From the NCBI GenBank assembly GCA_032622095.1, contig CP136062.1, positions 201,339,959 through 201,403,958 on the forward strand: 64,000 bases of DNA, in the 5' to 3' direction. Shown in pieces: positions 1 through 64,000 of the stretch; the first letter of the stretch is position 1; each line of letters begins with the position of its first letter. The position numbers and the translations under genes are program-made. The DNA comes from Siphonodentalium dalli (Eukaryota; Mollusca; Scaphopoda; Gadilida; Siphonodentaliidae). The notes beneath the pieces are model-generated. The model was not told where the DNA came from, searched no databases, and was given only the letters and a program-made list of their open reading frames with translations.

Positions 1-479
1 CAGGTTGTGGTCAAAAGTCATATATGACTTTTCACCACAATCTGGACTCGTACAAGAAAAACACATACTGTACACAACATTGTATAATAACTTCATATTA
101 ATATTGGTATTTTAGTATTTTCCACAACAGGTGCCTGTAATTAAATTCACTGATTGGCGTCCTATAATTATGCTCTTCGTTCTGTTTTATGTAACCTCTT
201 GTTCGAAGTGTCTTACTGTTAGCTAGCAGCTAGTATAATCCAGTGTATGTATGGTTTCACCTCAAACAATGTTTTTCAGTGGATATACGTAAACAAATAA
301 TAAAAAAAAATATTTGTTTTCGCTGATAATATAACGCAGTCTATATAGTCCAGGAGATATTGGTCGACACGAGCTATGTTATGCGTTTTGATACCTTTAA
401 GTTGAACTAGTAGATGGTTTATGTACAATTTCGTCCATACATACCGATATTATGACAAAAAGTTGAAATTAATATGTGA
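1..479. other. No recognisable feature
   Basis: AT-rich sequence without a convincing coding frame, repeat or RNA gene. It lies 3' of the glucanase gene and is presumably intergenic. Confidence 0.4.
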
Positions 480-1600
480 AAATATCGATTTATTTTCAAT
501 TTCTAGCCGCCAATTTACCAGCGATCTTGGCTGTGAGTATCAATTGCCAAACTCTAATGAATACTTCATGTCACTATTCCATATCAACATGTAATGGTGG
601 ATAGAAAACGCGAAACAATAACGCCCATCCTAAGAAAGTAAAGGAATGTAGATTTGTTTTCAAATTTCGGTCGCCATTTTGGCCGCCATCTTCGATTTGG
701 AAAACATTTTCTTGCATGAGATGTAAGGTAATTACTTCACCTCAGTATTTCCAACTCAACTGTACGCATGGATGGAGTTGTCTCGACAATAATGCCCAAT
801 GATGTGAATATGAGGGAATTTCGGTAATTTTTCAAAATCTGTCTGCCATTGTGGGCGCCATTTTGGATTTGGGGGACTTTTATTTGGATATGGTACAAGG
901 AAATTTCTTCGCCTAAGTGTTCCCAACTTACAATAGTAAGCAGGTGTGGAGTTGTCATGACAATAATGCTCACTGATGTTAAAATCAGCGATTTTCGGCG
1001 ATTTTTTATTTCTGGTGGCCATTTTGGCCGCCATCTTGGATTTGGGTAAATATTCCTCCACTCAGGTATAAGAGGAATCCTAGCTCGAGTATCTCATGCA
1101 AATATATATGCATGGGTGTTGTTATAATAGCAATAACATTCATTGATTCGAAATATAACATCCCGTTATTAACGGAGATTCGGCTTTGACCTATGATACC
1201 GGCATTTGGGAAAACGTGATATCTGACATAAATATCCCGCAATGAATGCATATTATGGTCCCCATGTGTTCGCCAATGACTCCTCTATATGATAAATGTA
1301 TAACATGATGCAAAAATTCTAACATTTTCCCACAGAGACAAACGAAAGGTGGTAACATGTCAGAAAACTAGCATATTTTCACATTTCGGCGGCCATCTTG
1401 GCCGCCATATTGGATTCTGGTGTCGGATTTTTGGCTAATTTGTAAGGGTTGTATATTAGCATAACGAATCGAGCGGAAAACAAGACCGCATTTGCTATCA
1501 TCTTTACTATAATGGCGATCAAAGAGACCTGGTGCATTTTAAAAAATGGCCGCCATGATGGACGCCATCTTGTCTGGAGTCTCTGCGGCCACTTTTTTTT
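480..1600. repeat. Decayed tandem repeat (GGCCGCCAT family)
   Basis: A phrase of the type ATTTCGG...GGCCGCCATCTTGGATTTGG recurs near 500, 665, 840, 1005, 1385 and 1545, with a spacing of very roughly 170 bases. The copies are heavily diverged. Short open frames here run through the repeats and are not supported as genes. Shorter GGCTGCTGGCGGCCATG phrases at 32350, 38575 and 38700 have a similar flavour and may be distant relatives. Confidence 0.6.
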
Positions 1601-4600
1601 CTTGTTAACAAGTGAAAAAAATTAGAGGAGACCTTAAGGAAGAAAATTAGTGGGGTGAAGTTAAGTCCTGGGGGGGGGGGGGGGTTGCAGAGGTCGACCA
1701 ATATCTCCTGGACTAATATACATACTATTTACTGTCGACGCAATTATCTGTATTTTGGACACGAATGCATTTTTTATGATCTAAAGTTTACTCGCAAATT
1801 ATCAAAAAAAGTAATCTCGTTCTCTCAGATATATCATGACATGTTATGTTTGAATGTGATAGATACAGCTGGTATGCTAATTAACATGCATAACGTGGGG
1901 TTTATAAGCATTAGGGTGGATACACACATGCATGTAATGTCTGTATGTAAAATACATGTATTTTACATGGTCACACCAATCATTGATAGCATTAATCGCC
2001 TGCGCGAGATCGTTCCATTTCAACAGGCGAGACCGGTGAGTAGTTATAAGCCAAAATCAAACTAACTGTTATCAAGAGATTTCAGGCCAGTCATAAACAT
2101 GTCTTTTTTCATGGGTGCCGAAATGAATAAATCCTGTCTGATATATGTTGCTGTTTTTCACGAGTTTTAGTTCATTTCGAAAAGTGGATTTGAGTCTGTC
2201 GATTTTATACTTGATTTGTTTCTCGTCATTTCTTGGAAACAGGGTCATCCAAAATAAAAAATAAATGTGTAGACTTTTGAAGCTATTTTAGGACGATTGT
2301 GATACATGAGTGTTTAATGCCCCACACACTGACTCCCAATTTAATCTCGTCCAGCAGAACCCGAACGGCTTTCTGGCTCCACATTTTGGAAGTGCTATAT
2401 TAATACACATGGCAATCAACTAACTCATACATGGTGAATTCCATGTTATAAAGTGATTTAGCCTAATTGGACAACGCCGAATCGAGTCAGGATAAGGGTA
2501 TTTGTTCCTCGACTATGCAGTATTTGTTCCTCGACTATGCATGGCCTCAGTTCAAATTTTAACAATCCGATATGGTGCTCTCATGCCTTGAATACAGGCA
2601 TTGGAACATTAAGACAGACAATACCAGTTTGTTGAGATTGCTCGGATAATTTGAGGGCGAGCTCATGTGATAACTTTCAATTGGGATTTCTTTGCATATA
2701 TCCATTACAGCGCCAAAACATTAATGCAGGTACAACGTTGAAAGAAAAAAGAGTCACCCCCCCCCCCCCATTTTAACCCAGAATTTACAGAGCAGTGTTT
2801 GTTTCTCAGGCCAAAGGATGAACAAGTTCCTAACTGTCACCATTTTAGCCTGTACAGGCTTGAATTATCACATTTTGGACTATAATCCATGATTGGGGGA
2901 GGGGCTGGTTCTCGAAAGTTTCGAATAACTAAGGGATTTAGTTGAATGTATCGGCCGGGATTATCTGGGCAAGAATGTACAACATAATGTTTTACTTAAA
3001 TATTCCATAGTTTTAAATTGTGTGTATATAACACAAGAGAGGAAAGTTGGCGTAGTTGTGGACTCGTAGCTGGACAACCCTTTTTCCGAATGAAGACACA
3101 CATGCAGCAACACCACCTTCTGTATACCTTCAAATTTAAAGCTGTAATAATATGTTCATAATTATATGAATAGCATCAATTGCTGCATATGAGATTAATC
3201 ACTCGTAGCAAACAGGCACGGCAGATATGACTGTCAACTACAATATTTACAAATCAGGAGTGGCTTCGTGGCTTCAGTGGGGTAGGCCTCATGTTGCTGC
3301 ATGCCCCCCTCCGGTCGATGAAATATGTAATGGTCAGTCCGGTAGCTTCCGGTATAATATAGCCCCTACATTGTGGAAATCCTGGGACCATCACTGGTAT
3401 ACAACCAAGAGAAGACTGACAATGATTTAAACAGAACGTCCAACATTTGGGTTATCGCGCGAACAATTATTTTAAGCGGCCTGACGACTTCGTCCAGTCA
3501 ACGACACTCTACACACTCAGAGCGTTACTCACTGTGGTCAAACATAGCCGCAATGATTGGGTTATCAGCAGACACATATTACATGGTCTGTATGATCCAT
3601 GTAAAACGACAAAAACACGATATTTACAGAGATTACATGCATGTGTGTATCCACCCTTATGCAGATGTGTGTTATTGTGGGCGGGTGTTAGAAGCGAACT
3701 ATTTATCGATTAGAGGTTGTGCATAAATTGGGCGACAGTACATGATCATTCCAGATTACGATTGTCGACTTGTTGTATAAAGTGCCCATTCGGAGAAATA
3801 GAAAAGGACGATGTAGAACATAGGAGATGGGTTTTAAATTGTATAAATCAGCAGACGAAGACTCACGGATTGGCATTACATGATCGACCCAGATGCGGCT
3901 GTATACATATATATATATATATGGTGTTAAAAATGTGTGTTTGTGTTTTGTTTTTTTGTCATATTGAACACTCACCACCCCGCATACCTTCATGGATTTT
4001 TACTACCTTCTGGACGATGTCGATATTTTGCGATGATTATTTTTTCTTTCTTGTCTTTGTTCCGTGGACACCGAAATAGGAATATTTTCAGGTTTATTTC
4101 TCTATCCGTATGGGTATACAAGAGAGTCAACTCTAAAGAAATGCCCTTGGTTTGAAATTTGTAGCATCTTCCAGACTTGGTAGCTTGAGGTACCGGTTTA
4201 AAAGGTTCAATGCAAGGGGGCACAAGAGCGGTTTGTCTAGTTGGGGGGGGGGGGGCGTATACCGTCAACTGGAGATTTCAAGGGACGACCTTCTCATTGG
4301 AGACCCACTATAATGTGCAACAAATATTTTAATAAAATTGTATAAGCGTCACCATGCACTAAGAACATTGAGAAATAGATAAAAACGTACTGACAATGTT
4401 CCAATAACAAAATTACTCAGTTGAAACTATTGTTATGTAAACAAATCTGTTACAGTGATTTGTCAACAAAAGTCTATAATCCTAGCTGTCTATATAGTAT
4501 TATATCAAATAGTTTTATCTGAATATGAGTTTCAGAATATTTAATCAACGTGTTGGACTTTTCCCAATGTTTACCATAAAGTTTTGATCTCAATTTTGCT

Positions 4601-5100
4601 CTTGTTGGACTTTTAACAGTTATTCCACTATAGCAGTAATACATAACAATTAATACTTGGTTTTGACATGCAAAATATCATTATTAAAGAGTTATAAACA
4701 ATAGACCAATTTTCTTTCATTAATATAGAAATTATTTCTTAAAGACATATTATGGACTTGTTCGAGTTCTTGAAACTGATAAGTTAGTATTCAGGCGTTA
4801 TGCCAACCTGGAGAATGTAGCATTCTACTAACATCGTCGAAAATTTCAACGAAATCGACCATACCACTCAATAGAAAATATCGTCAAAACTACGCTCAGT
4901 TGAAAATATTTATATCTGTATTCGGGACGCAACAATCGGCAACTAACAAACAACATGATTTCGCCATCCAGAGTCGGTGCATTTAATTAATATATCAGAA
5001 TGACGGTGTGTGTTGGCAATTTGGATTAATATTCGTAAAAAGAACAAATTTGAGTAAGATAATTCTCCATTTCTATTGAATCACCCTACCGGAGTGTTTC
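1601..5100. other. Non-coding sequence with homopolymer runs
   Basis: No gene was recognised. Visible features are a poly-G run (1670-1684), a poly-C run (2757-2769), a poly-G run (4243-4255), a short TA run near 3908 and a 20-base duplicated phrase at about 2500-2540. The open frames of up to 138 residues show no family motif. Confidence 0.4.
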
Positions 5101-5104
5101 ACAT

Positions 5105-5500
5105 CACTTTAATAAGAAAAAATATCATAGTAGAAATATTTTCTCACCCTTTAGAAATATTTTCTGAGACATTAGAAATATTTTCTATTATTTCTTAAAT
5201 TAAGAAAGCAAAACAGATCATCGTTTTTGTGTTAGAAATATTTTCTTGCCGGTTAGAAATTATTTCTGACTTTATAAATATTTTCTTATGGGATAGAAAT
5301 GTTTTCTTATCGTGTAGAAATGTTTTCTGGTTTTAAGAAAATTCCAGCACATTTCTTGAAGCTTTTATCTTCGTAAGAAAATGTTTTCTATGTTTAGAAA
5401 AAACTCTCTTCGTATATAGAAATAAATTCTTGATATAAGATATTTTAACTTGATTCAAGCATTATTTTCTTATTTAGAAAATCCTTGTTGGCAGTGTATT
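5105..5500. repeat. Motif-saturated island, AGAAATATTTTCT
   Basis: Near-palindromic AGAAATATTTTCT and variants recur at irregular spacing through about 380 bases. The right edge reads GGCAGTGTAT. Two other islands (49505-49990 and 51480-51935) end in a similar AGTGTAT. It may be the remains of a non-autonomous DNA transposon with subterminal motifs. No certain inverted terminus or target duplication was found. Confidence 0.5.
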
Positions 5501-5536
5501 TTTGCTGTTGTCTTTCCCTCGTACATACAAACATAT

Positions 5537-5542
5537 TTTATT
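5537..5542 (-). terminator. Poly(A) signal of the GH16 glucanase gene
   Basis: AATAAA on the minus strand, about 175 bases downstream of the stop codon at 5716. It is the first canonical signal after the terminal exon and fits a 3' UTR of about 200 bases. Confidence 0.6.
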
Positions 5543-5715
5543 TGTAAACTCACATATTGACATAAAGCAAATTGTGAACACAAAGAAACAAACATGGAAT
5601 GCTTATAAAACGGATTGGAACACAAGTTATTCCACATTAATGCTCATCCCCTAAATGTTAGCTATAGTCAGATGATGACTGACATGATACTTCGAACTAG
5701 GAATCGACACATCGA

Positions 5716-5919
5716 TCACAAAGTTTCCATGGTGACGTCAAACACTTCCATAGCAACATCTTCGCCAATCCACGTTTTTGTCCAATCATCGCGTCCTTTC
5801 CAGAAATCCTTGTTAGCCTTATATCCTTTGTTTTTCCATGGCTTCTTATAATCGTATTTCCATTCATTCGGGAAGAATCCATGATTCGACCCAACGGCAA
5901 CATTCAATATCAAATAGAA
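5716..5919 (-). CDS. GH16 gene, coding exon 12 (terminal)
   Basis: Acceptor AG at 5920-5921, phase 0 entry, TGA stop at 5716-5718. It encodes residues 396-462, with the GH16 C-terminal block LILNVAVG, the following GFFPNEW and a DFWKGRDDW segment. These match the C-terminal part of glucan-binding proteins and laminarinases. Confidence 0.92.
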   Translation of the reverse strand, partial: FYLILNVAVGSNHGFFPNEWKYDYKKPWKNKGYKANKDFWKGRDDWTKTWIGEDVAMEVFDVTMETL

Positions 5920-8900
5920 CTGAAACGAGATGAATGGAATCGCACATCAGTTATAAATGTACGGTATATATTGGAATGGCATTTTATTCATCAGGAAAAT
6001 ATGGGCAGACGGCAGACGAAAAAACTGATAATACAAATGCAGGATTCATATTCATTGTTTGGAAATGTTCAGAACATAATTCTCTAAGGGAACAAACTAT
6101 CCGTCAACCAGTATGTATGGTAAAGACTACTACTAGTAGGGCGGATATATGTAAAATCGTGCATTTTTTTCAATACATCACCAAATGTGGCCTGTACATG
6201 TACGTTCCTCAACATGTGCTAAATCAAAATACATATCATGGTAACATAAGTTTAATTTCATATAATATGGAAACATTGCTGGTGTTTCGCTGTCAATATA
6301 GTGCATGTGTTGCATTCGAAGTACTTCACCACTTAGATACAACTGGGTAGCACATTTGACGTTGCTATGATAACCAAGCCTACATGATCATGTGACCAAA
6401 CTGCAAATAAATTCCATCTCAGTATATTGAATGAAATAACGCCGATTGCGCACGTGTCCAGAGTTTATATCTAGTCCATTCCATTCAGTATTCATCATAT
6501 TAGAGTATTGGGGTCTTCTGTCGATGAAAATGAAGAAAGGCAACACGCTCGGAATTCATGGAGACAACGCATAAAAAAAACGCCGGTAAATCTGAAAATA
6601 TATAGCAAAATAGAATATCTTTCGTCTATTTAGTGCTTGTAAGCTAATTAATGTGGGCTCAATGTTACCCATCCAATAGGTCAAGCGATAAATCAAATTG
6701 GCTATAATTCACAGATGGAAAGTTTCCTTAGGGATAGCTGCCAATATGACCGCCAAACAAATGTGTGTGGGCATTTTATAATAATTTCACCTCATAATCG
6801 CCTGTATGTATGTAAAGGAAGATTAAGAAAAACAACTACGACAAGGTACGGCAAATGGATATTTATTTTTCGATGCTCACGTTTCGTGTCATATATGGTG
6901 TGCTTATAACCAAGATAACAAGAGGACACTGCAATGAATATGGACGAATGTTGGTAACTTATTATTGTATCGCATGCGGCAGTGACGGTGTGTCGTATAA
7001 CTACTTACACTGGATAAGTGTCAACTCTATCACATATGTATTATTATCGTGTGACTCCTCCAAATACAATTTCTAGTAGAGGGGATTACCCGACTAATGG
7101 GAAATCAATGTCATTGGGAAAAAACACTCGTTATCGGATGAATCCAGTTAGAGATATTGACACTCATCCTCTGGACCGAGCGAACATGTATGCACATCGC
7201 AAATACTTGCATTTTAATCAATGTTCAATGGAACAGCTATCGGCTAGATTTGGCAACTTTAGACATATGATATTCAGATAATTACCATTTTGAGCGATTG
7301 TGGAAATATGATTGCCAAATATCTTTACTCGAATCTATAACAAAAACTGGTTTCCACGACAACAAACGAAATTCGGATGAGTCAGCGCAATTTTATTCAC
7401 ACTATAGGTAGAGAGTTTACACCGCTACTGAACAAAATGGAATGCGTTGCTATTGTTTTCCAACAAGAGGGTGTCGAAGTAAAGCTCATTTTTCAACTGA
7501 ATTATGGGTTGGTTGCTATATATATGGCAACAATTTGACAAGTATTTGATCACAGATGTTTTTGCCTACCGAACTTCTTAAAACTGGGACATATCATATA
7601 TTAATTGGGCAAAATTTCTCAGTATATTCATAATGTGCTAGATTCGGCCATTTTTGTCACATATCTGATCCAATAGAAAGGGTTAAAGTGACTTGGTGGT
7701 TTCAACTTCAAATTAACATATTATGTTAAGTATACGAAGCCCTGGCATATCGATTTGTCACACCTGTTCATTTGTTTATTTGGATATGTTGAAAAGTGTT
7801 GTAACATAGTGTGTGCCTATCTATCTATAGGTTTCTCCCAACCTTCATTGTGTTGAAGTTTGAAAGGAGGCGCATGATTGTCTAGCTACACAATTTTGAT
7901 GTGCAATATTTTTGGTGAATTTTGGATTTTATTTAAAAACATGATAAAAACTCAGATTAGGTACAGGTTGGGTTATGGGAGTTTGAAGTGGTCGCTATAA
8001 AGAGCAGATTTGAACTTGTCCAGGTATGTGAGGGTAGCAATAGCAGGGTCAAGATAATTCCATGCAAGAATAGTACGTGGGTAGAATGAGGTGCGGGTGT
8101 ATTTGGGTCCAGTGAAAAACAGTACACATTTATGGCTTTATGTAATTAACCTTATCGCTGCCAACCTTTGTCCGTATAAAAGCTCAAGTTGTCTCGTTCT
8201 TGTGATTATCTAGCGGTCGGATTGGTACATTAACATTCTGGCTGCAGTCACTAGAGTAACTGGATGATACTAACAGGAAATGTCTCGAATCACGAAAGAT
8301 AATAAGTTACCAGAAATATTTGCATGGCCAGATCGAAAATTGGACATCATCCAGATGGTATGTAGGTGACATCGAACATGTAGCATTAATAGGACAACCA
8401 TTTAATTTCGCTAAATGCTTACCGGTTGATCGAATGGTGCGTTCGGGCTACCATTTGCCCATGGATTTTTCCCCCGGAACCGTCCTAACTTATAAAACCC
8501 TTCTGCAGGAGTGTTCAACCGCAGTGTCTCTTTCCCGTCCACTCTATTTCTGCAAGGCGACGAGAATTGATCGTAAATATAATTATAATGGTACATATAC
8601 ATACAGACTGTAGAGCGGGTTCGTAAATATAATTATAATGGTACATATACATACAGACTGTAGAGCGGGTTCGTAAATATAATTATAATGGTACATATAC
8701 ATACAGACTGTAGAGCGGGCTCGTAAATATAATTATAATGGTACATATACATACAGACTGTAGAGCGGGTTCGTAAATATAATTATAATGGTGCATATAC
8801 ATACAGACATACAGACTGTAGAGCGGGTTCGTCAAATCACACTTACGGTGAACAGTTATAACAAAATGTCTTGGCCAATAAGCAAGATCACCGAGTCGCT

Positions 8901-11900
8901 ACCATATTGGACCCATCCAGCCCCGTCCGCGCATTCAGTGCTACAGGTCAAAGTTCTGGAATATAGCATTCCACATTTGGAGCTTTTTAATACTCACGAA
9001 TTCCATAAATATGGAATTCAAAACTCCATATATGGAATTCTACTCCAGAACTTTCATCTGTAGCACTTAAACCGCGGAATGGTGCTGGATGGATCCAATA
9101 TGGTAGCGACTCAGTGATCTCGCTTATTGCCTGGGCCCAGGATTTGGCCGCATATATCTATATGGAGTTCAGAAACTTTACTTGCGCAACGACAAAGAAG
9201 GCATGCCACTTCTAAATCTGATAACTATGACGTTTACCACTCGATGCTCACCATGCAGTGTTTGAATATCCTGACTGTATTTTTTGAAAAATTTCGAACA
9301 GTAGTACGCATTCCAAGGTCAGACTTCATCGTTTTCAGATTTGATGGGAGTAGCGGCATGCATGCCTTCCTGGTGAATAACAATGTGTCGTGAATGATAG
9401 GGCCGAGGGAATCCAACATGTTTGTAACTGCTTATCATATATGTGTGAAAGCTCTCAGTAGCAGCATGTGTCATGCTGTCGTGTAAACCGTCGACTGTTA
9501 TTCTTAAGTAAACGTATAACTGGTATGCTTTATTGCTAGACATGATTTAACATATTACATACAAACACATATACACATATTAATATTTACAAACGTGGAT
9601 TAGGATGCCTACAATGGGAGACAGACACATTGGAATGACAACTCTATATGCCACCGAGTCCTTTGTACATACATAAAGTACATGTATATGCTGTCGTGTA
9701 AACCGTTGACTGTTATCCGGAAAGTACATATATACAGTGCATGCATAGTATGCACATGCCCCAGCAAATTCACACCCTGGCCTTTCGATAGTCATGCGGC
9801 AAAATGTCCAGCTACGCCCTACATCGCTATTTCTGATGTGTCACCATGACAATATCGAGATTGATGTTTCACTCTTGTCATGACGAGGATGACTCACCAA
9901 GTTGGTGAGGTCCTAATCAGGAAAGACCTTATTTTGCGGACACTTTATTTGATGTGGATGAAAATGACAAAAGGTGGCATCTAATTCAAAGCTATAGTGA
10001 CAAACACATTTATCATATTTTCTGCTTCATTCCTTGATTTAATTTTTTCGAGCAGTTCACATTTATCGGATTTACATCATAAAACTCCCCAATATTGAAC
10101 AAGAACCAATTAACCGTGCAGTTGTTCCTGATAATCCATTGCTCTCACACAACCAAACTTCTATTCAAGGTACGTGGTATCAACTTCTTAAGGAAGTTAC
10201 ACATTTGGGAGTAACAATGTGTAAAATTCTGCAACGAATTCAACGAACTTTTAGTCCAGGCACATTAGGCGTGAATGGGAAAAAGTAAGGAAATAAATCC
10301 GGGAAAGCTGATTTTTAAAATATTATTTAGGCCATAACATCGCGGATGCGTCGCGAAAAGTCCCCTAAAATCGCAGTTGAGCTTTCGGAGTTAACCAATT
10401 TTTTCCATAAAAAATAAAAACTTTTAAGTTTTTCACAATCATAGGAATAATGGGATGATATAACAATTTTTCAGCCGAAACATATACCAAATGTACTCAA
10501 TATTGTTCAATACACAATTCTCGAATCAGAGATACAAATTCAACGGGGGGATTTGAATGAATTTCGGTGATATGGATATAAAATAACATAATGACCCCAA
10601 AAAATGACGATTTTTTCAGACAAACTGTCCTATTCGATGTCAAATTTCTCGGGCTATTCATTACGAAGGCGCAAGCAATTTTGTTTTAAAAACTGCACAG
10701 ACATCACTCCTACTATATAATATGCGGGATTAGCAACTATACCTATGATAAGTGGTCAATACTTGTAAAAACATAACCCTACCCCCTAAACTGGCTCTCG
10801 TCACATTTTGCTCTTCCGCTAGTCCAAGTGCTTGTTGTAGAAAACACACCAACTGTGAAAAGGGCAATACAAGCATGAAACTTGGCACATATGTTCATTA
10901 TACGCTACTGCTCATTTTCACATGTGGCGACATTTGCAACAGGCTCTTCTTGGCAACGGTTGCTAGGCAACTACCCGGCATCGGATTAATGCATATGACT
11001 GATATTATATGTGTTCTAACATACTAAACTACGTCGTGTAGCATGTTTATGGTGAACATATTTGTTGTCAGTTTTGACCTGACTGACAAATTACCATACT
11101 TCTTACTTACAAGGGGTGACGATTGCTAGGGACACACACACAATCTAAAAATGCACATATGACTGATATTATGGTAGCTTTAACAAACTAAACTACACCT
11201 AATAGCACTTTTATGTTGAAAACAATTAGAATAGTTGTTGTTAGTGTTGAGCTGGCTGAAAAAATACCATATAATTCTTACTTATATGAGTGGTAACTGT
11301 TGCCAGGGTCATACCCGAAATACAAAAATGCACATATGACTGATATTATGGTATTATTAACGTTTTTATGGTGAAAACAATTATAAATGTTGTTAGTGTG
11401 AGCCTAACCAGAATATGGGTATAATTATCCGTTATGCTCCATCAGTTTAGATATCGGGAATTCAAAGTGAGAGTTGAAAAGTTGTTGCTTATATTTAATA
11501 TGAGACATGGCCATAATAGTTATATAAGCCATAGACCCACACAGCTAGTTATATAATGTAAGTCACGGACCCACTCTATACTATATATGAAGAACATAGC
11601 TAGGGTCAGCCACCAATATGTTAGTCATGGCCCTAGCCTACAATAGTTAGGTTAGGAACCCAGGCACATACATTGTCACAGGACCCATGTCCATACATAT
11701 AGACTATGGACGTAGAATATGTATAGTCCATGAACCAGACCGCTTCATATAACCATACATGTATGGTATCTATGACCATGACCATGACACTGTTACATGG
11801 TGCAAATACCCAAGTGCCCACAGATAGACCATGTACTAAGATAACATAGACCAAGTCCGATGCACAATACATAAGTGCACCATTGATTCAGGAACCTATA

Positions 11901-14900
11901 TATGGTATGAACATATGAGACAGTTTTATGACAGACCAACCTATATATAGATATTGGACCGATGCCACATATACGAAAGTTAAGGATGTGGGGCCTTATA
12001 AATAGCCAATACACATATGGCACTGTGGGTTGGCCATGGACACATACCCATACGTGTAGGCCATGGACCAAGGCCGATATATGTATGCCATATTGCATTG
12101 TACCCAGGCATAAGCAGGTGTCTGTCTATATGTAGGATATGGACCCACCCCTTGTACGTGATATAGCTACACCAAAGACCCAGGCAAGTTTAAATAGTGC
12201 TAATACACAGGTGAATATAATGATGTATGCAGTGATACAGGTGCCTATATGTAGGACATGGACACAGGTCCCTAAATAAAAGCTACGGCAGCGCACATAT
12301 ATGCTGGTAGGCAATGGACTGATCCACATATATAGGAGACACATGGAGCCCATGCCTACTGGTAAGTCATGGACCAAAATGCATGTGCATGGATCCACGT
12401 CTCTATATGAATACCATATACGTACGTCCGTTTTCAGCCATTCGACCAACGCCCTATAGGATGGAGTTCCCTATCGATTGGCCGTGTGCACCACCATAGC
12501 TTGGCTATGGACCCAGGCTCATATAGGTAGGAAATTGAGACGGGCCACTATGGACAGCCCAAGGATCCAGGCTGATTTAGTTATGACCTTATTACCAGAC
12601 ATTTATATGTAAGACATGAACCCACCCCATGAATGTACATGTTACATGGCTATCTAGGTTATAACCACAGCCACGCATACGCTATGGACCCATATGAACA
12701 CCACATGTAGTGCAAATACACAGGTGTATATAGTTATGAACGCATGACATGTACCCAGGTCTATACGTCAAATCAATAGAACGAACCCTAAATAGTATAT
12801 CATCGGTCCAGGCCCCTTTCTATGACATGGACACAGTAATTAAGACACGCGTCATTGGATGCTGTTCCTTAGTAACTGTGGGTTGGTAATGGGCCCATGG
12901 CTGCCCATGTAAATGGGTTTTGGTCACCGGTTCCAAAGGGTAGTTCATGGTATTTCAGTCTGAAATATATAGGCCACGCTCATGTACGAGCTCCTATAGA
13001 CTTGTAAATGACTCATGACTCATTGACATATATCTATTACAAATGTAAGTACTCTTCCTGAATTTAAGATGAATTTGAAATTAATTGACCCGCCCACGAA
13101 ACCTCCCCAATTCTTTATTAATGGTCCAAGAAAACTAAGCATCTTACACTGCAGAATTCGCAACTATTGTAGTGAATTAAAATCAGATATGTACAACAAT
13201 TTTATCTCTGATACCTCTAAATGCACATGTGGATACGAAGTCGAAGATGCCTTTCATTATTTCTTTGAGTGCCCCCTGTATGCTACCGAAAGATGCGAAC
13301 TTGTCAATAAGATTGCAGCCCACCAATTTATAATATCTAACATTTCCTCCTTACTCACGTGGATATCATCAGAATCGAATCGACGCAATGAAATTCTTTT
13401 CCATTTTGTTTATTCATACATTTCATCAACGAAACGCTTTAATTAGGCCCCCTCCGCTAACAAATATAGGCGAGATCCTCCTTTGCGTTACAAATGTTGA
13501 CTACCTCAGATGAAATTTCAAAAGCAGGATATAACTGACAGCAATAAAAACCACACCATACATCATGCTGTATATATGTTATGTTTGTCATCTACGTTGT
13601 ATTTGTTAAATTGTTAATGGGAGAGGGGCGGATTTAAGTTGTTAAAACTTGTGCCCCGATCCCTCTTGTAATATTATATTACAATAAAATATGTTTAAAC
13701 AAAATTGACATATATGTAGTTATGGCATGGATATGAAGGAAACACAGTTAGTTTATACCATATAGCAACTGGTATGCGGATGCTACCACACCGTGATAGA
13801 GTGTTCTGCATGGATGCCATTGTCAAATGTAGTGCGAATGTCCGATTCCAGGGGGGGGGGGGGGGGGGTTCAGGTGGTATCGACATAAATGTGGGTCAAT
13901 ATTTTTACATGTCTCATTAAAATGTATTCCAACAATCGATTGATGGAAGATACAATAATAAACTCCACACAGGTATGTGATTCTGATAAAACTAACTGAA
14001 TACTGTGTCAGTTTAAAGAAGATTTGTCAATGGTATGTGGTTACCTAGCAACAATGATACCTCAATACCTATTTGCCACACGAAAATCACACAAGAATGC
14101 AGCAGTACACAACACAACAACCTTTAGTTATGCATTATTGTCAATATAACCATAATATGGTATATTATGAAACAATTATATCATGCAAATTTCCTGAAAC
14201 GCATACCATATTATGAAACAGTTATATCAGTTAAATTACCAGAAACTCATACATATGGTGTGCTTTCAAATGTGGATATGTCCATAGCAACCATTACACA
14301 CCCGTTAGGTAACGAATGTGGCAACTTTACTGCCATGTTCACACTAACAATAATTATAATAGTTGTTTTCAATATAAAAATGTTACATGACGTAGTTTAG
14401 TTTGTTAAAACTACCATAATATCAGCCATGTGTGCATTTTCCGATGTCTGGTATGTCCCTAGCAACCGTTACCAGAAATATATAGTTATTTTAAAAGTCG
14501 AACCCACACTAACAATAACTATTACAATTGTTTCACCATAAAACGATAATGACGTAGTTTATATTAGTTTGTCAAAACTACCATAATATCAGTCAGCTCG
14601 GCATGTTTCGATTTCGGGTATGTCCCTAGCAACCGTTACCACCCTGTAAGTAAGAACTATGGTAATTTTCCAGCCAGATCCACTCGAACAACAACTAATA
14701 TTATTTTCACCATAAAAATGCTGCATGACGTAGGTTAGATTGTTAAAACTGCTATAATATCAGTCATATTTGTATTTCTTCGATGTGGGATATTTGCCTA
14801 GCAACCGTTGCCAAGGAAGGACCTGCCGCGACGTATATACATCTGAAAATGATTAATAGTGTATAAGGAACCTATGTGCCAAGTTTCATAGTGTTATCAC

Positions 14901-17900
14901 CATTTGCGCAATTGTTATGTCAAACGCCAGGACTATTATATGGTATTTTTGTCTTTCAGACACTCAAAGCCATGGCGTACGTTTTAGGGGGTAGTGTTAT
15001 GTTTCCGGCTATAATATCTTAAGGATGGTGATGGTTCGATATATCTCATCACTTTCCTGTTTTGAACTAACCACTGTTCTAGTATAATGGTTCATATTTA
15101 GCTCATTGTCGTCTGAATATCTTTACTCGCCCTCTTTTGTTAGGAAAATTTTGAATCACCATGCGATTTATATGCTCTCTTCGCCAATAAATGTCATCAC
15201 AATTATGGAATATCGACTGTTAGTAAGCTCTAGCATCAATTACGCATATATATCGACACCTGCTTCATGATGGACGGGTATGTATGAAGATTGAGTCCAT
15301 AAAGTAGCCTACATATGACTGCATTCGCATATGGTCTAATGGAATTTCGTCAGAATTTGCACCATTACGAAAAATCATGATATCTCAAAAAGCTCAACTC
15401 GGATTCTAGGGGACTTTTGCCAAGTTGTTCATAAACATGTTCTTATTAATCCCTGAAATATTCAGCTTTCCCGGATTTTTTGCACTAGTGAAACCTAATG
15501 TGCCTGGACTATTTGCCTGGTTGACATGCAAAGATTTTTGAAGAACACATTGGACAATATGCAAAGTATCCTAATTGCATGTTGCGATTCATCGAGCTAA
15601 TTACTCACATAATATAGTTCTCTGTCCAATCGAGAGAGAATTCGTGAACGGTGTCCGCCCATGTTCCGCTGGGTATTTTGCTGTAAAGATAAACATATTT
15701 GGTGTCTATTTTATTATCTATTTTATCGAATGCATTCTACACCCTTGTTGCGTGGGGCTGACGAAATGCCTGGTGCAATCAAGAAGTAATTGAAGAACCA
15801 CGGTGGCCATGGCGGAAGTGGGAAGTAATCAGGTCCATTTGCAACATCCTGTCAATTCATTATTACTCAAGGGTGTTGCGAATATAAGGCTTCCACGCAC
15901 CGCCCGTCATCAAATTTGGAGAAGAAAAGTAGAACAGTTAGAGAGATAAGTTAGAGAGAGTTGGAAAGTCAGTAGCGGTTAGGTAGCTTTCACGTTCAGT
16001 ATTATGTTATGCCATGGCTGTCTAATCCAGCTACGCCCGTAGGGATCATATCCCATCAGTACAAACCCTGGGAACTTTTTGATGATGTGACAGTTGATAC
16101 CTGTTCCTTAAAGGCACGTGAGGCCTTAATTGTCGAAAATATTCATATTTGTTCCAAACACCGTAAACAGAAAAACATTAAAACGCATACAGTTTCGTTC
16201 ATATATACCATGACCATCGCGTAAACAGCATGTTATCATAAATACCTACTATATTTTACCTAAGCAAGAGCCTGATTGGGGTATAGAGGACAGCACAATG
16301 CTACTGGCTAATCACACACACATGGCATAAACGCTCTTTATTAGTTCCATATCAGGAATTCACCAACAAAGAACGCTCTTTATGTTTACCATCATAATAT
16401 AAACAAACACAAGAAAAATAACTTTTTATGCTTTTGTTTACATAACAATGGTTAAACATATGAGAATAACATACTGTTTATGCGATATTTCTTATTTATA
16501 TACGGACAAAGTCTGCCTACATTTTGATGTTCTTTCTGTTTGTGACTGTTTTTGACGGGTGGAAATATTTTCACAGGATACCCACCGCCAAGGCCAACCG
16601 TACCTTTAATAATGCACGAAGTTGCACGATTTAAGGGGTTTCCACATCTGAGCTATTACACATTGGACCTACATTGAAAACTACCTAATTGTCGATCTAA
16701 GTACACCACATGAAGGTGTCTATGCTATCTGAAGACCATATCAAGTATATTCATTAACTCTTTACCCAACAGAAGGGCCCTGTGCCAATGCATTCTCTTA
16801 TATATGCGAGTCGACCATAGGTCGCCTCGCATATATAAGAGAATGCATTGGCTTAACACATTAAAAATTATAAAATTGTTAAAGAATGTAAGAAAAAATG
16901 GTAAAAAGTGTTTTAGGCCAATGCATTCTCTTATATATTCGAGGCGACCTATGGTCGACTCGCATATATAAGAGAATGCATTGGCACAGGGCATAACTGT
17001 AACTATCACAATGTGGTCAAGGAGCCGGTTCCAATGATATCCATATTTGTATGGTTCTATTGAGACAGACCGAACATATTTTGGGCTGTTGAAGCTTTAT
17101 TTGGCCGGTTTTGGCCGGTTTTGTTGGGTAAAGGGTTAATAATAATAACAATGTCAAAAGATGACTTAGTCATATTTTAGAAGGGAAATTGTTGGGAAGA
17201 GCGTTCTTAACAAGTATACAAAATTATTGGCAATGAATAACTGCCATAAAAAGTACATGATCTGAACTAGTGAAGGGCTCGAATGAGTATTTATTTGCGA
17301 GAAACACTGCTTCAAGACTGTTAACAGAATGTTAGTTTGTGTTGGGAAATCGTAAGCATCCATTTTGCATGCAATGTTACCTTCAAGAACCAGCACAATT
17401 AATATAAATGTTGATATGCAGATTTTTCAGGTAGCAATCGACTGTAATAGGCCACAGTTTTAGAGATAGCTGGTCAGTTGGTTATTTGGCTATGGACATA
17501 TGACCTAAAATATTATGTTAGTTGTTGCAAAATGGATGCTTACATTTTTCCAGCACAAACTAACATTCTTTTAGCAGTCTTGAAGCAGTATTGTTCTCTA
17601 TTAAATTGTCATTCGAGTCTTTCACAAATGATCATGTGCTATAATCATATATAATCATCAAGATTTGCCTGATGTCCCCCCCCCCCCCCCCCCCTCCTGC
17701 ATCAATATATATTTCCCCTGATTTTCGTAAACTAACTAATAAAATGGCTGCACTGCCTAATTTATTCTTACTGCATTTCAAACTCATGGTGCTATACCCT
17801 GAATGCCCGGATGTTTGTTCGATCTGTTATAACTGTTATCATCTAAATGAATGCCTGAGGATTTGATGATCAAATGTCTGTCTGTTATATTACAGATTAT

Positions 17901-20900
17901 TACGTGTTGGACAATAAACAGATTTTACTAGTTTCTTCCAGTTTATTGTCCAACAAAAAGTTTATTTTCTGGGAGACTATAGAAATGACCTCCGTCTGTC
18001 CGTCACACATTATGAATACATTCATTGGGTAAACAACCCCTCCTAGTTTTGAATGAAGAGAATTGAAACTTTAGGAAATTGTTACCAATATATTGCTGAT
18101 GGGCAACATTTATATGGACGACGGAACATTTGTTGAAACATTTAGACCCTTTTGATGTTGGTTACCTTCATTGTATAATAAACTTCTCCCCCAGTATCTA
18201 ATGCGTAAAATTGAAACCATAGGATATTGTTACCCTCATATCGTTTATATGTAACATATAAATGGATTTTTTTTCACCGAGGTATCCCTTTTTCTTGACT
18301 ACGAAAAATTTAGAACGTTTTTGAGTTTCGGTACCTTCATTGTGTATAATAAACTTCTTCCACAATTTCGAATGTAGATAATTTTATTTCAATAATCAGC
18401 AGGAATCAGGGCAATATTTTCCCCAGGAATTCACAACATTATACCATATATTCATTAGAAATAATGAACATTATGACACAAACATAATGATTATACCAAA
18501 AGCATAACAAATAAGGAAACAACTATAATTATAACATTTAGCGTTCTTCGCGGGGGGGGGGGGGGTAGAATAACTCTGATGTGTCATTGATTTGTGTGCG
18601 GATATGCCATTATTGCCAGATAGATAGTTTTTGACATAGAGGCGAGGCACACGAAGAGACAACCGCCATGCAGTGTATCTAATCAAGCAATATGACTTCT
18701 ATTTCACTTCCCTTCATACACGGAAACAATTACTTTTTAAGATAAATGTTTGGGCGACTTCGAATATCCTCATATTAGTGCTCCATGATAGAGTGGTGTT
18801 TCTTATAGTGGCATATTGAGGACATGCATGCAGTAAAAAGTGCCCCGTACTTTTAACATCACCACAGGCGCACTTGTTAGGTTCAGAGAGATGATTTAGG
18901 AGTACATCCGCATTGAAATTGCTGCATTTTAGTCTCGTGAATGTATGAAGTGTGTGTTCTGATATATTCACACAAAAGCTGAAGTGACTAATCTTAATAA
19001 TGCCAGTTAGAAAAGCATGTATTCAGGAGTGGTCTATTATATCCATTTAGTCAAAAGGCTTAAAGGCACGGTGGCCTTGATTGTAGGTTATAAAGGCACG
19101 GGTGGCCTCGGTTGTAGGTTATAATTTAGAAATAAAAGTTACCAAATTAAGAAAATTTCCTCAAGAATATGCTAACAATATGGTATAATGATTGTATGAA
19201 TATGCTATTATCCACAAAACACACTTGTGTGAGACGAGAGTTTGTTTATATACAGCAAATAAAGAGTGTCCGATAAGCAAAACAATCAACATCGTGGTGA
19301 TTATTTTGTGAGATTGATTCACTATGCACCGAACTATTGAGTGGCGAGTATTAGCGAGCGCTATAACGGTATATATAACACAAACATGGTACAGTTTTAA
19401 CCAAAGTTCATTCAGTGTGAAGTCCCCGGTGTTGAGTGTTTTGCTTATCGCACATACTTTACGTACTGTATTGTAACATAACATGGCTTTTGTTTACTAA
19501 CACGAAGGCCATCCGTATCCTTAAAGTGAGAAGACTTACGTTTCTTTAACTCGATATTTATTCTGTTTCGGGTCGACGCCCCAGTGTATAGCTGATGAAA
19601 CTTTATCGATTCCATGACTCTCACCCCGGTTGTCTTTGGCAACCACATTCCCTGTAAATAGACAAAGTGGAGGTGCGTGACAACATAGAAACCTTATTTC
19701 ACAGTATCCACATCTTCTGTAGTTCCAACACTGCACGCCTTGTCTCCCCTTGGTTATGTACTATAAAATTACAAATCCGGTGATTTGAGCCGCGTACTAT
19801 AACGGTCGATGATTTAGTTGTGTATATACGACTTCTCGCAACAATGGCACAATGCAGAGGCAAATCGAGTACTGCCTACCCCAAAAGATGAAATATTCAA
19901 GCCCTCCACCTTGTGCTCTATGGTATTTTCAATTAACTATGGAAATTCAATTTCTTCTACATTAGAGCTTTGATGAATAAATATATGATTTAGTGTATTT
20001 GCAATTTATTTTGGATCATGTATATATAGAGGATCTCCAACGAGTTATGTTGGGATATATGATTTCATGAAACGAGTTTGATAAATTTGATTCACATCGA
20101 GTCATAGACGAGTTGTGAATCAAATTTATGAAACGAGTTTCATAAAATCTTATATCCCAACGATATAAGCAGCATTTGAAACTTTTTAAATATTACAGTT
20201 GAAAACCCTATATCACACACTTTCATGTCATAGTAAAATTTAGATGTTGTGATTGCATTTATTGTTTCATTTCTTTTTCGGCGGAAGATTTGCCATTTTT
20301 GTGGATTGTTTCTAGTTTTAGCTTTACTGTGTGCGTTATTTCGTCCTCGCATTAAGCGACTCACCTGGTTGGTCATCCTAGGTTTATCTATAATTCGGAT
20401 TGTCACTTTAGAGGGTATAAATGAAGCCAGATATTATTTCTGTTATATAAGAAGAGTGTCTTTGAGCATTCATTTTCATTTCTTCACAACCATCTTTTAG
20501 AATGCAATTCCAACCAATTTCTGCTAGTTTACCGAACATGGCTTCCATATCCATGTCATTGTACTCCGAAATGACTCTTTTTAATTTATTAATGGTCTTT
20601 AGTGTATCTTAAACCGTAGCTTGATGTTGAGTTAGGACATGACGAAAACATTATATGAATGAGAGTTCTTGAATGATCAGATATTCTTGTGTAATGGTCA
20701 CTACAATAGGCGTCGAAATAATCAGTAACGATACATCTTAGGAACATATAATTTATGGCTGCACTTTTTGAATCCACCTTAAGGCCCCATTATTCTACTA
20801 CATCACATAAAACTCCCATTATATAATTTTAAAAAGCATTACATATTTCATTATCTCTCACTAGTGATGAATATGGGAGCAGTCCCGCCAACTTGACATT

Positions 20901-23900
20901 GTGCCAGCAAAATGACTTTACATTATGTCCCACTAATACACAGAGAGTACCTACAGTTTTGTTTGAATAACGAAATATCTCATGAGCGTCTGGAAAGAAA
21001 TATCGGCTCCAATCGCAAGTGAAAATTCGATATTTCTTTTCAGACACGAATGAGTTGTTTCAGGTATTCAAAGTAGGTATTCTTTTTATTATATGCACCT
21101 TATTAAGCTCAAAGTACAGCAATTTGAAAAAAATATTCGGGAAGAATACTTCCTAATAATCATAAGTGCACAATTACCTAGATAAAGCAACAAGACTCGC
21201 GCACAGAAATGAAACACGGACTCGAAACTAACAAGTCTCCGTGTCGAAATATATAAATCCCACGTCACCGGTCACAACTGCATGGTGCGTGATAAGTTGC
21301 GGCTAGCCAACGGAAACCCCGAATACCGGACGACACTTGCATGATCAATCCATAATTAGGTGTCTGTTTCAACTTTAAGCGCGTGTGATTTTCTTCGGAA
21401 AGTTGTTCGCTTGTTATTGACTTATTAAAGTATAAGATATAACTCTAATTTCGAATGAGGTTAGGGGTTATAACCGATAATTTTGCAGATAATTTACTAT
21501 ATCGCGCGGTTATGGAATTTGTCTTCAAATTTTTCGCTCGCGTAAACCACCCCGTCGACCCGGCATGCATGCTACAATGAAATATAACGAAACCTACAGT
21601 GAAAATACGACACCGTATTTCACTGTGGCGTCTAAGAGATACATACCAAGATAATTTCCCGCTATTTTATATAGGCAAGCATATAATAAATATGACCTCT
21701 TCTGTACTTGTATATTATCTGTCGTCTGCTTATTTTTCATAGAAAGCCCTCATACCCTTCCAGATGAATAATATACCATTCCAATGTATTCGTTTATAAT
21801 TGAGCGGGAGAATCCATTTAGCATAGCAAATCATAACGAGCATTTGTCTCACTTCTGCGTGAAAAGTGCAAAACAAGATAAGGAAAATATCTGCGCAATG
21901 TTTTTCATTGTATATAGAGCCTTACTAGCTGGTGGGCCCGACTTCGTCCGGGCTATTCGTCCGGACTATATAGGGATTTCTTTGCCAGAAACATGACTAT
22001 ATGAGCGTATATGAGCAAGGACACGGTCGCATGCGAAATTGGACCCGATTTGATCTTGAATTGACCATTTTGAAGGTCAAGGTCAGGTCGGGGTCACGAT
22101 TTGACCCGTCCAAAACACTCTCCGGACAAAAGTACCCCTAGGTATCAAATTTCGTCGAAATCCGTCCGTTTTACCCGATTTGACCTTGAATTGACCATTT
22201 TGAAGGTCAAGTTGGGGTTACGATTTGTCCCGTCCAAAACACTCCCCGGACAAAATTAACCTTAGGTATCAAATTTCGTCGAAATCCGTCCGTTTTACCC
22301 GATTTGACATTGAATTGACCATTTTGAAGGTCAAGGTCAGGTCGGGGTCACGATTTGACCCGTCCAAAACACTCCCCGGACAAAAGTACCACAAGGTATC
22401 AAATTTCGTCGAAATCCGTCGGGCAGTTTTCCCGGCCATTGCTAATAAACAGACAGACAGAAAGACAGACAAACAGACAAACAGACAGAAGTCCCAAAAT
22501 ATATATTAGATGTCGTGCACATGTATTTATCTCATACCTCCTAAATTGCGTAGACATAATTTATATGTTCAAAGAAGCAGAAATAAAATGTATTTGGAGC
22601 AGACGCTTGGCACCATATATAACACCACGAAGCACTATGATATGTATGCTTATTCGTACCTCTTGCTTCCATCATGTCGATCTCGCCTCCTGTCGGCCAG
22701 CCGCCGTACATTTCCTTCTTTGGTAGGATCCATATTGCTGAATTGCAGAATAAAATGTAAAAAGGGTTATTAAACAAGAGGTTACACCATAGGTGTTGGT
22801 ATATCCGTACATAGTGCCAAATGTTAAAACACAAACAGAATGGAACTCACATTTTAACCCTTTACCCAACAAACCGGCCAAAAACGGCCAAATAAAGCTG
22901 CAACAGCCTAAATTATCTTGGGTCTGTCTCAATAAAACCATACAAATATGGATATCATTGGAACCGGCTCATTGACCACATTGTGATGGTTACAGTTATG
23001 CCATGTGCCAATGCATTCTCTTATATATGCGAGTCGACCATAGGTCGCCTCGCATATATAAGAGAATGCATTTTTTAAAAACTTTTTACCATTTTTTCTT
23101 ACATTCTTTAACAATTTTATAATTTTTAATGTGTTAAGCCAATGCATTCTCTTATATATGCGAGGCGACCTATGGTCGACTCGCATATATAAGAGAATGC
23201 ATTGGCACAGGGCCGTTCTGTTGGGTAAAGGGTTAAAGCAAATAAAATGGAAAATGCGAACATTACCATTTGACATTTCATTGATAGCTAGGCTAGTGAA
23301 AGCCTTACAGATGGTTAACACCCATATGAATTGTTATTGCGATCCTATAACCCATGACTGATAACCTGCGCAGACGAACATAAATCCATGATATCGAGAT
23401 AAATGAAAAAGATTAACCCCAGAACAGAAAACAAAACGCGAACAACGTGTTGGCCCCTTTGTTGAAAGATCTCCTGATGGCTAACCTCCATAAACAAAAT
23501 TCAGATCTGGTAAGCAATTGCTGAGATATCGTTGTGTGGACGGACAGACACCCATCATTTCCAGAGAAACACAGAAGGATAACTCTAGAACTGGAAACAC
23601 GAACAGCATTATTGAGCCCTCTTTTGATATGCCTACGAACCGACATATCAAATTGCATTGTTATATCAACTAAACCATGGCTGATATATACAATCAATAA
23701 TGTCCAAATAAACAAAGAAAAGATAACGCAGGAAAGAAACACGTCATAAGTCCTTCTTTTGGCAGCACTTTTTATGACAAACCTCGAGATCTATACAAAA
23801 TTTAATTGAAATCGGTTGAAACATGCATGCATAGATGGCGGAGATATCTGCGCGAATGGACTGGGGGGGGGGGGAATTAGTGTCAGATAAACAAAGAACA

Positions 23901-26900
23901 TTAACTCCTATTTTGAGAGGCCTCCTGATGACCATGCCAGCTCCCTACCAAATTTCCTTGTGGAGATATTTTCTCGGACTAATGTACACAGAGACGCGCG
24001 CATGCACGAACGGACGGATGTAATCCAGTATGTATCTTGTAGTTGTTACGTGGAGGTCTGTAACCCTGAATACAGTTTTAAAACACTTTAATTTGATTTG
24101 GAAATGTTCAGATAATAAGTTCAACGAACGTTAGTTCAGCTTATTATCTGAACTTTTCAAACAAATGAATCGGAATTCTTCTGCCATTGTATTATCTATT
24201 CGATTTTCTGTCATCTACATCTATATTTCTTGATAATTTCTCCAGAAGAAGAGTAGTCCATTCCATTGTATATACTTCTTCAATCAATGGGACAATCCGT
24301 TTAGCAAAGAAGATGTTAAGTGGTTCTCACTCACCAGGCCATAACCAGTCTCCCTTTGGTATTTTCGCTTTGACGGTTATCCGCCCATATTTCATAGTGG
24401 CTTTCGTTGAGATCATGGCAGACATAACTGGTGGTAGCGTTCCGTATTTGCCTTCCCGGCGACACCCGTAGTTATACGTCTCTGTGCAGCTTTCGAACAT
24501 GTCTGTAAATGTTAGTTTGACCCTTCATTTACTAAATTCTCAGTGGCGAGTTAAGAAAATGTTCAGATAATAAGTTCAATACACAACATATGGTCTGCAC
24601 ATTTCCCACCAATAAACGCAAATCCTTCTGCACTTGTGTTGTTATTTTTCGGCCGTCTTTCTTCTGCTTAAATGTCCCGAACATCCTTCAAAATGAAGAA
24701 TATACCATTACATTGTATACCTTTATAATTTATGTGAGAATCCATTTAGAAAAGAAAGAATAGCTCCCATCTAGATATGATCCTAAAAATGGCTGTAACT
24801 TTTCAAATCATTTCTCCAATAAATGTGGACTGCACGGTGTGCCGCTGGATTCAAACGTGAAATTAAACGAAAAACTGGAAAAAATCGATGGCTCCCATTC
24901 AAGAGGTCACCCCGAAGGTCCGTATGCAGTTTGGTGACGGTCGGATATATATATATATGCCGTGGATACACGCGTGAGTATAACGGGTGTGTCTTTTTAC
25001 CGGATTCCGGATCCCGGATTTCGACCCGGATTTAGGTTTCTTTTTACCGGATTTCGACCCGGATTCGGGTATGAATTTCATGCTTGTTTTATCACACATT
25101 TAACCCATTATAAGCCGTTTCTGACACGCGGAAACTGGTTAGGAGGTGAGATTAAACCAATATAGGGCTGTCGTGCTCATTCAACCCGATTAATCGTATT
25201 TAAAGGTACATATCGTGCCCGGATCAGCATACGTCTTATTTTTTCATATAGACACGGCGGTTGGATTGATTTTACGTGATCATGATGGCATTTAAGGGAA
25301 CACACCATGTTAAATAGGAGTTAATGTATAAGTGAAAGGAGAACAATCGGGATCCGGGCATAATCTGTACCTTTAAAAATGATTAATAAATACGCGATAA
25401 TTAATTCGGATCCGTGCATGGCTTGCACCTTTAAATGCGATCATCCTTCTGTGAAATAAATCCAACAGCCGGGTCTAACCTCTCAAAATCAACTTCTAAC
25501 TTCCTCTTAACTCAGCTGACATTTAATATATTAAATAGGCGTTAATTTATATGGAGATTTTTTTTTTAACCGGATCCGGGCATGGTCTGTACCTTTAAAC
25601 TAGATAATCACTGTATAAACTGTAGCTGGCTGCAACGGGATGAATATGCTAGCAGTGTTTTTATAACGATTCGGGCGGCCAGACTATATAATCACTGTAT
25701 AAACAGTAGCTGGCTGCAACGGGATGGATATGCTATCCGTGTTTTTATAACGCATCGGGCGTCGTGACATAAAACGCTTAATACAAGTCATACATCTATC
25801 TCACTTAAACCGGCTTAAATATCGAATTTACAATAGTAATACTACTAGTATCACAAATATAATCGTTTATAATCGAACTAAAACAATAAACCATTTAAAC
25901 TGCACCAGGTTTTTTTGTGGGCTGGAGAACAAAAAATCTTCACAAAAGCAAGTCAATTTATTTCAATCCCAATGATATTACTGTTAAGCGCAACCTGTGC
26001 CATGTTTTCGCGGGTCTGAAATGTCTTTTAATTAAAGATATATATATATAAACATAAAATTGAGATCAGGGTTCGGGTCGAAATTAGAAAAAGACACATA
26101 AAATCCGGATCTAGATCCGGGCATAAAGTTTGTCTATAAATGGGCTCATTCTCGCGTGAAATCAATCCAAGCGCCATGTTCACCGTTTCCAAATAAACTG
26201 AGTTCCGCGTGGCTCAGCTGCCATTTAATGTATTACATACTTGACTATTTATATGAAATAGAAAAGAACTATTCGTATCCGAATCCGGGAATGATCTGAT
26301 CTAAACATCAACATCTATAACCTAGTTCCACGCGACTCAGTTGACATTTATTGTATTAAATAAGCATTACTTTATAAGAAGAAAAATCCGGATCCGGGCA
26401 TAATCTGTACCTTTAAATATTATCAGTAAATACGTGGAAATTAATTCGGTTCCGCACATGATGTGTACCTTTAAATGCGAAAATCATTCCGTGAAATCAA
26501 TCCAACAGCCTAGTATAACGTCTCAAAATCAACTTATAACTTTGTTCCACGTGACATTTAATATATCAAAAAGACGATAATTTATATGGAAAAAAAGAGA
26601 CAGAAAAAAACCGGATCCGGACATGATATCTACCTTTAAATATGATCAATGATTACGAGATAATTAATTCGGATACGGACATGGTGTGTTCCCTTAAATG
26701 CCATCATGATCACGTAAAATCAATCCAACCGCCGTGTCTATATGAAAAAATAAGAAGTATGCTGATCCGGGCACGATATGTACCTTTAAATACGATTAAT
26801 CGGAGTGAATGAGCGCGACAGCCCATATTGGTTTAATCTCACCTCCTAACCAGTTTCCGCTTGTCAGAAACGGCTTTTAATGGGTTAAATGTGTGATAAA

Positions 26901-29900
26901 ACAAGCATGAAATTCATACCCGAATCCGGGTCGAAATCCGGTAAAAAGACACCTAAATCCGGGTCGAAATCCGGGATCCGGAATCCGGTAAAAAGACACA
27001 CCCGAGTATAACACACAAGGTTCGTACATCTCACCGCTATAGGCTATACGTTTACACAAGAGGCAAAATTATTCTATTCCGAGACCAATTGACACTTTTG
27101 AGTCATACTTTGTGAAACTACAGCATATGCACAAGTCTTTAATTGTTTACACTTATTAAAGATATGATATACCACGATTGATGATCGATTGATTCTTGCT
27201 TGATATTTAAAGGCTAATTACTAAGTAATGTCAGTTGTTGAATAACTTAAGCAATTACATAGCTATCATTACTCGTGTAGAAAATGGTATATCATAGGCA
27301 ATTTATAATTACATGTACATGTAGTTGTCTTTCGTGTCCCGGGACACAATAGCCATATTTGACGAAATGGCCTGAAGCAACTTAGCCGGCGTGTGAATGT
27401 ACCCGTACCGATAACAAACAGGGCCACCTTGAACTATCTTTACCCTGATGGTGGTGGTCTTTAGTTCTTTTAGTTTATATGTCTGAAATATTTTTTTTCG
27501 GTCACAGTATAATCCATGTTGGCGTGGGGATTAAATGTTTTCGCGGCAGCGTCGACCACTTTACAGGCGGTCTCTCTCTAAATGGGTATTCTGAGAACAC
27601 TAACCTGGCACCAAAATTGTTTACCTATGTCTTTTCTGAATGACACCTGTGTAAAATGAAAGAAAGGTTCACATTCGACACCCGGTGTCATCCAACAATA
27701 TAAAATAAATAATTAGGAACTGTATATACCTTCACAATTCCGGGCGACATTTTTGCGGTCACCTTTCAAAAGAATAGTGCCGAATTGTATTCAATTGAAT
27801 AGTGCAGTGTATTATTGTTGTGTGTATATAGGAATACAATCATTCAAACTCGTTTTCTGTAACCGATAATAATATAATATGTTAAACCGCCTAGTTTGTT
27901 GAACTTATTACCTGAACATTTCCTAAGGGGTAACTACTTATCGGTGAGTATTTAGTAACAAACAATGTTAAATATCGCTTTAAAATGATGATTATACTGA
28001 CGTGTCATGTCCATAACGGCTGAGTCGAGAGCGTCTGGTCCACTGAAGTCTGGATGATCGACCGTTAATGTCTGGAATAAAAGGGGGAAAAGTGTCAATT
28101 GTGTGAATAAACGTCATCTAGATGTCTGACAACTAATTATCCACATAATATAACGTATAACTTTTCACAAAGTGTTTGTGTTTGGGAGTGTTTTGGCTCG
28201 GATTGTCAGTGACTTCAAAGCAATGTTCACGGAGTTATGGATCTAAAATGGAGAGTAACTTTTGTTCTGTGTAGATAGCTTATACTGCCAATTAGGCGCT
28301 CAAAACAGGAGAAAGCACTTACCACCTTTTTGAAAGAAATATGTTTGTTTAACCTTTTCTTTCTCAGAAGGAGACATTGAAAGCTTAGTATATTAGAGGT
28401 AAACCTGACAAGATAATGGCGGCGGTTGAATGACGATACTATGCACCTAACAGTGTGTATATCTTTATTATCCTCCATAATGGAAGAGTTAGATACAAAC
28501 TCAAAATAAAGTGTAAACTTATATACAAATACACATAGTGTCGCAGGCAAAAACATAAGTTATACAGGCATGTATAAACACATTATGACAGCTTGAATTG
28601 ACTGAACACGCAAGAAAACCGAGATATCAGAAAAAAATAAAAATAGAGTAAGGGGGTAGGGAAGAGAGAGAAAACAAAAACAAAACCAAAATTAATACAA
28701 AAAAAAATCTTATACTTTTACACACAAAAATTTCTGGGAACTCATATAATACAAAGCTGAAGAAGTCAAAATAAATTGTTCATTATTACAAAACAAGTAT
28801 TAGTCATTGTGATGATTAGATAACAACTTTTGATTTCGGGATTCCCGTTTCTACCATTGCGAAAATACATGTGTTTTGTCTGTGTGTTCTTGAATATTCT
28901 ACCTGTTATTGGTTATTGGAACAGACTGTAAATGGAAAACTTACAATTAACACAGAGATTGGGGATCCATTTGCTCATAATAGCGGAGTTTATACTAGTG
29001 TCGTTTCATCTTCCCGTGCAGGCTATAGAAAGCTAGTTTTATGTGTCAGGCAAATGTTATAATGTAACATTTATTATGCCCTCTATGGTGTATACTGCGA
29101 GGCTGATCTGGCGATGGCATAGGGCTATATATATATATCTTTATTTCCTCCAGTATTGAAGAATATAACACCTAACATGTATTGCTGATAAAGTATGTCT
29201 CAGTTGGGATGCAGACTAAAGTTCGTATTGCGAAGTATCGGGGTGTATTTAATCCGATTAGTAGATTTTTTGGTCATAATTTAGAGGCTTTCTGGTGTGG
29301 TGAATGAGAAACCTTCAGCAATAAGCTGTGGTTGTTGTAATAATTTGAAGTATTAGTTGTTTTTGTAGAATTCTGAGGTGGTGCATTCATGAACCAATAT
29401 ATTATATATTTTATATATGCCTAATAATATGACCTTGAGGGTGTTACCATTTCTGACTATGGTTTTCTTGTAATTTATTGTCTGCGAGACTTTGTCACAA
29501 TACAAGTGATTCATATTTGAGAAATTTGATATAATTTGAACGTTGGAATGTTCGCCACAGGTATTGGGCTACTAGGCTGTCGAAAGGGAGCGCTTTATGA
29601 CGTGCAGTACCTATACGAGGTATCATTTAAATTCCAATTTATAGGCCGTGGTTCTCGAACAGAAGCCATTGTTCATCGAGAGTGAAGGTTTCCTACAGTA
29701 CTGTTCATTCTCTATTTACCAGTAGCATTACTCCCAATTATTGTTAGGATGAACAAACTTTGGCTCCGTTTGCAAACTAAGCGAATGGTGTAATGTTGTC
29801 AGTCAATTCACGTCAAGGGAAAACTCGCCATGATAGTTGGTCATTTACCGGTCGTGAGGAGGATTTATAGACTGTTATACGCCAAATAAACATAGCGTAA

Positions 29901-32900
29901 CTCGTTCCCATATGATTCACAATTGTTCATAGTATCCCTGACCATTCTGTTAGAGGAAATATACTTTTATTTGCTTTAAAGCCACTGCCTACAACCATAT
30001 ATTATCATTAATTTGGATCCTGCATGGGCTCCATGCCAATTTTAAAGTCGGATCCGGATTTCAGGGATGGATGTTGTTCTTAAATTCTGCCTATTATCAA
30101 GTATACTCACCGGTCGCAGGAACAAGTTGTCGTTCTTGAAGTATAAGTTACGCTCAAGGGGAGTATACACTTGGAATTCTTCGTTCTACAAATAAACGAA
30201 AACCCGGGACACAGATGTAATAAGAGCAGCCATTATTAAATATTTTTAAATATATATATTCTTGAGTGTTTATAATGATATATAATGGCTTTTCTTCGAA
30301 TCTTTCGGAAATATCTCTAAAATGACCAATTATGAAAATTAATGGTACTTTCCTTAAAAGCATCATTTTGCCCCACGATGCAGTATCATTATTTTGCTAA
30401 ATCCGCAGGACCCACCAACTTCATAGCAAATTAGCACGCAGGACCGCTTGACCATGCAGTCGATCTGTTACAATATAGATCGCAGGATCTGACGAATAAA
30501 TACAGTAGTAGACTCGTAGATATATAGGAAAATCGATTGGAAGCTTACAGGGATGTTGTGACATGGGGCGGGTGTTCTCCTATTGTGGTAAGTATTTTCA
30601 ACAATTGGAAATTTCACGCCTGACACAACATATTTTTCTGGTTAACAGTTTTTGACTCGAATGATCATCACCAGTTGGAAATTGTCCAACCCTGATGGGG
30701 CCAACAGTTTGGAAGTTTGATATATTAGAAGATCGAGGCCCCCAACAAATACAATCTAGACACGTTCCTGATTTGAAGGTTTCACATGTACAGCATCATC
30801 TGCTAGGAAATATGTATTCATGGTTCTATAAGTAGGTCCTTTTTTTTAATCACGATTGCCTAATTACACAGTTACAGGAAAATATTTTACACAGATTCTT
30901 TGTTGACCGGAAAGACATTTTGAAGTGATATCATTTACAGCACCGAAGAGAAAATGGAACATTTTTCCCGCAACCAGTTATGTTTTGGATGGACACCGCT
31001 GACAAGGGTCGTGACTAGATGGCATCTGTTTGTGGAGTGTTCAAAAGTTCCAACTGCATGCCTTTGAACTATACCCAAATACCCAGGTTCGGGGAATTCC
31101 ACAAATCAAACCAAACCCTTGGGTTTGTAATATTCAACCTGGTACATCTAGTTATGTTGTTTGAAATTTCAATGAAAGTAGGAAAATATTCGACTTTTTG
31201 TAAAAATAAATAAAAAATTAATAAGATAAACCCGCACATGTCGCTTTCGTCCTGTCCTTGTCCCTGACGACATTTCGAACGTTCTGATCGGTATAATCAA
31301 ATCGACCTGATTTGTTTCGACAGTTTATGATTTGTTAATACTATCCAACAAACTTTAACATTGTACATACTAAGAGGACGGAGGCATGGTCACCCTCTCA
31401 AAATGTTCAACGGTTGGAAATATCATGCATGTAAAAACATCGGTTGAAACTCTCATACCGAAATTGCTCTGATAGTTTGATTTGACAACCAATATACATA
31501 GTGTTAAATTAAATGTTTTAGGCCAAATTTCGGTTTTGAGTGAAAGCGAAATGGCCATAATTTTGAAAATGTTCATCCATGCATAAGGGAGATATAGGTT
31601 GGAATTTTCCACCATTTGAAAATCTTGATGTATACGTATAGCAGTTGGAAATTCCAACTCATAGGGGAATAGGAGGGTTGCATTTCGAAAATTCTACTTC
31701 GGACATTCCCAGCGGACACATTCTAGCCACGACATGACAATCGGAAGATCATTGTGTATTGTGTACACAATATGTTCTTCCTCCTCTCCACCTTTTGTAA
31801 TACTTTAAATTTCTCGATATCATGCTATTTTGATCAGCGAATAATGCATTATTATAAGGCTTGGGTAAACATGATTCTGACATAACCGTGACCGACTGAT
31901 GTTATATATATCGACGACACAATTATTACAAGAATCTTGTAAATGGGTGTTTGAATAACATAGAAACCGCGGGAGAGGGTGATGACGTTTATGGGTTTTT
32001 TGGAGAACACATGTGTGCATGTATGAGATTCCTGAAATGTTTGTTTAATCCTACTGACCTTTCCGCCATACATAGAAATCACAGTTTTCCAATCGTCACC
32101 TAACCGACTCCGCCCGGTAAATGTGTCTCGGAATATAATGGATCGAAACCGAGCTGACAGTTGTATCGTCGTGTCCGGAACTGAAAGTATACATGCACTA
32201 CATGTATCCAGGGCAACAAAAGAGAATGCTGAGAATCTAGTCATGCTACCTACCGCCGTATAATATGTTGACAACGGAGTTGGTATGGAACCTGCACCTG
32301 TGCAAATGGCCAAATACACTGAAACTGCATGGTGATCATGAACATCCAAGATGGCTGCTGGCGGCCAAGTGTTTCATAGAAATTCGGAAATATTACATAG
32401 CTCCCATATAAGAAGAATAGGAGGCTCGTTGGATCCACTTCTAAAAATAGAATCTTTGGGTCTAAAATTGGTTGTACTAAAATATTCCCAAAACTTCCAA
32501 AATATCAAAACCCAAAAAAAAATTCAAAACTTCCAAAATTAATTTTTTCCAAAAAATTTCAAAAACCCAAAACTTCCAAAAAAAATTTCAAAATCCCCAA
32601 ATTTCAAAAAAAGAAAAAATTTCAAAACCCCCCAAAATTATTTCTCTTAAAAAAAAGTTTAAATAAAAATTTTATAACGAGTTTTCGGTTTCTGATAATA
32701 TCGATATTAAAATGTCGAATGTTAAATTATTTGCGTGTAATATCTTTCGTTATTTTTTTTGTTCAACCAATGTTTCAATGTATTTATTAATCGATGTTTA
32801 GAAATAGCTTTATTGGACATTGTGACCATCGGTATGAATGCATACATTCCAGTGTTTATCGGACGCAGTTCATACATATATAATTGTCATACCTGAAAAT

Positions 32901-34668
32901 AGACACCATTACTCTTACATAAATAATAAAGAGCGTTTATTCTTTACACTCTCTATCCCAGATGAAGTTATTGAGTATATGACAGACATGTATTACCGTG
33001 AATTATTGGAAGTATTGAGATGTACTATCTTGAATCACGAGCGGACAACCCCCCAGAATGAATTGTCATATTCGATGGAACATATTATGTACACGTAATC
33101 ACACACGACATTGTGGGTAACAATGTGTCTTTCACACCTTGCTTTACCAAATGAATTCTATTATATTCCCGTTCACAGTTATATGCTATTCAGAAAACAT
33201 ATCGTGTTAATGTCTGAGCAGAATTAGTTGTTTAACGGGTTAGTATCAATTAAGGTTGATAAACTGTGTCATTGTTAGCATTAACACGATAATTAGTTAT
33301 CCAAAACATGCATACATAATACATCCAGGTCGTGAGACACTCAATTATAGAAATTGCTTCGGTGTCATTGTTATAACAACATTACGTAATAACCACTTAT
33401 CACTCCATTCACACTTACGATCATTTTGTATACCAAAACTCCAGTTAGCACCGATGATGTAACATTATATCACTGCTATTGTATCAATTGATAGGTTCAG
33501 ACAAGTTCGATGTTTAGAAAATAGATAATGTGCAGGTGTTCACTTGACAAGAGATTTTGTACACTCAATCACAGACCAAGGAGAAGTACTGTGTAGACAG
33601 GTCTTGTCGGTAAGAGAGTCAGACGAGAAGTGAAGACTCGGCTATTAAAACATAGTAATGCGATAGCGAACATCAAACGAGTCTGCGCACGCATATCTGT
33701 CAAAGGATACAATGGCAGTCATTGGTCAATTTATCCCCGGTGTCAGCTCAGTACAATAGCAGTCATTGGTCAATTTATCCCCGGTGTCAGCTCAGTACAC
33801 AATCGGCACGAAGCCGGAGGTCATAATTACTCTTACGAATGAAGAGCGTTGAACATATACGAAATTATTACACGAATGAACTGAAATTTATATTTCACAT
33901 CTTACCAACAACAGATACAGACATAGTCATAGTGTTATACTATCTTACATGTACCCATGCTATGACATCATTCGAAGGGGCAATACACTCAAGGAGTTAA
34001 AGTGACACGAAACAAGGGACGTGATGTAATATTGGTGTTTGAATCTTAAAGGAACACAAGACACTCTAAAGGGACACTCATTATGAATGAATGTTAACAA
34101 TACAAGCGCACGAATGAAGAGCGTTGAACATATACGAAATTACTACACGGCGGCGGCGGCGGCATTGCAGTATTTTACTGCGGGGTCCGCCGGCGGCGGA
34201 CCCCGGCGGCGGCGAGAGCTTTCCGATGAATGGCAACAAGCCATATTTCCGACTAACTCCTGAAAAGTTACCTATAATTCTGCTGTGGTTAAGCAGTCCA
34301 TTATTTAGTGCATAACTGTATCATCATGTCAGTCACCAGGTTACACATATCTATATAATAGAGTGTTCATATTGAAATCACTCATAATTGCATTGACATT
34401 TGGATAGGTAGGTTGTATTGTAGCTAATGTGATAAATTTGTATCCAGTACAAACAACACTAAGAGACGTTGTGAACGACAGCCTGAACTAGTTAACTAGT
34501 CCACCACGTTTCCCTTGTTTCTGTTCTATATAAATATAGGTGCATAGAAGAACGCTCGATTTCACTGATTATATAGGAAAATGAAGTATCAATGTGAAGA
34601 GTGTTTAAGTGTCTATGCTTGGCAAGATAGTTTGAAGCGTCATATCAAAGTTAAACACACACCTTCAG

Positions 34669-34702
<34 letters not shown>

Positions 34703-37700
34703 GTATCATCAGCCGCAACAACAACAACACCAACAACAACAACAACAACAACAGTATCATCAGCCACATCAGCCACAACAACAACAACAACAACAACATT
34801 ATCATCAGCCACAACAACAACAACAACAACACCAACAACAACAACAACAACACCACCACCAACAACAACAACAACAACAACCACAACAACAACAGCCACC
34901 AAGCGACATAACATCCTGCTTTGATGATCCAATGGCCAATGTCCATGAAGATTTTATTTTCAAGCATCCATTCACGGCATGTGTAAGTGGACCGACATCT
35001 TGTGGTAAGACATACTTCGTGAAAACCTTACTACAAAAGTCTGCCTCAAAAATATCACCCGCACCTGACAGAATAATATGGTTTTATAAATATTGGCAGC
35101 CCCTATATGACGAATTAAAGTATACCGTCACCCCTCAGGTCAACTTTATACGAGGAATACCAGCAAACTTGGATTCTCTTATCAACCCCCGGTATAAAAA
35201 TCTAGTTATACTCGATGACTTGATGCAAACTTCATCAAAAGACCAGAGAGTTAATGATTTGCATTCCGAAGGAAGTCACCATTTGAACTTATCTTTGATA
35301 AGTTTGAACCAGAATTTCTACTACAACAAAGATCCAACGCAACGACGAAATTGTCAATATTTGGTATTGTTCAATAACCCAATCGACAAGGGATTAATTT
35401 CAACATTATCAAGACAGATGTATCCTGAATGTCCTCAGCGTATGGTTCGAGAGTTTTCGGAAGCGACGAGTGAACCGTACGGTTACCTACTGGTGGATTT
35501 AAAAGCCGCAACACCGGACACATTACGTCTGCGACAGAATGTACTAAAAGAGGACACGAACCAACATAGGGGTGAATGGAATGGCATGAAATATAATCTC
35601 CAAAAAGACAGAGAACACCCAGATGAACAGAATGGGATGAAAAAACATACAAAAGACACTGAGACCCAGGGTCAACAGAATGCGATGAAATACGATGACA
35701 GAGAACTCCCCGGTCAACAGAAGGGCATAACATATAATTATATTGTGCCCCAGGGTCAACATAATGACTATACTAACGACATACGGCCACCTGGTGAGCT
35801 CGATGAAATTAATAAGAAGAACCATCAAAACAGAGACATTCGAGAAGACATGTCGTACCCTTGTAATGAATGCGGGCTTTTGTTCGCAGATCATTATGAT
35901 GTTCAGAGACACGTAAAAAACTGGTGTCAAGAAAATAAGTTAAAACGAAAATTAACTGAGGACCCGGATGAACACGGAGTTATGTCCGAGACAAAAACAA
36001 CTCTCTTCGGAGAAGATACAGATGAAGATGAACGGGGAACGCTATCAGATTCAAAAGATGGTAATGTCGTCGGTAGTAGAACGGTATTCGGTCTTAAGAA
36101 AGCTGCGCGATGTGTCAACGAGATGGACACATTCAAAAGTATGATGAAACGCGTCACCAATGATGTGAAAGAAGAAGAGAGCATTTCGGGAGATGAGAGC
36201 ATGTCGGGAAAAGAGGATACCATCGACACAGAGTTTGCTCTGTTTCGCAAAAGTTATAGACGATTAATAGAATACCAGTATCGATTGAAAACATCACCCA
36301 TACATAACACGATCATGAAGAAAATGGTCAAACTGACCAAACGCGGATATAATAATGAATGGGCTGCAGATGAAGCGATGAGAAAATTCAAGAAACTCTT
36401 AGAAGTAAATCTAAAGGTCGAAGATTCAGACAATGATTAAATTTCAATAAACTTCATCAACATGTTATTCTCGTCTTCGTTATATATCTATAAGTGGGGA
36501 GGGGGGTTTGTATAGCGAGAATGCTCCTTTAATATTCACACACCAATATTACATAACGTCCCTTACCTCGTGTCACTTTAACATTCCACACACCGTGTGT
36601 GCATTATCCCCCTTTAAGTATGTCATAGCATGGGTACATGTAAGATAATATAACACTATGACTATGTCTGTATCTGTTGTTGGTAAGATGTGAAATATAA
36701 ATTTCAGTTCATTCGTGTAGTAATTTCGTATATGTTCAACGCTCTTCATTCGTGCGCTTGTATTGTTAACATTCATTCATAATGAGTGTCCCTTTAGAGT
36801 GTCTTGTGTTCCTTTAAGATTCAAACACCAATATTACATCACGTCCCTTGTTTCGTGTCACTTTAACTCCTTGAGTGTATTGCCCCTTCGAATGATGTCA
36901 TAGCATGGGTACATGTAAGATAGTATAACACTATGACTATGTCTGTATCTGTTGTTGGTAAGATGTGAAATATAAATTTCAGTTCATTCGTGTAATAATT
37001 TCGTATATGTTCAACGCTCTTCATTCGTAAGAGTAATTATGACCTCCGGCTTCGTGCCGATTGTGTACTGAGCTGACACCGGGGATAAATTGACCAATGA
37101 CTGCTATTGTACTGAGCTGACACCGGGGATAAATTGACCAATGACTGCCATTGTATCCTTTGACAGATATGCGTGCGCAGACTCGTTTGATGTTCGCTAT
37201 CGCATTACTATGTTTTAATAGCCGAGTCTTCACTTCTCGTCTGACTCTCTTACCGACAAGACCTGTCTACACAGTACTTCTCCTTGGTCTGTGATTGAGT
37301 GTACAAAATCTCTTGTCAAGTGAACACCTGCACATTATCTATTTTCTAAACATCGAACTTGTCTGAACCTATCAATTGATACAATAGCAGTGATATAATG
37401 TTACATCATCGGTGCTAACTGGAGTTTTGGTATACAAAATGATCGTAAGTGTGAATGGAGTGATAAGTGGTTATAACGTAATGTTGTTATAACAATGACA
37501 CCGAAGCAATTTCTATAATTGAGTGTCTCACGACCTGGATGTATTATGTATGCATGTTTTGGATAACTAATTATCGTGTTAATGCTAACAATGACACAGT
37601 TTATCAACCTTAATTGATACTAACCCGTTAAACAACTAATTCTGCTCAGACATTAACACGATATGTTTTCTGAATAGCATATAACTGTGAACGGGAATAT

Positions 37701-40700
37701 AATAGAATTCATTTGGTAAAGCAAGGTGTGAAAGACACATTGTTACCCACAATGTCGTGTGTGATTACGTGTACATAATATGTTCCATCGAATATGACAA
37801 TTCATTCTGGGGGGTTGTCCGCTCGTGATTCAAGATAGTACATCTCAATACTTCCAATAATTCACGGTAATACATGTCTGTCATATACTCAATAACTTCA
37901 TCTGGGATAGAGAGTGTAAAGAATAAACGCTCTTTATTATTTATGTAAGAGTAATGGTGTCTATTTTCAGGTATGACAATTATATATGTATGAACTGCGT
38001 CCGATAAACACTGGAATGTATGCATTCATACCGATGGTCACAATGTCCAATAAAGCTATTTCTAAACATCGATTAATAAATACATTGAAACATTGTTCGA
38101 ACAAAAAAAATAACGAAAGATATTACACGCAAATAATTTAACATTCGACATTTTAATATCGAGATTATCAGAAACCGAAAACTCGTTATAAATTTTTTAT
38201 TTAAACTTTTTTTTAAGAGAAATAATTTTGGGGGGTTTTGAAATTTTTTCTTTTTTTGAAATTTGGGGATTTTGAAATTTTTTTTGGAAGTTTTGGGTTT
38301 TTGAAATTTTTTGGAAAAAATAAATTTTGGAAGTTTTGAATTTTTTTTTGGGTTTTGATATTTTGGAAGTTTTGGGAATATTTTAGTACAACCAATTTTA
38401 GACCCAAAGATTCTATTTTTAGAAGTGGATCCAACGAGCCTCCTATTCTTCTCATATAGAGGTCACCCCGAAGGTCCATGCGTAGGTTGGTGACAATTGG
38501 ACGAGGGATGTGGTCTGCATATGTTTAGTGTGTGTCGAAGGATTTTTTCATTCAAAGAGTAAAATCAAAGATGGCTGCCGGTGGCCATGTTTTTCATTGA
38601 AAATCGTTTAAACATGTCTGTAAATAAAACATTCAAAACATTTCTGCAACAAATGTGGGTTGTAGGGTGAGCCGATGGATTCAAATGTGAAATCAAAGAT
38701 GGCTGCTGGCGGCCATGTTTTAACGAATTTTGGAAACATTATTTGGCTCCCATCTAGATCTATAGATGTCAATCTGAACATCCATATGAAGTTTGGTGGC
38801 GATGAGGATAAGGGATGTGGCCTGTATAGGGTGTGCCGATGGAAATTGTTGACGGATGTACAGACGGACGCACGGACGCCAACCCATGGCAATGAAAGTG
38901 TATAAATTCTACTAGTATAGTAGGAAGAGTAACGTTGATCCCTCCCTTATTTGTATAGAAATGAAAATTATGAAATTACCGTTGTTTCTCATTCATACGG
39001 CACGGATTCGCTGACCGGTGCGAATATTTAACTGTGAATGGCTTGAGGCATATAGACATACTGTAGTTTAAGTCTAATAACACCAAACAACTAATTCCCA
39101 CAGCTGCTGCGGGTCGTATGGTTCTGCCCAAGAACCAAACAACCCTACCCTAAAGAACACAATGAGTCCAGATAGTTTTCAACATGTAATTCTGAGCTAC
39201 ATTTATGGTAAGCGGAAAATATCTTCAGGATTTTTGTTACTAATTATGTGTCAAATCGGACTGAATATATAGATTGTGTGGACGGCAAATGAGAACTCGG
39301 TAATCAGTTTGTTTTTTCTTATAGAGAAAGCGATTAATTTTATGGGCAGGGCAGAACAACATGGATGTCCGGAACAGATTAATCGGTCTACGCGTCGACC
39401 TACCAGCGATCCATTGCCCCTCGTCGAGAACCTTGTATCTTGAGTCCCGGTAAGACAGGACCTTGTAGTTTAGTTTATCCCCGGCCCTGAGATTGGTGTT
39501 CAGAGTCCCGCCATAGTTGTAGATTTCTGAAAGTGACGGAATTTAACACTTAGTCACTCATAGCTGCAATGGGGGAACAATACGTAATATATTGTATATA
39601 ATATTATATCAGCACCAAAAGTAAGTCCCCTCTGATATTTATGAGAATATTTGAAAATAACTTGTTTCGATTAAGTGTATGTCTATAACGCGCGTAGTAA
39701 ATTTGTCTGAAAACTGTCCGGTTATAACGCATATATTTTCTGGAAAAGTTACCGACACCGATTAAGTTCATCGACGTATAACCTTAGTGGCTAATTAAAG
39801 GTACGGTTGGCCTTGGCGGTGGGTATCCTGTGAAAATATTTCTACCGCCACAAACAGAAAGAACATCAAAATGTAGACAGACTTTGTCCGTATACAAATA
39901 AGAAATATCGCATAAACAGTATGTTATTGTCAAATGTTTGACCATTGTTATGTAAACAAAAGCATAAAAAGTAACTTTTCTGGTGTTTGTTTATATTATG
40001 ATAGTAAACATAAAGAGCGTTCTTTGTTGGTGAATTCCGGATATGGAACTAATAAAGAGCGTAGCAGTAGCATTGTGCAGTCTTCTGTAACACAATCAGG
40101 CTCTTGCTTAGGTAAAATATAGTAAATCTTTATGATAACATGCTGTTTATGCGATGGTCATGGTATATATGAACGAAACTGTATGCGTTTTAATGTTTTT
40201 CTGTTTACGGTGATTGGAACAAATATGAATATTTTCGACAACTAAGGCCTCACGTGCCTTTAAGCGGCAACCAATCGTATTACAGTATTTTGAGACTTGA
40301 CAGCTTGTGACTAGATTATTATATCTTCGGAAATAAGAGTCATAATAGAAATTATGCATGTTTGATTAAATAAGAGCAAACTTGTCTATACTAATAACAT
40401 ACAGAGAGTTTTAGTCATAAATCATCGACTCAAGACTTTTCATTTGAAATACTGACTATGATATTAGGGAACAATGAATAATTTCGTCAACATGGCCAAG
40501 TCGTGAGTCATACCAACGACATTAGCTTACCTACCTGGATGCAAGACGAATGTCTGTATCGTGTTGAATGTGATTTGGTTGTTAACGCTATAAAGGAAAA
40601 TGGTTGGTTCCTCTCTTGCTGAAATCAGAAAATGATCCTCGTTAATTGGAATGGGGAAATAGGCAGGCGGTATTCCAGTCTGTTCTCCCGATTTTCTCCC

Positions 40701-40806
40701 GATATCATGCTGCGGTATGGACTAATTATAGAAAGTACGTCTGGCTGTTTGGCGTTCACGTCCATGGTGATGTGGAGCAGGATCTCTATTCTTAGACAAC
40801 GCTAAT

Positions 40807-40846
<40 letters not shown>

Positions 40847-43800
40847 GTTATACTTAGTAATGCTTCTGTATTGTGTCATATTCCAGATATCAAAATACAC
40901 GCGAAATGTACCACTGTTAAACTATGTATATGCATGCGCTAAAACAAATCAACCTCTTAAGGGTCAGACGCACGTTTTGCCAAAATTTCCTGGTATTAAA
41001 AAAGGACTTTCTCAAAATCTACCAGGAATTTCTTTGTGAAATTTGGTACAAGCGATTATTATGACACAATATTTAAGAACCATCGACCCATTGGATATCA
41101 TATTCTCATTTACTTCACTTTTATGGAATGAAAAATCACTGTTTTCCGGTACCAATAACTTCTGTAAAATAGATTTTTTCAAAAGTGCAGTTCTTATATC
41201 TGAAGATCATGAGAGGTGACTTAATTTTTCTTGATTCGTGAAAACATGGCTCATCATACGAGATTTATTATCTGGCATAAAATGTTGTATCCGCAGCGAC
41301 GGAACATATTCCGACTGGTTCTCCTTGTCCCATGGATAAATATTATCACCTCTGTGGTACAAAATATATGCAGAAGATCTCCTCCATATTATTCAAAAAT
41401 CAAAATTGGGCCTTCGCATCCACTCACTGAATTGTTCATCTCCCACCCAAGCCGATGATATGATGCTTCTCTCTCTATCCCGCCCAGGTCTTATTGGCTT
41501 ATATGAATTATGCATTGAATTCAGTAATAAATGGCGCTTCAGTTATAATTCATCGAAAACCGTCATAATGGGTTTTCAATGAATCAAAACAAAAGGCCGA
41601 TAAATGTGCAAGATCATGGCCATTTGGATCATCCTTTCTCGGAGAAGTTGACTCCTATACTCACCTGGGAATTCTGCTTTCCAAATCCTATTTCAATAAC
41701 AAATTTGTCGATGCCATATGCACAAAATTAAGGGGGGCATATTTCGGCCTCTCCGATGTTGGCCTATACCCTGGTTGTATCTCTCTTCAAAGTTCATACA
41801 AACTTTACAGAACAATAGTCATCCCTTCAGGGTTGTATGACAGTGAACTTATCTGGAACCTAAACACAACTCAAATAGATAAGCTTGAGAAGGCCCACAG
41901 AGTTTGCATCAAGCATATCCAAGGTTTTCCGACGAGGACCCGAACAGTTATTGCACAAGGCTGTCTAGGCTGTTCCTCGCTAGAATCGTGGATCGATCGT
42001 CGGAAACTCTCAATGCTTGGCGCTTTCTGTGGGCCAAATCACGAGTTGGCATCAAAACAGTTATTCCTACTATACGACGTTTGTATGATTTCATATCTGG
42101 TCTGTCAACGGATGAAACATCTTTTATACATGACATATGGCGCATTCTATGCAAATATAATATGGAACATCACCTTATTGAATATGCTAATTCCAATGAA
42201 TTTCCATCGCCCGTGGTGTGGAAACGCTTGGTAAGGACAGCGGTAAAGGAGTTAGATGAACTTGACTGGTATAATCGTATCTCCGGCGACTCCTCTTTAA
42301 CAGCATTCCGTACCATTCACCCCACGCTACGAACGATCGGTATATGGAAACTATGCTCACAATTTCCGGAGGAAGAAATTTGTATTCCTCTTGATCGGTC
42401 GCATAATCGCACATACAGCTTTCGGACAAAATGATACATGCAAACATTGTTTAGCGACCTACTCATGTGTAGTACAACATACCTTGTTAGATTGCCCGTC
42501 ATTGCTACATATTCGGAATGACATGTGGTACCACATCATTGACAATTATGGCATTGACTGTTTCCTCTACCGAGATCAAATACCCCGTTTGCAGCTACTG
42601 TCTGCCCTTCTGGGATCGCCACCTAGAGATCTCGCTCTACTCTCAGATAACCACTCTAATCTGTCTCGCTTGCTCGTTGGGACATCTGCATTTATGTGGA
42701 AACGGTTTCATTTTGACAATGGTTAACTAAAGTGATCAGCACTCTTTCGGAGTAGAATAGCGTTAATTTTCTATTAATTCATTTACTGTTATATATTTGG
42801 TAAATTAACTCTGTCACATGCAGCATTGGCCAATTCAGTACCATGCATCCTTCCGCCAAATATGTATATATTTCAAATTACCCATATTTCCTACATGTAT
42901 ACACTGTTTACAGTTTACGTACTATACACTTCACATAGCCTCACTAAGCTCACTTCAACGGACATCCATGAATCTTAGTATTCTCCCGGATGCATGATCA
43001 CACAAACCATACCCATGTGTATTCTCCCGGATGCATGATAACACAAGCCACACCCATGTGTAATTGTATGTGTGTATACATATGTAGGCGTAAGAATATA
43101 TATATATATATATATATATACATGTGTATAGGTGTATACATATGCATGTGTGTGTGTATATATATATATATATCTATTATATATTTTGGAAGATCTGTGT
43201 GTGTGTGTGTGTGTGTGTGCGCGATGAACTCGAAAACGACCGAGCCGATTTCGATGAAACTTGGTATGTGGTGGTATTTTCGACCGGGAATGGGCATAGG
43301 CATATTAATTTTCAGATCCGAGCTCAACTTTTCACGTGCCGAGGTCAAATATGTTTTTACGCTGTGTTAAGCCCCGGTTCCACATCCCCGATTTTCCACC
43401 CCGAATGTTCCCGAATGACTCCCGAATCATAATTTTGCAAAAATCGTGGAGTAAGTTCGGGACGAGTCGGTACAGTGAATTTTTACCCCCGAACATGATC
43501 GGGGATATCGGTGCTATCGGGGTCGATTCGGGACGATTCTGGGCCCGCTCCCGACAGTTTTGAAATGTTCAAAACTATCGGGAACCAAGCCGAATCGCTC
43601 CCGATTTGTCAATCATCGGGCGAAATTCGGGAGCAATTCGGCACCTATTCGGGAGTAGTCGGCAGTATTCGGCAATATTCGGGTGGATATTCTGGAGTAG
43701 TCGGCAGTATTCGGTAGCTTATTCCCGAATTCGCGATGTGTGGCTGCTTTTATACTGATATCCGGTGTATCTGCAACATTCGGCCTCGATTCGGGACGTT

Positions 43801-46800
43801 CGGCAGCAATTGAATACCAATTCGGTATTTATTCGGCATCAATTCGGTACCAGTTCGGCATTGATTCGGGTTATTCGGCAACAAGTCGGTAGTAATCTGG
43901 GTAATTCGGCAGCTACTCGCACGAAATTACGGTATCAGTTCGGGATAATTCTTTATCATTCGGGAAGACATTCGGAAGAATTCTGGAATACTCGGCAATG
44001 TTCGGGACGATTAAATTTTGTCATCAGTTCGGCGGCTTTTGGAATAAAACTCGTCCAGAATTCTCCCGAATGCTGCCGATTTGGTCTGGTCCCGAATTGG
44101 TGCCGAATATACTAATTCGGGACAGAAAATCGGGAATATGGAACCGGGGCATTACGGGACTTTCATTTGAGTTCGGTGCTTACAAATCGATTCGAAACAG
44201 CGCGAATAATTAAATGCCAGTCATAATAATGACACTGTGAGAATCTTTCGTGTTTCCTCTTTCCAACGATATATAATGCGTATGTATCCGTTTTAGTTAT
44301 CTGCCTCAATTATCAAGAAGAAGTGGTACTATCTTCCATCAGGATAAAACAATGCGTAACTTCTATGACGTCGTTAGAGTTCATAACGTTAGATCACGTT
44401 ACCGCTTAACCGGCCGATGCATTTGACTGTTTCAGACGTCTTGGCGATATCTCGGGCACCGATGGTAATTTATCTTTACGTTGAAACTTGATAATTAATG
44501 AGCGTGTGTATATGAGGCGCGTTTATATACTTGAGTGGAAATCAAATCGGGTTAAAAGGTCAAATCGGGTAAAACCGGATTGATTTCGACGGGTACTTTT
44601 GTCGGGTACTTTTGTTCGGGCAGTGTTTTGGACGGGTCAAATCGTGACCCCACTTGACCTTGGCCTTCAAAATAGACAATTCAAGGTCAAACCCCGGACG
44701 AAGTCGGGTCACCTTCTAGTCTATTATATATTTTGGAAGATCTGTCTGTGTGTCTGTCTGTGTGTCTGTGTGTTCGCGATGGACTCGAAAACGGCCGAAC
44801 CGATTTTGATGAAACTTGGAATGTGGGGTTTTTTTCGGCCGAGAACTGGCATAGGCCTATTAATTTGTCCGTGCGACGTGACCTTGACCTTGAAATCGGG
44901 TAATTTCAAGGTCAAACGCCCGAATATCACGGGATTTCGATGAAACTTGGTATGTGGGGGTACTTTCTTATGGCGAGTCTCTTAAGCATATTCGTTTGCC
45001 CGTGCGACGTGACCTTGACCTTGAAATCGGGTAACTTCAAGGTCAAATCGCCAATTTTGATGGGATTTCGACGAAATTTGATACGTAGGGTTACTTTTGT
45101 CCACTGATTGTTTTGGACGGGTCCAATCGTGACCCCGACCAGACCTTGACTTTCAAAATGATCAATTCAAGGTCAAATCGGGTAAAACCGGATGGATTTC
45201 GACGGGCACGTTTGTCGGGTACTTTTGTCCGGGCAGTGTTTTTGGACTGGTCAAATCGTGACCCCAATTGACCTTGACCTTCAAAATGGCCAATTCAAGG
45301 TCAAAGCCCGGACGAAGTCGGGTCACCTTCTAGTAAATATATATATCTTCTATTATATATTTTGAAAGATCTGTGTGTGTGTCTGTCTGTAATCGATGGA
45401 CTCGAAAACGGCCGAACCGATTTCGATGAAACTTGGTATGTGGGGTTATTTTCGGCCGGGGAGTAACATATGCATATTAATTTTCAGATCCGAGGTCAAC
45501 TTTTCACGTGCCGAGGTCAAATCTGTTTTTACGCTGTGTTACAGGACTTTCATTTGAGTTCGGTGCTTACAAATCGATTCGAAACAGCGCGAATAATAAA
45601 ATGCCAGTCATAATAATGACACTGTGAGAATCTTTCGTGTTTCCTCTTTCCAACGATATATAATGCGTATGTATCCGTTTTAGTTATCTGCATCAATTAT
45701 CAAGAAGAAGTGGTACTATCTTCCATCAGGATAAAAACAATGCGTAACTTCTATGACGTCGTTAGAGGTCATACCGTTAGATCACGTTAACGCTTAATCG
45801 GCCGATGCATTTGACTGTTTCAGACGTCTTGGCGATATCTCGGGCACCGATGGTAATTTATCTTTACGTTGAAACTTGATAATTAATGAGCGTGTGTATA
45901 TGAGGCGCGTTTATATACTTGAGTGGAAATCAAATCGGGTTAAACTGGCGGATTTTTACGGACGAAATTTGATGCATAGGGTATCTCGGTATCCGCTGGG
46001 CCGATTTCCCGTTATCCGCTGGGCCGATTTCCACCATTTTTGGGGTGTTGGTGTTTGACCCCACCAGACCTTGACCTTCAAAATGGTCAATTCAAGGTCA
46101 AAGCCCGGACGAAGTCGGGTCACCTTCTAGTATATATATATATATATATATATATATAGGATATCCACACTATTTCAGTGGATATGGGTTATATCTCATG
46201 AGTGATGACAAAACATTGAATTTACACGAGTGGCTAAAAAAGTGGCTTTAGCCACGAGTGGAAATTCAAATGTTTTGTCATCACGAATGAGATTTAACCC
46301 ATATCCACTGAAAAAGTGTGGATATTCTGTTTATTATAACTTTAGTTACTTGCCTATGACCCCCCAATGAATGTCAATACATCAGAAATTTCAAGCTGAT
46401 ATCACTCACTAGTGGGATATCACTTATATCTCACTGCTAAAACCTTATAATTCATGGGCAAGTATATAATAAATATGTATCTTCATGCCATATAACCTTC
46501 GCAATTATCCAAACTTTGGAGTTATCTCGCTTGCACTTCAGATAACCGTCTTAACAAAGCATAACCTTTCTTTAAACACAGCATAAAACGTTCCGCTTCA
46601 GCTCAACGCGAATTATTTCATACCCTTTATTTCCTCATACAGACATGTCCCATATATGCTTTGGTGTATATTTAATCAGATATATATGCACATATAAACG
46701 TGCATATATAGGTACCTGACCGTTACATATGTATTCATATGTGTGTGTATGTGTGTTGGTGTGTGTATGTCTACGTGGATGCATGTATATATGTATGTAT

Positions 46801-48675
46801 ATAAGCATATATATGTAAATGAGCATTTATATATATGTATATAACCATGCATATATTCACGAGTTCTGGCGCGGCTGTGTACGTGCACTTGCGCATTTAT
46901 AGGTGTATACATGTATATTTTCGTATATATATGAGTATATACATATGTATGTATATGTATGTGTGTATGTATATGTGTGTATGTGTGTGAGGGTGGGCGT
47001 GTATGTGAGTGTGCGGATGTGTGATCGTGCCGGTGCTCGTGAGGGTATGCATACTTATATGCACTCAAATATGTTCGTATTTGTCTCTTTGTCAGTCAAA
47101 TTATATAACCCTGTATGTTGTATACATAGCCAAATTCCTGCATGCAGGATGTATTTGTGTTCTCAATTTATTTATAATGTTTATATATATGCTCTTCATT
47201 ATATGGAGGAATAAAGATATATATAACCAACTTAAAGCTGACCACAATATCTCTTAATACTGTGACATAATTCCAGTTGATCGATCCATGCATGAGTGGC
47301 CCACACTGCATATCAACATTTGTTTTCATTGGGCTGGAATATTTGTGACTGCTGTTTTTCTTCATTATAATATTATATGGGGCTATGATGCTATATTATG
47401 CAATTAAAAATCTAACTCAACATTATAATACAAATGAAGCCTCCTCTCATAGACCCAAGACAATAAGTTATCTGGTGATTGGAGTATTGTGTGAAATTAT
47501 AAATTAAGTTCTTGGTATACCGAGTATTAAAATCCATTGTTTTGATCGTCTCATAATAATTGTTCAGATTTTATTATGAAGATGGTGATATGTGAAATTC
47601 AAGATAATTCTCCAGATATATCCATAATTTTATAATGAAGATGGTGATATGTGAAATTCCAGATTATTCACCAGATATATCCAGAGAAATTCTTTGTTGA
47701 AAATATCTTGCCGTTTTGGCTGGATTTATGCAAAAACGTGCCTCTCCCCCAAAACACAATTTTAAGTGAATTGCGTGTAATTCAGATATGTCTCGTATGT
47801 TGTTGGGGAATAATGCAGATGTGTTGTCGGAAGCGGTGCCCGGACGAGACAGTGTATAATCCATTTAAGGGAAAGGGTTGATAACAGATTTGCAAAATAC
47901 ACATTTAAAGGAAGGTAACTCTTCCGCGAGTTAATATCCGCGATAAAATCGAGAATGCAAATATAATTCCTTTCATCTTGTTATTTTGAGGCGACACGTT
48001 GCATGGTTTGGTGTAATTGTTGACGCCCTGGGTAAACTAGTCAACATTCAAAGTCGGGCGTAATTTCTCAATAATTGTTCAACATTATCATTCACATTAT
48101 ATAGTGAATAATCTTTTCTGATTAGAAAAATCTGTTTCATCTTTACGGATGTGACTAACAGTGTGTGCACTTTCCGCTAACAAATATAATCGTATCTTCG
48201 AAATTTGAAGTTCTGAATATTATGTACGTTTAGGGGTTTAAGGGATTATGGGTCATGAAACCATTAATTCATTGCGATAGACCATTCTAATATTTTCATG
48301 TTGTATTAAATCATCAAACAGTTACTCCATTTCACGTTGTCATTTAAATTATCAATTTATTTCCACATACGTCCAGGGTGACAGAGCGGTCCACATTTGG
48401 CTATGACGCTCATATGAATGTATGGTATAGAATCACATTTCTTTTGAATAAATTAATGTTCGCACATGCTTGTAAATATTGTAAAACTAAACAATAAATC
48501 GATCAATTTATTATTACTTACCTGTTACTGATACCTTGACGTTATGGTTTTCCGTGAGCTTGAGTTGTGTGTTGGTTGGATGCTGGCACAAAACATGAGG
48601 AAAAATAACCAAGATAAAAACTAAGAAGGTAACCAGTCTGTGCTGAGCCCCATCCCAGATATACTCCACGCGCAT
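5716..48675 (-). CDS. Beta-1,3-glucan-binding protein / GH16 beta-1,3-glucanase, 12 coding exons
   Basis: Whole-gene span. The exons are 48522-48675, 40535-40618, 39404-39526, 32059-32180, 30111-30185, 28002-28071, 24335-24502, 22660-22737, 19540-19651, 15609-15680, 8423-8549 and 5716-5919. Every junction has AG/GT and compatible phase, and the total of 1,389 bases gives 462 residues. Residues 1 to about 31 form a signal peptide. Residues of about 57-125 resemble the CBM39 glucan-binding domain. Residues of about 135-460 are a GH16 fold with GEIDMME (Glu284, Asp286, Glu289), so both catalytic glutamates are kept. Insect GNBPs have lost these, while mollusc laminarinases keep them. The likely role is secreted, in digestion of, or immune recognition of, beta-1,3-glucans. 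The 5' UTR probably begins in a further upstream exon. Enzymatic activity is inferred from residues only. Confidence 0.92.
5920..8422. other. Intron 11 of the GH16 gene
   Basis: No mobile element was confidently recognised here. The small open frames show no family motifs. Confidence 0.5.
8423..8549 (-). CDS. GH16 gene, coding exon 11
   Basis: Acceptor TTGCAG (8555-8550), donor GTAAGC just below 8423. It encodes residues 353-395, including VDGKETLRL, FYKLGRFRGKNPWANG and APFDQP. The last is the conserved block preceding LILNVAVG in this family. It enters in phase 2 and leaves in phase 0, so PFDQP joins directly to the FYLILNV of exon 12. Confidence 0.93.
8571..8829. repeat. 50-bp minisatellite, about five copies
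   Basis: The unit starts TCGTAAATATAATTATAATG and ends TAGAGCGGGT. Copies start at 8571, 8621, 8671, 8721 and 8771. The copies are almost identical, and the last carries an 8-base internal extension (ACAGACAT). The array begins about 20 bases upstream of the exon 11 splice acceptor in the transcript sense. Confidence 0.95.
8876..9128. mobile_element. Fold-back / hairpin MITE
   Basis: The arms are imperfect inverted copies. The left begins CAATAAGCAAGATCACC, and the right ends with the complement of CAATAAGCGAGATCACT. CGCTACCATATTGG and GTGCTACAG blocks lie at matching positions on both sides. The centre is rich in GGAATTCCATAT-type short palindromes. There is no coding capacity. The target duplication is unclear. 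Confidence 0.8.
11450..13030. repeat. Motif-rich island with CATGGACCCAGGC phrases
   Basis: About 1.5 kb in which short phrases such as CATGGACCCA, CCCAGGC and TATATGTAGGACATGG, and their complements, recur at irregular spacing. Open frames on the minus strand up to 107 residues come from this biased composition and look like no known protein. It forms the core of the 10.25-15.5 kb inverted-arm structure. Confidence 0.6.
13069..13700 (+). pseudogene. LINE 3' tail: C-terminal CCHC region and 3' UTR
   Basis: The open frame 13069-13446 (125 residues) has CTCGYEVEDAFHYFFECPLY, a Cys-Cys-His-Cys knuckle with the preceding ILHCRIRN block. This is typical of the C-terminus of non-LTR retrotransposon polyproteins. 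A 3' UTR follows, with AATAAA at about 13683. There is no reverse transcriptase upstream, so it is a 5'-truncated copy. Confidence 0.75.
13851..13868. repeat. Poly-G run
   Basis: Eighteen consecutive G. Similar runs lie at 17676-17694 (C), 18552-18565 (G) and about 23863-23873 (G). The open frames that cross them are compositional artefacts. Confidence 0.95.
15609..15680 (-). CDS. GH16 gene, coding exon 10
   Basis: Acceptor TTTACAG, donor GTGAGT. It encodes residues 329-353, with GTWADTVHEFSLDWTENYI. This is the conserved GH16/GNBP strand in which the W-ADxxH-x5-DWTE pattern is seen. It enters in phase 2 and leaves in phase 2. Confidence 0.92.
16112..16605. mobile_element. TTAA-flanked MITE, family AGGYACG (copy 1)
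   Basis: A 494-bp unit bounded by TTAA at 16108-16111 and 16606-16609. It starts AGGCACGTGAGGCC and ends GGCCAACCGTACCT. It is homologous in inverted orientation to 39799-40259. Shared interior phrases include the complement of TAAACATAAAGAGCGTTCTT. The TTAA target is typical of piggyBac-type transposition. It has no transposase. Confidence 0.85.
16758..17135. mobile_element. piggyBac-type MITE with two internal hairpins (copy 1)
   Basis: A 378-bp unit with TTAA at 16754-16757 and 17136-17139 and TIRs CTCTTTACCCAACA / TGTTGGGTAAAGGG. Two 67-base hairpins lie inside, at 16785-16851 and 16918-16984. Each has arms of about 31 bases, starting CCAATGCATTCTCTTATATA, around a 3-4 base loop. The two hairpins are inverted relative to each other. 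TTAA targets and CCYT-like termini fit piggyBac. Confidence 0.88.
17248..17648. mobile_element. Inverted-repeat element, arms about 125 bp
   Basis: The left arm (17248-17373) and right arm (17525-17648) are diverged inverted copies. They share CACTGCTTCAAGACTG, GAATGTTAGTTTGTG and AAGCATCCATTTTGCA. The spacer is about 150 bases. It is probably a fold-back MITE; its ends and duplication are not resolved. Confidence 0.7.
17990..18400. repeat. Degenerate tandem repeat
   Basis: Phrases of the type ATAAACTTCTCCC...AATTGAAACC.TAGGAxATTGTTACC recur two to three times, with a period of about 160 bases. No coding signal. Confidence 0.45.
18714..18971 (-). pseudogene. LINE C-terminal fragment
   Basis: An 85-residue frame with CACGDVKSTGHFLLHACPQY, again a C-x-C...H...C knuckle followed by Pro-x-Tyr, preceded by HTFTRLKCSNFNADVLLN. 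This matches the C-terminus of non-LTR retrotransposon ORF2 proteins. It is isolated, with no reverse transcriptase nearby, and belongs to a different lineage from the 13.1 kb fragment. Confidence 0.65.
19061..19128. repeat. Fragment of the AGGYACG TTAA family, duplicated
   Basis: TTAAAGGCACGGTGGCC followed by a near-identical TAAAGGCACGGGTGGCC about 30 bases on, each with a GTAGGTTATAA tail. It resembles the terminus of the elements at 16112 and 39799. Confidence 0.5.
19540..19651 (-). CDS. GH16 gene, coding exon 9
   Basis: Acceptor TTTACAG, donor GTAAGT. It encodes residues 292-329, with GNVVAKDNRGESHGIDKVSS then AIHWGVDP. In the family this segment (GN...GVxxVGSxLHWG) directly follows the catalytic GEIDxxE block. 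It enters in phase 1 and leaves in phase 2. Confidence 0.93.
20049..20161. mobile_element. Short hairpin element
   Basis: Inverted arms TTGGGATATATGATTTCATG...and its diverged complement, with GAAACGAGTTT and AAATTTGATTCAC blocks in both arms. The total is about 113 bases. It is probably a small fold-back MITE. Confidence 0.7.
21640..21860 (+). repeat. Dispersed repeat, copy 1 of 3
   Basis: Phrase GAATAATATACCATTCCAATGT...GAGAATCCATTTAGCA. Related copies are at about 24182-24330 and 24640-24770. It is non-coding, and the 70-residue frame here is not supported. Confidence 0.55.
21925..22510 (-). mobile_element. Helitron-like non-autonomous element (minus copy)
   Basis: A 586-bp unit. Read on the minus strand it starts TCTAATATATATTTTGGG, ends in CTAG, and is flanked 5' by A and 3' by T, as the Helitron rule requires. 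A GC hairpin (GCCCGGACGAAGTCGGG) lies about 13 bases before the CTAG end. The interior is about three tandem units of roughly 125-130 bases (near 22050, 22170 and 22300) with AAGGTCAAGGTCAGGTCGGG, plus a CAGA-rich tract. No Rep-helicase is present. Confidence 0.8.
22660..22737 (-). CDS. GH16 gene, coding exon 8 (catalytic motif)
   Basis: Acceptor CAG at 22740-22738, donor GTACGA. It encodes residues 266-292, AIWILPKKEMYGGWP then TGGEIDMMEARG. GEIDMME is the GH16 ExDxxE signature, with Glu284 as nucleophile, Asp286 as assisting residue and Glu289 as acid/base by family analogy. It enters and leaves in phase 1. Confidence 0.95.
22858..23232. mobile_element. piggyBac-type MITE with two internal hairpins (copy 2)
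   Basis: A 375-bp unit with TTAA at 22854-22857 and 23233-23236 and TIRs CCCTTTACCCAACA / TGTTGGGTAAAGGG. It is inverted relative to the copy at 16758. The hairpins are at 23008-23072 (right arm slightly short) and 23139-23205. It sits in intron 7. Confidence 0.88.
24096..24160. mobile_element. Short hairpin with TTCAGATAATAAG arms
   Basis: GGAAATGTTCAGATAATAAG and its complement flank a short centre (CAACGAACGTT). The same 20-base end occurs at 24557-24579 and, inverted, at 27899-27921. This is therefore a minimal copy of that terminus. Confidence 0.65.
24182..24330 (+). repeat. Dispersed repeat, copy 2 of 3
   Basis: Diverged relative of 21640-21860. It starts a few bases downstream of the exon 7 donor in the transcript sense. 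Confidence 0.45.
24335..24502 (-). CDS. GH16 gene, coding exon 7
   Basis: Acceptor TTTACAG, donor GTGAGT. It encodes residues 210-266, with MFESCTETYNYGCRREG and KYGRITVKAKIPKGDWLWP. These correspond to the CTxxxYGCxR and KYGRxEVxAKxPxGDWLWPAIW blocks of beta-1,3-glucan-binding proteins. It enters and leaves in phase 1. Confidence 0.95.
24640..24944. repeat. Dispersed repeat, copy 3, then a CTCCCAT...GAGGTCACC repeat
   Basis: The first half is a third copy of the 21640 repeat. From about 24800 the sequence matches the repeat that hosts the Polinton-like element: GGCTCCCATTC, then GAGGTCACCCCGAAGGTCC at 24903-24921. It therefore serves as an uninterrupted relative of the 32411-38452 insertion site. 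Confidence 0.65.
24985..27003. mobile_element. Fold-back element with 9-bp target duplication (MULE-like?)
   Basis: GAGTATAAC is at 24976-24984 and repeated exactly at 27004-27012. The 2,019-bp unit between starts GGGTGTGTCTTTTTACCGG and ends with its complement, and the arms match for at least 310 bases. Farther in, GGATCCGGGCAT...TGTACCTTTAAAT phrases recur in both orientations. The core has an approximately 83-base tandem duplication at 25603-25760. A 9-bp duplication with long TIRs fits Mutator-like or fold-back elements. No transposase was seen. Confidence 0.85.
28002..28071 (-). CDS. GH16 gene, coding exon 6
   Basis: Acceptor TTCCAG, donor GTCAGT (less common than GTRAGT). It encodes residues 187-210, TLTVDHPDFSGPDALDSAVM. 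In the family, LxPTLT is followed by a variable stretch before the CTxxxYGC block. It enters in phase 0 and leaves in phase 1, so LRP joins to TLT. Confidence 0.85.
28072..30110. other. Intron 5 of the GH16 gene
   Basis: AT-rich sequence without a confident repeat boundary or coding signal. Confidence 0.5.
30111..30185 (-). CDS. GH16 gene, coding exon 5
   Basis: Acceptor TTTGTAG, donor GTGAGT. It encodes residues 162-186, with NEEFQVYTPLERNLYFKNDN and LFLRP. This equals the NxEFQxYTxxxxNxYxxNGxLxLxPT block of GH16 glucan-binding proteins. Phase 0 at both ends. Confidence 0.95.
30186..32058. other. Intron 4 of the GH16 gene
   Basis: No mobile element was confidently delimited. The open frames on both strands have no family signature. 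Confidence 0.5.
32059..32180 (-). CDS. GH16 gene, coding exon 4 (start of the GH16 domain)
   Basis: Acceptor CTTTCAG, donor GTCAGT. It encodes residues 121-161, ending IIFRDTFTGRSRLGDDWKTV then ISMYGGK. This parallels the family block (L)IFxDxF..LD...WKxxxxMxGGG that opens the catalytic domain. It enters in phase 1 and leaves in phase 0. Confidence 0.9.
32330..32410. repeat. Host repeat, left half of the interrupted copy
   Basis: AAGATGGCTGCTGGCGGCCA through AGCTCCCATATA. It continues after the Polinton-like element at 38453 with GAGGTCACCCCGAAGGTCC. Uninterrupted relatives are at 24800-24944 and 38690-38860. Confidence 0.75.
32405..32410. repeat. Target-site duplication CATATA (left)
   Basis: Identical to 38453-38458 and directly abutting the TIR ends. 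The 6-bp length is that of Polinton/Maverick integration. Confidence 0.85.
32411..34148 (+). repeat. Left terminal inverted repeat (1,738 bp)
   Basis: Collinear with 36715-38452 inverted; every matched position pair sums to 70863. The outer part is homopolymer-rich (A/C-rich CAAAA and CCAAAA runs, 32470-32650). The inner part holds small open frames 32838-33098, 33256-33462 and 33630-33842, all mirrored on the right. A 51-base duplication lies near 33720-33800 (CAGTCATTGGTCAATTTATC twice). Confidence 0.95.
32838..33098 (+). CDS. Small TIR-encoded open frame, 86 residues (left copy)
   Basis: Unrecognised. It starts MHTFQCLSDAVHTYIIV and ends MEHIMYT, with an acidic, Tyr/Glu-rich middle (VIEYMTDMYYRELLEVL). 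An identical frame lies inverted at 37765-38025. Intactness in both copies may reflect only the near-identity of the TIRs. It might be a small regulatory protein or non-coding. Confidence 0.3.
   Translation: MHTFQCLSDAVHTYIIVIPENRHHYSYINNKERLFFTLSIPDEVIEYMTDMYYRELLEVLRCTILNHERTTPQNELSYSMEHIMYT
34149..34215. other. CGG-rich double hairpin at the inner edge of the left TIR
   Basis: A GGC repeat (34149-34163), then hairpin GCAGTA-TTT-TACTGC (34167-34181), then hairpin GGGGTCCGCC-GGC-GGCGGACCCC (34182-34204), then more GGC repeat. It is strikingly GC-rich in an AT-rich element and absent from the right side, so it breaks the symmetry. It could be a structured replication or packaging signal, or a small insertion. 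Confidence 0.7.
34527..34538 (+). promoter_or_regulatory. TATA-like box before the ATPase gene
   Basis: TATATAAATATA, 43 bases upstream of the ATG at 34581. The spacing would give a very short 5' leader. Prediction from sequence only. Confidence 0.4.
34581..36440 (+). CDS. C2H2 zinc finger / poly-Gln / A32-like packaging-type ATPase (619 aa)
   Basis: Residues 3-26 form a C2H2 finger (Cys5, Cys8, His21, His26). Residues of about 31-108 are a Gln/His-rich CAA/CAG tract. The P-loop domain follows: Walker A GPTSCGKT at 137-144, preceded by FKHPFTACVS; Walker B VILDDLM at 209-215; then SLISLNQNFYYN and LSRQMYP blocks. Residues of about 330-410 hold degenerate PGQQNGMKY-like repeats. A second finger (C428, C431, H444, C449) and a basic helical tail follow. 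The core resembles A32/FtsK-HerA DNA-packaging ATPases of Polintons and related viruses; similar finger-ATPase fusions are, to my knowledge, common in invertebrate genomes as uncharacterised proteins. It is a single intact exon with a poly(A) signal directly after the stop. Function (DNA translocation) is inferred. Confidence 0.88.
36446..36451 (+). terminator. Poly(A) signal of the ATPase gene
   Basis: AATAAA starting six bases after the end of the stop codon. The compact arrangement is virus-like. Confidence 0.65.
36541..37028. repeat. 275-bp tandem repeat straddling the right TIR edge
   Basis: The segment ending at 36753 matches that ending at 37028, with a period of 275. Shared phrases include GGTACATGTAAGATA, CTGTATCTGTTGTTGGTAAG and CAACGCTCTTCATTCGT. 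The left TIR holds one unit plus the start of a second (GAAGAGCGTT at 33841 and 34116). The right side extends about 175 bases farther, and the left is cut by the CGG hairpin. Confidence 0.85.
36715..38452 (-). repeat. Right terminal inverted repeat (1,738 bp)
   Basis: Mirror of 32411-34148. Substitutions noticed include one in the frame 37401-37607 (Asn to Tyr) and a few in the A/T-rich outer part. The near-identity suggests a young insertion or copy correction between the ends. Confidence 0.95.
37765..38025 (-). CDS. Small TIR-encoded open frame, 86 residues (right copy)
   Basis: Residue-for-residue identical to 32838-33098. Function unknown. It could be non-coding, since nothing beyond its mirrored intactness supports it. 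Confidence 0.3.
   Translation of the reverse strand: MHTFQCLSDAVHTYIIVIPENRHHYSYINNKERLFFTLSIPDEVIEYMTDMYYRELLEVLRCTILNHERTTPQNELSYSMEHIMYT
38453..38900. repeat. Host repeat, right half, with CATATA duplication at 38453-38458
   Basis: After the duplication comes GAGGTCACCCCGAAGGTCC, matching 24903-24921. A second unit of the same repeat follows (GATGGCTGCTGGCGGCCATG near 38698, GGCTCCCATCT near 38750) and ends with a GACGGACGCACGGACG tract near 38865. Confidence 0.75.
39404..39526 (-). CDS. GH16 gene, coding exon 3 (CBM39-like region)
   Basis: Acceptor TTTCAG, donor GTAGGT. It encodes residues 80-121, with YNYGGTLNTNLRAGDKLNY and a DEGQWIAV end formed with exon 4. The GGxLNxxLxAGDxLxY and QWxV pattern resembles the N-terminal glucan-binding (CBM39-type) domain. 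Both ends are phase 1. A GT three bases farther on would also be possible, but only GTAGGT keeps the frame into exon 4. Confidence 0.88.
39799..40259. mobile_element. TTAA-flanked MITE, family AGGYACG (copy 2)
   Basis: A 461-bp unit with TTAA at 39795-39798 and 40260-40263. It starts AGGTACGGTTGGCC and ends GGCCTCACGTGCCT. It is inverted relative to 16112-16605 and lies within intron 2. Confidence 0.85.
40535..40618 (-). CDS. GH16 gene, coding exon 2
   Basis: Acceptor ATTTCAG, donor GTAGGT. It encodes residues 52-80, with REEPTIFLYSVNNQITFNTI then QTFVLHP. It is the start of the CBM39-like region (E-PTI pattern). Phase 1 at both ends, so VSVT joins AREEPT. Confidence 0.85.
40804..40847. repeat. 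(AAC)n microsatellite
   Basis: About fourteen uninterrupted AAC/CAA triplets in intron 1. Confidence 0.95.
41240..42726 (+). pseudogene. LINE relic: reverse-transcriptase 3' half and C-terminal knuckle
   Basis: Shifted frames together resemble a non-LTR reverse transcriptase. Near 41448 is QADDMMLLS (the catalytic xADD motif, with Tyr replaced by Gln). Then come SYTHLGILL (41660), a long thumb/connection region in two frames (41833-42234, 41904-42434), and at 42430-42726 a CKHC...H...C knuckle followed by a C-terminal tail ending at a stop. Several frameshifts and stops make it inactive. It lies in intron 1, antisense to the GH16 gene. Confidence 0.8.
43090..43223. repeat. TA and GT microsatellites
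   Basis: TA runs at about 43097-43120 and 43158-43170, and a GT run at about 43196-43219. The last belongs to the start of the Helitron-like copy. Confidence 0.9.
43173..44719 (+). mobile_element. Helitron-like copy A (interrupted by a MITE)
   Basis: It starts TCTATTATATATTTTGGAAG after an A and ends GGGTCACCTTCTAG before a T. Without the 782-bp insert it is about 765 bases and collinear with copy C. The 3' end has the GC hairpin GCCCGGACGAAGTCGGG-type sequence (here with CCCC GGACGAAGTCGGG) shortly before CTAG. Interior phrases CGAAAACGGCCGAACC and AAACTTGGTATGTGG recur in all copies. Confidence 0.8.
43370..44151. mobile_element. 782-bp MITE with TTA duplication and TTCGGG-saturated interior
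   Basis: TTA at 43367-43369 is repeated at 44152-44154. The TIRs are GCCCCGGTTCCACAT / ATATGGAACCGGGGC with a further GATTTT match. The interior is filled with ATTCGGGA and complementary TCCCGAAT phrases. The empty site exists in Helitron-like copy C (GTGTTACAGGAC, 45535-45546). A 3-bp TTA/TAA duplication fits PIF/Harbinger-type transposition. Confidence 0.88.
44720..45333 (+). mobile_element. Helitron-like copy B
   Basis: It starts TCTATTATATATTTTGGAAG immediately after the CTAG of copy A and ends CACCTTCTAG before T. It contains TGTCTG repeats and repeated GACCTTGACCTTGAAATCGGG phrases. The direct A-B abutment gives a head-to-tail tandem. Confidence 0.8.
45349..46130 (+). mobile_element. 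Helitron-like copy C (empty site for the MITE)
   Basis: It starts TCTATTATATATTTTG and ends CACCTTCTAG before T. It is closely similar to copy A, including the TTCGGTGCTTACAAATCG and GTGGTACTATCTTCC segments, but without the insert. Confidence 0.78.
46160..46327. mobile_element. Hairpin MITE (GGATATCCACAC)
   Basis: Arms of about 75 bases: GGATATCCACAC...CAGTGGATATGGGTT and its complement near 46327, with GATGACAAAACATT in both. The loop is near 46235. It follows a TA run (46131-46158). The sequence on to 46470 has further ACTTGCCxATGA inverted pieces that may belong to a related element. Confidence 0.75.
46635..47060. repeat. TA/TG-rich low-complexity tract
   Basis: Long runs of TATATG, GTGTGTATGT and related steps. 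The open frames across it are compositional. Confidence 0.85.
47573..47745 (+). repeat. Dispersed repeat with 61-bp tandem duplication
   Basis: TATGAAGATGGTGATATGTG occurs at about 47574 and again 61 bases on. The repeat continues into CCAGAGAAATTCTTTGTTGA and GGCTGGATTTATGCAAAA. The same sequence is inverted at about 57534-57660. Confidence 0.75.
48522..48675 (-). CDS. GH16 gene, coding exon 1 (signal peptide)
   Basis: ATG at 48675, donor GTAAGT below 48522. It encodes residues 1-52: a short polar start, the hydrophobic core LVTFLVFILVIFPHVLC, then HPTNTQLKLTENHNVKVSVT. A signal peptide is expected, with cleavage near residue 31. It leaves in phase 1 (G + CA gives Ala with exon 2). A good acceptor (TATCGTTTCAG at 48705-48695) lies 19 bases before the ATG, so a 5' non-coding exon is likely farther upstream. 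Confidence 0.85.
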
Positions 48676-48694
48676 GCTCCAATCGTGTCTATAT

Positions 48695-49500
48695 CTGAAA
48701 CGATAGAAATTAGATTTAGGATATGACCATGTACAAAATTAATTGTAAATTATTATGTGGTTGTCATTGGCGAGAAAATACAATGCGCATGTTCTGGTGG
48801 TAATTCCAGTGGGGGGCTACATGTGAAACAAGTTGACAGGACTGTCATGTTGATAATGACATGAAACTCTACTCTGGCTATGCCCGTATAGAGATCATAT
48901 TCTAACGGTTCAAAACCTAGGCAGTTTTTGGTGTTCTGACGAGGAACTTTATAAAATTGAAAATTAACGCAGGGACTATATTATTTTATCCCCAACCAAA
49001 TGTTCAAAATTTGTCGAGCTCGTAAGATGGACCAAATTACGATAGTGGGTTCCAAATCCCAACGTGCGTACATGTGACAGCTCGCGTAAAATGGTCCAGA
49101 TCCAAACTAAAGTTTCCCGTTAATCATACATGGTATATTAACTCAGGCAAAATTTGGGGTGTACATCTAGATTTGATACATGAATGTCGAGTAAAATCAC
49201 GCCAGTCATAAACTAATTTTAATTATAATGACCATGTTGTTTGCATTGTTCATATATAGCACATGAGCCTATGTTGCACTAATCCATGGCTCGAATTCGT
49301 TAATTTGTTGCATATATTCGGTTGAGTATAAAAGTAGATGATCCCATAAATTGCCGGATTTAGCGTACAGTCCCACATTAACTGATTACACGCATATTAG
49401 TTGTATTAATTCATATTATTTTAGAGAGATCGAATGTCAACATTGGGCCACATGTCCTCGTTTGGTTTATATTCTTCAATTCCCTGTCATGTACTGAATG
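48695..49500. other. Upstream intron or flank; no recognised feature
   Basis: AT-rich sequence. No promoter or 5' UTR exon could be identified with confidence. Confidence 0.4.
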
Positions 49501-49504
49501 AAGT

Positions 49505-49990
49505 ATCAACGGTAATCACCACAGAGAACTATTGGGGAAGTTCCAAATCATGCCAAAATGATAACTGTTGGTTCCTGTGGGAATGGGTATAAAGAACCAA
49601 TGGCTCTTGGGGGAATAATGCAAGGTTCTTAATTGGGAACCAAATTACAACCAGTGAAGAATCAACTGGTTCTTGGTGAGGTGACGAAGAACCAAATTCA
49701 ATTTCGGAAGAACTAGACGGTTCCGCCAATCCGCCTGGTGGACTCAATTAACAGTAAATTAGGTTCTTCACTCACAAACGTGAAGAACCAAAACTAACAT
49801 AAAAAGAATCAAAATTAACACCCGGAGAACCAATTTACTCCGTATGTGCGAAACCAAAATGAAGAAACAATTGGTTCAACGCGTCGTGAAGAACCGGTTG
49901 GTTCTTCAATTTGGTTCCACGTGCAGCTGGTAGACAAATGAAGAACCCATTACGTATCATATGGTCATACTTATTTCTTAGAGTGTATGT
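49505..49990. repeat. Motif-saturated island, GAAGAACCAA
   Basis: GAAGAACCAA and TTGGTTCTTC recur in both orientations at irregular spacing. The right edge TTCTTAGAGTGTAT resembles ends of CACT...AGTG transposons. No clear left end or target duplication was found. Confidence 0.55.
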
Positions 49991-49998
49991 AAAAAAAA

Positions 49999-50093
49999 AA
50001 GCGCACGTGTGAACTTACAAGTATATATAGCTCCACCTGAGACTGTTATATTAATCTCAGGCTCCACTTACATATACAGTTCACAGTCGTGCG
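49999..50093. mobile_element. Small hairpin element, partly duplicated at 50205-50267
   Basis: GCGCACGTGTGAACTTACAA...CCACCTGAG followed by a diverged inverted arm (CTCAGGCTCCACTTAC...CAGTCGTGCG). The left arm recurs exactly at 50205-50267, immediately before the LINE fragment. Confidence 0.65.
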
Positions 50094-50264
50094 AATTCAG
50101 TCATTCTTTTAAGTAAAAGTGTTATTCCAACAGACTACATGCACGTGTGTCTCTTCGTGAGTGCATATCCAAATATACTAATTTCCATTCATAAATTTAA
50201 AAAAAGCGCACGTGTGAACTTACAAGTATATATAGCTCCACCTGAGACTGTTATATTAATCTCA

Positions 50265-50689
50265 GGCCGTACTACCTTTAGCCCCACAAAATTGGTAAAA
50301 GCATTCGATGCTAAACTTAAGGAAGAATATATCGCATGGTGGTCAAGAAAAAGAGAAGATTCGTCAAAATTTACAACTTTCCAAGCGATCAATAAAACCT
50401 TTGGGATTGCAAAATATCTTAACCTAAGCATGGATCATCACACCAAAGCCTCATTCACTCGTTTCAGAGTGAGTGCCCATGCACTCATTGGCTATTGAAA
50501 CGGGCCGCCGAGCGAAATCCGATACATGGGAAAGTAAAAGGCTATGTCCGCTCTGCGTCGTTCAAGTGGAAGACAAAAAACACTTCCTACTTTACTGCTC
50601 CCTGTTCTCGGACGAACGTTCTGAATTATTTGATAATCTACGGGGAATATCGGCTGCGATTAACTTATTACCCGACACTCAATTATATA
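50265..50689 (+). pseudogene. LINE C-terminal fragment, 5' part
   Basis: Two frames. 50265-50498 includes KLVKAFDAKLKEEYIAWWSR and FTRFRVSAHAL. After a frameshift, 50473-50689 includes IETGRRAKSDTWESKRLCPL, CVVQVEDKKHFLLYCSLF and PDTQLY. The RxSAHxLxIExGR...CPLC...EDxxHFLxxC pattern is the C-terminus of a non-LTR retrotransposon polyprotein. It is cut at 50689 by a transposon and resumes at 54006. Confidence 0.8.
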
Positions 50690-51479
50690 CACACTGGAGA
50701 TCCGTGAACTCGATTACCGGTTACGCCAACTAAGTACAACGGTCATTTTTTTAATTTTCACGTAGAAGCTACTGCACAAAATCGATGAGTATTAAACAAA
50801 ACAATGATATTATCCATATCAGATTAATTAAAAAACGTGTGAGATTTACAATGAGAATGAACCATCTATCGGAAAAAGTAATCCATTGCCGAAACAATGT
50901 CTTAATCGTGTCACAAAAGAGATTTATATACCTTATTTCTTGAATAATTTCCAAGTTTACGATTTCAATCGTTAGGTGAGACCCTGTCGGCTGTTCTCTG
51001 AATGTATGTTATGTGTCTCCAAATAAGCTAGCATCTCAGCTTACTTATATGTTGAACCCAGTTGTTATAACAAGGTGAAAGGCGTGTATACGGTATGCAT
51101 TTTGAAATCCAGTATTATTTCTGCAAGAACTCGTACAACAGTTTCGAACACCACGCACTTAGGTTAAGCAAACATGTTTAATAACACGCACACCGGTTTT
51201 CAATATTAGAAACAAATATTAAACCTCCATAAAATGGTCGACATAAAGTATATACCTAAGGGGTTTCAGTGTTATGCGCACACAATGCGCGTTGGTTTAA
51301 ACAATAGAGTCCGCACTGGGCCTTTCACATAACTGCACAAAAAGACGTCCGTTAATTTTAGTGGACAACTTTACTAAACAGTCAGTAAATTGGTGTGTGA
51401 AAGCATTGCGCGATGCCCAGAAATGCACAAATTTATCTGATGAGATCAAGACTCCCATATAAAAGAGCACAATTGTAAT

Positions 51480-51935
51480 ACCATGACTTGTTACTACAAT
51501 GGTACTACCGTGGTACCATCGTGGTATTACCGTGGTACTACCATGGTATAGTGTCGCACTAACATGGTACGATAAGTGACATTTACCATGTTACTACCAT
51601 GATACATTGGAACTCTACTAGGGTAGGGGCCTACTTTACCATGATACTATAATGGCAGTTTGGTACTACCATATCAGTATAGTACTACCACAGTATATAT
51701 ACTACCATGGTACAACCACGTTAAATTGATATACACCATGTAGTATACCATGGCACTGTACTAAAGTACTTTACCATGCTTTTGGTTACAGTTGGTACTA
51801 CCATGCATTGTAGTATGGTATACTACCCCGCATGGTATTACCACGGTAAAGTGATAACTACCATTGTACTACCATGGAAAGTACATACTATAGGGTAAAC
51901 TACAATGCTACAGTTGATGCCGTTGTAAAGTGTAT
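51480..51935. repeat. Motif-saturated island, TACCATGGTAC
   Basis: Dozens of ACCATGGTA, GGTACTACCATG and variants in about 450 bases. It starts near GAGCACAATTGTAATACC and the right edge reads AAAGTGTATT. Confidence 0.6.
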
Positions 51936-52968
51936 TTTGTTATATTAGACTAGATTCTACAATATAATTAGACCAAGTATTCTCGGCCCACAACTGCTCG
52001 GGATATTGACTCTATACAAGGTTACATCTTTTGATGAATACATTTTTAGCAAGCGAATGGAGATAAATGCATTGCATGTGTGTGAAACGCTTGCGTTATG
52101 CGGATAGTTCAACGCACTTATGTGAAAGGTGTACGCACCGTGCGTAACTTAAACGCATGTGTTAAACGCATGTACGTGAACGCAGCTTAAGAAATAAGAC
52201 AGGCGCCTCCGTTCCGCGCTATGATATACGAGTGCTAAGCTATATAAAGTGTGATATACTTGTTTTTGTCCATATATAATAGTATTTAATTCACAGAGAT
52301 GATATTATTTCAGATTAAAGTCTGAGTGTGGTAGTATAATCACATTGAGCTTTTAACAATTTATACGATTCTATTCCATGGTTTCATTCTACACATGTTT
52401 ATGCTAAAGGACGGATGCAGAATACTGCTTCAAAATATCACAAGTTGTATTTGGTTGTTCATTTGGGGAAATAAAACTATGTGCTATATAACAACAATAG
52501 TCAGTTGATGGCATACTATAATGCATGCAATATGTTATAGATGGGGTTTCAACTAACATGGACCATTTAGCCATCAAATTTCGTCAGCAGGATTTACTTT
52601 GCAGAACATTCCATTGGAAGCTTAACCTATGCACGTGGTATCGAAAACCGTTGTGCGTGGTTTAAACTATTTTTGAGTAACCGTTGTACGAGTTCATTCC
52701 GAGCTTCAACCCTCGAGTTGATTATGTCGGGTTTTCGTCGGTGACCCACTTTCACGCGTAACGCTGGGCATGTGAATATCGAGGAGGATATTTTTGCTGT
52801 ACAATATGGGTGAAAGTTTTTATCCGGGTCAACAGGCGACTGTGTAGAGTTCTATTAAACAAGAAAATATGCTCGTGTCGGAGGAATATTTTTCATTTAT
52901 CAGCCCATAAATACAAACAAATTTGATTAAACACTGGAGTTTTGACGATGATGCAATAGAACCATTAT

Positions 52969-53857
52969 CACCCCATGCATCCGGACATGCTCGTAGCGGA
53001 AGACATGCTCGTAGCGGAATAACCATATGGCCCGCGATTTGCACACCGTTCACGGTTAGACACATGTTGCACCAAAACCAACACATACCAGTGGTTGACG
53101 GTGGTGGTACTATTTGTGGCTATAATTTACCCAACTGTACATCAAACTTCTTTAAACATGGACGCAGTTTAATCCTATTTTACCGGGAAGTTAGGCCAAA
53201 TATTGTGGCAAAATTTGCATTTCTTACATAAAATTACGATTTCTGTGGTAACAGCCCAGACAATATAGTCTTTGCATACATTGCTATTTCCGCGGATATT
53301 CCCTTAATATAATAGTCAACATTTTCTGTCATGTTTCTACATTTTCAATAGTAAAAAATAACCATATATTCAGGTCATAGCAAGAAAATATGGAATGTCT
53401 TTAGCAGTGGTTTTACGTTTGCTATAGACATACCCCAAAATCAAGTGAGTGCCTCCATGGAAACTATTTTTTCGGGCACTAATATGATTGACATCGCAAA
53501 CATGTCCAGTTCATTTTGAAGCTAAGATATCATACTTTGAGAGACTGTATGTTATATAACGTGTCAATGCAAAGATTCATTAAAATTTGATAAACTTATA
53601 TCGAGTAAGTATTTCAGGTCATAATTTTCGTATAAAACCAGATTATCGAACAGTAATATGCAAATTGCGGAAACCACAACCGCTCATTTCTGTAGACCGA
53701 TTATCGCTGTTAACGTTTAAAAAAAATCAAGGTAAAATAAACCGTGTTTTTATGAAATAACTTACGACAACTAAAGAGGAAGTGCAAATGGCGGGGCATG
53801 TGGTTATTCCGCTACGAGCATGTCTTCCGCTACGAGCATATCCGGATGCATGGGGTG
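52969..53857. mobile_element. 889-bp nested element, 5-bp duplication ATTAT
   Basis: ATTAT at 52964-52968 and 53858-53862. The TIRs of about 68 bases start CACCCCATGCATCCGGA and contain a duplicated CATGCTCGTAGCGGAA. The interior is non-coding. It is nested within the 50690-54005 transposon. Confidence 0.85.
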
Positions 53858-54005
53858 ATTATATACACACACAATGAACTCGGAAAATATTTGAATTATG
53901 GCACATTGCATGGGTATATATCATAACAATTACACTTTCCGTCCGTCAATGTTAACCGTTGTTCGAGTTCTCAACCGTTGTTCGAGTTCACGGATCTCCA
54001 GTGTG

Positions 54006-54350
54006 ATAACACTCTAGTCGGAATATTCGATAATGACATCACACCGCGGGTAATGAGATATATCCATGTCACTCATGAAAAACGGCGCCGATTCACAGGT
54101 GCCGCAACCTGATGATAGGGCCCAGAGCGCAGCGGGGGTCAAATATTTATCTCATATATACTGTCGATTTCTAGGTTCATCTTTGTATGTGTTATACAAA
54201 CTACATTTATATATGTGTATTTCCTGTTTATATGTTTGTATGTTTAATTGACATATCATGTTTATGTAATGTACTATATTTGTTATATGTACTCATGTGT
54301 TATGTGACAATGTTGTCACGAATGACATATTATCATTAAAGACAATAAAG
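54006..54350 (+). pseudogene. LINE C-terminal fragment, 3' part and 3' UTR
   Basis: With one ATA copy removed, PDTQLY (50672-50689) continues in frame as NTLVGIFDNDITPRVMRYIH and ends TGAAT before TGATGA at 54112. A 3' UTR follows, with AATAAAGACATTC at about 54344. Confidence 0.75.
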
Positions 54351-54749
54351 ACATTCATACCATCGAATGACCTTGAGCCACAATCCTCGTTCCCATTAAA
54401 TTCCTATATAACGTTGACCACAATCTGATATATGACGGGTGGCGGATATTTATTACCATGGTAAGGTATGCTTGTTACCTTAAATGAACTATTCTAAACT
54501 TCAAATAGCTTAAAATAGTTCTTTAATATCTCTGCCCTGTAACCACATCTTACATTATTATACTGCGCCGCGGTTTGACACATGATTTAAATCAACTTTG
54601 GCAAAACAAAACACGTGGATGTTAAATGCGTGCATCGATATAGGCGAGTATGTGGCTATTGGACATGTAAGCGTCTTCTCTTATAAAATAAGCATAGTGC
54701 ACACTCTAACCTGGAAAAGAGCATTATCAATCAATAATCAATGAATTAA

Positions 54750-55215
54750 AGGTACTCAATCCGATTAGACGGTCCCCATACCATCAAGATACAACAACAG
54801 CATTTATTCAAAAATATATACGCTTTAGTTTTCAGAATCGATCTATTGCAACAAAATAATGCTAACCACTGTCAACTATGGTATCAAATGTCCCAAAACT
54901 TGTTATTTATCAACATTTAGTTCAACAAAATATGGCCGTATTATCACTAAAGTATCACGAAATTTGACCGTATTACCACTTGATTTTAGAGTTATCCATC
55001 TTCATCCACAATTTTGTCCGAGACCATCCGTTTGACCACGTCTTTCTGGGCCACATTATTACACATCTTGAGAAATATCAAACTTCAAAAATACATATCT
55101 AAACACTCTGAGTTTTTGATGTTGATGGGTGGGTTCCTCGGCTGGAATCAAATATTTGTTACCCCCGAAGCCAAAGGAATAGTAATTTAGGAGTGTCTGA
55201 TCGGATTGAGTACGT
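54750..55215. mobile_element. TTAA-flanked MITE, family AGGTACTCAATCCGAT (copy 1)
   Basis: A 466-bp unit with TTAA at 54746-54749 and 55216-55219. TIRs AGGTACTCAATCCGAT / ATCGGATTGAGTACGT. It is homologous throughout, in inverted orientation, to 57082-57528. Confidence 0.88.
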
Positions 55216-55494
55216 TTAAGATATCACCCGTGAATGCTAAAGATGAGCCAAAACATGGCTGATATAAGCTTTATTCTTTCTACCAAATCCCATTCTCTAA
55301 TGTAATTACGTCTTTATTAAAGTTTATGCTATACCATACAATTTCTGTTCATTCCTGAGCATGATTTAGATAAATAAATATGTTTACATCAGAATATTAA
55401 TAATAACACACAGTGAAAGGGCCTCACTCTAGCATTCTGGTCGAGTTTTTACCTGCATTGTTGAATTATTTTTGCATGTGCACTTGCACCCTGG

Positions 55495-55560
55495 TCATAT
55501 AATTTTTTTATATGATGGGAAAATTGCCATATAATTTTTTTATATGGTGGGAAAATTGTC
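55495..55560. repeat. Short tandem duplication
   Basis: CATATAATTTTTTTATATGATGGGAAAATTG occurs twice in succession, with one base change. Confidence 0.8.
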
Positions 55561-55627
55561 AATAATCAAAAATGTAATTAATTCAATACATTTGAGAGCT
55601 AGACTAAACAAACGGCATAACGAAAGC

Positions 55628-55718
<91 letters not shown>

Positions 55719-55729
55719 GATAGAGAGGG

Positions 55730-55810
<81 letters not shown>
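55628..55810. repeat. (GA)n microsatellite
   Basis: About 180 bases of GA with occasional interruptions. The Ser/Leu open frames on the minus strand are artefacts. Confidence 0.97.
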
Positions 55811-55811
<1 letters not shown>

Positions 55812-55814
55812 AAT

Positions 55815-57080
55815 AAACCATCCGTATAGTGGTGAAATTGATGGTGGCTAGTTTGGATTAAGCTGGAATTAATTATAGGCACATGTGTTCTAAGATGCCC
55901 CCGACCAACAGCATAACATGATGTAAGTTATGAGATACAGAAAATCAATTGTGGATGGCCAAATTATATCGGACAAAATTATGAAATTGCGCAAAAAAAC
56001 CCCAAAAGTTCTCTCCCATAATCTACAGATATGGTGCCATGTATATATAATATAAGTAGTATTACTGTATAACTTGTTAAAGGCGTCCCTGTTTTTTTTC
56101 TCCAGAGAGTCGTGAAATAAATAATATGGAATTTCCTTGTCGTTTATATGACTTGAAGTACACCGAATATGATCCTGTCAATTCCTACTGCTTAACTATT
56201 CTTAAAATTCGCCTCAAATTTAGGCTTTTCAGTCGATACCGAGAACACGTCGAACAAACATTGGCTTTAAAATTAAATTGAAGAATATATAGGTATGAAG
56301 ATTTATCAAGATTAAAAACTTAAACTAGCTATAATTCCATTTCCGTTCGCGAATGAGCCAAAAGCTAACCGGTTTGGTGATAAAAGGGTACGCATATGTT
56401 CAGGTCGCGACATGCAGGTGTGCCCTTCATGTATTGCCATCAGAATTAATTAACCTCTAAAGTAATACGATTACGTCGTTCCATTTACCTGAGACATTAG
56501 GCCACAGACTCGGGCCCGAAATAATCGTCAAAACGAACAATATTCCCCATCACACTGTATACCAACAACTAACATCCATATTTTTGTAAATATACCCACA
56601 ATATATCAAAATGACGATGATCATGACATCCTATGCGTATGCTATAACTGTGGTTCAGCAGACGTATGAATGAGTGATTACGCTAAATATTTTATAGGCT
56701 ACCCTCGGGCAGAAGAGCAAATTAAATTGTTGGTAAAGCCCAGGATCAAATAGAAGAGGTGCGCAAGCAATCATGCAGCGCTGTATATAGAGTAAAGTTG
56801 ATGAGACACAGGGTCGTGAGCACGCCGAGGTGAAGGATCGACGTAATCAGTCACGCAGGAGCAAGAGGAAAAAAAAGAGCGATTGGAAATTAGAAATGAC
56901 GCCGATTTCCCCCACATTGCATAGCAAAGGCTACAAGTGTTCGTTCACTTGCTGGCAATTTTGCAGGCAATTCGTCGTAGGTTGCTGTAGTGTGCTAAGA
57001 TGTGAATGCCAAACTACTTGTAAAATACACATGCACAACAGTGTATACTAAATGCGAAGTGAGATATATCTAATTCCTTA
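55815..57080. other. No recognisable feature
   Basis: AT-rich flank. The small open frame at 56830-57051 has no family motif. Confidence 0.4.
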
Positions 57081-57081
57081 A

Positions 57082-57528
57082 AGGTACTCAATCCGATCAT
57101 TCGCTCCTAAATTACTATTTCTTTGGCTTCGGGTGTACACAATATTTGATTCGAGTCGAGTGATCTAAGCTCAGAGTGATCAGATATCGATTTTTGAAGT
57201 TTGTTATTTCTCGAGATGTGTAATAATATGTGGCCCAGAAACACATAGTCAAACGGAGGGTCTCGGACAAAATTGCCGATGAAGATGGATAGCTCTAAAA
57301 TCAAGTGGCAATACGGTAAAATTTCGTGATACTCAAGTGATAATATGCCCATATTTTGTTGAACAAAATGTTGAAAAATAACAAGTTTTGGGGAAATTTG
57401 ATACCATAATTGACTGTGGTTAGCATTATTTTGTTGCAATAAATCGATTCTGATAACTAAAGCGTATTTTAAAGAAATGTTGTTGTATCTTGATGGTATG
57501 GGGAACGTCTGGTCGGATTGAGTATCTT
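57082..57528. mobile_element. TTAA-flanked MITE, family AGGTACTCAATCCGAT (copy 2)
   Basis: A 447-bp unit with TTAA at 57078-57081 and 57529-57532. TIRs AGGTACTCAATCCGAT / GTCGGATTGAGTATCT. The 174-residue minus-strand frame that crosses it is not a gene, because copy 1 has stops in the equivalent frame. Confidence 0.87.
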
Positions 57529-57533
57529 TAAAG

Positions 57534-57660
57534 GGTAGACGCACGCTTTGCATAAATCCAGCCAAACATTGCAAGATATTTTTAACAAAGAATTTCTCTG
57601 GATCTGTATGGCGAATAATATTGAATGTCACATAATGATCACCATCTTCATCATTATATT
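57534..57660 (-). repeat. Dispersed repeat (second copy of 47573-47745)
   Basis: Starts GGGTAGACGCACGCTTTGC and ends with the complement of ATGAAGATGGTGATxATGTG. A related GGGTCAGACGCACGTTTTGC start occurs at about 40963. Confidence 0.7.
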
Positions 57661-57750
57661 ATTATTATTGTTGTTTTTTCCATAAGGTCACTCTCTTGGA
57701 GGTGTATAAATGGTGTATTGGCGGCTGAACCACAGCCGTAGCAATACTCA

Positions 57751-60608
57751 CTAGACAGTATGCATTGATGTTACTTTGCGTAGTATTCTGGCAGTGCCAA
57801 GAAGTGCAGTTTTCTGTAGGTGAGCAACATCTATGGAGGTAGGAAGTAGGGCTAGCCATTTGCTAATATTGTTGCTCACTGCCCCAGTTGCACCAATCAC
57901 TATAGGTATGATGGAAGTTTTCATTTGCCACATACGACTCACCTCTATTTGTAGGTCAATATACTTCCTGACCTTTTCTGTTTCTTTCTGGGTGACATTA
58001 TAGTCACTTGGGATCGAAACATCTATGAGCAGACACGTGTTGTCGTCCCTGTTCTTGACGATTATGTCTGGTCTGCTACACGAGATGGTTCGGTCAGTGT
58101 GAACCTGTGTGTCTCAAATGACTGTAATGTTGTCTCTAGATCTTACATTCTGAGGAGAGTGTTCATACCATTTATCTGCAGATTGCATGTTATAATGCTT
58201 ACAGATGGACCAATGAACATATCGCCCAACGTTATTATGGCGTTCAAGGTATTCTGAACTCGCTAATCTTGGACAAGCAGATATAATATGTTCTCTACTG
58301 TCTCAGGGTGCTGGTGGCATACTCTACATGTAGGATCAATATTCTTCCGAAGGATCTTGTTTTGGTAGTATCGGGTACTAATGACCTGATCTTGAGCAGC
58401 AATAAGAAGGGACTCGGTCTGAGCCTTCAAGCCTGCATTCTGCAACCATCTGAATGTTGCCGTGCTATCATACTCTTGTTCGTTGATTTTTCTGGCGTGT
58501 TGTCCGTGCATTCGTTTCAGTTCATATCGCTCTGTCCGTTTGTCTTTCATTTTTTTCTTCAGTTCTAGTTTCAACTTTTTGGCCTCCTCCGTTTATTGGT
58601 TCGTGTCTCGATACCAAATTCTGTTCTGAACTGCAGTGCCTGTTTAGTTATGGAATATTTCTTTTTGTTATTTTCATGTCGTTGAAGGCATTTTATGTAC
58701 ACATCACTGCTATTCCTGATATACCTATCAAGACCAACCACTGCCACTTTATAGGCACTCGCCAACTCAATTAAACCTCTGCCACCATATTTTCGTGGTA
58801 AGTATATCCTGTCCACATCTGCCTTACTGTCATGCATGCCACTGGCTGTTAATAACTTTCTTGTTTTCTGTCTAATTGTGTTATTTCGTTCATCCTCCAG
58901 TCTATAACACCGAAGCTGTAACTGATTACTGGGACTGCTAAGCTATTATAGCCATGATCTTATATTTGGCATTCAAATTCCGATTTCAAAATCTGTCGGA
59001 CTCTTCTTTTGTATTCTGCTATTATTTTGCTTTTCATTTTTTGCATGTTCTACTCCATCATATTCGTCAACTCCAAGATATTTATACACTTCTGTCTGGT
59101 CCAGTTCCTTTATGGGTGCCCTTCTCGTCTAATGTAAAATCACCTTTTGTTTCAATTTTACCTTTAACACAAGTCAGTTTGGCACATTTGTCATAGCCGA
59201 ATTCCATTCTTATATCATTACTATAAGATCTCACAACGTCGAGTTGTTGCTCCAATTGATGTTCGTTGCACCCATATAGTTTTATATCATCCATATACAG
59301 CAGGTGTGACAGTTTTGTCTCACCCTGTTGCCCCCCGATGGAGTACCCAGTATTCAACGAGTTGATCTCAGAGCTCATTGGGAAAAAGCTTATGCAAAAC
59401 AGGAGGGGAGACAAAGAATCTCCTTGGAAGATGCCATTTCTAATGCGAATGTCACCTGATACAATCTCACCCTCGCTGTGTGTCAAATGCATTGTTGTTT
59501 GCCATTTTTTCATGACATTGTCCAGGAAATTTATCATGGTTGAATTAGCTTTATAAATCTTGAGTGACTGCACGATCCAGCTATGAGGAACACTATCAAA
59601 GGCCTTTCTATAGTCGATCCATGCGGTACTCAAGTCTCTCTTTGTGTTGCGGCAGTGCTCCATCACCATTTTGTTAAGGAGGAGCTGGTCCTTGCAGCCC
59701 ATGCTTCCTTTACAACAGCCCTTCTGCTCCTTTGGAATAAGGTTGTTATGGGATAGATGTTTGTACAATCTCTCAGTTAGAACGGATGTGAGAATTTTGT
59801 AGAGAGTAGGTAAGCAGGTGATGGGTCGATAATTTTTCGGGTTTGATGTGTCACTGGTTTTGGAGAGCAAAAATGTGACACATTTTAATAGCCAGTCTGG
59901 TGATTCGTCGGGTTTGGTAATCAAGTCACTGAACGATCTTGCAATGTGTGGATGGCAAGTTGTAAACTGCTTCAACCAATAATTTTGGATATTGTCTATT
60001 CCAGCTGCTTTCCAGTTGTGCGTTTTGCTGATAGCATACGAGACTTCTTCTTGCGTAATATCATGTCAGTACTGTTCATTAATATCCGCATTTCTCTCAA
60101 TCTCCTTTGTGATCCATTCAGCTTCAGCATTATGTGTCTCGTTCCTCTCCCATATACCCTTCCAGAATGTTTCTAGTTCTACTTTGTCGGGAGGCATTGT
60201 AATTGTTATTTTAGTTTCATTCATATCTCTATAAAACTTCTTTGTGTTATTAGCAAATGTCTTGTTCTGTCCAAACTGCTTTGACCTTCTTTCGTATCTA
60301 CGTATTCGCTGTGACTTTGCCTGGATTTTTTGTTTCAGTGTTTCCATCACTTCTTCCATTGTTCTGTCGCTATTAATTACATATTTTCTGAGTATCTTCC
60401 TTTTTTTATGTTCATTTAATTTCTCATTTTTCAACTCAGTTAGTGTTGATAAATCTGCTCGAAATGAATCTATTTTTTTCTTTATTCGCACCTTCCACTT
60501 TGGTTCTTGATTTTGTGTTTGCTTGTGTGGTCGAACCTTTGCGTCCACCTTCTCAGATATGAGTTGTGCGGCAATGTACAGCACAGTGTTTATCTCTGTT
60601 AAGCTCAT
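57751..60608 (-). pseudogene. RLE-type non-LTR retrotransposon, nearly full-length but broken
   Basis: Minus strand, in order. 60608-60066 is a basic, coiled N-terminal part. 59975-59082 is a reverse transcriptase with NYRPITCLPT, WIDYRKAFDSVPHSW (motif A), QGDSLSPLLF (motif B) and LYMDDIKLYG (YMDD). 58837-58571 is the thumb, with YLPRKYGGRGLIEL. 58574-58263 has CRVCHQHPETVENI (CCHC). About 58092-57751 is a restriction-like endonuclease with RPDIIV...LLIDVS and a conserved IPIVIGATGAVS tail, with the stop at 57751. Frameshifts near 60000, 58840, 58570 and 58260 disable it. It belongs with endonuclease-of-RLE-type LINEs (R2/R4/NeSL group); the clade is not fixed here. Confidence 0.88.
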
Positions 60609-61900
60609 TTGTGCTCATTCTTGTGCTTTCCTCTGATCTACAATCGTAGAAATGTTGAAATCGCAAACATTTTCAGAAAAAACTTTGCATTATTAAACAC
60701 TAAATTGACCGAGCCTCTCGACAAACGGGTGATTATTGCCTACAAGAAAAATCCCAGTTTGAGAGATATGCTCGTTCGATCTAGACTCAGACCTTGATTA
60801 ACACGCAGTTCAATTAGCTTTTTAGCAATTTCAACATCATTATCCTTTGTTTGTGATCAACACAATATTTTATGTCAATTTCCGACACAACCTAACAAAA
60901 TGTCGTTCTTTATCAATTTTTTGAATTTTTTCTTACATTCTTACAATTTTTATAATTTTTTATTATTATTTAATACAAATCCTTAACAATTTTTTTTCAT
61001 TTTTTTCATTTTTTCTTACATTTTTTAACAATTATAAAAAATAATATATAATTTGTTAGGCAAATGCATTCATTCTCTTACATATACGAGGTGACCTATG
61101 GTCGACTCGCATATATAAGAGAAGGCATTGGCACAGAGTTTTCGCAAAAATTCAGGAAGCTCCCGCCATAAAAGGGTAAACCGGCAGTGATAAAGAGAGA
61201 CAGACGCTCTGCTGAATCCAATGCAGCAGCGTATTTCAGAATTACGTTGCATGCTGCCAAATTGCATATCAAATTGATGAAATTAACTACTTTATTATCT
61301 ACTAGAAGGGTTACCCGGCGTTGCATAGGTTAAAGTGATGTGAAACCCTCTGTTGATATTTGGTGGTAATAGAGAATACACTTGCTCTCAAAGTGTTACA
61401 CGTGTCCTCATAAATTGTATATCCAAATGGCATCACAAAACATGATTCGTATAGGTAGTGTGGCTCATCTTGTCAGGTCAGAGCGATATCATCTTCTTTA
61501 TCGCGTTTAATTCGCCCCACCAATAAAGAAGTAGTTATTTATTTACAAATGCGTATACTTTAGACGTTATAACATGAAACAGAAACATCATAAACACATT
61601 TAGTTCGAAAAAATAAAAGACGACAATTGTGTAATACATATAGATGTATCAATCAATCAATTAATCAATCTAGTTTATCACATCTTCGTATAAGATCTTG
61701 AGGACACCCAGCTATCATATCTCCATGAAGATACAGATGTTTTGAAGATATGTCCAGGTGCTCCTCTGTTCTGGTGCTATATACTGGCTAATCACCTTCA
61801 GTTTAAAATAAATGTTATGCATTTATTGCAGCTACATGTTCCCGAAACAGCGAGATTTTGAGTTGTTTATGTTAGGCGATGAGTCTGTCTAAACAAATGA
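60609..61900. other. Flank with a degraded copy of the piggyBac-type MITE hairpin
   Basis: At about 61055-61135, AATGCATTCATTCTCTTACATA...GGCATTGG is a decayed version of the hairpin in the elements at 16758 and 22858, without intact ends. Nothing else was recognised. The frame at 61879-62127 (82 residues) shows no motif. Confidence 0.5.
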
Positions 61901-62499
61901 AAGAAATCCTCTGTATCCGGCAGATATACCCTTGTCAGTTGTCACCATTGGAAGATCCTGAAAAGTCATTTGCCATGGACTGCATTTTCCTTTATCTCAG
62001 ACTGCACACTGTGGCCACTATTTTTGAACAGGCCTGCTCTACATTTCCATATCTCTTAGCAATTGTAACTTTTTGTGGAAACTATATTGAATGGGACAGA
62101 CTCAATCGTGTTATAATATATACATGAGCCATTCTAATATGCAATCCTCTGACGATTCAAAGTCCCCCAGTTTGAATGAATATATGCATCTCTTAAATAT
62201 ATTGATTTTCATGCTTTCTTCTATGTATCTGTGTTGCTAGATCATTATAGGAATGCCCTGATTTCTATCCCCATATAATATGAGAGTTGAGAAGATATAA
62301 TTGTTCAAGTGACTTAATTCGGTCACAATTTGTCGAGATTAGAACGACATGGAGATGGCCTGGGATATGACCATATATACCTTTGTTGGATATCGGTGAA
62401 TTGAACAATCTTATAAATGCTAGTGAATCGCCTCTCGGCATCCATGACCCAAACGAACCCAAATGTGATTTAATTAACCATATCATTAGAGAAGAACGT

Positions 62500-63690
62500 G
62501 CATGAATTTGTTGCAACTCTCCTCGTGCATGATTTGAACAGCGCCACTTTTGTCATATTTAAACCACGTCTATTAGACCCATGCATTATATAATGGAGAT
62601 GGTTACATATAAATTTGGTGGTAATCGGCAACTAAACAAATTCTTATCATAGTTATTACCCCACATCTCTCACCCAAAGGCACAAATTTCACGTCTTTAA
62701 ATCACACGGTTATAATCCTCGAATCACGGAGAAGAATAATTTATCAATTTGGTCGAAATCTGCGCTAAAAATAGCCCCCCCCCCCGACATCAACAACGTC
62801 ACTTTAGAACATTTTAACCTGCACCATTATCTTTCTCGTAAAAAGTATACAAATTTGTATCAAATTTAGGGCCACCATTGCATATCTCTCACCCAAAAGG
62901 CACAAAAACCACACGATAACTTTATATCAAATTTAGTGCCCATCTCTCACCAAAGCAGCACCAATATGACGCCTTAAAAATCACACGATTAGATTCCTCA
63001 TATCATGAATAAGAATGTGTATCCATTTGGTGGAAATTGGCGCTAAAATATTGTGCATCAATTTTGGCGCCCCTCTCCCTTTCAGTGCACCCCTGATTTG
63101 AATGACGCCACTTTTGATAGCTTTAAGCCACGGAATTAGACACCTCATACCATAGGGATGGATTTGTATAAGTTCCGTGGCAATCGGCGACTAAACAAAT
63201 TCTTATCAGATTTAGTACCCACCCACCGCCCCAAGTTTCTCATCCCAACGATACCAATTTGGCGTCTTTAAATCACACAATAAGATTCCTTGTATCATGG
63301 AGAAGATTTAAGAAGATTTGTGCATCAATTTGGTGGAATTCAGCGCTAAGTATTATTGTGATCAATTTTGGTGCCCCTCTCCCCTTCCGGACATCCCTGA
63401 CGCGAACGGTGCGACTTTTGGCATATTTAAACCTTACCATTTGATTCTTCATTTTATGGGGATGATCATATATAAGTTTGGTGGCAATCTGCGACAATTT
63501 TTATTCTGCCCCTCCCCATTTTTTGCCCCTGACCCTAACGACGTCACTTTAGAAAATTCTAACCCTCGCCATTATTTTTCTCGTAAAAAGTTACCCCATA
63601 TAGACCCTTTTTGTGCCACTTAGGTGGTCCCTGTGAATTTCTATAGAACACAGACAGACAGACAGACGGACAAACATTCGCAAATATAGA
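62500..63690. repeat. Dispersed repeat with diverged tandem units and CAGA tail
   Basis: Phrases such as CATATCTCTCACCCAAA, AATTTGGTGGAAATTxGCGCTAA, CACTTTxGAxxATTTxAACC and TTGGxGCCCCTCTCCC recur several times. The end (63648-63680) is a CAGACAGACAGACGGACAAAC tract. The several 60-100 residue frames are not genes. Confidence 0.65.
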
Positions 63691-63803
63691 TATAGATTGG
63701 CGTTCGATCACCACAGCAGTGTTCCACATCTAAATACTGAATCGTAACAAAATGGGAAGTGGCAAAATGTTTCAATCTTCTGTAGATATAGCTATATACT
63801 TAC

Positions 63804-63894
63804 CCACTTTCTTTTTTTGGAAAGCTGGTTTCATTCCGTCGGCGCTTTTACCAGACTGAGGGAACATCAATGTAACGTCAACATAATACATATC
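63804..63894 (-). CDS. Possible internal exon of an unidentified gene
   Basis: Minus strand: acceptor CGCCCAG then GAT, donor GTAAGT. In between is a 91-base open stretch reading DMYYVDVTLMFPQSGKSADG and MKPAFQKKKV. Both splice signals are good and the composition is protein-like. No family was recognised, and no partner exon was found in the window. It could belong to the gene upstream of the glucanase. Confidence 0.4.
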
Positions 63895-64000
63895 CTGGGC
63901 GAATGTAAACGATCAATGTCCAACACAAACAACCATTTACGTGGTATTCGAGATGTGTTTGTTTCCGCATTATTACTATTATTCAGCTGTGAGCAATTAA

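Follow-up and report, generated by a model that had tools for sequence, protein, structure and literature searches.

Palindromic elements with Polinton-type ends and an A32-like ATPase gene, probable satellites of a Polinton helper, in the scaphopod Siphonodentalium dalli

PICI and P4 phage satellites redirect the packaging of their helpers. The elements described here may be compared with them as small, helper-dependent elements that may carry a packaging factor of their own, but ours are eukaryotic, palindromic, have Polinton-type ends, encode a whole paralog of the motor, and are known from sequence only. An analogy may also be drawn with virophages and satellite viruses of giant viruses, relatives of Polintons, in the apparent hyperparasitism on a DNA virus; however, virophages have capsid genes of their own, and none was found in the satellites examined. 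Defective adenovirus genomes with an inverted end duplication and self-complementary AAV genomes are palindromic and foldable, with end repair between terminal repeats. Our elements would likewise be able to fold on themselves, but they are a family inserted in the genome that bears genes and has a centre motif recurring among its members. To our knowledge, virion formation by Polintons in nature is an open question. Polinton ATPases have been placed in a packaging family (PMC4028283). In the literature searched, which comprised titles and abstract openings with preprints and most subscription journals outside its scope, no palindromic or ATPase-only Polinton satellites were described.

The element analysed here lies in a 64,000-nucleotide stretch of contig CP136062.1 of S. 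dalli (the window). It resembles Polintons (Mavericks), represented by a full Polinton in the same genome (L037/L038, the helper), in its 6-bp duplication, long terminal inverted repeats (TIRs), AG...CT ends and homologous ATPase core. It differs in carrying no PolB, integrase, protease or capsid genes, and in that its full relatives are palindromes. The ATPase differs as well: its gene reads outward, and the protein has zinc fingers, a polyQ stretch and an additional domain at the C-terminus. The element spans 32411..38452 (6,042 bp; Table 1), its termini are AGAAGAATAG...CTATTCTTCT, and CATATA lies directly outside both. The long collinear TIRs of the original prediction, which was made from the letters alone, are real and extend over 1,739 bp, but they are not perfect (99.66% identity, six differences).

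Table 1. Positions of features of the element in the window
Feature	Position	Strand	Remark
Left copy of CATATA, target-site duplication (TSD), 6 bp	32405..32410	.	
Left TIR	32411..34149	+	Outer ~1.17 kb in common with full Polinton
Terminal block AGAAGAATAG-GAGG-CTCGTT-GGATCC	32411..32436	+	4-letter part differs among elements
GC-rich palindrome-centre remnant: GCATTGCRGTATTTTACTGCGG motif and GGGGTCCGCC/GGCGGACCCC hairpin	34150..34220	+	Left gene missing up to here
Half-spacer, centre to gene	34210..34580	+	99.5% identity to full palindrome L013
TATA-like box TATATAAATATA, upstream of gene	34527..34538	+	Putative function
Satellite gene, 619 aa	34581..36440	+	N-terminal C2H2-like finger, polyQ, A32-like ATPase, second C2H2-like finger, C-terminal domain
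Walker A, GPTSCGKT	34989..35012	+	
Walker B, VILDDLM	35205..35225	+	
Second C2H2-like finger, Pfam residues 426-446	35856..35918	+	
C-terminal domain, common to type B satellite protein	35991..36437	+	Finger and domain 62-76% aa
AATAAA poly(A)-like signal directly past stop codon	36446..36451	+	Putative function
Right TIR	36714..38452	-	
Right copy of CATATA, TSD	38453..38458	.	

The predicted CATATA repeat behaves as a target-site duplication. When the flanks were fused at a single CATATA, junction-spanning alignments were found in dozens of paralogous repeats (~71-76% identity), with the left flank contributing only ~70 bp of an internally repetitive repeat and the junction judged by alignment, not by the target letters. 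Cleaner empty paralogous sites were found for three related elements (L009, L023 and L025), and in the case of L023 both window copies of the repeat concerned have CATATA exactly once. Both the 6-bp TSD and the long TIRs of Polintons/Mavericks are present in the window element, together with an ATPase of the A32/FtsK-HerA type (Pox_A32 score 25.1 bits, cut-off 22.8; 31-32% identical to its helper counterpart). The 619-residue gene is open throughout, as predicted, with two C2H2-like fingers (zf-C2H2 at 24.2 bits, slightly below the cut-off of 25.2) and the Walker A and Walker B motifs GPTSCGKT and VILDDLM. It is the sole ORF of more than 150 aa in the element, and at this length neither a PolB gene nor an rve-type integrase gene is found; nor are capsid or protease genes, either among such ORFs or as helper DNA beyond the ends. 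The protein has no relatives outside this genome in viral_contigs or phages and no PHROGs match, and a search of solved structures gave only two matches (E about 0.3). The structure predicted for the ATPase core from a two-sequence alignment had a mean pLDDT of 42.8, too low for use.

Positions 15-1119 of the window TIR match L037 at 96%, and positions 204-1169 match L038 at 94%. Full Polintons with these TIR ends, whose existence the original prediction had left to a genome search, are thus present, and the Polinton-type character of the ends and the A32-like character of the ATPase are borne out. The helper has a 6-bp duplication (TATGCC), PolB (PF03175, E 2.1e-52), an rve-type integrase with a chromodomain (PF00665, E 3.4e-15), a protease-like ORF cut by the edge of L038, a candidate for the adenovirus-type protease (PF00770, 20.1 bits against a cut-off of 21.3), and a capsid-like ORF of 420 aa without a Pfam match, which looks as a double jelly-roll capsid gene would be expected to and may be one. 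The window element has the ends of this autonomous helper without its enzymes. The helper ATPase (221 aa; Pox_A32 at 17.6 bits, under its cut-off) and the satellite protein are distant paralogs (31-32% amino acid identity, with many core positions in common), the satellite protein having zinc-finger and C-terminal domains in addition. In L038 its gene adjoins the right TIR and reads inward, whereas satellite genes read outward. Beyond the ends, no stretch of at least 60 bp in the window element or in an L009 arm matches the DNA of the helper pieces. A simple inverted duplication of the ATPase end of the helper was rejected because of the opposite gene direction and the low protein similarity. 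The same grounds, together with the extra domains, speak against the gene having been left behind when a local Polinton of the type examined was deleted, a reading that is not supported.

The full relatives of the window element are whole-length inverted repeats of ~8.3-8.7 kb, and each arm holds one copy of the gene, which faces outward. The window copy is such a palindrome minus the left gene up to the centre; it has lost one of two gene copies and is not, as had been proposed, a complete single-gene element. A 20-bp end pattern matched the genome 639 times in forward and 625 times in reverse orientation, against 0 and 0 for its reversed control, which excludes chance and gives about 1,260 such ends in the genome. 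The GC-rich centre motif gave 304/320 matches against 0/0 in the control. A whole-length, or nearly whole-length, inverted repeat of 98-99.6% identity was present in 6 of 17 elements tested (L009, L010, L013, L017, L018 and L020), while in L023 the arms match over 3,810 bp at 99.7%, ending near tandem repeats at the ends. The family thus has the whole-length inverted repeat and recurring centre of a self-complementary genome, which the window copy no longer has. Among the best-scoring gene hits, sets biased toward intact copies, divergent gene pairs across the genome number 23 among 71 type A hits (defined below), 48 among 150 type B hits and 0 among 150 helper ATPase hits, and there is no stop in 64 of the 71 type A hits or in 146 of the 150 helper ATPase hits.

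Arms inside one element are mostly 98-99.9% alike, whereas the divergence of elements from the window TIR is 3-10%. In 9 of the 11 satellites whose arms were compared over the outer 1,170 bp, there are 1-8 substitutions; L016 has 18, L026 is an exception in arm identity (89.7%), and the single helper examined has 28 substitutions and long gaps between its two ends. In 43 of 44 pairs the two ends carry the same 4-letter variant (4.5 expected). This agreement and the likeness of the arms suggest that one end or arm was copied from the other; arm identity could partly be due to gene conversion after insertion. An assembly artefact was rejected, given the substitutions between arms, the differing flanks and the fitting 6-bp duplications.

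In a sample of 44 end pairs (on C1 below 159.7 Mb), the gene hits fall into three classes: full Polintons of ~16 kb with their own ATPase, zinc-finger-ATPase palindromes (type A), and elements with a zinc-finger protein that shares the C-terminal domain of the type A protein (type B). All 10 pairs of 15.6-17.4 kb contain a PolB or helper-ATPase match, and none of the 44 combines helper and satellite gene hits, so that the other copies do not all carry the standard Polinton gene set. By exact match, the centre motif is found in 17 of 34 smaller pairs but in none of the 10 pairs of helper size. Of 38 motifs, 26 lie within 250 bp of the pair centre, and some are off-centre.

Substitutions in the ATPase core that are common to several elements were 4 synonymous to 1 nonsynonymous, against 2:15 for single-copy changes (p = 0.009). 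In a wider set without motif filter the ratios were 5:2 and 3:21 (p = 0.006). L013/L014 and L020/L021 have left flanks in common and are probably duplicated insertions; with changes private to such pairs dropped, the ratios became 2:0 and 3:21 (p = 0.03). Changes present in both arms of one element (0:2) were not synonymous-rich, and linker changes common to elements were 4:7. The dN/dS was 0.62 for the whole gene and 0.65 for the C-terminal domain. Within the protein, variation is lowest in the core. One open copy (L012) has Walker A altered to GPTYCGKT. Inherited core changes thus lean synonymous and private ones do not, at few sites.

We consider it probable that the window element arose by deletion from a self-complementary, palindromic satellite that depends on a Polinton helper, and that such satellites compete for its capsids. 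Helper PolB would replicate the satellite and helper integrase would insert it, both via the common ends. Because both strands are self-complementary, a displaced strand could fold on itself at the GC-rich centre, giving a ~4.2-kb hairpin that already has a duplex end, and copying by such snap-back would explain the high arm identity within elements relative to the difference between them. The satellite ATPase, tied to the DNA by its zinc fingers, most likely substitutes for or rivals the helper packaging motor, moving satellite DNA into helper capsids; the motor function is suggested by a Pfam match just above cut-off and by the identity to the helper ATPase. Of the original suggestion of helper dependence or selection on the gene, both parts appear probable from the helper gene hits in all large same-ended pairs and the synonymous lean of shared core changes. 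We more tentatively propose that these may be the first gene-bearing, genome-integrated Polinton satellites, hairpin-centred and equipped with a re-targeted motor (type A) or its zinc-finger/C-terminal targeting module (type B), competing for helper capsids. If true, satellites that keep a selected packaging-type motor alone would point indirectly to the existence of helper capsids that repay hijacking, and the whole-length palindromes with a recurring centre would be a natural record of element replication.

The same satellites could instead use the zinc-finger ATPase only to bind satellite or helper DNA, aiding replication, resolving the hairpin centre or interfering with helper genes, and not as a packaging motor. 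Type B elements have no ATPase in the ORFs seen, yet keep a zinc finger and the same C-terminal domain, so that DNA binding and that domain are what both satellite classes have in common. We nevertheless regard this as unlikely, since the core retains both Walker motifs, agrees with the helper ATPase at many positions and varies least within the protein, and Polinton ATPases are assigned to the packaging family (PMC4028283).

That the elements are non-autonomous transposons with a passenger ORF of no current function, whose palindrome was a one-off rearrangement that spread and whose open frames reflect youth, would fit the best-scoring copies being mostly 97-100% alike, the mostly nonsynonymous single-copy changes, as expected of unselected inserted copies, and the same-ended relatives without the long satellite ORF (L024 and L025). 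Set against the synonymous lean of shared core changes (including when the doubtful pairs are left out) and the existence of two different coding satellite classes, it appears quite improbable; moreover, the satellite gene, being a distant paralog, has probably been open far longer than the present burst.

Ends in common and genes split among elements, together with the presence in the type B element L041 of a gene related (76% aa) to the 108-aa gene of the helper, could also suggest mutualistic segments of one multipartite virus whose helper needs type A or B proteins. We give this very little weight, as no ATPase or integrase gene, nor a protease-like or capsid-like one, is missing from the helper examined, and the best-scoring helper ATPase hits are almost all without stops. 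An intact ORF next to Polinton ends might suggest that a full Polinton recently underwent one internal deletion, or that the host uses the gene, but the survey of copies contradicts this reading and leaves it next to no probability. Many copies have the structure, the TIR interior and the centre motif in common; the gene, a different paralog, is oriented the other way with respect to the end; and copies lie at many sites with duplications of their own.

Strict covariation of the N-terminal zinc finger with the end variant was rejected, as the finger MKHQCSICSRGY... occurs with ATGT (L009), CTGG (L010), GAGG (L011) and GGGT (L016). An 86-aa ORF inside the TIR, unproven as a real gene, is open in none of 5 type B loci and closed in 13 of 20 satellite loci; it is open in the other 7 (L010-L014, with 93 aa in L012, one end of L024, and L025), and likewise in the two helper pieces and the window.

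Long terminal inverted repeats (TIRs), the end letters, CATATA on both sides and an open 619-aa gene, all part of the original prediction, were recovered in the window element. The TIRs are 1,739 bp long and 99.66% identical, the termini read AGAAGAATAG...CTATTCTTCT, and CATATA abuts both ends. Its one open gene has a TATA-like box and AATAAA on either side, and the product matches Pox_A32 in Pfam slightly above the cut-off and C2H2 fingers slightly below theirs. The description as a complete single-gene element is not supported, as the following comparison indicates.

The 2.23 Gb assembly (9 contigs) was searched with the window TIR; 40 candidates were scored and 20 satellite loci (L009-L028) were taken from the matches. 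When 16 of these loci and the window element were compared with their own reverse complements, 6 of the 17 elements matched over their whole length (98-99.6%). The arms span 3.5-3.7 kb in L015, L016 and L024 and are shorter in L011, L012, L019, L022, L025 and the window element; L023 has an arm match of 3,810 bp (99.7%), and L026, with 2,500 N inside, an arm identity of only 89.7%. Intact genes occur in both arms at 5 of the 20 loci (L009, L010, L013, L023 and L027), the remaining loci having one or none. In the window, a spacer 99.5% identical to the centre-to-gene spacer of L013 is preceded by a GC-rich centre immediately after the left TIR, so that this copy fits a deletion derivative of the palindrome.

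Coordinates of features in the window, the examined loci and the genome assembly
Location	Position	Strand	Feature
Window	32411-38452		Element, 6,042 bp
Window	34581-36440		Open gene
Window	34210-34600		Spacer matching L013
Window	32838-33098	+	86-aa ORF within TIR
Window	37765-38025	-	86-aa ORF within TIR
Window	16754-17139 and 22853-23237		Empty site of L023: paralogs of the repeat hit by its insertion
Window	59082-59702	-	ORF resembling a LINE-type reverse transcriptase fragment (by eye)
L020	1-281 and 752-1032		End region partly copied in inverted orientation, next to one satellite
L024, L025	TIR positions 1-1344		In common with the family; no ORF >170 aa; internal repeats ~360 bp apart
L037 (helper)	8492-9103 and 9115-9639		PC4-like coactivator and TATA-binding protein
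C1 (contig)	159746518-159773502		At least 6 same-orientation ends ~5.4 kb apart, a tandem array of a family element
C9 (contig)	149526415-149528322 and 149534960		Second PolB class, ORFs ~1,100-1,330 aa; helper-type ATPase ~7 kb from one

An exact 6-bp duplication flanks 11 of the 13 family elements checked at both ends (the 20 loci less L014, L017, L020, L021, L022, L027 and L028); that of L015 has one mismatch, and L018, whose right end is uncertain, has none. Empty paralogous sites for L009, L023 and L025 align through the insertion junction, and that for L016 aligns only loosely. Dozens of repeats match the joined flanks of the window element on both sides of the junction, but the left flank contributes only ~70 bp, in a region that is repetitive within itself.

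A full Polinton sharing these ends, for which the original prediction had proposed a search, was found in the same genome. This helper, the only one read, lies in two adjacent, unjoined pieces (L037 and L038), is flanked on both sides by TATGCC, and has TIRs resembling the window TIR over ~1.1 kb. Outside the ends, neither the window element nor an L009 arm matched the helper pieces at the DNA level. The 86-aa TIR ORF is also open in the helper ends and in 7 of the 20 satellite loci. The helper encodes PolB (PF03175, E 2.1e-52), preceded by a 614-aa ORF without a Pfam match that looks like the N-terminal part of PolB; a chromodomain integrase; a candidate protease with a Pfam match slightly under the cut-off; a 221-aa ATPase whose Pox_A32 match falls short of the cut-off; and a 420-aa ORF resembling a capsid protein, without a Pfam match. 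It also encodes a PC4-like coactivator (PF02229, 4.9e-14) and a TATA-binding protein (PF00352, E 2.9e-32), a transcription module that is surprising in a Polinton and that none of the titles or openings of abstracts searched described. The best 150 scored helper-type ATPases elsewhere in the genome are 97-100% identical, 4 with a stop.

A 20-bp end pattern matched the genome exactly 639 + 625 times (control, 0 + 0), which points to a family of no more than about 630 elements. Among the 100 end places listed first (C1 below 160 Mb), 44 pairs were formed and 12 ends had no partner. Ten pairs measure 15.6-17.4 kb, 17 measure 7.6-8.8 kb, 10 measure 9.1-11.1 kb and 7 have other sizes. A match to the helper ATPase or to PolB lies in every one of the 10 large pairs, and none of the 44 pairs contains satellite and helper gene matches together; 24 of the 34 smaller pairs have no gene match among the best-scored candidates, and their class was deduced from their size, in a few cases from their DNA. 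Listed pairs on C1 below 159.7 Mb enclose 12/15 type B, 4/4 type A and 8/10 helper ATPase matches, and in the C1 sample 5/6 matches to PolB of the ~952-aa kind. Both ends of a pair carry the same 4-letter variant in 43 of the 44 cases, with 4.5 expected. This variant is the first of two hypervariable blocks near the end (NNGN and NNCNNC) that differ between elements; several ends also carry a second, offset terminal-block copy ~71 bp inward.

The type A ATPase, encoded by the palindromic satellites, gave 71 scored matches, of which most are 97-99% identical and 7 contain a stop; its core is 31-32% identical to the helper ATPase. Type B elements encode a 189-200-aa protein with a C2H2-like finger and the type A C-terminal domain and no ATPase, 62-76% identical to the corresponding type A regions; its best 150 scored matches are 99-100% identical, none with a stop. 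The type B loci L040-L042 also contain a 107-aa ORF, 76% identical in L041 to a helper gene. Divergent gene pairs within 5 kb number 48 among the 150 scored type B matches, 23 among the 71 type A matches and 0 among 150 helper matches. Very different N-terminal fingers and C-terminal domains are attached to a near-constant core, a sign of module exchange.

A dN/dS below 1 for the ATPase, which the original prediction had proposed to test for, was obtained by NG86 across 13 elements: 0.62 for the whole gene, 0.42 for the core, 0.41 for the linker and 0.65 for the C-terminal domain. This estimate and the first site count used ORFs of at least 400 aa with SCGKT, which removed broken copies as well as L012, whose copy is open and reads GPTYCGKT. 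Synonymous to nonsynonymous core changes were 4:1 when common to at least 2 elements, 0:1 when in both arms of one element and 2:15 when in a single gene copy (shared versus single, p = 0.009; 0.021 counting the both-arm change). Without the motif filter (31 open pieces of at least 280 aa), the counts were 5:2, 0:2 and 3:21 (shared versus single, p = 0.006). L013/L014 and L020/L021 have left flanks in common and are probably duplicated insertions; minus changes confined to such a pair, the comparison is 2:0 versus 3:21 (p = 0.03). These shared and single-copy counts suggest purifying selection on the core. Linker changes common to elements (4:7) are not synonymous-rich.

Over the outer 1,170 bp, 9 of the 11 satellites compared have arms with 1-8 substitutions between them (L011, L017, L018, L020, L022 and L026 being left out); L016 has 18, and L023 is misaligned through tandem repeats. 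In the one helper read, 28 substitutions and 140 gap columns separate the two ends, whose outermost 80 bp are identical. A centre motif, GCATTGCRGTATTTTACTGCGG, has 304 + 320 genome matches (control, 0 + 0). Of the 51 motifs listed on C1 below 159.7 Mb, 38 lie inside listed pairs; 26 of these are at most 250 bp from the centre, and 9 are over 500 bp away from it. None of the 10 large pairs on C1 contains the motif, and 17 of the 34 smaller ones do. The remnant in the window folds better than shuffles (z -3.06), GC repeats contributing. Gene conversion after insertion may partly account for the arm identity; taken together, arm identity, centre motif and remnant folding favour a self-complementary satellite strand that would be copied by snap-back, in a manner analogous to self-complementary AAV and to the repair of adenovirus ends.

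Non-autonomous elements and virus satellites are already known kinds, and gene-bearing, end-to-end palindromic Polinton satellites with a paralogous motor were not found in the titles and abstract openings searched. The genome-packaging family of double-jelly-roll viruses takes in Polinton ATPases (PMC4028283), and the best inference is that the finger-bearing ATPase would steer satellite DNA into helper capsids. An action of the satellite proteins in replication or targeting stays alive as an alternative, because type B satellites dispense with the ATPase and have so far always kept the finger and C-terminal domain.
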